Shown piece after piece: positions 1-39,153 of a stretch of DNA of 39,153 nucleotides (position 1 is its first letter; each line of letters opens with the position of its first letter). The notes under the pieces are model-generated. The model was not told the DNA's origin. It worked only from the letters and a program-made list of their open reading frames with translations, and did no database searches. The translations under genes and the position numbers were made by a program. Location: the NCBI GenBank assembly GCA_017465745.1, contig JAFTVM010000019.1, forward strand, positions 1 through 39,153. Direction: 5' to 3'. Origin of the DNA: Oscillospiraceae bacterium. GTDB taxonomy: Bacteria; Bacillota; Clostridia; Oscillospirales; Oscillospiraceae.

Positions 1-66
1 ACGCCATTATGAAGCGTGCCACACGGCACTACACCGTAGTAATTAAACCCTTGAATAACGGCTGAT

Positions 67-1500
67 TTACCCGGCCGTTTTTAGACCGCACGGCGGCCGT
101 TGGTCACCGCACCAGCGGCCGTTCGCCGCCGCAGAATGCAAAAACATACTGAGATCCTGAAGCTCGTATACTACATTCTGGAATTTTAATTTCCCTTCCA
201 GATTCTTTATCATATTTCTTAGCTGAATGGTCTCGTTGTGCGTCTTCAAGAGAATGCTTTCCAAGTTTGAAAGCTGTTTACCGCAAGCTGGTACGATGTA
301 TTCGTACATCTTCGTGAATGGCTCCAGTGCTGGATATGGAGATGCTATTTTCCAGTCGCAATGCTCCAGTAGAAATGACATGGCTTTTTCGTCTTTCAGA
401 ATAATCGCATAGTGAAGTGGTGTTAACCCAAGGCCGTCCCGATACCTGGTACATGCCGTAGGCAAGTCCTTTTGACATTTGATAGCATCATAGACTTTTT
501 GCATTTCGTGGTAGGCGAACAGGCAGTGAAACCACTCAATTGGGGTAGTGACCTCGCTCCCGTAATTCTGGCGCAAATGTGATATATGGTCACGAGTCCA
601 ATCGTACTCGTTCATGCGAATACATACATAAGTGCGGAGAATATCTGTGGTTTTATCTGTTCCGTATGTACTGCCAAGCTGTTTGTAGACTTCTGATAAA
701 GATCGGTATGTGAAATCCCGATCAACATTTGTTAGTAAGCCAATATATTTATCCACAAATGTGGAAGGGATGCTCGCAATGCTGGAACGGACATCTGATG
801 ATACCTGTTTTGGAAGAGAGTCCGTAAATTCTTTGTATTTTTCTGGCTTGAATTCGCGGAAAAGATATTCGGCCTTGACCATTGCAGCGGAATCTGCATG
901 GTCGGAGAGCTCCATCAAACTATTAAGAATGGCGTTGTATCGATCAGACAGCGCTTCGATACCCATTGCATCTTTTATTTTCTGAATAATTGCAGATGCA
1001 AGTGCATCGAATTCGCTCTTTGCTATCGGGTTTCTCCGGAATAGCTCTTCTTGAATTTTGCATAAGATCTGCCTGACCTCTGCGCCTGCTATATTCTGTG
1101 ATACGATCGATGGGCCGAGCAACCGGATTTCTTCTGTCATTGTTCGCGCAAATACAATGCCTTTTGGTCCGTCTTGGGTAATTACGTAAGACCCAAGCGA
1201 AGAATACAAAAGGCAATTACCTATCATACCCGATTCAGTCTTTCGCGGAGGATAATAATATGCGGCGCGATTTGTGAATACGATTCCTTCAATCGTTAGT
1301 GGCGCAAAAGGGATATTCCCTTTGCAGAATGCGATTATTCTTTCAGATTTGGGAATCTTGTATTCTGAATATACCTTGTCGGATCTTTTCATCAATTTAA
1401 GATCAAAACAAACCTTTTTGTAACTGCTCCTGGCTGTGTTGATAACATCGCTGAAATTATAGTTAAGGTCTATTGCCTTTTCGCTGTCGAGAATTGTCAC
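67..1500 (-). CDS. Ankyrin-repeat protein of the RiPP locus, function unknown
   Basis: Last gene of the minus-strand operon headed by the Cys-rich precursor. The start is taken as GTG at 1500 because AAAGGG lies about nine bases before it; an in-frame TTG at 1524 is the alternative and adds eight residues. The product is about 477 aa. An early segment (NIPFAPLTIEGIVFTNRAAY, about residues 60-80) resembles the opening of bacterial PH-like domains. The middle is helical. One clear ankyrin-like repeat (GLTPLHYAII..MSFLLEHCDW) lies near residue 355, and a coiled-coil-like stretch follows near the C-terminus. No signal peptide or membrane segment is seen. The last 20 or so residues are encoded by GC-rich 22-bp tandem repeats and look like an acquired tail. 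The enzymatic role is unknown. Co-location suggests a protein-interaction or target-recognition partner of the peptide system; this is inference. Confidence 0.6.
   Translation of the reverse strand: MTILDSEKAIDLNYNFSDVINTARSSYKKVCFDLKLMKRSDKVYSEYKIPKSERIIAFCKGNIPFAPLTIEGIVFTNRAAYYYPPRKTESGMIGNCLLYSSLGSYVITQDGPKGIVFARTMTEEIRLLGPSIVSQNIAGAEVRQILCKIQEELFRRNPIAKSEFDALASAIIQKIKDAMGIEALSDRYNAILNSLMELSDHADSAAMVKAEYLFREFKPEKYKEFTDSLPKQVSSDVRSSIASIPSTFVDKYIGLLTNVDRDFTYRSLSEVYKQLGSTYGTDKTTDILRTYVCIRMNEYDWTRDHISHLRQNYGSEVTTPIEWFHCLFAYHEMQKVYDAIKCQKDLPTACTRYRDGLGLTPLHYAIILKDEKAMSFLLEHCDWKIASPYPALEPFTKMYEYIVPACGKQLSNLESILLKTHNETIQLRNMIKNLEGKLKFQNVVYELQDLSMFLHSAAANGRWCGDQRPPCGLKTAG
72..137. repeat. Three 22-bp tandem repeats beginning CGGCCGTT
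   Basis: CGGCCGTT occurs at 72-79, 94-101 and 116-123, exactly 22 bp apart. Each copy is followed by a variable part containing an ACCGCA or GCCGCA core. The array is GC-rich inside an AT-richer gene and forms the 3' end of the ankyrin-protein frame. Confidence 0.6.
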
Positions 1501-1534
1501 ATCATTTTCCCTTTCTTCTCGCAATTATATGCAA

Positions 1535-1564
1535 ACAGCCTATCAGTACTGGCTGATAGGCTGT
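1535..1564 (-). promoter_or_regulatory. Perfect 12-bp stem-loop inside the RiPP operon
   Basis: ACAGCCTATCAG and CTGATAGGCTGT pair around a 6-base loop, between the 67-aa gene and the ankyrin-protein gene. On the minus strand only TTTG follows, so it is at best a weak terminator. It could instead be an attenuator or an mRNA-stability or processing hairpin that sets lower expression of the last gene. A TATAAT lies just after it on the minus strand but has no good -35. Confidence 0.55.
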
Positions 1565-1591
1565 ATTTGTTGCATTTATTTCTGCACGTAC

Positions 1592-1795
1592 TCAGTCATC
1601 GTTCGATACAAGAGAATCATAAATGTCCCCAAGGGGTGTATTTCGGAATCTATACGTTTCGGATTGATTGTCAAATAAATCAAAAATATCTTCATTTCTG
1701 ACTTTTTTGAGAGAATAGCCCTGTTCTTTAGCTATTTTTCTGACGATGCTGATATTATGCGGAGTTGCCGGCATTGACATTTCGTAAATGTTCAT
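1592..1795 (-). CDS. 67-aa protein of the RiPP operon, unknown
   Basis: A small acidic/basic soluble protein (starts MNIYEMSMPATPHN, ends DSLVSNDD) with no cysteine, signal peptide or membrane segment. AAAGGTAGAG precedes the ATG at a good distance. It begins 15 bp after the zinc-ribbon gene, in the same direction, so it is very probably co-transcribed with the maturase. I do not recognise a family. Its size and position would fit a peptide-binding or chaperone-like accessory, an immunity protein or a small regulator; there is no sequence evidence to choose among these. Confidence 0.6.
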   Translation of the reverse strand: MNIYEMSMPATPHNISIVRKIAKEQGYSLKKVRNEDIFDLFDNQSETYRFRNTPLGDIYDSLVSNDD

Positions 1796-1810
1796 TATTC
1801 GCTCTACCTT

Positions 1811-1987
1811 TCAAAAAAGTTTGCGGTTGATTCTCCAAGAGTGTGGCTTCATTTTGCCGTCTTTATCCTTGGTTTTTCTTGGGCAATTGCCGGGATCAGG
1901 GCGGCCCTCGCCTCTGGTTCGCTGCACCTTTCTTCCACAATAAGTGCAAATATACTCAGTAATACCGCATTCGCGCGCGACAGCCAT
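1811..1987 (-). CDS. 58-aa zinc-ribbon-like protein
   Basis: A short gene read from ATG at 1987, four bases after the maturase stop, with GGTGG upstream inside the maturase end, so translation is probably coupled. The product begins MAVARECGITEYICTYCGRK and contains CTYC (Cys14, Cys17), then Cys35 (NCPRK) and His48 (KPHSW). This set could bind one zinc ion. The rest is Lys/Arg-rich (KTKDKDGKMK, INRKLF), as in small nucleic-acid-binding ribbons. The spacing of the cysteines is not that of the precursor core, so I do not call it a second RiPP precursor. Its function in the locus is unknown. Confidence 0.6.
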   Translation of the reverse strand: MAVARECGITEYICTYCGRKVQRTRGEGRPDPGNCPRKTKDKDGKMKPHSWRINRKLF

Positions 1988-1990
1988 TAT

Positions 1991-3082
1991 TTACACCACC
2001 AATTCATTTTGGATTTTAACAATTGCTTGTAAGAGCGCTTGCAGTTCTGCGCCGCTTTCCTTAAGCTGTCCTAATTCCCATTGCTTTGCCCGGAAGTATG
2101 AGCGAGCTTTAATCATTATTTTGGTCAACCGACACATATTTTTGTCTCTCTTATAAATATTTCCTGTACTTGCATAGTTTGCACCAAAGCAATTAGGACA
2201 CACAGATTGAATTATACACTCTTGGCATTCGGGATCTAGCTGGCTAATAGGCAAATAGTCACCAGGGAATACGACTTCTTTAACAAATTCAGCACGTTCC
2301 TCACCTAATGTCAAAGGCATGAAAAATTGACAAGGATATTCGCATCCATTAATATCGTATGATTTTGTACTAATTCCAGCGCCACAGTAGCGAATGGGAA
2401 CACTTTGCTGGAGGGATACGTTTGAGATTCCCATCTCCAACATAGAACAAGGTTCAATATCGGGATGGCTCAAATAGAATTCTATTAGTTTTTGTAATTC
2501 GCGATGCAAAAGCGTAGTATTATTCGAATCTGACCAATCAATTCCGTGCGCAAGATTGCAGGACACAAGAAAACCGCGTTTATGCAAGTCAACTACACCA
2601 TCTGCTAAATAGGGAAGAGTTTCCTGAGAGATCGTCATCTTTACATCTTGATTTGGATATAGTTCGGAAAAGAAATCCAAATCTATATCATCGTATGAGT
2701 TGGAACGGTTGATGTTGTGCATTTCTCGCGTTCCATCGAGGCTTAATCCACAAATAAAACAATCAGCATGATCTCTTAACCATGTTTGAACTTCGTCATG
2801 AACAAGAGTACCGTTTGTAGTTGCAAAAATGGTACATGGAATATGCCCTTTCGTCATATTAACATATTCTGTGATTTGCTGAATTAATTTAAATTCTTTG
2901 AATGGTTCGCCGCCAAATAAATCAAACTCAATTCCATCTATATCATTGGTATTACTCAATTCATGATCTATAATTCTTTTAGCAGTGCACCAATCCATTG
3001 ACTTAGGAGATTTGTGGTGTTCATAGCAATAACTGCATGATAAGTTGCATGCTTGTGTAAGTGTGATTGTTACAGTTTTCAT
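1991..3082 (-). CDS. Radical SAM/SPASM peptide maturase
   Basis: A 363-aa protein. The radical SAM cluster motif CNLSCSYC is at about residues 13-20, with the GGEP SAM-binding motif near residue 57. The C-terminus has a SPASM domain: CGAG..NGCEYPC, then CQECIIQSVCPNC, then a later Cys (MCRL), enough for two auxiliary [4Fe-4S] clusters. Enzymes of this layout install thioether bonds from Cys sulfur to a carbon of another residue in ribosomal peptides (sactipeptides, ranthipeptides) or act on Ser/Cys of sulfatases. Placement directly downstream of a five-Cys peptide gene, and the absence of any sulfatase, favour peptide thioether formation. The visible Shine-Dalgarno (CGGGAG) is distant, so translation may be lower than for the precursor. 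At 363 aa it is shorter than I recall for SCIFF maturases. Confidence 0.88.
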   Translation of the reverse strand: MKTVTITLTQACNLSCSYCYEHHKSPKSMDWCTAKRIIDHELSNTNDIDGIEFDLFGGEPFKEFKLIQQITEYVNMTKGHIPCTIFATTNGTLVHDEVQTWLRDHADCFICGLSLDGTREMHNINRSNSYDDIDLDFFSELYPNQDVKMTISQETLPYLADGVVDLHKRGFLVSCNLAHGIDWSDSNNTTLLHRELQKLIEFYLSHPDIEPCSMLEMGISNVSLQQSVPIRYCGAGISTKSYDINGCEYPCQFFMPLTLGEERAEFVKEVVFPGDYLPISQLDPECQECIIQSVCPNCFGANYASTGNIYKRDKNMCRLTKIMIKARSYFRAKQWELGQLKESGAELQALLQAIVKIQNELVV

Positions 3083-3157
3083 TTCATTTTTTGAAGTACT
3101 CCCGGTTAGGAAAAGCTATCCAAATTCGATGCCAGTCCGAAAAGAATGTGCCTCATT

Positions 3158-3334
3158 TTATCGCCGAGTGCCTTTCCCAACTCTGGAGCAAGTGTTGAGG
3201 CAATTTCCCTTGCATGTGTTTTGGCATGTACCACATACAACATAGGATACAGGAAGAACGTGAGTAGTAGACAGTTGTTCGGAAATGATAGCAGAAGATA
3301 AAATATCAAGGAACTCTTTCGTTAATTCAAACAT
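3158..3334 (-). CDS. Cys-rich RiPP precursor peptide (ranthipeptide/sactipeptide-like)
   Basis: A 58-aa gene read from ATG at 3334, preceded at ideal spacing by GGAGGT. Residues 1-33 form a Cys-free, partly hydrophobic leader (MFELTKEFLDILSS..LPVSYVV). The core is CGTCQNTCKGNCLNTC, with Cys at 34, 37, 41, 45 and 49, followed by the basic tail SRVGKGTRR. The CX2CX3CX3CX3C spacing matches, from memory, the first five cysteines of the clostridial SCIFF peptides, but the sixth Cys is missing and the leader differs. Asn/Thr residues between the cysteines are possible thioether acceptors. The gene is first in a minus-strand operon with the SPASM maturase 75 bp downstream and has its own strong promoter. 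An overlapping longer frame at 3106-3309 is a shadow. No dedicated protease or ABC exporter is visible in the window. Confidence 0.85.
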   Translation of the reverse strand: MFELTKEFLDILSSAIISEQLSTTHVLPVSYVVCGTCQNTCKGNCLNTCSRVGKGTRR

Positions 3335-3390
3335 AAGTATACCTCCAATTATATGGCTGACAGATGTATATGTATATTTTGCTAATTATT

Positions 3391-3419
3391 ATTTTACGCT
3401 GATAGTTCCTGTTTGTCAA
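3391..3419 (-). promoter_or_regulatory. Promoter of the RiPP operon
   Basis: On the minus strand: TTGACA (3414-3419), 17-bp spacer, TAAAAT (3391-3396). This gives a leader of roughly 50 nt before the precursor ATG. Confidence 0.8.
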
Positions 3420-3456
3420 CCCTAGCAGTTTATTTACAAATACAACTTTTAGGGTT
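3418..3456. promoter_or_regulatory. Candidate operator: inverted repeat AACCCTA/TAGGGTT
   Basis: AACCCTA (3418-3424) and TAGGGTT (3450-3456) are inverted with a 25-bp spacer, between the RiPP promoter and the divergent regulator gene. The first arm overlaps the -35 of the RiPP promoter. The second lies between a plausible TTTACA (3433-3438) and TACGCT (3456-3461) pair for the regulator. TTACGCT also recurs at 3394-3400 and 3455-3461. A binding site for the neighbouring Cro/CI-type protein is the obvious inference. Confidence 0.45.
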
Positions 3457-3486
3457 ACGCTACTATCACTTTCTGGAGGTGTTCCA

Positions 3487-3810
3487 ATGGATTGGGTTGC
3501 AATTGGTGCAAGAATTCGCAAACAGCGTGAACAATTCGGTTATACCCGTGAAGCATTTGCGGAAAAACTCGATATAACCCCGAAGTTCTGTGCCGATATT
3601 GAACTGGGAAACAAGGGTATGTCTGTGCAAACCCTATGTAACATCTCTTCTGTTCTGAAATTATCCACAGATTATATTTTGTTTGGAGCAACACAACAGG
3701 AACATGCCTTCTCGTCTATGCTGCTTCAGCGGTGTACGCCTTTGGAACAGAAATACGCTGAGGACATTCTTAAAACGTTCCTTGTTGCCATGGACAGCAA
3801 AAGAGAATAA
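3487..3810 (+). CDS. Cro/CI-family HTH transcriptional regulator
   Basis: A 107-aa protein with an N-terminal HTH_3 fold (about residues 6-62: IGARIRKQREQFGYTREAFA, then a recognition-helix segment and LSTDYILFG). The short C-terminal helical tail probably dimerises. ATG at 3487 has GGAGG at good spacing. It is divergent from the RiPP operon and shares a 150-bp intergenic region with it, so it most likely controls the peptide locus and itself. There is no peptide-binding TPR domain, so a Rgg/PlcR-like pheromone receptor is unlikely. Confidence 0.88.
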   Translation: MDWVAIGARIRKQREQFGYTREAFAEKLDITPKFCADIELGNKGMSVQTLCNISSVLKLSTDYILFGATQQEHAFSSMLLQRCTPLEQKYAEDILKTFLVAMDSKRE

Positions 3811-3859
3811 AGACCGCAGTAAACCCAACATATTTCAACCATATATTATCTTCATAGAA

Positions 3860-3899
3860 CCACATGGAGCAATTGTACTCCATGTGGATTTTTTGTTTT
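3860..3899 (+). terminator. Intrinsic terminator, possible attenuator before the amidoligase gene
   Basis: CCACATGGAG (3860-3869) pairs with CTCCATGTGG (3878-3887), followed by ATTTTTTGTTTT. The Shine-Dalgarno and ATG of the amidoligase gene follow within 15 bases and no convincing promoter fits between, so readthrough may control the downstream operon. Confidence 0.85.
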
Positions 3900-3913
3900 A
3901 TGGAGGTAATACA

Positions 3914-5017
3914 ATGCGAGAACTGGAAACCTGTGAGATTTGTCACGAAGATTTCGCGCCGGAGGAATTGGTGGAGTTCGGGGGACTGTGGGTGTGCGGT
4001 GCCTGTTTTGAAGGAATCACTGTGGTGTGCGAGCGCTGCGGCACCCGGATTTGGAGAGAGGACAACGCAGGGGACGATGACATCTGCCTGTGTCGGGAGT
4101 GTTTTGACGATCATTATGTCCGCTGCTCCAACTGCCAGCGGATCATCCGGGATGAGGATGCGTACTATGGCGACGACGATACGCCCATGTGCTTTGACTG
4201 CAACCAGGAATACAACAGCCGGTACGCGGTCCAGGCCTATGGCTACAAGCCTTCGCCCGTTTTCTACGGCACCTCTGAGCGGTATCTGGGCGTAGAGCTT
4301 GAATTGGATTGTGGAGGTGAGTCTGATCAGAATGCTCGGACGCTGATGGAAATTGCCAATTCCGAAGAGCCGCATATCTATATCAAGCACGATGGGTCTC
4401 TGGACGATGGCTTTGAGGTGGTCAGCCACCCCATGAGCCTCGCTTACCACCTGAACACCATGCCTTGGGCGGAGGTACTGACCAAGGCGCGGTCCCTGGG
4501 GTACAAGAGCCATCAGGCACGCACCTGTGGTCTCCACGTACATATCAATCGCACGGCCTTCGGTGACACGGAAAAGGAGCAGGATGCGGTAATCGCCCGG
4601 ATCCTGTTTTTCTTCGAGAAACACTGGGAGGAGCTCCTAAAGTTCAGCCGCCGGACCCAGCGCCAGGTGGAGCAGTGGGCCAATCGCTACGGCTACAAAG
4701 ACCGCCCTCGTGAGATCCTGGACCACGCCAAGAAAAGCTACAGTGGTGTTCGCTATACCGCTGTCAACCTGACCAATGCGGAGACCATCGAAGTCAGACT
4801 TTTTCGCGGAACCCTGAAATACACCAGTTTTGTCGCCACCCTCCAGTTGGTGAATCGCATCTGCGACTGCGCCGTCTGCTTGTCCGATGACGAGATGAAG
4901 GCGATGTCCTGGACGACCTTCGCAGCAGGCTGCACCCAGCACCCGGAGCTGGTGCAGTATCTCAAGGAACGCAGACTCTACGTTAACGATCCTGTCGAAG
5001 TTGAAGCGGAGGTGTAA
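3914..5017 (+). CDS. Amidoligase with three N-terminal zinc ribbons
   Basis: A 367-aa protein. The start is ATG at 3914 with TGGAGG just upstream; an upstream frame extension runs through the terminator and is not coding. Residues 7-96 hold six CXXC pairs (7-10, 28-31, 39-42, 60-63, 71-74, 93-96), i.e. three zinc-binding units. From about residue 123 comes the glutamine-synthetase-like amidoligase (COOH-NH2 ligase) core: YLGVELELD, KHDGSLDDGFEVVSHP, CGLHVHINR and the late EVRLFRGTL motif. Family members are predicted to form amide bonds between a carboxyl group and an amine using ATP. The next gene, two bases on, is a class II glutamine amidotransferase that would supply ammonia. The substrate is unknown; the ribbons may recruit a protein or nucleic acid. 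Confidence 0.85.
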   Translation: MRELETCEICHEDFAPEELVEFGGLWVCGACFEGITVVCERCGTRIWREDNAGDDDICLCRECFDDHYVRCSNCQRIIRDEDAYYGDDDTPMCFDCNQEYNSRYAVQAYGYKPSPVFYGTSERYLGVELELDCGGESDQNARTLMEIANSEEPHIYIKHDGSLDDGFEVVSHPMSLAYHLNTMPWAEVLTKARSLGYKSHQARTCGLHVHINRTAFGDTEKEQDAVIARILFFFEKHWEELLKFSRRTQRQVEQWANRYGYKDRPREILDHAKKSYSGVRYTAVNLTNAETIEVRLFRGTLKYTSFVATLQLVNRICDCAVCLSDDEMKAMSWTTFAAGCTQHPELVQYLKERRLYVNDPVEVEAEV

Positions 5018-5019
5018 AC

Positions 5020-5946
5020 ATGTGCTGCCTGTTCGGAATTTATGACTACGCCGGTCAGCTGACCCGCAAGCAAAAATCCAAAATTCTGTCAGCGCTCTCC
5101 ATCGCTGCGGAGGAACGCGGCACGGATGCAACCGGCATTGCCTACAACGCCGATGACAGTCTCAAGATTTACAAGCGGCCGCTGCCGGCTCATCTGATGT
5201 GGTTCAAGGTGCCTGAAAGCAGCAAGGTAGTAATGGGGCACACGCGCATGACCACTCAGGGCAGCGAGCGTTTCAACGCCAACAACCACCCGTTCCCCGG
5301 CAAAGTTGGTGAGACGAACTTCGCCCTGGCTCATAACGGTGTCCTGACCAATGACAAGTTGTTACGCCGGGAGTTGAACCTCCCCGCCACCCGGATCGAG
5401 ACAGACAGCTACATCGCGGTCCAAATCCTTGAAACGGCCAGCGAGGTTAGCTTTGCCACTCTGGCTGACATGACTGAACTGCTGCAGGGGTCCTTCTCCA
5501 TCACGGTCATGACGGACAAGGATGAGCTGTACTTCATCCGGGGAAATAATCCTCTCTGCTTGATGCACTTCGAACGTCTTGGTGTCATTATGTATGCAAG
5601 TACTGAAGAGATTCTTCGCAGTGCCCTCCGACAGATCCCTGTCAAACTGGGCCGCGCTACGAAGATCCGTATCGACAGCGGAGAGATCCTGAAGATCGAT
5701 GCTGAAGGACGGATCACCAGAGGACAGTTCAACGACAGCAAGCTCTTCACCTCCAGCTACCGCCCCTGGGGAAGCTGGTTCTTCAGCGAGCCCAGTTGGT
5801 GCCGGAGCACATCGGATGAGACCAGCTATCTCGACGATCTCAAAGCAGTCGCTGCCATGCATGGGATATGGCCGGAAGATGTGGACGCCATGCTGGCGGA
5901 CGGTGCCACCGTGGATGACATCGAAGAGCTGATCTACGGCTGCTGA
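5020..5946 (+). CDS. Class II glutamine amidotransferase
   Basis: A 308-aa protein starting MCCLFGIYD. After Met removal Cys2 is the N-terminal nucleophile of class II glutaminases. Other family motifs are GHTRMTTQGS (about residue 73), NNHPF, LAHNGVLTND and ETDSY. No synthetase or isomerase domain follows, so it is a free-standing GATase. The C-terminal 60 residues are specific to this protein. The start is two bases after the amidoligase stop, with GGAGGTG upstream, so the two are translationally coupled. It is expected to hydrolyse glutamine and hand ammonia to the amidoligase. Confidence 0.88.
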   Translation: MCCLFGIYDYAGQLTRKQKSKILSALSIAAEERGTDATGIAYNADDSLKIYKRPLPAHLMWFKVPESSKVVMGHTRMTTQGSERFNANNHPFPGKVGETNFALAHNGVLTNDKLLRRELNLPATRIETDSYIAVQILETASEVSFATLADMTELLQGSFSITVMTDKDELYFIRGNNPLCLMHFERLGVIMYASTEEILRSALRQIPVKLGRATKIRIDSGEILKIDAEGRITRGQFNDSKLFTSSYRPWGSWFFSEPSWCRSTSDETSYLDDLKAVAAMHGIWPEDVDAMLADGATVDDIEELIYGC

Positions 5947-5949
5947 GTG

Positions 5950-6050
5950 TCCCATTAGGGTACACCCATATGGGACAGCGAAAAAGAATCCCATTAGGGT
6001 CAGTTTCCGCCTTTTGGCATATGCCATTTGGCGAGGGGATCCTAATGGGA
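5950..6050. repeat. Palindrome cluster, candidate resolvase res site
   Basis: TCCCATTAGGGT occurs at 5950-5961 and 5989-6000, and the same TCCCATTAGG is inverted at 6041-6050. Two palindromes lie between: CCCATATGGG (5965-5974) and GGCATATGCC (6016-6025). The cluster sits immediately upstream of a serine resolvase gene, where res/crossover sites of Tn3-type systems usually lie. It could also be the promoter-operator of that gene. Confidence 0.6.
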
Positions 6051-6075
6051 ATTTCGTATGTAAGGAGGCAATTCT

Positions 6076-6630
6076 ATGCAGGTAGGCTATATTCGCATCA
6101 GCACCGTTGGACAGAATACGGCCCGTCAGGAAGTGCTGATGCAGGAGTTGGGAGTTGAGAAAGTTTTCATTGACCGGATGAGCGGAAAGAACACTGACCG
6201 CCCCCAGCTGAAGGAAATGATGGCATTTGTCCGGCAGGGTGACACAGTCATTGTGGAGAGTATCAGCCGTTTTGCCAGAAATACCAAGGACCTTTTGGAG
6301 CTGGTTGAGCAGCTGACTACGAAGGGCGTGGAGTTTGTCTCCCGAAAGGAAGCCATCGACACGACAACGCCTACGGGCAAATTCATGCTTACGATCTTTG
6401 GAGCTGTGGCAGAACTGGAGCGGGAGTATATCCTCCAGCGGCAGGCTGAGGGAATTGCCATTGCCAAGTCAAACGGTGTCTATAAGGGCCGTCGGCCGGT
6501 AATACGACCTGATTTTGAACCAGTGGTCAAACTGTGGCGCAGTAGGAAAATCACCGCCACAGATGCCATGAAGCGGCTGGATATGAAGCCGAGTACATTT
6601 TATCGCAGAGTAAAGGAGATGAGATTATGA
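6076..6630 (+). CDS. Serine recombinase (Tn3-type resolvase/invertase)
   Basis: A 184-aa protein of the usual small-resolvase length. The N-terminal catalytic domain starts GYIRISTVGQNTARQ, with Ser at residue 9 as the likely nucleophile, and contains ESISRFARNTKDL and TPTGKFMLTIFGAVAELER of the family. The C-terminal 45 residues form a short HTH (ITATDAMKRLDMKPSTFYRR). AAGGAGG precedes the ATG. The upstream palindromes are a plausible site of action. It may resolve dimers or cointegrates of the element, or invert a segment. Its stop overlaps the next small gene by four bases. Confidence 0.93.
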   Translation: MQVGYIRISTVGQNTARQEVLMQELGVEKVFIDRMSGKNTDRPQLKEMMAFVRQGDTVIVESISRFARNTKDLLELVEQLTTKGVEFVSRKEAIDTTTPTGKFMLTIFGAVAELEREYILQRQAEGIAIAKSNGVYKGRRPVIRPDFEPVVKLWRSRKITATDAMKRLDMKPSTFYRRVKEMRL

Positions 6631-6725
6631 CGGAACTGATGTGGTTTACCATCGGATTTGTGGCAACTTTGGCAATCATCACGATTGCTGACAGCATCAT
6701 CCAGTATGCTGCTTTAAGAAAATGA
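6627..6725 (+). CDS. 32-aa single-span membrane peptide
   Basis: Starts in an ATGA overlap with the resolvase stop, with AAAGGAGATGAG upstream. The product (MTELMWFTIGFVATLAIITI, then ADSIIQYAALRK) is almost all one hydrophobic helix with a short basic end. Coupling to both neighbours supports real translation. Function unknown. Confidence 0.5.
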   Translation: MTELMWFTIGFVATLAIITIADSIIQYAALRK

Positions 6726-6832
6726 TCCCTGTCATTGCAGTTGCCCTGTTGGAAGCCTTCGCCCAGGGGGCAGCACTGGCGGTGAGCGTATTTCTGCTAT
6801 GGAAAAAAGGGGATGAGGAAGGGCAGCAGTAA
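6722..6832 (+). CDS. 36-aa single-span membrane peptide
   Basis: Begins in another ATGA overlap with the 32-aa gene. MIPVIAVALLEAFAQGAALA continues as a hydrophobic helix into LLWKKGDEEGQQ, a charged tail. The two tiny genes in a row, each linked by a 4-base overlap, look like a deliberate pair. Small holin- or toxin-like peptides are one possibility, with no direct evidence. Confidence 0.45.
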   Translation: MIPVIAVALLEAFAQGAALAVSVFLLWKKGDEEGQQ

Positions 6833-6839
6833 AATAACT

Positions 6840-6869
6840 GAAAGGGGTGGACACAAGTCCACCCCTTTC
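6840..6869. terminator. 13-bp stem-loop between convergent operons
   Basis: GAAAGGGGTGGAC and GTCCACCCCTTTC form a perfect stem around ACAA. It lies between the plus-strand resolvase/peptide genes and the minus-strand hsdR and could stop transcription from both sides, although T runs are weak. Confidence 0.65.
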
Positions 6870-6887
6870 AAAGTGTGTATTGCTTTT

Positions 6888-9800
6888 TTATGCTGCAATT
6901 GCGTTGGCGTTGATCCGGTCGATCACGCTCTTGATGCCGAGCCACAATGTCAGATCGGTAAAAATCTCAACAATGCTGCCGTTGTCTGTAAAGGGAGGCT
7001 CTTGAAGCACAGACAGGTCTTTCATCAATCCATTCTGAACGATGTACTCGATGATCTGGTTGACAAAGTAAATCTGCGCGCTGTCCAGTGAGGTTTCATC
7101 CAGGTATTCGGCAAAGGCTTCCTTGGCGGCGTTCATATCCAGACCAACGATCTCACGGACGAACTCACCCAGGGGCTTGCCCTCAAACTCTGCGTCATAT
7201 TCATCCTTCGTGCCTAGCTCGCTCCACAGGATGCCTTCCAGCACCTTCACATCGTCAGAGGTCAGCGGCTCGTTGTGCTTCAGCTTGGCGATGACCGCGT
7301 TATCCTGATTCTGACGGACATAGAACTCTGCCTTGGCTTTGTAGTTCTTAAGGTCGTCATTTTCCAGGTCAGATTCCTTCCAGTCCATGGTCAGGATCTC
7401 ATCGCTGAAGTTGGTTGTGTAGGTATCCCGACCGCGGGGAATGTACTTCATCAGGTCACGAAGGCTTTCCCGGATATGCTCAAATTCGTTGATCCCGGCG
7501 TCGTCCAGATAGCTGGCATGAAGGATCCCGTTGATCAGATCACGCTGCGCCATGATCTCCGGGATATTGGCGGCAACGCTGGCAATGGCGCTGACCTTCT
7601 TCAGAAGATCTGTCCGGGCTTTCTTATACTTCTTGCCCAACAGGTAGGCAAGTTCAATGCCGTACATCAGTGCATCGAAGCGGACTGCGGAGGCGTCATC
7701 CGCATCCGGCGTAATCAGCGGAGCCAGCTCGTCAGCCATCTGCAGCGTGTTCTCATAGGTCAGCACCGCGTAGTTGTCCGGGTTGGAGAACAGCTCCACG
7801 TACTTCAGATGCTGCCGTACAGCGAAGTTTTCCTTATTCAACTCCTGCACCTTGCGCACCATATCAGCTACCAGGCTCTGGCGGAATGCGATCAGGTCAG
7901 GCGTCTGATATGCAAGATCCTGGAGTTTGAAGGCGATCTGCGCCTTCAGGCTGAAGATAGCGCCCTGGAGAGCAATCTGATTGGCAGTGGGCTTTCCGCC
8001 CGACATGCGGAAAAACTCAAAATTACCGCAGAAATCGAAGATGTAGAATTTATCCTTATCTTCGCCGTCCTTCAAGCCGGGGCACAAGCGTGTACCTCGA
8101 CCAATCATCTGCCAGAACTTTGCCTTGCTCATGACCTTCTTGAAGAACACCAGATTCAGACATTCCGGCACATCGATGCCGGTATCCAGCATATCCACGG
8201 AAATGGCGATCTGGGGCAGCTGTTTCGGATCAGAGAAGCGGTCGATGAGGTCCTGTGCGTAGTTGATGCGATTGTCAATGACCTCCGCGAAGCCGGGCAG
8301 ATGGGGATATTCTTTATTGAACACATCCCGGATCTTCTCAGCATGGTTGTGGTTCTTGGCGAAGATGATGGTCTTGCCCAGCTTCTGACCGTAATCGATC
8401 CGGATGCCCTCAGTCATCAGGACATGGAGCACCTGACGGATGGTATCCTCGTTGAACACCCACTCGTTGAGGGCAGAAGACACGATCTTCTCCGGCAGTT
8501 CGCCGTTCTCATCCGTAAAAGTATTTTCGTATGCTTCCCGTTCTTCAGGGGGCAAATCTTCGTAGGTGATGCCGGAATCCAGGAACTTCAGCTTGGTCTC
8601 CACGGACATAAAATCCACCAGATAACCGTCCTTAACGGCCTGGGCCAGCTCGTAGCCGTAGGTGGGCACGCCGCTTTCCAGCTCGAAGACCTCATATGTA
8701 TTCTTGTCAATCTCGTCCTTGGGTGTGGCAGTCAGGCCAACTAGGGGCGCATCGAAGTAGCTGAAAATATCCCGGTATTTATTGTAGATGGAACGGTGCG
8801 CCTCGTCGCAGATGACCAAATCAAAATGCCCGCAGGTGAACAACTTACCCTGCTCGTCTTTCACCGAATCGATGCAGTTCATCATGGTCTGATAGGTGGA
8901 GAACACGCAGTGGGCGGTGTAATTGTCCTTCTCCTCGCACAGATTGGTTACAGAGAGATCTGGCAGCAGATTGACAAAGCTGCGCTTGGCCTGGGTCACC
9001 AGGGAATTCCGGTCAGCCAGGAACAGAATATTCTTCACCCAGCCATGCTGCAGCAGCACATCGCACAGGGCAATGACGGTTCTGGTCTTGCCGGAGCCGG
9101 TGGCCATGACCAGCAGGGCTTTGCGGCGGTTTTTGTTGTCGAAGGCATCACAGACGGCCTTGATGGCGCCCTCCTGATAGTAGCGTCCTGCGATGTTGCG
9201 CTTGACCAGGACGTTTTTCAGGCTGGTGCGCATACTGCGCAGGTTGAAGAGCTTCTCCAGATCGCGTTTGGAGTAAACTGTGGCACATTTGCGCTCGGGG
9301 TACTGACCGTCCAGGATCCGGGTGTCGAAGCCGTTGGTCAGGAAGATGACGGGGCGGCGGCCGTGCTTCTTTTCCAGAAGCTGGGCGTAAAGCTCCGCCT
9401 GATGGCGGCCGGTGGACACATCCACGCAGGTGCGCTTGGCTTCGATGACCGCCAGGGGGCGGTGGGCATCGTCGTAGAGGACGTAATCGGCGTAACCGAC
9501 ACCTGCCTTGTTGGGCATACCAGGCAGCTCCACCTCGTTGAGCCAGTCCCGGCCCTCGACCCAGCCGGCATCCTCCAGCATGGCGTCGATGTAGAACTTT
9601 CTCGTCTCGTATTCGGAGATGTCCAGTGGCTTGGGGACATAGGTGGGCTGCTGCTCGGCGCGCCGGGCGGTGAGTTGCTCTTTGAGCTTCTTGTTTTCCT
9701 CGATCAGAGCTTCCAGATCAATGTTGTCATTGACGGGAGCCGCAGGCGGCGCGGCGATCTCCTTCGGGACGAGGGCAGCGTCAAACTTGGTTTCGGTGTA

Positions 9801-10184
9801 TTCGTCGGCGTAGCAGTAGGCGACGAAGTCCAGGAAGATGTGGAGGTTTTCCAGGCACAGGAGGGCGGCGGCCTGGGAGATCTTTCCGGTGTCATGGGCG
9901 GCGGTGTTGCCCTTTTTGCGGATCAGATCCATGCGGCGCCAGATGTCGGGTCCAACGATGGAGCGGAATTCCTCCCGGGTCATGAGGCTCTGGAGGTTGT
10001 CCTGATAGGGCATTTCCAGCTCCTTGTCCACGGAGTACATCCACTTCACGGCAAACTCCATGGCCCGGCGGCAGTTCAGAATACACGCAGCCGGGTCGAT
10101 ATGTAAGATCTTCTCCGCCGCCATGGCGACCTCCGCAAAGGAAGCGAAGCCGGGGTCAGAGAGGAGGAATTTGAAGTTGGACAT
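6888..10184 (-). CDS. hsdR: Type I restriction endonuclease, R (motor/nuclease) subunit
   Basis: A 1098-aa protein. It starts with a DUF4145-like helical domain (about residues 1-130) and a short coiled coil (about 150-180). The HsdR nuclease domain follows, with the Asp...EAK signature (YADYVLYDD.., AVIEAKRT, about residues 230-250). The SF2 motor has ATGSGKT (about 360), CDEAHRS (about 458), a TATP motif and the late arginine motif IGRGTRLCPG. The EcoEI-type C-terminal domain completes it. With HsdM and HsdS it translocates DNA using ATP and cuts unmodified DNA. Last gene of the hsd operon. No inactivating change is seen. Confidence 0.96.
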   Translation of the reverse strand: MSNFKFLLSDPGFASFAEVAMAAEKILHIDPAACILNCRRAMEFAVKWMYSVDKELEMPYQDNLQSLMTREEFRSIVGPDIWRRMDLIRKKGNTAAHDTGKISQAAALLCLENLHIFLDFVAYCYADEYTETKFDAALVPKEIAAPPAAPVNDNIDLEALIEENKKLKEQLTARRAEQQPTYVPKPLDISEYETRKFYIDAMLEDAGWVEGRDWLNEVELPGMPNKAGVGYADYVLYDDAHRPLAVIEAKRTCVDVSTGRHQAELYAQLLEKKHGRRPVIFLTNGFDTRILDGQYPERKCATVYSKRDLEKLFNLRSMRTSLKNVLVKRNIAGRYYQEGAIKAVCDAFDNKNRRKALLVMATGSGKTRTVIALCDVLLQHGWVKNILFLADRNSLVTQAKRSFVNLLPDLSVTNLCEEKDNYTAHCVFSTYQTMMNCIDSVKDEQGKLFTCGHFDLVICDEAHRSIYNKYRDIFSYFDAPLVGLTATPKDEIDKNTYEVFELESGVPTYGYELAQAVKDGYLVDFMSVETKLKFLDSGITYEDLPPEEREAYENTFTDENGELPEKIVSSALNEWVFNEDTIRQVLHVLMTEGIRIDYGQKLGKTIIFAKNHNHAEKIRDVFNKEYPHLPGFAEVIDNRINYAQDLIDRFSDPKQLPQIAISVDMLDTGIDVPECLNLVFFKKVMSKAKFWQMIGRGTRLCPGLKDGEDKDKFYIFDFCGNFEFFRMSGGKPTANQIALQGAIFSLKAQIAFKLQDLAYQTPDLIAFRQSLVADMVRKVQELNKENFAVRQHLKYVELFSNPDNYAVLTYENTLQMADELAPLITPDADDASAVRFDALMYGIELAYLLGKKYKKARTDLLKKVSAIASVAANIPEIMAQRDLINGILHASYLDDAGINEFEHIRESLRDLMKYIPRGRDTYTTNFSDEILTMDWKESDLENDDLKNYKAKAEFYVRQNQDNAVIAKLKHNEPLTSDDVKVLEGILWSELGTKDEYDAEFEGKPLGEFVREIVGLDMNAAKEAFAEYLDETSLDSAQIYFVNQIIEYIVQNGLMKDLSVLQEPPFTDNGSIVEIFTDLTLWLGIKSVIDRINANAIAA

Positions 10185-10193
10185 GGTATCACC

Positions 10194-10622
10194 TTACTTC
10201 TTTTTCTTAGTTTCGGGTTCTGTTTCCCGATATTCTTCGGCCAGTAATTTGGATAAGGCGATGTATTGCTCCTCTGCCTTGCCCCACTCATACTTACGAA
10301 TGCTGTGGTACAATTCATCTAACTGTTTATGCCACTCATTTGGAACGTATAAGTATAATCTACCAATACTTGCGCCAGCGGTTGCCATATTTTCATTTCG
10401 TTGGTATTCAATTGCGGCACCGACATCCATCAGGAAGCCCTCATAAGCTGCAAATTTCTTTGATAACTTCTCGCTTTCCTCGTTCAGTTTCCTATCCTGC
10501 TTTGCTTTCTTGAGCTGAAAACGGTTGTTTGCAATCTGGTTAAATACAGGAACAAGGATAGACAGTATAAGAGTCAATGCAATTGCAACCCATGAAGCTA
10601 ACGCGTTAATATCGATATTCAT
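10194..10622 (-). CDS. Membrane-anchored 142-aa protein inside the hsd operon
   Basis: One N-terminal transmembrane helix (ASWVAIALTLILSILVPVFN, about residues 9-28) is followed by a charged, helical, probably coiled-coil cytoplasmic part and a KKKK end. It is nine bases upstream of hsdR in the same direction. The gene is AT-richer than hsdM and hsdR. I recognise no family. It is similar in layout to small membrane proteins often carried in defence loci, but no role can be assigned. Confidence 0.7.
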   Translation of the reverse strand: MNIDINALASWVAIALTLILSILVPVFNQIANNRFQLKKAKQDRKLNEESEKLSKKFAAYEGFLMDVGAAIEYQRNENMATAGASIGRLYLYVPNEWHKQLDELYHSIRKYEWGKAEEQYIALSKLLAEEYRETEPETKKKK

Positions 10623-10666
10623 ATTCTCTCTCCCTTATATTGCTGAACAAAACTGAATCGCAAAGA

Positions 10667-11185
10667 TTACAGTTCATCACAAACCTCAGCATACAGCCAG
10701 TATTTATTTGTTCCGTGACCATAAGATGCCAAGTCTGCAAGATACATTAGCTTATAAAATGTGATACGGTGATTGCCATTTTTATAGACGTAGTAGCTGC
10801 CGTTCTTTGCTTTGATCAAACTAACCCAGGGTCGTTGGTCTTCAATGTGTTTTTTCAACATGTAAAAGTATTTTCCGCGTGTAACATGCCCTGCTCTGAC
10901 ATGCATCAGTACCTTGTGCTCACGACAAAACGCATCAATCCACGTTTTTCCTCCATAGATTTCGTGTTTTGTTCCGGCTATATCACGAATATCAACTTTA
11001 GCTTCATACGGTTTTGACAAACTTATCCCATTAATATTCAGCAATTCGCACGGCTCAAATAACTCATCGGGGATGCAATCCAGATCAACTCCAATTGAAT
11101 CCAGAAACCACCCACGGACAATCATTTCTTTGTCGTTGTATTCCCCATAATTTCTATCGGGGCAGGTTACTTCTGACCACTTCAA
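10667..11185 (-). CDS. 172-aa hypothetical protein, ParB-like patch
   Basis: A soluble protein starting MKWSEVTCPDRNYGEY. The segment SYYVYKNGNHRITFYKLMY (about residues 131-149) resembles the GNHR box of ParB/sulfiredoxin-fold proteins, which suggests nucleotide or nucleic-acid binding. The rest is not recognised. It lies 13 bp after hsdS and is probably co-transcribed with it. It could be a companion nuclease-type effector, an anti-restriction factor or simple cargo. Confidence 0.65.
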   Translation of the reverse strand: MKWSEVTCPDRNYGEYNDKEMIVRGWFLDSIGVDLDCIPDELFEPCELLNINGISLSKPYEAKVDIRDIAGTKHEIYGGKTWIDAFCREHKVLMHVRAGHVTRGKYFYMLKKHIEDQRPWVSLIKAKNGSYYVYKNGNHRITFYKLMYLADLASYGHGTNKYWLYAEVCDEL

Positions 11186-11198
11186 CTTAATCTACACC

Positions 11199-12371
11199 TC
11201 ATCCGAAATATTGCTGCATCAAGGATTTTTTCAGTAATTCCAGTTTATCAAGGCTGGATTGGATTGTCAATTTGGTTTTATTGGTTTGATCAACAAAGGT
11301 TGCAAATTGGTTCTGCAAATCAATCGGAGGAACAACTAATACCTTTTCCTCTAATTTGGATTTGGAAAGTATTCCTTTCAATGCCATGTTGATTTCCTCC
11401 ACCAAGTAATCCTTGGAAAGCAAAAGCATCACATATAAGAACATAGCATTATATTCACGAGGAACTATTGCATTAATTTGCTGATTGAAAGCTACCTTCC
11501 TATCTGTAACACAGACTCTGCCTATGCTTGAAAGGCTTCCTGCAATACAAGCCATCAAGATTGAGTTTTTCTCAACTGTCTTTCCTGCTACCATACCTTT
11601 TTTCGATAAGTACTCAGTTGCAACTGTGGGATTTAATAGACCGCTAACAATATTGTCTGTCTTTATCCACTCGATGAAGTCGCCATAATACTCATCTACT
11701 GCTCTTGAAGGTGTATTTCCTGTTACTATTACACAAGTATCCTTGAGTCGTTTCTGAATAAATCCATTGGGATTATCTTTCGGGTCACCAAACATCTCCA
11801 CAAATCGGGATTTGATCAGTTGATCCAGCTTTGCAAGCTGTTCTTTCCGCAGGGTAATCAGCTCCGTTACCTTATCGAGTTTAGCAACAACCTCTCTTTG
11901 GTATTCGATAGGCTGTTCCTGAATAGAAAAGTCCTGCACATACTGGTCGGTTTTCAGATTGTGCAAACCCGTTGTCTTGTTTTGATACTTTCTTGTACCA
12001 CCCTTAGCGTAATTTCCGTAAAGGGCATAAAACACATAGCGGGGATACCATGTAGATTTATCACGAACGCGAAGCACACCTGTAAAATTATTAAACAGGT
12101 ACGTATTCGGCTCACCATCATAATAGACAACCCGACCAACCGGTTGCTTATCACTACCGCCAGATTTCTCAATAATAATATCACCGGGCTGGAGATACTT
12201 TTGTGAAAGGTCTTTTTTCTGAATATCTCTCGTGACAACAGTGTTGTAGTTGACTACGCCATCATTAGTAAAGTTCGTTGTACGCAAAACGGGAATACCG
12301 ATGCCTGCATCATCTTCATTGCCCCATTCGCCGGAAATGGCTTTTCCTGTAATATCAATCAACTTTGCCAT
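11199..12371 (-). CDS. hsdS: Type I restriction-modification specificity subunit
   Basis: A 390-aa protein with the two-fold HsdS plan: first target-recognition domain (about 1-150), central conserved helix (QREVVAKLDKVTELITLRKE, about 162-181, then FVEMFGDP), second recognition domain (about 205-345) and a matching C-terminal helix (LQNQFATFVDQ..LLKKSLMQQYFG). It sets the bipartite DNA target of the methylase and nuclease. Its ATG overlaps the hsdM stop by one base. Its base composition is more AT-rich than hsdM and hsdR, consistent with exchange of specificity genes. Confidence 0.93.
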   Translation of the reverse strand: MAKLIDITGKAISGEWGNEDDAGIGIPVLRTTNFTNDGVVNYNTVVTRDIQKKDLSQKYLQPGDIIIEKSGGSDKQPVGRVVYYDGEPNTYLFNNFTGVLRVRDKSTWYPRYVFYALYGNYAKGGTRKYQNKTTGLHNLKTDQYVQDFSIQEQPIEYQREVVAKLDKVTELITLRKEQLAKLDQLIKSRFVEMFGDPKDNPNGFIQKRLKDTCVIVTGNTPSRAVDEYYGDFIEWIKTDNIVSGLLNPTVATEYLSKKGMVAGKTVEKNSILMACIAGSLSSIGRVCVTDRKVAFNQQINAIVPREYNAMFLYVMLLLSKDYLVEEINMALKGILSKSKLEEKVLVVPPIDLQNQFATFVDQTNKTKLTIQSSLDKLELLKKSLMQQYFG

Positions 12372-13918
12372 TACAGCATCCCCTCCAATTCTGTCAATCC
12401 CTCCGTGATCTGCATTTCTAGTTCGTGCAGGTCGGTCAGGATCTCCTGGGTGGAGGGGTACTCCACGGGGACGTACTCGGTCTTCTTGTACTTGTTGATG
12501 GACAGGTCATAGCCATTTTCCACGATCTCCGCCTTGGGGACGAAGAAGGATTTTGCCGTGCGGGGGTTCTCTGCTTCGTTGTAGGGGGACGGATTGCCAC
12601 ACCAGTCTGCGGACTGGTTCGCAATGACATTGGTATTGAAGGAGCGGAACCGGGCAATGATGTCGGGGATGTCGTTGTCCTTGATCTCCGTGCGCTTGTC
12701 GTCCAGGCTGAAGCCGTCGGCGGTCATGTCGTAGAACCAGACCTTGTCCGTGCCGCCGTGGCCTGTCTTGGTGAAGATCAGGATGCCCGTGGACACGCCT
12801 GCGTAGGGCTTGAACACGCCGCTGGGCATGGAGATCACAGCCTCCAGCCGGTTGCCCTCCACCAGCTCCTTGCGAATATCCTTATGGGCCTTGGAGGAGC
12901 CGAACAGCACGCCATCGGGAACGATGCAGGCGCACCGTCCGCCGGTCTTCAGCATCCGCAGGAACAGCGCCAGGAACAGCAGCTCCGTCTTCTTGGTCTT
13001 GCAGACTTTCAGCAGGTCAGCGGACACCGTATCGGCGTCCAGGCTGCCCTTGAAGGGGGGATTGGCCAGGATCAGGTCGAATTTCTCCTTGTCCGGGTTC
13101 TGGTCGGACAGGCTGTCCCGGTACTCGATGATGGGGCTATCCACGCCGTGGGTCATCATATTCATGGCGCCGATGCGCAGCATGGTGCGGTCCATATCGT
13201 AGCCGTGGAACATGCCCGTCAGGAAGTGCTGCTTCTTCGCCTTATTGAAGAAGATCTCCTTCTTGTGGTTGGCGGTTAGGTATTCCTCCGCAGCTACCAG
13301 GAAGCCCGCCGTGCCGCAGGCCGGGTCGCAGATGGTATACTCGGGCTTGGGCTGCATCAGCTCCACCATCATCTTGATGATATGCCGGGGCGTGCGGAAC
13401 TGGCCGTTGATGCCGGACTGGCTCAGCTTGTTCAGCAGGTATTCGTACAGGTCACCCTTGTTATCATCGGGGTTCTTGGCCATCAGCTCATACATGGTGT
13501 CCATAGCATCCACCACGCGGGACAGCATCAGGGGCGTGGGCAGCTTGAAGATGGCGTCGCCCATGTACTTGGAATATGCGCTGTCCTTGTCGCCGTGGAG
13601 GTTCTTGATGAAGGGGAAGACCCACTCCTGCATGACGGTGTACATCCGCCCGGCGTCGAAATCGTGGAATACGGACCACTTCAGCTGCCGTCCGTCGATC
13701 TTCCGGTCGCCGATCTGCACCTCGTCGGCAAAGATGCTCTGGTAGGGCAGGCCCAGCATGGCGCTCTCCTTGGCGCGGAGGTTGTCAGTGGTATCCAGGT
13801 CGTGGATAAACATCAGGTAAGTCATTTGCTCGATGACGTCCAGAGGGTTGGTCAGACCGCCCGTCCAGAAAATCTCCCACAGGCTGTCTACTTTGTTTTT
13901 CAGTTCACCAGTAAGCAT
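12371..13918 (-). CDS. hsdM: Type I restriction-modification methyltransferase subunit
   Basis: The N6-adenine methylase subunit of the type I complex, about 515 aa. It has the N-terminal HsdM helical domain (WEIFWTGGLTNPLDVIEQMT), the SAM-binding motif DPACGTAGFL (about residue 200) and the catalytic NPPF (about residue 285). The start is ATG at 13918 with GAGG eight bases upstream. An in-frame ATG 33 bases earlier overlaps the -10 of the promoter and so cannot be the start. First gene of the hsdM-S-orf172-orf142-R operon. Confidence 0.95.
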   Translation of the reverse strand: MLTGELKNKVDSLWEIFWTGGLTNPLDVIEQMTYLMFIHDLDTTDNLRAKESAMLGLPYQSIFADEVQIGDRKIDGRQLKWSVFHDFDAGRMYTVMQEWVFPFIKNLHGDKDSAYSKYMGDAIFKLPTPLMLSRVVDAMDTMYELMAKNPDDNKGDLYEYLLNKLSQSGINGQFRTPRHIIKMMVELMQPKPEYTICDPACGTAGFLVAAEEYLTANHKKEIFFNKAKKQHFLTGMFHGYDMDRTMLRIGAMNMMTHGVDSPIIEYRDSLSDQNPDKEKFDLILANPPFKGSLDADTVSADLLKVCKTKKTELLFLALFLRMLKTGGRCACIVPDGVLFGSSKAHKDIRKELVEGNRLEAVISMPSGVFKPYAGVSTGILIFTKTGHGGTDKVWFYDMTADGFSLDDKRTEIKDNDIPDIIARFRSFNTNVIANQSADWCGNPSPYNEAENPRTAKSFFVPKAEIVENGYDLSINKYKKTEYVPVEYPSTQEILTDLHELEMQITEGLTELEGML

Positions 13919-13949
13919 AGTAAGTCCTCGCTTCGACAGATTTTCTTTC

Positions 13950-13978
13950 ATTATAACCGCTTACAGGGGAAAGGTCAA
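13950..13978 (-). promoter_or_regulatory. Promoter of the hsd operon
   Basis: Minus strand: TTGACC (13973-13978), 17 bp, TATAAT (13950-13955), giving a leader of about 25 nt before the hsdM start. Confidence 0.78.
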
Positions 13979-14054
13979 ACGGGAAGCGGGGCTAGCCGAT
14001 AATTCAGGAGAAAATGATTATATATTGTAATTTTGAGATTATCATGGAGATAAG

Positions 14055-14230
14055 AGTGTCCACCATCAAAAAATGTGATTTTTATGCGTATATCCCATGA
14101 AAATGGTGGAAATGGTGGGCGAATTCTGCTATACTGGCTCATATACAGAAAGTGTCCACCATGTCCACCAAAATAAGGGTATATACATAGGTAAAAAATG
14201 GTGCCCTGAAAATGGTGAAATTGGTGGACG
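14055..14230. repeat. Iteron-like repeats of GTCCACCA / TGGTGGAC
   Basis: AGTGTCCACCAT is at 14055-14066 and 14151-14162, with GTCCACCA directly after at 14163-14170. A 25-bp unit (TGAAAATGGTGRAAWTGGTGGRCG core) is at 14097-14121 and 14206-14230 in the other sense. This fills the 330-bp gap between the divergent hsdM and the next operon. It may be a replication-initiator or repressor binding region. Confidence 0.6.
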
Positions 14231-14247
14231 TAATGTGGGGGGAGTAT

Positions 14248-15888
14248 ATGGAACAGGAGAAGAATCCGGTTTTGGAGTTCAGCTGGGAAAAAGATATAAG
14301 ACCAGATGTACGGGTAAGCAGAAGTTATGCGATCCCGAAACCTCAGACGTATTTGTCGGATGGAACGCCATGGGGCGTGAGCTTGGACACCTGTCCTCTG
14401 TTTGAGCGTGAGGAAGCGGATAAGCTCCAGTTAAAAGACAAACAGGGACTGGAAAGACCGATAAAAGTAAATATCCTTGATTGGAGTCGATCACTGGATA
14501 GATATCTGTATCAGTATTTCCTGCTGATAGAAACCCAAAGTATGGCCCAAACAAAATCTGATTGGGTGAAATATGATTTGCCGGATCAGATCGCAGCAAA
14601 GCTTGACAATTACATGGAAGCCAAAAAGATAGGAAGAGCTAGAAACCTTCCGGTTACGCTCGATTTGCTTGAGGAACATGCTGGTTCCGGTTACAAAATT
14701 CCCCGCTATTTCCGCGCCTGGTATCTGAATCAGGTGTGCCGCGGACTGGCTGCAGATTCGACAGCAACCACATCCTTGCTGGCACCGCAGCAGGATGGCG
14801 TCGCATTTTGGAAGAATATCGAAGGGGAGTATCCTCGATTTGAAATAGAGGACTACTGGCTCCATGAGAAAACCACGGGTATCTCTTTGACCATTGAAAT
14901 CGCAGCGGTTTTCCTGGAAGTTGGGAAAAAGCATAAAGATGATGCGCTGTGGGACAAAGCCCTTGAGACGTTCACCAGGAAAGCGCTGCCAACCATCGTT
15001 CGCTCCCCATTGTTCTTTACCAGAAATACGGTTGCACGCAGATTTTTTCAGCAGATCCTCATGGAACAGTCAATACCATCGGATCAGTGTAATCAGACAG
15101 AAATTTGTGACTGGCAGGATGAGACTTACTGGAATGAGTTGATCGAGAGGGCGACATTCTATCTGAATGTACTGGTTCCTAATCTAGATGTGTACGATGT
15201 CCCGTTGCCCCAGGTGGATGAGGCGATTTCCCATATCCAAAAGCTGTTGGCTTCTGTTGCGGAGCCTGTCAATATGACGGCGTATGTTAATGATCCCAAA
15301 CGCGGATTGGCACCGTTTTGCGATACCCGACATGCGAAAGTGTCTTATTTCACCAATAGGCTGGATACAAGCAAAAACGACAGTATCAGAATGAATAGTA
15401 AGAGTCAACTTACAGCCTTTGCACGGATCCGCAAGGTGGTAAAAGAAGCGATTCATTTGGAAAGCATCACGCAGCAGCTTCGGGATGATCCCAGGGAGTG
15501 TTTTGAAGTTGAGGATACTCAAATTAAGGATACCGGAACGGTTGTGAACATTTCTTTTTGGGACAGCGTTCCCTTCCAGTTGTGGGAGTATTATGCCAGA
15601 CTTGCAAACGAAGAAGGTGGTACAATCTTATTGACCAGACCGCTTCCATATAAGCGTTATCCGCAATTGAATGGTCAGAAGAAATACAAGACGTGCTGGA
15701 CAAGGAACGCTTCTGAGATTATCGATGAAATCTGCCAAAAAGCAAATAATCCGAAGATCATAGATAAGAATGCTCTGTCAGAAGAATCAATCAGAGTTTG
15801 GGAATATTTAGATTGTGAAATCCTTGAGATTGCGGTACACAAGGCAGCTCCTGGCGAATTGATAACGTATACCCCTCAACACGTTTGA
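14248..15888 (+). CDS. Hypothetical 546-aa protein of the element
   Basis: Start taken as ATG at 14248 behind GGGGGGAG, because an earlier in-frame ATG (14212) falls inside the repeat array; ATG 14233 is also possible. The protein is soluble, mixed alpha/beta and rich in aromatic residues, with no signal peptide, membrane span or P-loop. I recognise no motif. It lies directly after the iteron-like repeats and ahead of a primase/helicase-like ATPase gene, so a role in element replication or maintenance is the most natural inference. A terminator follows. Confidence 0.75.
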   Translation: MEQEKNPVLEFSWEKDIRPDVRVSRSYAIPKPQTYLSDGTPWGVSLDTCPLFEREEADKLQLKDKQGLERPIKVNILDWSRSLDRYLYQYFLLIETQSMAQTKSDWVKYDLPDQIAAKLDNYMEAKKIGRARNLPVTLDLLEEHAGSGYKIPRYFRAWYLNQVCRGLAADSTATTSLLAPQQDGVAFWKNIEGEYPRFEIEDYWLHEKTTGISLTIEIAAVFLEVGKKHKDDALWDKALETFTRKALPTIVRSPLFFTRNTVARRFFQQILMEQSIPSDQCNQTEICDWQDETYWNELIERATFYLNVLVPNLDVYDVPLPQVDEAISHIQKLLASVAEPVNMTAYVNDPKRGLAPFCDTRHAKVSYFTNRLDTSKNDSIRMNSKSQLTAFARIRKVVKEAIHLESITQQLRDDPRECFEVEDTQIKDTGTVVNISFWDSVPFQLWEYYARLANEEGGTILLTRPLPYKRYPQLNGQKKYKTCWTRNASEIIDEICQKANNPKIIDKNALSEESIRVWEYLDCEILEIAVHKAAPGELITYTPQHV

Positions 15889-15908
15889 AAGACAACAATG
15901 TAGAGAAT

Positions 15909-15941
15909 CACCCTGTCCTGTTTGGGACGGGGTGGTTTTTT
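15909..15941 (+). terminator. Intrinsic terminator
   Basis: CACCCTGTCC pairs with GGACGGGGTG (one G-T), followed by GTTTTTTG. The rest of the 230-bp gap up to 16118 holds no supported gene. Confidence 0.85.
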
Positions 15942-16117
15942 GTTTCGGGAAGAACGGTACACAATGGGGGAGTCAAGTGCGCAGGTTGTAAAAAAACAAA
16001 TTTTATTCTTACGAGCTGGGCCAATGAAAAATTTTAAAGTTGGTGCTATATTGAATGCACACAGGGAAAACCAATCGGCCTGTATCCCTGTGCAGGCCGA
16101 AAAAGGAGTTTTGCAAC

Positions 16118-18271
16118 TTGACAACAAAAGAAGAACAAAAACGAGCAATGGAACGGGCGTTGACACCCAGGACAAAGGATGGTCGGCTTGTTCCGGTGAT
16201 CTTCTGCGACGGTCCGCCGGAGGAATTATATTATCCGTGTTTGGAGCTGGATGCCAACGGTCTGGTTGATCCGATGACCCCTCTGGAGGCCTTTGCCGAT
16301 GGAAAGCTTCCTGCGAACATGAGATATGTTCCTGGGTACCAGCTGCAGCATGTTCCGGTGGATGACCCGCGGTACATGGACTCCATCCGATATTCCAATC
16401 CGGAACTGAATCTGCCGCTTCGGGAGCGCCGGGTGATTTGGGAGTGGAGAAACAACGGTAAGGTGATTCCGATGAAAGTCGAGATCAGGCGCGGAAATCA
16501 GACTGAGGCAGCTGACAGGAAGCCTCCTGCCACAGATGAATCCGGCGAACTCGTGCTGAACATCGAGGCAGAGGTAATCACTGTCGGCGAAGAAACCCAT
16601 GTCATGACCGAAAATGGACAGATGACTCTGGCTACTTTTGCGGTTGAGGCTGTGGAGCACAGACTCGTCCATAAGTCCTCCAATGTGGATGACATCGAGG
16701 ACGAGTACGAGCTGAGGGTGAAATGCAAGGGCAGAACCATTCGCATGGTGTTGGCGCCGAAAGACATCAACAATGCTGTAGATCTGATTCAGCGTAAGCT
16801 TCCTATGAGCACGGTAAGCACGGCCATCAAGAAGCCCCAGGCATTGCTTACCAATTTCATTCGCAAGCAGCTGAGTGCCCTTCCGGAACGCCATTATATG
16901 AAAGTCACCGGGTTCATCAAGATGTCCGAGGCATGGGTCTTCGCGCACGATGGGGCAGAGATGCCTGGCGACAATGTAGTGTTCCAGACGGGTAAAACGA
17001 TTCCTGTGGATCCTGCGCTGACGCCCCGCGGCGCCTTCCGCAACGCCATGGACCTGCTTGGGATTTCCGACAAGCTGGAGCTGATGCTGCCCATGATCCT
17101 GGTGGCACATCTGAGTCCGCTTTTCCGTTTGTTTGAAACAGCTGGCTATATCCCTCGGTTTGTGACGTTCATCAGCGGCCGTACGGGTTCGTTGAAGACG
17201 AGTACAGCCCTGGTGGTGTTCCGTTTGTTTGCGGAGCAGCCTGCTTCTCCGGAGGCGAACTTCAAAGACACCGAGACGGCACTGGAAATCAAGTTAGGTG
17301 AAGCTAACGGCAAAGTCGCTCTGCTGGATGACTATCGGCCTCCTGTGACTTCCAACGATGGAAAAGGTAACCTGGTTAAACTGGAATCTGTCGTTCGTGC
17401 CGCCGGAGACCGAGTCGGCAAGTCGCGCAGCAATCCCGAGCTGGGAAAGACCAAGGAATTCTTGCCCACAGGCTGTGTTGTAATCACTGGTGAAGATCTG
17501 GGTGGTACCCAGTCCAGCCAGCTGCGCATGCTGATTCTGTCCATCGACAAGGGAGACATCGACGGCAAGAAGCTGAAAGTGTTCCAGGATAATCCGCTGC
17601 TGTTCACATCTCACATGTTTCACTTCCTGAGGTGGGCTGGTGAAAATGGAGATGCCATCATTGGATTCATCCGTTCCAATTTTGAGACCGAGCGTAGTTT
17701 CTTTGCGCAGACGCTCCGTGAAGGTCGCGTGATTGACTGTGCTGCAACACTGATGCTGACTGCCCGTATTCTGCACGCGTATGGTGAAGCGGTTGGGGCA
17801 CTGCCTGTTGGTGGCGGGGTACAGCTGCTCCACACGTGGCGTCAGGCTGTCTTGCAGGCTTCCATTGCCAGCGAAAGTGCCAGCAAAATTCAGAACCCCG
17901 TTTGCTTATATGTACAGGCGGTATTCGACATGCTGGATCGCAGAGAGATTATGGTTGCAGATGAGTTGAAGAGCTACGAGGCCAATAAACACATCGGCTA
18001 TCGGGCAGGAGGGTCCATCTGGCTGTGGCACAGAGAGCTGTACAACCGTGTTGTCCAGTATTGGAAGAAGGTGGGTGTCCTGTTTCCGTTAACTTGCGAG
18101 AAGATCAACGGGCACTTGGACAGCGCCGGGCTGATCAAGGTCAGTTACGAAACCCGGGGAACCGGACAGAAGAAGCTGTATGTCTGCAAGTCCTCTCTGC
18201 CCGGCAGAAGCCGCATGCTGGTGCTGGATGAAGCAAAAGCGCGGGCGTATTTGGAAAATGAATCCGATTGA
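16118..18271 (+). CDS. P-loop ATPase, DUF927-type primase/helicase-like
   Basis: A 717-aa protein if translation starts at TTG 16118, which has AAAGGAG nine bases upstream; an ATG at 16055 has no such site. The central ATPase has Walker A SGRTGSLKTS (about residues 351-360) and an acidic Walker B LLDDY (about 402). An RMLIL..SIDKGDID region follows and a winged-helix-like C-terminus ends it. The layout resembles DUF927/phage-type replicative helicases that sit with mobile-element integrases. An N-terminal part of about 250 residues is not recognised. It is followed within 20 bases by the next gene and is part of the integration/replication module. Confidence 0.75.
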   Translation: MTTKEEQKRAMERALTPRTKDGRLVPVIFCDGPPEELYYPCLELDANGLVDPMTPLEAFADGKLPANMRYVPGYQLQHVPVDDPRYMDSIRYSNPELNLPLRERRVIWEWRNNGKVIPMKVEIRRGNQTEAADRKPPATDESGELVLNIEAEVITVGEETHVMTENGQMTLATFAVEAVEHRLVHKSSNVDDIEDEYELRVKCKGRTIRMVLAPKDINNAVDLIQRKLPMSTVSTAIKKPQALLTNFIRKQLSALPERHYMKVTGFIKMSEAWVFAHDGAEMPGDNVVFQTGKTIPVDPALTPRGAFRNAMDLLGISDKLELMLPMILVAHLSPLFRLFETAGYIPRFVTFISGRTGSLKTSTALVVFRLFAEQPASPEANFKDTETALEIKLGEANGKVALLDDYRPPVTSNDGKGNLVKLESVVRAAGDRVGKSRSNPELGKTKEFLPTGCVVITGEDLGGTQSSQLRMLILSIDKGDIDGKKLKVFQDNPLLFTSHMFHFLRWAGENGDAIIGFIRSNFETERSFFAQTLREGRVIDCAATLMLTARILHAYGEAVGALPVGGGVQLLHTWRQAVLQASIASESASKIQNPVCLYVQAVFDMLDRREIMVADELKSYEANKHIGYRAGGSIWLWHRELYNRVVQYWKKVGVLFPLTCEKINGHLDSAGLIKVSYETRGTGQKKLYVCKSSLPGRSRMLVLDEAKARAYLENESD

Positions 18272-18286
18272 TATAGGAGGAGAACA

Positions 18287-18550
18287 ATGTATCTTACGTA
18301 TGGTTCCAATGGCTGCATCATTCACGCTGTCTATAGCCGAGCACGTGCATGTCAGTACTGTTTTCGTAAAAGCAGCATCAAAAAATACGATACCTTTGAG
18401 GAGGCTGAAGCGGCGGCGCTGGAGCATCTGGGCAAAGTGCTCCCGTACTACGTTCCTGTACCGGACCGGGTGAAGTATAACGAGATGCTGACGGTCAGCA
18501 AGCTCGTGAGAGAATATGATGCAAAGGTAGACCATTATGCGGATCGATGA
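18287..18550 (+). CDS. 87-aa hypothetical protein
   Basis: AGGAGGAGAACA precedes the ATG. It holds one CQYC pair (residues 22-25) and a segment SSIKKYDTFEEAEAAALEHL resembling the surface of small RNase-H1 N-terminal/viroplasmin-like folds. It overlaps the next gene by 14 bases. Role unknown; part of the replication/excision cassette. Confidence 0.65.
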   Translation: MYLTYGSNGCIIHAVYSRARACQYCFRKSSIKKYDTFEEAEAAALEHLGKVLPYYVPVPDRVKYNEMLTVSKLVREYDAKVDHYADR

Positions 18551-18770
18551 ACTGAAAGCACTCTGTGAAAAGTACCCTGTCTGCATCCCCATTCGGGAGG
18601 TTGCGAAGTTTCTGGGGGCAAGTGAGGACGGTATTCGGGCAGCTTGTTTGCAGGGCAGATGCCCGTTTGGCTTCGGATGGACCTCGTCGGGAGCTGAAAG
18701 ATCGGGCTTCAAGATCCCCACCATGGCGTTCGTGTGCTGGATGACGAAGGGCGCCGTGGCGCTGGAGTGA
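18537..18770 (+). CDS. Excisionase-like HTH protein
   Basis: A 77-aa protein. IPIREVAKFLGASEDGIRAA (about residues 17-36) is a winged-HTH/MerR-like helix pair of the excisionase type, followed by a short wing (CPFGFGW..GFKIPTMAFVCWM). The position just before a tyrosine integrase gene is that of Xis proteins. It may instead only regulate the integrase. Confidence 0.7.
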   Translation: MRIDELKALCEKYPVCIPIREVAKFLGASEDGIRAACLQGRCPFGFGWTSSGAERSGFKIPTMAFVCWMTKGAVALE

Positions 18771-18777
18771 TTTTTGG

Positions 18778-18801
18778 GGGAGGGAGCCGCGGCTCCCTCC
18801 C
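18778..18801. repeat. 24-bp perfect palindrome before the integrase
   Basis: GGGAGGGAGCCG and its exact complement lie 20 bp before the integrase start. No T run follows on either strand, so it is not a standard terminator. It may limit readthrough into, or translation of, the integrase, or be a protein-binding site. Confidence 0.6.
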
Positions 18802-18822
18802 TGTGAAAAAAGAAAGGTGTGT

Positions 18823-19980
18823 ATGATGAGCGAGAATAAGAAAAAACGATATGAATACAAGCTGAATTTGGGTAGAACATGGAAGGGTGAGCTTATCCGC
18901 AAGTCTTTTTACAGCACTAAGAGCAAGGCTGATGCCCGGAAAAAGGCCGAAAGATACCGTGTTCGCTATGAGCTGGAACTGCTTTGCGGCAGCGATCTGG
19001 AAAAAGGGAAGGTGTTTTTCAAGAATTTTGCGGTCCCTTGTCTGGAACGGCATAAGAAGCCGTTTGTCAAGGGCAACACCTACGCCCAGACCTATCTGCA
19101 TCCTGTGGAAGCGCGGCTCATCCCTTATTTCGGGGATGCTGTCATGGGCGACATCCTGCCTGTACATGTGCAGGAGTATGTCAACAGGATGGCGAAGGAG
19201 TACAAGCCTGAAACCATCAAGAAAGATATCGCTGTCCTGTCTTTTATCATGCAGAACGCAGTAGACAACGGACTGTGCAAGACGAACCCCGTTGCAAAGT
19301 CTGTGCGTCTGCCGAAAGTGGAACGTGCCGAAAAGGTCGCGTATACAAAGACACAGTACAAGACAGTTTATGAATTTGCAAAGAATTATCCTGACGGTCT
19401 GGCAATCATGCTTCTCCTGGAAACCGGCATTTCCCGCTCGGAGCTTTTGGGCCTTCGGTGGGAGGATTTCGATTCAGAAAAGGGGATCATTCATATCAAT
19501 CAGGGTTTGGTTTCCTACAAGGATGTGGATGAAGGCTGGGTTACGGAAGCAGATGGTTTAAAAAATGAATATCGCCGCCGGTCAATCCCCATTGTAGAGC
19601 CGGAGCTGTTGAAGCGGTTGCGCGAGAAGCCGAAGCGGATCACGAGATCACCCAATCGCTACAAACCTGAAATCACGGTAACTGTGGATACGGAGTATAT
19701 CTTCCACAGTCCAGAGGGAAAGCCTTACCAGCCCAACAACTGGAACAACCGTGTTTTTCTTCCTTTTGTACGTGAGCTGCAGAAGCTACATCCTGAGATT
19801 CCGAGGCTATCTGTACATGAGCTTCGCCATACGCGGGCAAGCCTATGGATCGCTGATGGCGTTGACCCGTACATGGCAGCCCGTCTACTGGGGCACACAG
19901 ACCTGAAAATGCTGATGAAGATCTATGACCACACGGATGTAAACACACTTAGAAAAGTCCTGGAAGGCTCCAAAACCTAA
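18823..19980 (+). CDS. Tyrosine-type site-specific integrase
   Basis: About 385 aa. ATG 18823 has AAAGG five bases upstream. The N-terminal arm-binding domain is basic (KKKRYEYKLNLGRTWKG); a SAM-like core-binding domain (about 60-150) and catalytic domain follow. The catalytic HELRHTR box and LLGHTDLKMLMKIYDH (His and the nucleophile Tyr) are clear. The first catalytic Arg box reads TGISRSELLGL, with the Arg one position later than in the usual TGxR. It catalyses integration/excision of the element, probably at the tRNA-Val genes next door. Confidence 0.95.
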   Translation: MMSENKKKRYEYKLNLGRTWKGELIRKSFYSTKSKADARKKAERYRVRYELELLCGSDLEKGKVFFKNFAVPCLERHKKPFVKGNTYAQTYLHPVEARLIPYFGDAVMGDILPVHVQEYVNRMAKEYKPETIKKDIAVLSFIMQNAVDNGLCKTNPVAKSVRLPKVERAEKVAYTKTQYKTVYEFAKNYPDGLAIMLLLETGISRSELLGLRWEDFDSEKGIIHINQGLVSYKDVDEGWVTEADGLKNEYRRRSIPIVEPELLKRLREKPKRITRSPNRYKPEITVTVDTEYIFHSPEGKPYQPNNWNNRVFLPFVRELQKLHPEIPRLSVHELRHTRASLWIADGVDPYMAARLLGHTDLKMLMKIYDHTDVNTLRKVLEGSKT

Positions 19981-20020
19981 CTGAATAATGAGATATGATG
20001 ACTATTACCAATACCAGATA

Positions 20021-20055
20021 AAGCCGAACCGTTCAGCAGACGGTTCGGCTTTTGT
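20021..20055 (+). terminator. Terminator of the integrase gene
   Basis: AAGCCGAACCGT (20021-20032) pairs with ACGGTTCGGCTT (20040-20051), then TTTGTCTT. Confidence 0.88.
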
Positions 20056-20094
20056 CTTCCTCTTTATTCAAACAGGACGGAAAATTCCATCGAT

Positions 20095-20143
20095 AAAAAA
20101 GATGCAGAACGAAGACAGGCGACTCTTCGTTCTGCATCTTTTT
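20095..20143. terminator. Second, bidirectional terminator-like hairpin
   Basis: A run of A, GATGCAGAACGAAGA (20101-20115), an 8-base loop, TCTTCGTTCTGCATC (20124-20138) and a T run; it is symmetric and works on paper in both directions. Confidence 0.75.
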
Positions 20144-20150
20144 GTAAAAA

Positions 20151-20266
20151 TGTCGTACTGGTGTCGTACGCAATCATGAGAAAGAAAATGAAAACAGCGA
20201 CTTCCATCTGTAGCAGAATTTGCTACTATCCTTCATGAAAAACTGTATTTGTCGTCAGTGTCGTAA
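20151..20266. repeat. TGTCGTa repeats, candidate integrase arm-type sites
   Basis: TGTCGTAC is at 20151-20158 and 20162-20169; TGTCGTCA at 20250-20257 and TGTCGTAA at 20259-20266. Each pair is closely spaced (11 and 9 bp). A small stem (GTAGCA/TGCTAC, 20209-20225) lies between. The paired short direct repeats between an integrase gene and a tRNA target fit the arm sites of an attR region. The 330-bp gap 19981-20311 holds no gene. Confidence 0.5.
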
Positions 20267-20276
20267 ATGCAAAGAA

Positions 20277-20310
20277 AAAAGCCCCGAAATCTTACGATTT
20301 CGAGGCTTTT
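20277..20310 (-). terminator. Terminator of the tRNA-Val genes
   Basis: On the minus strand: AAAAGCCTCGAAATC, loop GTAA, GATTTCGGGGCTTTT, then TTCTTT. It begins directly after the CCA end of the tRNA. Confidence 0.82.
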
Positions 20311-20311
20311 C

Positions 20312-20388
20312 TGGTGGACGATATAGGACTCGAACCTATGACCTTCCGCACGTCAAGCGGATGCTCTAGCCAGCTGAGCTAATCGTCC
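20312..20388 (-). tRNA. tRNA-Val(GAC), copy 2 of the tandem pair
   Basis: Full cloverleaf: acceptor GGACGAT/ATCGTCC, D stem GCTC/GAGC, anticodon stem TCCGC/GCGGA with loop TTGACGT (anticodon GAC), T arm ATAGG-TTCGAGT-CCTAT, discriminator A and encoded CCA. Identical to the upstream copy. Confidence 0.95.
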
Positions 20389-20412
20389 ATCTTCTGTTGT
20401 GGTAATGGAAAG

Positions 20413-20489
20413 TGGTGGACGATATAGGACTCGAACCTATGACCTTCCGCACGTCAAGCGGATGCTCTAGCCAGCTGAGCTAATCGTCC
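20413..20489 (-). tRNA. tRNA-Val(GAC), copy 1 of the tandem pair
   Basis: Same 77-nt sequence with encoded CCA, 24 bp upstream of the second copy. The pair shares one promoter and one terminator. Confidence 0.95.
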
Positions 20490-20522
20490 ATCTTTTGTGC
20501 CTCTCGCCGAAGCACATGGCTG

Positions 20523-20551
20523 ATTATATATCGAATCTTTCGATTTGTCAA
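20523..20551 (-). promoter_or_regulatory. Consensus promoter of the tRNA-Val pair
   Basis: TTGACA (20546-20551), 17 bp, TATAAT (20523-20528) on the minus strand: a perfect sigma-A match about 30 bp before the first tRNA. Confidence 0.93.
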
Positions 20552-20582
20552 GCGCTATTTTTGAAAAAATTCAATTTTTTTG

Positions 20583-20939
20583 TCAGCTCACCACACCGTC
20601 GATCTCCTGCGCGCCCAGGAAGGTGATCACCAGCCGGTTGGGCAGGCACACGATCTGGCTGCCGCCGGTGCAGAAGCCCCGGTCCATGCAGTAGTGGTCC
20701 GGGCAGTCGGCGGCGGTGACAGCGATGGCGCCGTCCCTGACGGTAATCGTATTGCTGCCGCCGTCGGGGGCTTCCACGGTGAATTCCTGGTCAGTCAGAA
20801 GATCCACGGTTTTGATGACCCGGCCGTGGCTGGTGATCTCCGCCCGGACGGCGGTTTCAGCAGTCAGCAGCGGGATACAGGCCAGTGCGCTGCCGATGAG
20901 CAGCACTGCCAGAAGAATGATCCAGTATGTTGTTTTCAT
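20583..20939 (-). CDS. NusG domain II-containing exported protein
   Basis: A 118-aa protein with an N-terminal membrane helix (WIILLAVLLIGSALACIPLL, about residues 6-25). A beta-rich domain of the NusG_II family follows (RVIKTVDLLTDQEF..NTITVRDGAIAVTAADCPDHYC, then a second Cys region GFCTGGSQIVCLPNRLVI). It is anchored outside the cell. The ATG overlaps the apbE stop by four bases, so the two are co-translated. Such proteins often accompany flavinylated or thiamine-type exported redox systems; its exact role is unknown. Confidence 0.88.
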   Translation of the reverse strand: MKTTYWIILLAVLLIGSALACIPLLTAETAVRAEITSHGRVIKTVDLLTDQEFTVEAPDGGSNTITVRDGAIAVTAADCPDHYCMDRGFCTGGSQIVCLPNRLVITFLGAQEIDGVVS

Positions 20940-21850
20940 CGGGTGATCACCTCAAATTCACAGCCGGTCAGGGCTGCGCCTTCCGTTGCATAGATGGTGC
21001 CGTCGTCGGTGACGAACACGGCTTCGAAATCTTCGCTTTCCTGCCAGAATTTGCTGGCGTCCTCCAGTCCCATGACGAAGAGCGCCGTGGACAGGGCGTC
21101 GGCGGTGAGGCCGTCCCGGCAGATGACGGTGACAGAGCGCAGGCCGGATTCGGCAGGATATCCGGTCTTCGGATCCAGAATATGGTGGTAGTATTCCCCA
21201 TCCTTTTCAAAATACCGCTGATAGTCGCCGGAGGTGACGATGGAGGCGGTGCCGGTGACGGAGATCACGCCCAGGAAGTCGCCCCCATCGGGGTTCTGGA
21301 TGCCCACGTTCCAGGGGGTTCCATCCTTTTTCTCGCCGTAGGTCTGGATGTTGCCGCCCAGATTCAGCAGGGCACGGTCGATGCGCATGGTGTCCAGAAG
21401 TTCCGCGGCTTCCTGGCCGGCATAGCCCTTCAGGGCGCCGCCCAGATCGATCCGGTCCTCCGCCAGGGCGGCGGCGATGGCATCGGGGGAGGGGACAGCC
21501 TGATCCTCCGTGCCGAAGCCCCAGGCCTGGCTCAGGGCGAGCAGGGTGTGGTCAAAAGCGCCGCCGGTGCGTTCCGACAGCTCTTCCACCCGGGCCAGCA
21601 GCGCAGCCTGTTCTTCTGTCAGGGACACATCCGCTCCGCTGTTCAGGGCGGACAGCACAGAGCCGCTGCGGGTGGCAGACCAGGTCTTTTCCAGGCCCAT
21701 GAGCAGATCATCCACGGCTTCCAGGGCGTTCTCCGCGTCCCGGCCCTGCAGGTCCAGGGTCATGACCGTATTCATATGGTAGACGGTGGCCTGGGCCGAG
21801 CAGCCGCACAGCAGCAGGCAAACGAAAAGTAAGGCAATGAGTTTTTTCAA
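20936..21850 (-). CDS. apbE: FAD:protein FMN transferase lipoprotein (ApbE)
   Basis: About 304 aa from a TTG start at 21850 that has GGAGG six bases before it; a longer frame to 21982 has no start support. It begins with a lipoprotein signal (KKLIALLFVCLLLCGC, lipobox LCGC). ApbE motifs: LGGALKGYAGQ, GGNIQTYG, the HHILDPKTGYP box and DALSTALFVMG. It transfers FMN from FAD to a Thr/Ser of exported target proteins, using Mg2+. No target flavoprotein lies in the window. Confidence 0.93.
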   Translation of the reverse strand: MKKLIALLFVCLLLCGCSAQATVYHMNTVMTLDLQGRDAENALEAVDDLLMGLEKTWSATRSGSVLSALNSGADVSLTEEQAALLARVEELSERTGGAFDHTLLALSQAWGFGTEDQAVPSPDAIAAALAEDRIDLGGALKGYAGQEAAELLDTMRIDRALLNLGGNIQTYGEKKDGTPWNVGIQNPDGGDFLGVISVTGTASIVTSGDYQRYFEKDGEYYHHILDPKTGYPAESGLRSVTVICRDGLTADALSTALFVMGLEDASKFWQESEDFEAVFVTDDGTIYATEGAALTGCEFEVITR

Positions 21851-21940
21851 GACGAACCTCCGGCCCCAAGGGGCGTGTTTTTGTCCAGTACAATATAGCA
21901 AATATCCGAAAAAAACGCAAGAAAAAGACGCAAAAAGTTC

Positions 21941-21969
21941 TTGACAATTTGACAGACAAATGGTAAGAT
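21941..21969 (+). promoter_or_regulatory. Promoter of rplU-prp-rpmA
   Basis: TTGACA (21941-21946), 17 bp, TAAGAT (21964-21969). Confidence 0.85.
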
Positions 21970-21974
21970 AATCA

Positions 21975-22055
21975 GGCCGCATTGAAGGGGCTTAAGTTGG
22001 TGCGTCAAAATGTACCCGCCTCAAAAGCGAGACTACAACTATGAAGTAGGTGAAA
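21975..22055 (+). ncRNA. Probable L21 ribosomal-protein leader
   Basis: The 90-nt untranslated leader between the promoter and rplU (TTAAGTTGGTGCGTCAAAATG ... GAAGTAGGTG region) is at the position and of the length of the Firmicutes L21 leader, which lets L21 repress its own operon. Identified by position and general look, not by covariance search. Confidence 0.6.
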
Positions 22056-22061
22056 TGAGTA

Positions 22062-22373
22062 ATGAAGGCAATTATTGTTACCGGTGGTAAGCAGTACACC
22101 GTTTCCGAGGGTGATGTTCTGTTCGTTGAGAAGCTGAACGTTGAGGCTGAGGAGACCGTCAAGTTCGAGCAGGTCCTGGCTGTCCTGGACGGCGAGAACA
22201 CCAAGATCGGCACCCCCGTCGTCGAGGGCGCTGCTGTCGAGGCCAAGGTCGTCAAGAACGGCAAGGGCAAGAAGATCGACATCATCCGTTACAAGGCTAA
22301 GAAGGGCGAGAAGCGTCACATCGGCCATCGTCAGCCTTACACCAAGGTCGAGATCACCAAGATCGCTCTGTAA
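22062..22373 (+). CDS. rplU: Ribosomal protein L21
   Basis: 103 aa, normal length. [20 protein letters not shown] is the family start and [26 protein letters not shown] the signature region that contacts 23S rRNA. GTAGGTGA precedes the ATG. First gene of the conserved rplU-prp-rpmA-obgE order. Confidence 0.98.
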
Positions 22374-22380
22374 TTGAACT

Positions 22381-22704
22381 ATGACCAGATGCGAATTTTT
22401 TACCGCTGATGAGAGAATCACCGGATTCTCCGTCTCCGGTCACAGCGGCTATGCTGAGGCTGGCAAGGACATTGTCTGCGCCGCTGTTTCCGCTGTCGTG
22501 ACCATGGCTGAGGCCACCATCAATGATGTGTGCGGCGCGAAGGCCAAGGTCCGGGTCAAGGACGAGCAGGCTCGTATCACCCTGACCCTCCCCACATCCT
22601 GCGACGAGGAGGAGACCGTGCAGGCCGTTCTGGCCGGCATGATGGTCACCCTGCTGAGTCTGCAGGAGGATTATCCTGATTTTATCGAAGTTTTGGAGGT
22701 GTAA
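22381..22704 (+). CDS. prp: Ribosomal-processing cysteine protease Prp
   Basis: 107 aa. The [18 protein letters not shown] motif supplies the catalytic His21 and Cys33. Prp removes the N-terminal extension of L27 in Firmicutes. It lies between rplU and rpmA as usual, and the L27 next door keeps the extension, so enzyme and substrate match. Confidence 0.95.
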
Positions 22705-22708
22705 CACC

Positions 22709-22990
22709 ATGCTGAAGATTGGTATTCAGTACTTTGCTCACCATAAGGGCGGCGGCTCCACCAAGAACGGCCGTGACTCCGAGGCTAAGCGCCTGGGCGT
22801 CAAGCGTGCTGACGGTCAGTTCGTTCTGGCCGGCAACATTCTGGTTCGCCAGAGAGGCACCCACATCCATCCCGGTGTCAACGTTGGTATCGGCAAGGAT
22901 GACACCCTGTTTGCTCTGGTTGACGGTACCGTCAAGTTCGAGCGCAAGGGCAAGGATCGCCGTCAGTGCTCCGTTTACGCTGAGCAGTAA
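22709..22990 (+). CDS. rpmA: Ribosomal protein L27 with cleavable N-terminus
   Basis: 93 aa. The N-terminus [18 protein letters not shown] holds a Prp cleavage site (...QYF/AHHKGG). Removal exposes the flexible arm that reaches the peptidyl-transferase centre. The body [19 protein letters not shown] is typical. GGAGGTG precedes the ATG. Confidence 0.98.
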
Positions 22991-23005
22991 TCGCGTATCA
23001 TGAAC

Positions 23006-23043
23006 AAAGGACTGTTGCATACTGTATGCGACAGTCCTTTTTT
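23006..23043 (+). terminator. Terminator of rplU-prp-rpmA
   Basis: AAAGGACTGT (23006-23015) pairs with ACAGTCCTTT (23031-23040), an inner TGCATA/TATGC extends the stem, and a T run follows. Confidence 0.88.
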
Positions 23044-23141
23044 AATGCTAAATGCAAAATGCTGAATGTATAATTTTAATATATTCCCGGAGGGGATGCC
23101 ATTATTCTGCATTCATCATTCAGCATTCTGCATTTGACATT
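23044..23141. repeat. Long imperfect inverted repeat, MITE-like
   Basis: The arm AATGCTAAATGCAAAATGCT (continuing to 23075) and the complement of 23101-23141 match at most positions, around a 25-bp centre. Internally each arm consists of AATGC/TGAATG steps. It sits in the gap between rpmA and obgE and has no coding potential. Confidence 0.6.
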
Positions 23142-23175
23142 AAACACCCGTGTTCCTTTCTTAAGGAGGTAAATT

Positions 23176-24450
23176 ATGTTTGTAGATAAAGTTCGAATCA
23201 CAGTCTGCGGCGGCCGCGGCGGCGACGGCGCCGTTGCCTTCCACCGTGAAAAATATGTGGCAGCCGGCGGCCCCGACGGCGGCGATGGCGGTCACGGCGG
23301 CAGTGTCATCCTGCATGTCAATGACAACCTGACCACCCTGCTGGACTTCCGCTATAAGCGCAAGTACTCCGCCCAGGCGGGTGTCAACGGCCAGAGCCGG
23401 AAGATGGCCGGCAAGCGGGGCGAGAACCTGATCATCCAGGTTCCCCGGGGCACCGTTGTCCGGGATGCTCAGACCAATGCCATCATCGTGGACATGTCCA
23501 CCGGCGAGGATTTTGTCCTGGCCAAGGGCGGCCGCGGCGGCTGGGGCAATGCCCATTACGCCACCCCCACCCGTCAGGTGCCCCGCTTCGCCAAGGCGGG
23601 CCTCAAGGGCCAGGAGCGGGACGTGATCCTGGAACTGAAGCTGCTGGCTGATGTGGGCCTGGTGGGCTTCCCCAATGTGGGCAAGTCCACCCTGCTGAGC
23701 GTCACCTCCAACGCCCGTCCCAAGATCGCCAACTACCACTTCACCACCCTGTTCCCCAACCTGGGCGTCATCTACGTGGAAGAGGGCGTGTCCTTCGTCA
23801 TGGCTGACATCCCCGGCATCATCGAGGGCGCCGCGGAGGGCGCCGGCCTGGGCCACGATTTCCTGCGCCACATCGACCGCTGCCGTCTGCTGGTGCATGT
23901 GGTGGATGTGTCCGGTTCCGAGGGCCGTGATCCCGTGGAGGACTTCGATGCCATCTGCGCCGAGCTCCATGATTACAGTGTGGATCTGAGCAACCGTCCC
24001 ATGATCGTTGCTGCCAACAAGACCGACATCATGGACCCCGCGTCCGATAATCTGGAGCGCCTGCGCCGCCGCTGCGATGATCTGGGCATCGACCTGTATG
24101 AGATCTCCGCCGGCACCACCCAGGGTACCCGGAACCTGATGCGCGTTATCGCAGAACGCCTGCGCACCCTGCCTCCTGTCACCATTTACGAGCCTGAATA
24201 CGTGGAGGAAGTCGTCGAGGCAGGCGATCCCTCGCTTCTCGAGATCGAGCACATGGGCAGCACCTGGCTCATCACCGGCACCTGGCTGGAGCGGATGATC
24301 ATGAACATCAATTTCGACGACTACGAGTCCCGGAACTACTTCGACATCCAGCTGCACAAGTGCGGCCTGTTCCGGCGCCTGGAGGAAATGGGCATCCAGG
24401 ACGGCGACACCGTGGATATCTACGACTTCCAGTTCGAGTATCAGCGGTAA
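23176..24450 (+). CDS. obgE: GTPase Obg/CgtA
   Basis: 424 aa. The glycine-rich Obg fold (residues 1-160, GGRGGDGAVAFHREKYVAAG and similar), the G domain with GFPNVGKST (about 165), DIPGIIEGAAEGAGLG (about 210) and NKTD (about 282), and a C-terminal OCT domain (about 345-424) are all present. It acts in late 50S assembly and stress control. AAGGAGG is well spaced before the ATG. Confidence 0.97.
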   Translation: MFVDKVRITVCGGRGGDGAVAFHREKYVAAGGPDGGDGGHGGSVILHVNDNLTTLLDFRYKRKYSAQAGVNGQSRKMAGKRGENLIIQVPRGTVVRDAQTNAIIVDMSTGEDFVLAKGGRGGWGNAHYATPTRQVPRFAKAGLKGQERDVILELKLLADVGLVGFPNVGKSTLLSVTSNARPKIANYHFTTLFPNLGVIYVEEGVSFVMADIPGIIEGAAEGAGLGHDFLRHIDRCRLLVHVVDVSGSEGRDPVEDFDAICAELHDYSVDLSNRPMIVAANKTDIMDPASDNLERLRRRCDDLGIDLYEISAGTTQGTRNLMRVIAERLRTLPPVTIYEPEYVEEVVEAGDPSLLEIEHMGSTWLITGTWLERMIMNINFDDYESRNYFDIQLHKCGLFRRLEEMGIQDGDTVDIYDFQFEYQR

Positions 24451-24557
24451 TGGTAAACCGGTATCTGCCGGAAAACGCGATAGTTTCGGAAAGTTCCGTA
24501 AAATCAGGATTGTGTCCGAAATCAGCAGAAATCCCGATAAATTTTTGCGAAAACCAT

Positions 24558-24586
24558 TTGCCATTTTCAACTATTTCCTGTATAAT
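24558..24586 (+). promoter_or_regulatory. Promoter of the AraC-type gene
   Basis: TTGCCA (24558-24563), 17 bp, TATAAT (24581-24586). The expected start point falls inside the following terminator hairpin. Confidence 0.75.
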
Positions 24587-24588
24587 AA

Positions 24589-24625
24589 ATGGAGCTACAG
24601 CATGGTAGCTCCATTTTGATTTTTA
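24589..24625 (+). terminator. Terminator of obgE, overlapping the next start site
   Basis: ATGGAGCTAC pairs with GTAGCTCCAT around six bases, then TTTTGATTTTT. Transcripts from the promoter just upstream begin inside the left arm and so should escape it. Confidence 0.82.
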
Positions 24626-24642
24626 TCCGGGGGGAAGGGCTT

Positions 24643-25794
24643 ATGATCCGCAATCTGAATCAGGTCAGCTTTCAGGGGTTTGGCAGCATTTTGCCGGAAC
24701 GCAGCCATACCGCCCGCGGCGGCGGCAGGGGGACCCGGCAGACCCTGCGTCTTGGCAGCGGCAGCACTCCGGTGTACCGGGCGTCCGGCGACGTCTGGCT
24801 CACCTGCGGTACGGGCATGAGCGTCCTCTCTGTGTCCCACGACGGTGAAACCTATCAGCACTTCTACCTGGACAAGCCTGTCTGCATCCGCAGCGGCGTC
24901 CTGTTCTCCCTGATGCCCTTCCAGGGCGACGCCACGGCAGAGCTGGCGGCGGAGGCGCAGCCGGAGACGGTCGGCACCCGGGGCAGCGACAGCCTGCGGG
25001 TGGAAAAGCAGATGCGGGTGGAGGGCCTGTATACCTTCTTCTACCAGGAGAAGGAGCAGGGCTTCCTGTTCCCCGGCGAGTCCCACCCCATGCCGGAGCT
25101 GACCTATGTGGATCAGGGCAGCCTCCACAGTGTTGCTGACGGCCAGGATCTGCTGCTGAAGCAGGGCGATATCGTCATCTACGGCCCCGGCCAGTGGCAT
25201 ATGCAGTACGCCGATATCGGCGTAGCCCCCCGGTTCGTGACGCTGACGTTTGATCTGGCGGGCTTTGACATCAGCCCTCTGATGAACCGTAAATTCACAG
25301 CCCCCCAGCAGGCTGTGAACCTGCTGCAGCAGATGCTGCGGGAGCAGGAGCGGATGGATCAGTTCTCCAATGAGATGATCATCTCCCAGCTGACCCTGCT
25401 GCTGCTGACGCTGCTGCGGGAGAGCAAGAATCCCTCCGGCGGCAAGCTGCAGACCTCCAATTCCGTCCACAGCGAGAATGAGATCATCCGCCAGGCGCAG
25501 ATCTTCATTTCCACCCATATCCGGGAGAAACTTTCTGTGCCCCTGGTGGCCCGGCAGGTGGATGTAAGCCCCAGCTACTTAACGGCCCTGTTCCACAAGA
25601 ACCTGCAGATCTCCCCAGGTGAATACATCCGCCGCATCAAGCTCCAGGAGAGCAAGCAGATGATCCGGGAAAACGACCTGAACTTCACCGAGATCGCCGC
25701 GGCGCTGCAATATTCCACCGTGCATCATTTCTCCCGGCAGTTCAAGGAGAAGTTTGGTATCACGCCCACGGAGTATGCCAAATCCGTTCGATAA
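24643..25794 (+). CDS. AraC-family transcriptional regulator with cupin domain
   Basis: About 383 aa; ATG 24643 has GGGGGGAAGGG upstream, whereas an earlier ATG lies in the terminator. The N-terminal 140 residues are beta-rich and not clearly assigned. A cupin-like sensor (PELTYVDQGSLHSV..QGDIVIYGPGQWHMQYA) lies at about 148-190. The C-terminal double HTH of AraC (LVARQVDVSPSYLTALFHKN and FTEIAAALQYSTVHHFSRQF) lies at about 301-382. It probably senses a small molecule such as a sugar. Its target is not evident; neighbours are not sugar-uptake genes. Confidence 0.93.
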   Translation: MIRNLNQVSFQGFGSILPERSHTARGGGRGTRQTLRLGSGSTPVYRASGDVWLTCGTGMSVLSVSHDGETYQHFYLDKPVCIRSGVLFSLMPFQGDATAELAAEAQPETVGTRGSDSLRVEKQMRVEGLYTFFYQEKEQGFLFPGESHPMPELTYVDQGSLHSVADGQDLLLKQGDIVIYGPGQWHMQYADIGVAPRFVTLTFDLAGFDISPLMNRKFTAPQQAVNLLQQMLREQERMDQFSNEMIISQLTLLLLTLLRESKNPSGGKLQTSNSVHSENEIIRQAQIFISTHIREKLSVPLVARQVDVSPSYLTALFHKNLQISPGEYIRRIKLQESKQMIRENDLNFTEIAAALQYSTVHHFSRQFKEKFGITPTEYAKSVR

Positions 25795-25802
25795 CACGTA
25801 AA

Positions 25803-25828
25803 AAGCCCACGCCTTACGGCGTGGGCTT
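25803..25828. terminator. Bidirectional terminator between convergent genes
   Basis: AAGCCCACGCC/GGCGTGGGCTT with TTAC loop, with A run before and T-rich after; serves the AraC gene and pfp. Confidence 0.88.
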
Positions 25829-25850
25829 CGTTGCGTTATAGGAAGTTTAA

Positions 25851-27515
25851 TTACATCTTGCCCTTTTCCAGAGCCAGGGTGCGGGTGGTGATGTCGCAGA
25901 CTTCGGCGGGGCCGTAGTACTGGATGGCGCCGGGGTAGGTGAAGCAGGTCTCGACAGCCCACTCATCACGGTTGGCGGCGAAGTACTGGAAGGGCTTGCC
26001 GTCCAGTTCCACCAGAGCCTTGCGGATAACGGGCTTGTCCTTGCCGTTTCTGCGCTCGATGTTCATCATCTTGGTCATGGGCATGCCGCCGGCCACCCAC
26101 TCCTCAGCGGGAGCGGACAGGTTGGAGACCTTGGACAGGTAGCCGGTGTAACCGTACTGGATCAGCATGAAGGCGTTGTAGCCCAGGGAGTAGCAGTAGT
26201 CGGCATCGAAGTTGGAGGGGAATGCGCAGCGGCCTTCGTAGCCGAAGAAGTGATGCTGGGTGGCGTACTTGCCGGTGTAGGTGCCGGCGGCCTTACGGGC
26301 GGCCAGGTTTGCACCAACCAGAGCGGAGAACAGCTTCTCGGACTCGATCAGGGAGACCTGAACGTTGCCGTGGGGATCGCGCTCCAGGAACAGCTGCTGC
26401 TGGATGTTCTCGGGCAGGATGGCGAAGACAGCCATGGACTCCTTGGAAAGGCCCCGCTCGATGAAGGCGTACTTGTCAGCCCAGGTGGGCAGGGCGTTGA
26501 ACTGGGCGGTCTTCTCGCCGGCCAGCAGCTCGTTGATCTCAGCGATCAGCACGGAGAACTCGGGGACGAACTCGACGATGCCCTCGGGGATGATGGCAAC
26601 GCCGAAGTTCCAGCCCTTGGCAGCGCGGGCGGCCACGGAATCGGCGATCTGGTCGGCGATCTGGGCCAGGGACATCTTCTTGGCAGCCACTTCCTCACCG
26701 ATCAGGCAGATGTTGGGCTGGGTCTCCAGGGCGCACTCCAGAGCCACATGGGAAGCGGAACGGCCCATGACCTTGATGAAGTGCCAGTACTTCTTGGCGG
26801 AGTTGGCGTCGCGCTCGATGTTGCCGATGAGCTCGGAGTAGGTCTTGGTGGCGGTATCGAAGCCGAAGGAGCACTCGATATCCTCGTTCTTCAGGTCGCC
26901 GTCGATGGTCTTGGGGCAGCCGATGACCTGAACGCCGTTGCCCTTGGCGGCAAAGTACTCAGCCAGGACGGCGGCGTTGGTGTTGGAGTCGTCGCCGCCG
27001 ATGATGACCAGGGCGGTGATGCCGTGCTTGGCGCAGGTCTCTGCCACCACTTCAAACTGAGCCTCGGTCTCCAGCTTGGTGCGGCCGGAGCCGATGATAT
27101 CGAAGCCGCCGGTGTTGCGGAACTGGTTGATGTATTCGTCGTCGAAGATCAGGTAGTTGTCATCCAGCAGACCGCTGGGGCCGCCCTTGAAGCCGTACAG
27201 GACGTTCTCGGGGTTGGTGGCCTTCAGAGCGTCGTACAGGCCGCAGACCACGTTGTGGCCGCCGGGGGCCTGACCGCCGGACAGGATCACGCCGACGACC
27301 TGCTTCTTGGCTTCGCTGGTGTTCTGACCCTTGACGAAGGTGATCTCGTTCTTGCCATAGGTGTTGGGGAACAGAGCCTGGATCTTTTCCTGGTCTGCAA
27401 CGGACTCGGTTGCAGCGCCGTTGTTGACGCAGATCTCGCTGATACCGTTGCGCAGCATGCCGGGCAGCTTGGGCTGGTACTGGTATCTTGCGATCTGCAG
27501 GGGGGACAGTTTCAT
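25851..27515 (-). CDS. pfp: Diphosphate-fructose-6-phosphate 1-phosphotransferase
   Basis: 554 aa, the long PFP type. The start is ATG 27515 with AAGGAG upstream; the frame continues further but without a ribosome site. The loop GGDDSNTN (Asp where ATP-PFKs have Gly) and PKTIDGDL (Lys in place of Gly) mark use of pyrophosphate instead of [15 protein letters not shown] starts the catalytic fold and [11 protein letters not shown] binds substrate. It makes fructose-1,6-bisphosphate reversibly, saving ATP. Divergent from the aldolase that uses the product. Confidence 0.95.
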
Positions 27516-27560
27516 ATAAAAACACTCCTTAAGTTCATTTGGGTAGTTTTCCTCAGACAG

Positions 27561-27589
27561 ATTATACTCCATTTTATTTCAAAGGTAAA
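27561..27589 (-). promoter_or_regulatory. Probable promoter of pfp
   Basis: TTTACC (27584-27589), 17 bp, TATAAT (27561-27566) on the minus strand; good -10, moderate -35. Confidence 0.6.
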
Positions 27590-27654
27590 TAGATATTTCC
27601 GCTGATTTTGTAATCGTTTCCGGCAACTTTTCCATGATTATGTCAGAAAATACC

Positions 27655-27676
27655 CCGGATTCTGTCCTGAATCCGG
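27655..27676. promoter_or_regulatory. Inverted repeat between pfp and fba
   Basis: CCGGATTC and GAATCCGG, six bases apart, in the divergent 316-bp region, with a GC-rich CGGCGCCCCGGCGC next to it. Possibly a regulator site for both glycolytic genes. Confidence 0.4.
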
Positions 27677-27750
27677 CGCCCCGGCGCATTCCGGAGGTGA
27701 AAATTGAACTATTTCCGGTCAGATGGTAAACTTGTTTCGAAACATTTCTG

Positions 27751-27778
27751 TTGAAATGCAGGAAAAGTATGCTATAAT
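27751..27778 (+). promoter_or_regulatory. Promoter of fba
   Basis: TTGAAA (27751-27756), 16 bp, TATAAT (27773-27778). Confidence 0.75.
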
Positions 27779-27831
27779 ATATGTGAAAAACCACGGGCAC
27801 TGCCCGTTAATTAAGAAAGGATTGATTACCC

Positions 27832-28800
27832 ATGGCTCTTGTTACTACTACCGAGATGTTCAAGAAGGCATACAACGGCGGTTACGCTGTCGGCGCTTTC
27901 AACGTCAACAACATGGAAATCGTTCAGGCAATCACCGAGGCCTGTAAGGAAGAGAACGCTCCTGTTATCCTGCAGGTTTCCAAGGGCGCCCGCCAGTACG
28001 CCAACGCTACCTATCTGGTGAAGATGGTCGAGGCTGCTGTCATCGAGTGCCCCAACATCCCCATTGCGCTGCATCTGGATCACGGCGACAGCTTCGAGAC
28101 CTGCAAGTCCTGCATCGACGGCGGCTTCACTTCCGTCATGATCGACGCTTCCTCCAAGTCCTTCGAGGAGAACATCGCCATCACCAAGAAGGTCGTTGAG
28201 TACGCTCACGATCACGGTGTCGTCGTTGAGGCTGAGCTGGGAAGCCTGGCCGGCATCGAGGACGAAGTCAATGTCTCCGCTGAGGCTGCTTCCTATACCC
28301 GTCCCGAGGAAGTCGAAGAGTTCGTGACCCGCACCGGCTGCGACTCCCTGGCCATCGCCATCGGCACCTCCCACGGCGCTTACAAGTTCACCCCCGAGCA
28401 GTGCACCGTCAATGAGCAGGGCATCCTGGTTCCTCCCGCTCTGCGCTTCGACGTTCTGGAAGAGGTCACCAAGCGTCTGCCCGGCTTCCCCATCGTCCTG
28501 CACGGTTCTTCCTCCGTTCCCCAGGACTACGTCGCCATGGTCAACGCCAACGGCGGCAAGATGCCCAACGCCATCGGCGTGCCCGAGGAGCAGCTGCGCA
28601 AGGCTGCCGCTCTGTCCGTCTGCAAGATCAACATCGACTCCGATCTGCGTCTGGCCATGACCGGCACCATCCGTAAGCACTTCAACGAGCATCCCGACCA
28701 CTTCGATCCCCGCCAGTATCTGAAGCCCGCCCGTGCCAACATCAAGGAAGTTGTCCGCCACAAGCTGATCAACGTCCTGGGCTGCGCCGGCAAGGCATAA
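27832..28800 (+). CDS. fba: Class II fructose-bisphosphate aldolase
   Basis: 322 aa. Zinc ligands and catalytic residues are visible: HLDHGD (about residues 81-86), the EAELGSLAG loop (about 139), GTSHGAYKF (about 180) and VLHGSSSVP (about 223). It cleaves fructose-1,6-bisphosphate to glyceraldehyde-3-phosphate and DHAP. AGAAAGGATT precedes the ATG. Codon use is extremely biased, as expected of a highly expressed gene. Confidence 0.96.
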   Translation: MALVTTTEMFKKAYNGGYAVGAFNVNNMEIVQAITEACKEENAPVILQVSKGARQYANATYLVKMVEAAVIECPNIPIALHLDHGDSFETCKSCIDGGFTSVMIDASSKSFEENIAITKKVVEYAHDHGVVVEAELGSLAGIEDEVNVSAEAASYTRPEEVEEFVTRTGCDSLAIAIGTSHGAYKFTPEQCTVNEQGILVPPALRFDVLEEVTKRLPGFPIVLHGSSSVPQDYVAMVNANGGKMPNAIGVPEEQLRKAAALSVCKINIDSDLRLAMTGTIRKHFNEHPDHFDPRQYLKPARANIKEVVRHKLINVLGCAGKA

Positions 28801-28822
28801 GCAAAACCTACATAGCGTTTTC

Positions 28823-28852
28823 GGACTCCCTCGAAAGAGGGAGTCCTTTTTT
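28823..28852 (+). terminator. Terminator of fba
   Basis: GGACTCCCTC-gaaa-GAGGGAGTCC followed by six T. Confidence 0.93.
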
Positions 28853-28905
28853 GCGGGGGTTCGGTCCCTGGTGCGCATTTTACGTTCGGATTCCTGTTTT
28901 TCCTC

Positions 28906-28934
28906 TTGTAAACTTCCCTTAAATATGCTAGACT
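28906..28934 (+). promoter_or_regulatory. Probable promoter of prfC
   Basis: TTGTAA (28906-28911), 17 bp, TAGACT (28929-28934). Confidence 0.5.
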
Positions 28935-28977
28935 AACATATTATATGTGAAACTATGCTCATTTTCAGGAGGCCGTT

Positions 28978-29001
28978 ATGAACTTTGCCAGTCCAACGTA
29001 G
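28978..29001 (+). CDS. Seven-codon leader mini-ORF upstream of prfC
   Basis: AGGAGGCCGTT precedes ATG; the frame reads MNFASPT and ends in TAG, 47 bp before prfC. The strong Shine-Dalgarno on such a short frame ahead of a translation-termination factor suggests a regulatory leader peptide. Confidence 0.45.
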   Translation: MNFASPT

Positions 29002-29048
29002 CTTCTCATCGACATATCCTTTTATTCTGAATTTTATGGAGGAAAATC

Positions 29049-30641
29049 ATGTCTACCCTGCAGCAAGAAATCAGCCGCCGCCGGACCTTTGCCATCATCT
29101 CCCACCCCGACGCCGGTAAAACCACCCTGACCGAAAAATTCCTGCTCTACGGCGGCGCCATCGCACAGGCCGGCGTTGTCAAGGGCAAGAAGAATTCCCG
29201 CGCCGCCACCTCCGACTGGATGGAGATCGAGAAGCAGCGTGGTATTTCCGTTACCTCTTCCGTCATGCAGTTCCAGTATGAAGGCTTCTGCATCAACATT
29301 CTGGACACCCCCGGCCACCAGGACTTCTCCGAGGACACCTACCGTACCCTGATGGCCGCCGACTCCGCCGTCATGGTCATCGACGGCGCCAAGGGCGTGG
29401 AGCCCCAGACCCGGAAACTCTTCAAGGTCTGTGCCATGCGCCACATCCCCATCTTCACCTTCATCAACAAGATGGACCGCGAGACCCAGGATCCCTTCGA
29501 CCTGCTGGACGAGGTGGAGCGGGAGCTGGGCATCGAGACCTACGCCATGAACTGGCCCATCGGCTGCGGCAAGGACTTCCAGGGCGTCTACGACCGGGAA
29601 AAGAGCCAGCTGCTGTTCTTCTCCGGTGTCAACGGCAAGAAGCGGGCCGACAAGCTGGAGATCGACCTGTACGATCCCCAGGTGGCCGAGCTTCTGGATT
29701 CCGAGGCCAAGCATCAGCAGCTCATCGACGATGTGGAGCTGCTGAGCGCCGGCCGTGAGATGGACATGGAGGCGGTCCGCAACGGCCAGCTGTCTCCCGT
29801 GTTCTTCGGCTCCGCTCTGACCAACTTCGGCATCGAGCCCTTCCTGGAGAACTTCCTGAAGCTGACCCCGCCCCCTCTGGCCCGTACCTCTTCCGAGGGC
29901 GTGGTAGATACCTTCAGCCCCGATTTCTCCGCCTTCGTCTTCAAGATCCAGGCCAACATGAACAAGGCCCACCGTGACCGCCTGGCATTCATGCGCATCT
30001 GCTCCGGCAAGTTCGAGCGCGATAAGGAATACTACCACATCCAGGGCAAGAAGAAAATGCGCCTGAGCCAGCCCCAGCAGCTGATGGCTGCCGAGCGTGA
30101 GATCGTGGACGAAGCCTACGCTGGCGACGTCATCGGTGTCTTCGATCCTGGCATTTTCGCCATCGGTGATACCATCACGGTTCCCGGAAAGAAGTTTACC
30201 TACTCCGGCATCCCCACCTTTGCCCCCGAGCATTTCTGCCGCGTCAGTGCCAAGGACTCCATGAAGCGCAAGCAGTTTGTCAAGGGCACCGAGCAGATCG
30301 CCCAGGAGGGCGCCATCCAGATCTTCAAGCTGCCCAACTCCGGTATGGAGGAGGTCATCGTGGGCGTCGTCGGCGTGCTGCAGTTCGAGGTGTTCCAGTA
30401 CCGCATGAAGACCGAGTACGGCGTGGACCTGCGGATGGAGCATCTGCCCTACGAGGAAGTTCGCCTCATCGACGAGTATCCCGGCGACCTCAGCGACCTG
30501 AACCTGGGCAGCGATGCTGAACTGCTGGAGGACTACCGGGGCCGCAGCCTGCTGGTATTCAGCAGCTACTGGGCCATCGACTTCATCTGCCGCCGCAACC
30601 CCGGCCTGAAGGTCCGTGAGATCGTGGTGGAAGAAGGCTGA
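29049..30641 (+). CDS. prfC: Peptide chain release factor 3
   Basis: 530 aa, full length. GTPase motifs SHPDAGKTTLTE (about 18), DTPGHQDFSEDT (about 85) and NKMDRET (about 140), followed by EF-G-like domain II and the RF3 C-terminal domain. It recycles RF1/RF2 from the ribosome after peptide release using GTP. TGGAGGAAAATC is the ribosome site. Confidence 0.96.
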   Translation: MSTLQQEISRRRTFAIISHPDAGKTTLTEKFLLYGGAIAQAGVVKGKKNSRAATSDWMEIEKQRGISVTSSVMQFQYEGFCINILDTPGHQDFSEDTYRTLMAADSAVMVIDGAKGVEPQTRKLFKVCAMRHIPIFTFINKMDRETQDPFDLLDEVERELGIETYAMNWPIGCGKDFQGVYDREKSQLLFFSGVNGKKRADKLEIDLYDPQVAELLDSEAKHQQLIDDVELLSAGREMDMEAVRNGQLSPVFFGSALTNFGIEPFLENFLKLTPPPLARTSSEGVVDTFSPDFSAFVFKIQANMNKAHRDRLAFMRICSGKFERDKEYYHIQGKKKMRLSQPQQLMAAEREIVDEAYAGDVIGVFDPGIFAIGDTITVPGKKFTYSGIPTFAPEHFCRVSAKDSMKRKQFVKGTEQIAQEGAIQIFKLPNSGMEEVIVGVVGVLQFEVFQYRMKTEYGVDLRMEHLPYEEVRLIDEYPGDLSDLNLGSDAELLEDYRGRSLLVFSSYWAIDFICRRNPGLKVREIVVEEG

Positions 30642-30655
30642 ATCCCATAAAGATA

Positions 30656-30683
30656 CCCCGGCTGAGTGATCAGCCGGGGTTTG
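30656..30683. terminator. Terminator between prfC and ymdB
   Basis: CCCCGGCTGA-gtga-TCAGCCGGGG then TTTGTTC; the reverse side is A-rich before it, so both convergent genes can use it. Confidence 0.88.
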
Positions 30684-30684
30684 T

Positions 30685-31461
30685 TCATTCGTGCAGGTCT
30701 ACCCGCTCGACAGCCTTGCACCTGCCGGTGGCGGAATCGATGGTGAAGAGGACGGCTTCCAGCTTGGTGGGGCCGTCGGCGGTCTGGTAACGGCTGGTGA
30801 GGTCTCCCCGGAAATTGGCGATGGACTGCTCCGGCCGGACGCCCAGGACGGAATTGATGGGGCCGGTCATGCCCAGATCCGTCACATAACCGGTGCCCCC
30901 GGGCAGCACCCGGGCGTCGGCGGTGGGCACATGGGTGTGGGTGCCCCACACGGCACTGACCCGGCCGTCCAGCATATAGCCCATGGCCAGCTTTTCGGAG
31001 GTGGCCTCGGCGTGGAACTCCACCAGGATGATCTTCGCTGTGGTCTTCTTCAGGATCTTTTCCACCATCAGGAAGGGGTTGTCGGGGCCGTAGGGCATAT
31101 CGCAGCGGCCGATGAGGTCGATGACCGCCACGGTGCCGGCCTTCGTGTCGAATTCCGCCCAGCCGCGACCGGGGGTCTGGGGGGCGTAGTTGGCGGGGCG
31201 GATCAGCTGGGGACAATCGTCCAGATAGGGGATGATGCTGCGCTGGTTGAAGGTGTGGTTGCCCAGCGTGATGCAGTCCGCGCCGGTGTCCAGGATGTCC
31301 TCACCCTGGCGGGGGGTCATGCCCACGCCGCTGGCATTCTCGCCGTTGACAATGACGAAATCTGCGCCGGTCTTTCTTTTCAGATACCGCAGACTCCGCG
31401 ACAGCCGGTCCAGTCCCGGATTGCCCACCACATCGCCTACCGCCAATACCTTGAAATCCAT
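30685..31461 (-). CDS. ymdB: YmdB-family metallophosphoesterase
   Basis: 258 aa from ATG 31461 with GGAGG upstream. Metal-site motifs: GDVVGNPG (residue 9 on), VNGENASGVGMT, LGNHTFNQ, VEFHAEATSEKLA and GTHTHVPTAD, all of the TIGR00282/YmdB family. The relative YmdB of Bacillus hydrolyses 2',3'-cyclic nucleotides and affects biofilm and motility choices; here the same activity is inferred. Confidence 0.94.
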   Translation of the reverse strand: MDFKVLAVGDVVGNPGLDRLSRSLRYLKRKTGADFVIVNGENASGVGMTPRQGEDILDTGADCITLGNHTFNQRSIIPYLDDCPQLIRPANYAPQTPGRGWAEFDTKAGTVAVIDLIGRCDMPYGPDNPFLMVEKILKKTTAKIILVEFHAEATSEKLAMGYMLDGRVSAVWGTHTHVPTADARVLPGGTGYVTDLGMTGPINSVLGVRPEQSIANFRGDLTSRYQTADGPTKLEAVLFTIDSATGRCKAVERVDLHE

Positions 31462-31488
31462 GGTGTTACCTCCATACGTTTTTCTTTC

Positions 31489-31517
31489 AGTATACCCAAA
31501 ATCGCCCGCAATTGCAA
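31489..31517 (-). promoter_or_regulatory. Promoter of ymdB
   Basis: TTGCAA (31512-31517), 17 bp, TATACT (31489-31494) on the minus strand. Confidence 0.7.
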
Positions 31518-31532
31518 GGGGGCGGAAAGGGC

Positions 31533-31561
31533 TTGCATTTGCCCGCGAAACTGCATATAAT
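31533..31561 (+). promoter_or_regulatory. Promoter of the DUF5662 gene
   Basis: TTGCAT (31533-31538), 17 bp, TATAAT (31556-31561), back to back with the ymdB promoter. Confidence 0.72.
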
Positions 31562-31591
31562 GAAGATACAATCCGGCAGGGAGGGACGATC

Positions 31592-32140
31592 ATGAACGCC
31601 TGGAAGCATTTCAAAACCATTACCCGTCACAAGCTTCTTGTCATGGAGGGCTGCTTCCGTGTGGGACTGATCAAGCAGGGGCTGCTCCATGACCTGTCCA
31701 AGTACGGCCCGGCGGAGTTTCTCACCGGTGTGCGCTACTACCAGGGCACCCGCAGTCCCAATGCCGCCGAGCGGGAGGACAAGGGCTACTCCGAGGCCTG
31801 GATGCACCACAAGGGCCGGAATAAGCACCATTATGAATACTGGAGTGATCTGAGCCTCGTCACCCGGAAATATGAATGCGTCCCCATGCCCCGCAAATAC
31901 CTGGTAGAGATGATCATGGACCGCCGGGCGGCCTGTATGGTTTACCGGGGCGAGCATTATGACGACGGCGCCGCGCTGGACTATTATCTGAACAGTAAGG
32001 AACGCTACATTATGCACCCTGACACCCAGAAGGAGCTGGAATTTCTGCTGACCATGCTGAAAGACGAGGGCGAGGAAGCCACCTTCCGGTATCTGAAGGA
32101 GAATGTGCTGCGGAACAAGCCCTTCCCCTGGGAAAAATAA
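31592..32140 (+). CDS. DUF5662 family protein
   Basis: 182 aa from ATG 31592 with GGGAGG upstream. The pattern MNAWKHFKTITRHKLLV, GLLHDLSKYGPAEF, WMHHKGRNKHHYEYW and a C-terminal helix is that of DUF5662, common in gut Firmicutes. Its many His/Asp residues (HDLSK, HHKGRNKHH) recall HD-type metal-binding phosphohydrolases, which is only a resemblance. Function unknown. Confidence 0.88.
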   Translation: MNAWKHFKTITRHKLLVMEGCFRVGLIKQGLLHDLSKYGPAEFLTGVRYYQGTRSPNAAEREDKGYSEAWMHHKGRNKHHYEYWSDLSLVTRKYECVPMPRKYLVEMIMDRRAACMVYRGEHYDDGAALDYYLNSKERYIMHPDTQKELEFLLTMLKDEGEEATFRYLKENVLRNKPFPWEK

Positions 32141-32164
32141 TTTTTGGAATTTGAAAAATAGGGC

Positions 32165-32192
32165 TTGACTTTTTCTGATAATTGCGTATAAT
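32165..32192 (+). promoter_or_regulatory. Promoter of tRNA-Gln
   Basis: TTGACT (32165-32170), 16 bp, TATAAT (32187-32192). Confidence 0.82.
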
Positions 32193-32205
32193 AACAGAGT
32201 TGTTT

Positions 32206-32279
32206 AGAGGATTTGTGTAACGGTAGCACACCGGACTCTGACTCCGTTTGCGGGGGTTCGAATCCCTCATCCTCTGCCA
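32206..32279 (+). tRNA. tRNA-Gln(CTG)
   Basis: Acceptor AGAGGAT/ATCCTCT, D stem GTGT/GCAC, anticodon loop CTCTGAC (anticodon CTG), T arm GGGGG-TTCGAAT-CCCTC, discriminator G and encoded CCA. Confidence 0.95.
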
Positions 32280-32280
32280 A

Positions 32281-32310
32281 AACCCCATCCGAAAGGATGG
32301 GGTTTCTTTT
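32281..32310 (+). terminator. Terminator of tRNA-Gln
   Basis: AACCCCATCC-gaaa-GGATGGGGTT then TCTTTTT. Confidence 0.9.
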
Positions 32311-32364
32311 TGCATTGCAACAGTCCGGGTTTTCATGTTGCAGTTTATCTCACTGGCGTTCGAG

Positions 32365-32416
32365 TTGACAGTGGACGGTTGACAATGATGGTATTTCCTT
32401 CGGAAATAGTTGTCAA
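32365..32416. repeat. Palindromic intergenic repeat (TTGACA..TTGTCAA)
   Basis: TTGACA at 32365 and 32379; the second starts a nested hairpin TTGACAA ... TTTCC-ttc-GGAAA ... TTGTCAA ending at 32416. It is noncoding and looks like a dispersed REP/MITE-type unit rather than a site tied to the neighbouring gene. Confidence 0.5.
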
Positions 32417-32467
32417 AGGCGATACCTTAATTTGAAGCGTAACTGTAGTCCAATCCAAATCCCTCTA

Positions 32468-32496
32468 TTGCCTTTTTGTTCCAGTTGTGTTATACT
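32468..32496 (+). promoter_or_regulatory. Promoter of the NUDIX gene
   Basis: TTGCCT (32468-32473), 17 bp, TATACT (32491-32496). Confidence 0.65.
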
Positions 32497-32528
32497 AACT
32501 TGTACGATTATGCAGGGAGGTGGAACGC

Positions 32529-33041
32529 TTGGAATGGAATGACGTTTACGACAAAAACCGCAATCTCACCGGGCGGCTCCACCGCCGGGGCACCCGGTGG
32601 CGTCCGGGGGAATATGGCCTGGTGGTCTGCGTGTGGGTTTACGACGGCAAGGGAAATATCCTGCTGACCCGCCGGGCCAAGGGCAAGAGCTTTGCCGGTA
32701 CCTGGGAGAATTCCGGCGGCGCCGCCAAGGCGGGTGAGACCAGCCGCACGGCCATCGCCCGGGAGCTTTTTGAGGAGACCGGTATCCGGGCGGGGGAGGA
32801 GGAGTTCGAATACATCGGCTCCGACCGGGACCGCAATGCCCATTTCGACTTCTATTGTCTCAAGCGCCGGACACCCCTGACCGAGATCGTCCTGCTGCCC
32901 GGCGAGACCGACGGCGTCCAGTGGGCCAGCCACGAGCAGGTGCGCCAGATGGTGCGCACCGGTGAGATCTGCCGGGTCATCGGCCGCCAGTTCCTGCGCC
33001 AGGAGTCCGAGCTGCTCCGGCGGCAAGATGCACAAGATTAA
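32529..33041 (+). CDS. NUDIX hydrolase
   Basis: About 170 aa. The TTG at 32529 is preferred because GGGAGG lies nine bases before it, while a GTG at 32520 overlaps that site. The Nudix box is complete: GGAAKAGETSRTAIARELFE followed by ETGI (about residues 62-85). The N-terminal WNDVYDKNRNLTGRLHRRG is typical of the IPP-isomerase-like/YfcD group that acts on small diphosphate substrates. The substrate is unknown. Confidence 0.92.
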   Translation: MEWNDVYDKNRNLTGRLHRRGTRWRPGEYGLVVCVWVYDGKGNILLTRRAKGKSFAGTWENSGGAAKAGETSRTAIARELFEETGIRAGEEEFEYIGSDRDRNAHFDFYCLKRRTPLTEIVLLPGETDGVQWASHEQVRQMVRTGEICRVIGRQFLRQESELLRRQDAQD

Positions 33042-33063
33042 CCCCCAAATTTTGGATAATGAC

Positions 33064-33100
33064 CGCCGCCCGTTTTTCTTGAAAACGGGCGGCGTTTCTG
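33064..33100 (+). terminator. Terminator of the NUDIX gene
   Basis: CGCCGCCCGTTTT (33064-33076) pairs with AAAACGGGCGGCG (33082-33094), followed by TTTCTG. Confidence 0.82.
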
Positions 33101-33107
33101 GTATGAT
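33079..33107 (+). promoter_or_regulatory. Promoter of the PRTase-like gene, inside the terminator
   Basis: TTGAAA (33079-33084), 17 bp, TATGAT (33102-33107). The -35 falls in the loop and right arm of the preceding terminator. Confidence 0.65.
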
Positions 33108-33112
33108 AGAAA

Positions 33113-33184
33113 AAAGCGTTTTTGGTTTACTCCGGCGAAAACGCTGTGCCGGAGCAGAAGAAAAACGCTTTCTTTAATTTTCAG
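33113..33184 (+). promoter_or_regulatory. Nested leader hairpin, possible attenuator
   Basis: Outer stem AAAGCGTTTTT (33113-33123) with AAAAACGCTTT (33161-33171), inner stem CTCCGGC (33130-33136) with GCCGGAG (33148-33154), then CTTTAATTTT. It starts at about the predicted transcription start and ends 20 nt before the ribosome site of the PRTase-like gene. Confidence 0.6.
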
Positions 33185-33202
33185 AGTATGGAGGATAGAA
33201 GT

Positions 33203-33838
33203 ATGATCGATCTGATGAACCTGCCTGTAAGACGCGGCAACGTTCCGCTGCGGGTGGCCCGGGGCCATTTCGCCACCAACCACTCTCATATCAATTATTA
33301 TATTGATATCACCTACCCCAAGACCCGTCTCAGCGAGGCCCAGGCCGTGGCCAAGCAGCTGGTCAAGACCCTGAAGCACAGCACCATGGTCGATACCATC
33401 CTCTGCCTGGACGGCACGGCTGTCATCGGCACGTGCCTGGCCGATGAGCTGACCAAGAGCGGCTTCCAGAGCATCAACACCCACAAGACCGTCTATGTGG
33501 TGGAGCCTGAATTCGGTGTCAACAACCAGATGCTCTTCCGGGACAACATCCAGCCCATGATCCGCAACAAGCACGTGCTGGTGCTGATGGCATCCTGCAC
33601 CACCGGCTATACCGCCAAGAAGGGCATCGAGACCGTCGGCTACTACGGCGGCGAGGTGGTGGGCGTGGCCGCCCTGTACTCCATGACCGATGAGGTCTGC
33701 GGCCAGAAGGTCCACTCTATTTATAATATGAACGACCTGCCCGACTATGCCAGCTACGACTACAAGGACTGCCCCTATTGCAAGCAGGGCCGGCGCCTGG
33801 ACGCGCTGGTCAATTCCCACGGCTATTCCTGGCTGTGA
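33203..33838 (+). CDS. Phosphoribosyltransferase-like protein, degenerate PRPP loop
   Basis: 211 aa from ATG 33203 with GGAGG upstream. The fold resembles orotate/type I PRTases (DTILCLDGTAVIGTCLADEL, then NKHVLVLMASCTTGYTAKKG). In true PRTases the last motif carries two acidic residues before the Thr-Gly-Thr loop; here they are replaced by LMASCTTGYT, so PRPP binding is doubtful or altered. The C-terminus has a CPYC pair and the tail HGYSWL. It could be a regulator or binding protein rather than an enzyme. Transcription runs through a leader hairpin. Confidence 0.8.
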   Translation: MIDLMNLPVRRGNVPLRVARGHFATNHSHINYYIDITYPKTRLSEAQAVAKQLVKTLKHSTMVDTILCLDGTAVIGTCLADELTKSGFQSINTHKTVYVVEPEFGVNNQMLFRDNIQPMIRNKHVLVLMASCTTGYTAKKGIETVGYYGGEVVGVAALYSMTDEVCGQKVHSIYNMNDLPDYASYDYKDCPYCKQGRRLDALVNSHGYSWL

Positions 33839-33852
33839 ACCCATCAATGAAG

Positions 33853-33884
33853 AACCGCTCCCCGGAACAGGGGAGCGGTTTTGC
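33853..33884 (+). terminator. Terminator of the PRTase-like gene
   Basis: AACCGCTCCCC-ggaaca-GGGGAGCGGTT then TTGC. Confidence 0.88.
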
Positions 33885-33950
33885 TGTAGCATTATTGCAG
33901 GGGAGGGGCCCTGCATTTTGAGTGTGGCTGCGGAAAAATGACAACAAAAA

Positions 33951-33973
33951 AATCCGTGGGAAAACCACGGATT
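33951..33973. terminator. Small stem-loop before rpoB promoter
   Basis: AATCCGTGG-gaaaa-CCACGGATT preceded by an A run; on the minus strand this would be a terminator, on the plus strand a weak one. Confidence 0.5.
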
Positions 33974-33987
33974 GTGTAAAATACTAA

Positions 33988-34016
33988 TTGACAAATAAAG
34001 GGGGGTATGATATGAT
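33988..34016 (+). promoter_or_regulatory. Promoter of rpoB-rpoC
   Basis: TTGACA (33988-33993), 17 bp, TATGAT (34011-34016). A leader of about 170 nt follows, with a small CATACT/AGTATG stem and no gene visible. Confidence 0.85.
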
Positions 34017-34193
34017 TGTTATCCATACTGTGATAGTATGCCCTCGTAGGCCTTTTCCTAGCCTGGTCATAGTAACACAGGATGGTGCCGATGTCAAGTG
34101 GGAAATTAGACAAATTTGACAACGGCTTCGAGCGTATCAAAGTAAGCGTTTCAAAAACACACTATTCCAGCATTTGCTGAAAGAAAGGCTGTG

Positions 34194-37100
34194 ATGATCC
34201 ATATGGCAATGGTCAGGGACGTAATGTTCGGCAAGACCATGCGTAAATCCTACGCAAAGTATGAGGAGATCCTGGAGATCCCCAACATGCTGAAGATCCA
34301 GAAGGACTCCTACAAGTGGTTCCTGGAGACCGGCTTGCGGGAAGTTTTTCAGGATGTGGGCGTCATCTCTGACTTCTCCGGTAAACTGGAGCTGAGCTTC
34401 CTGGATTACACCATGGAAGATAAGCCCAAGTATACCATCGAGGAGTGCAAGGAGCGGGATGCCACCTACGCCAAGCCCATCAAGGTTCGGGTGCGCCTGC
34501 GCAACACCGAAACCGACGAGATCAAGGAGCAGGAAATCTTCATGGGCGATTTCCCTGTTATGACCAACGGCGGCACCTTCGTCATCAATGGCGCCGAGCG
34601 TGTCATCATCTCTCAGATCGTCCGTTCTCCCGGTATGTACTATGGCCATGAAGTGGACAAGGCCGACCAGCATACCTACACCGCCACCGTCATTCCTTAC
34701 CGCGGTGCCTGGCTGGAGTACGAGACTGATAACTCCAACGTGTTCTGGGTCCGTATCGACAAGAACCGCAAGCTGCCCATCACCTGCCTGATCCGCGCGC
34801 TGGGCGTCAGCTCCGACGAGCAGATCAAGGAGCTCTTCGGCGAGGATGAGCGCATCCTGGCCACCCTGGAAAAGGATTCCTGCAAGACCCGTGAGGATTC
34901 CCTGCTGGAGATCTACCGCCGCCTGCGTCCCGGTGAGCCTCCCACGGTGGAGACTGCGACCGCCCATCTGGAGGGTCTGCTGTTCGACGCTCACCGCTAC
35001 GATGTCAGCCGCGTCGGCCGCTATAAGTTCAACAAGAAGATGGACATCTGGACCCGCCTGTCCGGCCAGGTGGCTGCCCAGCCCATCGCCGATCCCATGA
35101 CCGGTGAGATCCTGGTGATGCCCGATGAGGTCATCTCCCGGGAGAAGGCACAGGAGCTGTCCGCCAAGGGCATCAACGAGGCTGTCCTGAAGGTGGGCGA
35201 CACCACCGTCAAGGTGTTCTCCAACGATATGGTCGACATGAAGAATTTTGTCGACTTCGATCCCACTCCCTACGGCGTCAACGAGAAGGTCCGTTTCTCC
35301 GTCCTGCGGGAGATGCTCTCCGAGCTGGAAGGCGCTTCCGAGGAAGCATGGGAAGACGCCATCGCCGAGCGTATCGACGATCTGATCCCCAAGCATATCA
35401 TTGTCGACGACATCATGGCTTCCATCAACTACCTGTGCTGCGTGGCCATGGGCGTGGGCACCCCCGACGATATTGACCACCTGGGCAACCGCCGCCTGCG
35501 CTGCGTGGGCGAGCTGCTGCAGAACCAGTTCCGCATCGGCTTCAGCCGTCTGGACCGCGTCATCCGCGAGCGCATGACCGTCCAGGATCTGGACGCTGTC
35601 ACCCCCCAGAGCCTGATCAACATTCGTCCTGTCACCGCTGTCATCAAGGAGTTCTTCGGCTCCTCCCCCCTGAGCCAGTTCATGGACCAGAACAACCCCC
35701 TGGCTGAGCTGACCCACAAGCGCCGTCTGTCCGCACTGGGCCCCGGCGGTCTGAGCCGTGACCGTGCATCCTTCGATGTCCGAGACATTCACTATACCCA
35801 CTACGGCCGTATGTGCCCCATCGAGACCCCTGAAGGTCCCAACATCGGCCTGATCAACTATCTGGCCACCTTCGCCAAGATCAACGAGTACGGTTTCGTG
35901 GAGGCTCCCTACCGCAAGATCGACAAGGCCACCGGCGTTGTCACCCAGGAGGTCGAATACATGACCGCTGACGTGGAGGACAACTACTACGTCGGTCAGG
36001 CCAACGAGCCTCTGGACGAGCAGGGCCGCCTGGCTCGTCCCCGTATCACCTGCCGTCACCGCAACGAGATCATCGAAGTGGATGCCCACATGATCGACTA
36101 CATCGACGTGTCCCCCAGAATGATGATCTCCATCGCAACTTCCTTCATTCCCTTCCTGCAGAACGACGACGCCAACCGTGCCCTGATGGGCGCCAACATG
36201 CAGCGTCAGGCCGTGCCTCTGCTGACCACCGAGCCCCCCGTCGTTGCCACCGGCATCGAGCACAAGGCCGCTGTGGACTCCGAGGTCTGCCTGAAGGCCC
36301 GCAAGCCCGGCACCGTCACCTCCGTTTCCGCCACCACCATCGCCCTGAAGTATGACGACGGTGAGTCCGAGATCTTCCAGCTGACCAAGTTTGCCCGCTC
36401 CAATGCCGGCACCTGCATCAACCAGCGTCCCATCGTGACCGTTGGCGAGCATGTGGAGACGGAGCAGATCATCGCAGACGGTCCTTCCTGCTCCGGCGGT
36501 GAGATCGCTCTGGGTAAGAACGTGCTCATCGGCTTCGTCACCTGGGAAGGCTACAACTACGAGGACGCCATCCTGCTGAACGAACGTCTGGTTCGTGAGG
36601 ACGTCTTCACCTCCATCCACATCGAGGAGCACGAGACCGAGGCCCGGGACACCAAGCTGGGACCTGAGGAGATCACCCGTGACATCCCCAATGTCGGCGA
36701 GGACACCCTGAAGGACCTGGACGAGAACGGTATCATCCGCATCGGCGCCGAGGTCCGTGCCGGCGACTACCTGGTCGGTAAGGTCACCCCCAAGGGCGAG
36801 ACCGAGCTGACGCCCGAGGAGCGCCTGCTCCGGGCCATCTTCGGTGAGAAGGCCCGTGAAGTCCGTGACACCTCCCTGAAGGTGCCCCACGGCGAAAGCG
36901 GCATCGTTGTCGATGTCAAGATCTTCACCAAGGAGAACTCCGACGAGCTGGCTCCCGGCGTTACCAAGTCTGTCCGCGTCTACATCGCCCAGAAGAGAAA
37001 GATCTCCGTCGGCGATAAGATGGCAGGCCGTCACGGTAACAAGGGCGTCGTCTCCCGCGTGCTGCCCGAAGAGGATATGCCCTTCCTGCCCGACGGCACC

Positions 37101-37889
37101 CCCCTGGACGTGGTTCTGAACCCCCTGGGCGTGCCTTCCCGAATGAACATCGGTCAGGTGCTGGAAGTCCACCTGGGCTATGCTGCCCGCACCCTGGGCT
37201 GGCACGTTGCCACCCCCGTCTTCGACGGCGCCAACGAGAAGGATATCCGCGATACCCTGAAGCTGGCCGGCCTGCGCGAGGACGGCAAGACCGTCCTGTA
37301 TGACGGCCGTACCGGCGAACCCTTCGATAACCTGGTCACCGTCGGTTACCCCTACTACCTGAAGCTGCATCACCTGGTCGATGATAAGATCCACGCCCGT
37401 TCCACCGGCCCCTACGCACTGGTTACCCAGCAGCCTCTGGGCGGCAAGGCCCAGTTCGGCGGCCAGCGTTTCGGCGAAATGGAAGTCTGGGCCCTGGAGG
37501 CTTACGGCGCTGCCTACACCCTGCAGGAGATCCTGACTGTCAAGTCCGACGACGTCACCGGCCGTGTCAAGACCTACGAGGCCATCGTCAAGGGCGCCAA
37601 CATTCCCAAGCCCGGCGTGCCCGAATCCTTCAAGGTTCTGGTCAAGGAGCTGCAGGCTCTGTGTCTGGACATCCGCGTCCTGGACGAGCAGGGCAACGAG
37701 ATCGAGCTGAAGGAAGAGGATGAAGACGATGAGATCGTCTACACCGCCGATACCCACAATGAGCTGGTTGTCGGCAGCACCGATGAGGTGCTCGATGCCG
37801 GCTTCGTCATCGACGAAGACAGCCCCGAAGACATTATGGACGTGTTCAGCGGCATGGAGAATTCCGGCGCTGACACCTACGAAGACTAA
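34194..37889 (+). CDS. rpoB: RNA polymerase subunit beta
   Basis: 1231 aa from ATG 34194 (AAAGG five bases before); GTG 34191 is the alternative. The rifampicin region reads [20 protein letters not shown] and then ALGPGGL, i.e. the sensitive type, and GRHGNKG and the late [13 protein letters not shown] box are intact. The acidic C-terminal tail ([11 protein letters not shown]) is usual in clostridia. rpoC follows after 18 bases. No rplJ/rplL lies upstream. Confidence 0.98.

Positions 37890-39153
<1,264 letters not shown>

Follow-up and report, generated by a model that had tools for sequence, protein, structure and literature searches.

A gene for a short cysteine-rich peptide stands directly before a gene for a radical SAM/SPASM enzyme in an Oscillospiraceae genome, and the spacing of its cysteines recalls the SCIFF peptides. 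The locus thus raises the question whether it is a SCIFF system or a peptide-modifying system of another kind. SCIFF peptides are the best known ranthipeptides; they are widespread in Clostridia, their enzymes bear an RRE and their function is uncertain. The original prediction took the locus for a SCIFF-like but distinct RiPP cluster in a mobile element. Here, we analyse the stretch of 39,153 bases in which it lies (the window), which is the whole of contig C17.

The genes of the locus

The predicted genes were all recovered: the precursor with a leader free of cysteines and a core of five, the maturase behind it, two tiny genes after the maturase and a divergent HTH regulator (Table 1). Frame, coordinates and sequence of the precursor are as claimed. 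Its core has the cysteine spacing 2-3-3-3, the predicted ribosome binding site is found as GGAGGT 6 nt upstream of the ATG, and 75 bp separate the gene from the maturase gene downstream. Clusters of four cysteines occur in 2/227 window ORFs of 40-125 aa, namely in the precursor and in one ORF that overlaps a tRNA gene; 20 mononucleotide shuffles of the window gave such clusters in 12/6264 ORFs. The maturase has a CX3CX2C motif at residues 12-19, seven SPASM cysteines and no N-terminal extension. All of these cysteines are invariant in 8 aligned enzymes and likewise in a set of six. The locus therefore has the feature of the ranthipeptide class, a radical SAM/SPASM maturase with an adjacent cysteine-containing precursor.

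Table 1. Features of the peptide locus and of the putative island in the window
Feature	Position	Strand	Evidence or remark
485-aa ORF, perhaps from GTG 8 codons in	67-1524	-	next gene, same strand
Stem-loop	1535-1564		between 485-aa ORF and 67-aa ORF
67-aa ORF	1592-1795	-	no family match over cut-off
58-aa ORF, zinc-ribbon-like by eye	1811-1987	-	3 bp downstream of maturase
Radical SAM/SPASM peptide maturase, 363 aa	1991-3082	-	profile matches, motifs, tree clade 99/95
Precursor peptide, 58 aa	3158-3334	-	leader residues 1-33 and core CGTCQNTCKGNCLNTC residues 34-49; ORF translation
Promoter-like site TTGACA-17-TAAAAT, precursor operon	3391-3419	-	11/12 matches; position upstream of ribosome binding site
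Inverted repeat, two 13-nt arms (3418-3430 / 3444-3456)	3418-3456	.	85% complementary; overlaps -35
Divergent Cro/CI-type HTH regulator, 107 aa	3487-3810	+	HTH_3 E 3.5e-9
Tyrosine recombinase (integrase)	18817-19980	+	Phage_integrase E 8e-17; phrog_1 E 3.4e-64
Probable att core, 50 bp, 3' end of tRNA-Val(gac)	20307-20356	.	exact copy C86:1507-1556

A promoter had also been claimed. The promoter-like site before the precursor is the best of 12 in positions 1-4000, a region in which chance alone would give 9.5 +/- 3.3 such sites. The inverted repeat that overlaps it is a candidate operator of the divergent regulator, for which RstR- and DicA-type matches stay below cut-off. Behind the maturase, the 58-aa ORF has no family match over cut-off and no relative in the phage collection. 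We are unsure whether the 485-aa ORF belongs to the operon; it contains one weak ankyrin-like stretch, below cut-off, and no relative of it was found in phages or plasmids. The operon encodes neither a transporter nor a protease.

Relatives of the maturase and of its peptide

None of the best 25 NCBIfam matches listed for the maturase reaches its cut-off, hence no characterised enzyme is close and its chemistry can be proposed by analogy. Among the Pfam models, Radical_SAM scores 26.0 (below its cut-off of 29.5) and Fer4_12 lies above cut-off. Two models of peptide maturases match over nearly the full length, TIGR04115 (135.2 bits, residues 2-330, cut-off 350) and the PapB model NF047865 (121.7 bits, residues 2-311, cut-off 340). 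The best solved chain is 5wgg, a 'Radical SAM domain protein' that we take to be the SCIFF maturase CteB (residues 2-332, E 3e-13). Kinship with sulfatase maturases, which the original prediction named as an outcome that would refute it, was rejected on scores: TIGR03942 gives 55.2 bits over residues 9-129, far from the 135 and 122 bits of the two models above, and in phmmer the chain 4k37 gives 36.1 bits over residues 9-140 compared to 52.6 bits over 2-332 for 5wgg. The tree described below was built without sulfatase maturases.

In a tree of 41 enzymes, the window enzyme falls into a clade of 11 (support 99/95). The nearest group are CXXX-type (TIGR04115-like) enzymes, which the clade joins at 100/98. 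The CXXX-repeat target family (TIGR04115; TIGR04114/TIGR04117) thus provides both the nearest enzyme model and the nearest tree group, and its enzymes share with that of the window the SPASM motif CX2CX5CX2C and a short N-terminus; the targets of the family are made of CXXX repeats. The sole family match of the precursor, albeit a weak one, is to TIGR04114 (14.4 bits, E 0.041, cut-off 20). There are also distinct differences, since the window enzyme is far below the TIGR04115 cut-off and the target beside the TIGR04115-like enzyme of locus L015 is a long repeat protein of 362 aa with 62 cysteines, whereas the window peptide has 58 aa, five cysteines and its own leader. The original prediction had overlooked this family as the nearest named one. 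In the literature searched, no paper named TIGR04115, and neither CXXX-repeat maturases nor genes of this kind in phage tails turned up.

PapB, the freyrasin maturase, resembles the window enzyme in its nearly full-length match and in forming cysteine thioethers to polar acceptors, as we propose for the window; nevertheless, the score of the window enzyme stays below cut-off, while nine SCIFF maturases score higher on this model (279-298 bits). A search of 199 genomes brought no PapB enzyme above the cut-off (it was unspecific, with sub-cut-off matches in 197/199 genomes and 14/14 controls), and therefore the tree contains none. PapA has the motif CX3D/E and its leader is expected to be recognized via an RRE (PMC9413430), and the acceptor residues are Thr in CteA, Asp/Glu in PapA and Asn in NxxcA (PMC8326336, PMC9413430). 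The cores of the window clade repeat C-x-[G/N]-[T/S/N]; in 30 CXXX blocks the second X is G/N in 25 and the third is T/S/N in 21, which resembles the kinds of acceptor in these three peptides.

The 11 loci of the clade were picked by the enzyme alone. All 11 have a short cysteine-rich ORF within 103 bp of the enzyme on the same strand, compared to 2/72 among nearby ORFs on the opposite strand. Homologous loci have thus kept the cysteine peptide frame, and the proposal of a RiPP-type locus is strengthened accordingly. The hosts comprise Bacillota, a Coriobacteriaceae MAG, an archaeal MAG, a Phocaeicola plasmid and one unassigned faecal scaffold, although for several relatives, which are MAG contigs, the taxon could reflect binning error. 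The original prediction had missed that the locus is part of a separate clade present in several phyla. Judged by shuffling, the window leader is common, above chance, to two loci of the clade and not to the others: 0/2000 shuffles were as good for L103, and 3/2000 and 1/2000 for the two leaders L010a and L010b. The likeness is marginal for L007 (104/2000) and L009 (41/2000) and absent for L008, L017 and L018. The maturase has relatives in 61 plasmid records and 36 phage records, all under 60% identity. Full-length matches in viral contigs reach at best 29% identity to the window enzyme or a five-row profile, and 32% with an eight-row profile among the matches listed. Neither the precursor (tblastn) nor positions 1500-3500 (blastn) had relatives in plasmids.

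Alternative explanations

The SCIFF spacing given in the original prediction holds for real loci. We recovered 24 distinct cysteine-rich ORFs upstream of SCIFF-type enzymes from 29/43 loci, and 21 of them end in 2-3-3-3-6 (3/24 do otherwise; L128 has two further cysteines before that stretch). The window core hence matches SCIFF in spacing but lacks the final CX6C. SCIFF loci, too, have a radical SAM/SPASM enzyme beside a short cysteine-rich peptide. The identity with the first four SCIFF spacings and the lack of any other SCIFF maturase match in the host genome at E 1e-10 could speak for a divergent SCIFF system that has neither the last CX6C of the peptide nor the RRE of the maturase. However, TIGR03974, whose cut-off is passed by 9/10 SCIFF-type enzymes, gives the window maturase 67.7 bits over residues 2-132 only (cut-off 425), and the precursor, with five cysteines where SCIFF peptides have six, does not match TIGR03973 up to E 1. 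The SPASM motif is CX2CX5CX2C instead of CX2CX5CX3C. Only 11 residues precede CX3CX2C, whereas the median in 43 SCIFF-type proteins is 104, and judged by this length the window maturase is without an N-terminal RRE. In the tree, 11 SCIFF-type enzymes form a separate group (99/94). The best match of the window leader among 21 SCIFF-type leaders is equalled by 5/500 shuffles, which is unremarkable for 21 trials. Residue likeness beyond cysteine spacing favours neither side, the window core being no closer to the clade cores (618/5000 permutations) than to the SCIFF cores (612/5000). The window system is also sporadic in the genomes searched. On these grounds we reject SCIFF membership, and a divergent SCIFF system is extremely improbable. 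The original view of a SCIFF-like spacing in a distinct system agrees with this.

Another chemistry in a radical SAM RiPP, such as sactionine (alpha-carbon) thioethers, epimerisation or carbon-carbon links, is unlikely but deserves more weight. Sequence cannot tell the chemistry, and the radical SAM core is also matched by models for maturases of sactipeptides, nif11 peptides and cyclophanes. Yet they cover mostly the N-terminal 130-160 residues, whereas TIGR04115 and PapB match over nearly full length, and the cores are CXXX repeats with a mostly polar third X. Cysteine-rich peptides can bind metals, and the peptide might be metal-binding, redox-active or unmodified while the radical SAM enzyme acts on another target. 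The cysteine-rich ORF adjacent to the enzyme of L022 is a double zinc ribbon that ends in a short cysteine tail, and the zinc-ribbon-like ORF after the window maturase would fit as well. Against this stand the pairing of enzyme and ORF throughout the clade, the leader likeness in two loci, and the TIGR04115-like enzyme of L015, whose neighbour matches CXXX target models; we regard this explanation as very improbable.

A probable ranthipeptide-type system on a putative island

We consider it likely that the locus is an RRE-less ranthipeptide-type RiPP system, and a tRNA-Val island is its probable carrier. Within this known class it appears to represent a rare branch that has no name as yet, and not SCIFF. 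As to the mobile element, the predicted cargo status is probable: an integrase gene lies at tRNA-Val, and the exact copy of the att core on contig C86 adjoins an excisionase-like gene. The cluster thus probably sits on an island whose features are split over the separate contigs C17 and C86. Because contig C17 extends no further than the window, the island breaks off at window base 1. When 31 genomes of the genus were searched for an empty site, the tRNA pieces and the peptidase gene were on different contigs among the matches listed, and no empty site came to light there.

We infer leader binding, type and sites of the cross-links, regulation, leader removal, export and a biological role. The promoter of the precursor is probably under the control of the divergent Cro/CI-type protein. 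The maturase would bind the leader directly without an RRE domain; by eye, the leader may be read as helical (F-x-L-T-K-E-x-L-x-x-L). The CX3CX2C cluster would cleave SAM to give a 5'-deoxyadenosyl radical, which would abstract a hydrogen from the polar residue (Thr/Ser/Asn) at the third X of CXXX, at a carbon other than the alpha carbon. The cysteine sulfur, held at the SPASM auxiliary cluster, would then form the thioether. Up to about four thioethers could arise along the core, at -2 Da each. The leader would then be removed, and the product might leave or act in the cell via functions encoded outside the operon.

More speculatively, and in our view somewhat unlikely as a whole, the locus may stand for an unnamed family of RRE-less ranthipeptides that moves on mobile islands between gut bacteria and archaea of animals. 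The maturase would by itself read an amphipathic leader, and the cross-linked peptide, under a phage-type repressor, would serve the element or the host in communication or competition.

Searches built on TIGR03973/TIGR03974 would overlook such loci. The likely ranthipeptide-type system described here points to a compact clade of maturases that lack space for an RRE, have short substrates and are dispersed through the accessory DNA of several phyla. Such a small enzyme would make for a simple study of leader recognition and repeated thioether formation.

The maturase clade

Here, we show that the 363-aa radical SAM/SPASM maturase of the window belongs to a clade with conserved cysteines whose genes are paired with Cys-rich peptide genes. 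Its best NCBIfam models, TIGR04115 (135.2 bits, residues 2-330) and PapB NF047865 (121.7 bits, residues 2-311), score far below cut-off, and SCIFF TIGR03974 reaches 67.7 bits over residues 2-132 only. The closest solved chain is 5wgg (residues 2-332, E 3e-13), which we take to be CteB. In a midpoint-rooted tree of 41 radical SAM/SPASM proteins, built without PapB, sulfatase maturases and L163 (the relative from G924, a genome of the host genus), a branch with support 99/95 separates the window enzyme and ten relatives from all other rows. Inner branching is mostly poorly supported, and long branches make the placement of L104 and of the second L018 enzyme less sure. The nearest group is the CXXX-type enzymes (joint branch 100/98, 24 rows), while 11 SCIFF-type enzymes sit elsewhere (99/94). 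Among ten SCIFF-type rows checked, nine exceed the TIGR03974 cut-off and L113 is closer to QhpD. L163 also has TIGR04115 as top model (132.3 bits).

All eight enzymes aligned keep CX3CX2C and seven SPASM cysteines. Only 11-34 residues precede CX3CX2C in 12 clade enzymes. In 43 SCIFF-type proteins the median is 104 (range 41-141); this set includes near-copies, and the 41-residue case is probably truncated at a contig start. CX2CX5CX2C is found as SPASM motif in 10/12 clade enzymes (the pattern, as formulated, missed L022 and L163) and, likewise, in 12/12 CXXX-type enzymes, whereas all five SCIFF-type enzymes printed have CX2CX5CX3C. PMC8326336 places the leader-binding domain (RRE) of CteB at the N-terminus; judged from the length before CX3CX2C, clade enzymes would have no room for it there.

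Relatives with 42-46% identity come from metagenome assemblies titled Coriobacteriaceae (L007), Clostridia (L008), Methanomethylophilaceae (L009; title naming sheep rumen) and Firmicutes (L010); L007 is presumably from rumen and L008 from rabbit, as isolate names suggest. Further relatives are encoded in G270 and G924 (38% each), in G644 and G318, on a plasmid of Phocaeicola massiliensis (36.6%) and on a scaffold from human faeces that was deposited as phage (38%). Across the genomes searched, clade enzymes are sporadic. At E 1e-40 they occur in 2/136 genomes of the genus (host and G924) and in none of its 40 best-quality genomes. Beyond E 1e-60 they were found in 2/300 genomes of the family (host and G270) and 3/398 of the phylum (host, G644 and G318). 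The archaeon's order (1/147) and the family of G644 (1/45) gave only the starting genome itself.

CXXX-type enzymes were also seen on viral contigs. On L015:554-11894, baseplate and weak tail-fibre matches accompany a 362-aa protein of CXXX repeats (62 Cys), a radical SAM/SPASM gene resembling TIGR04115 (296 bits against a cut-off of 350) and a reverse transcriptase match (phrog_1423); the locus may encode a tail protein modified by radical chemistry, next to a diversity-generating retroelement. Gene order is similar in two Faecalibacterium loci, L011 (34-Cys protein, TIGR04115-like enzyme of 297 bits, RVT_1 match below cut-off) and L012 (63-Cys protein). Two more viral-contig maturases, L048:2324-5354 (a 115-aa protein with 12 Cys lies two genes away) and L024:4956-6035, group with CXXX-type enzymes in the tree.

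Precursor peptides

Loci were picked by enzyme, independently of the peptide (11 loci, 12 enzymes). All 11 contain a short same-strand ORF with clustered Cys within 103 bp of the enzyme; the cluster has four Cys in ten and three in L017. Within 700 bp, 16/67 same-strand ORFs are Cys-rich vs 2/72 on the opposite strand, a count that takes the L018 peptide twice, once per enzyme, and includes two downstream ORFs not taken as precursors (L007, 43 aa; L104, 64 aa). The ORF at L022:9824-10168 encodes two zinc ribbons followed by a CDCAVGECDCDG tail and is perhaps not a precursor. L010, L104 and L017 each hold two precursor copies.

In shuffle comparisons, from which L163, L104 and L022 were left out, likeness to the window leader is clear for L103 (0/2000), L010a (3/2000) and L010b (1/2000), marginal for L009 (41/2000) and L007 (104/2000), and not detected for L008, L017 and L018. 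Of the ten peptides compared, a set without L163, L022 and the second L104 and L017 copies, all but L008 contributed CXXX blocks, 30 in total; G/N occupies X2 in 25 of these and T/S/N occupies X3 in 21.

The original prediction had ascribed SCIFF-type spacing to the window core, and this is borne out. From 43 SCIFF-type loci we obtained 24 distinct Cys-rich upstream ORFs, with at least one in 29 loci. A 2-3-3-3-6 ending is present in 21/24 (L128 with two extra Cys ahead), and hence the 2-3-3-3 window core equals SCIFF spacing less CX6C. Among the three others, L129 resembles a SCIFF peptide in which one Cys has been substituted. The inter-Cys residues of the window core are not significantly SCIFF-like (612/5000 permutations) or clade-like (618/5000). 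In the host assembly (95.49% complete, 7.08% contamination) no SCIFF maturase was found; at E 1e-10 the search recovered only the window enzyme itself, below cut-off.

Operon and probable island

Features of the operon and the probable island
Feature	Position	Strand	Remarks
485-aa ORF	67-1524	-	last in row, behind stem-loop
Stem-loop	1535-1564		between 67-aa and 485-aa ORFs
67-aa ORF	1592-1795	-	followed by stem-loop, then 485-aa ORF
58-aa ORF	1811-1987	-	15 bp before 67-aa ORF
Maturase, 363 aa	1991-3082	-	3 bp before 58-aa ORF
Precursor, 58 aa	3158-3334	-	75 bp before maturase
Inverted repeat	3418-3430 / 3444-3456		overlaps -35 of promoter-like site
Cro/CI-type regulator	3487-3810		divergent from precursor operon; family match
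Amidoligase_2 gene, directly followed by glutamine amidotransferase-type gene	3914-5946		family matches
Resolvase	6076-6630		family match
Type I restriction-modification	6888-13951		family matches
ORF, 558 aa	14212-15888		large island ORF
ORF, 738 aa	16055-18271		large island ORF
Integrase	18817-19980		adjoins two tRNA-Val(gac) genes
att candidate, 50 bp	20307-20356		over tRNA 3' end; exact copy at C86:1507-1556

Between precursor and regulator lies TTGACA-17-TAAAAT. Shuffles yield a similar number of promoter-like sites (9.5 +/- 3.3 vs 12 observed), and the call therefore rests on position.

The second att copy, on contig C86 of the host assembly, lacks the tRNA 5' half and is flanked by an ORF above the TIGR01764 excisionase cut-off and by a pyroglutamyl peptidase gene. 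The orientation of both copies is consistent with a direct repeat. The order would be tRNA, island (window backwards from 20306 to 1), a gap, C86 1-1506, att and chromosome; alternatively, window and C86 may belong to different elements. Conjugation families are absent among the matches of the proteins tested, and the two large island ORFs gave no Pfam or PHROG match at E 0.01.

The window (1-140) and L140 (1-139) open with similar G+C-rich repeats, spaced at 22 bp and in the same orientation, which are perhaps the reason for the assembly break there. Repeat-protein genes lie near several clade loci: ankyrin-like (window 67-1524) and Sel1/TPR (L007:2166-4087), both weak matches, and BspA leucine-rich (L009:1858-2709). 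Their closeness may be due to chance.

Possible product and role

Known ranthipeptides link Cys at non-alpha carbons, of Thr in CteA, Asp/Glu in PapA and Asn in NxxcA, and each PapB link is a loss of 2 Da, as described in PMC8326336 and PMC9413430. Thr36, Thr40, Asn44 and Thr48 of the window core directly precede Cys residues. By analogy with the known acceptors, we infer that these four might serve as acceptors of up to four thioethers.

PMC8326336 argues from the wide occurrence of SCIFFs in Clostridia that they are not antimicrobial, and a report cited there links them to quorum sensing. The operon of the window peptide contains no transporter or protease gene. Elsewhere in the clade, one precursor is flanked by two maturases and then an ABC transporter (L018:615-5923), and an M18 aminopeptidase lies between the two precursor copies of L017 (3062-4843); these are candidate export and leader-removal genes. 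The ORF right after the L008 maturase (6111-7043) has a weak Trp_DMAT prenyltransferase match (E 3.1e-4, below cut-off), and a second radical SAM/SPASM gene follows the L007 maturase (6496-7857; top model CcpM TIGR04068, 166 bits, cut-off 500).

A description of the clade was not found in the literature searched. The ranthipeptide rule in PMC13289728 is TIGR03973, and a rule based on this model would miss the window peptide.
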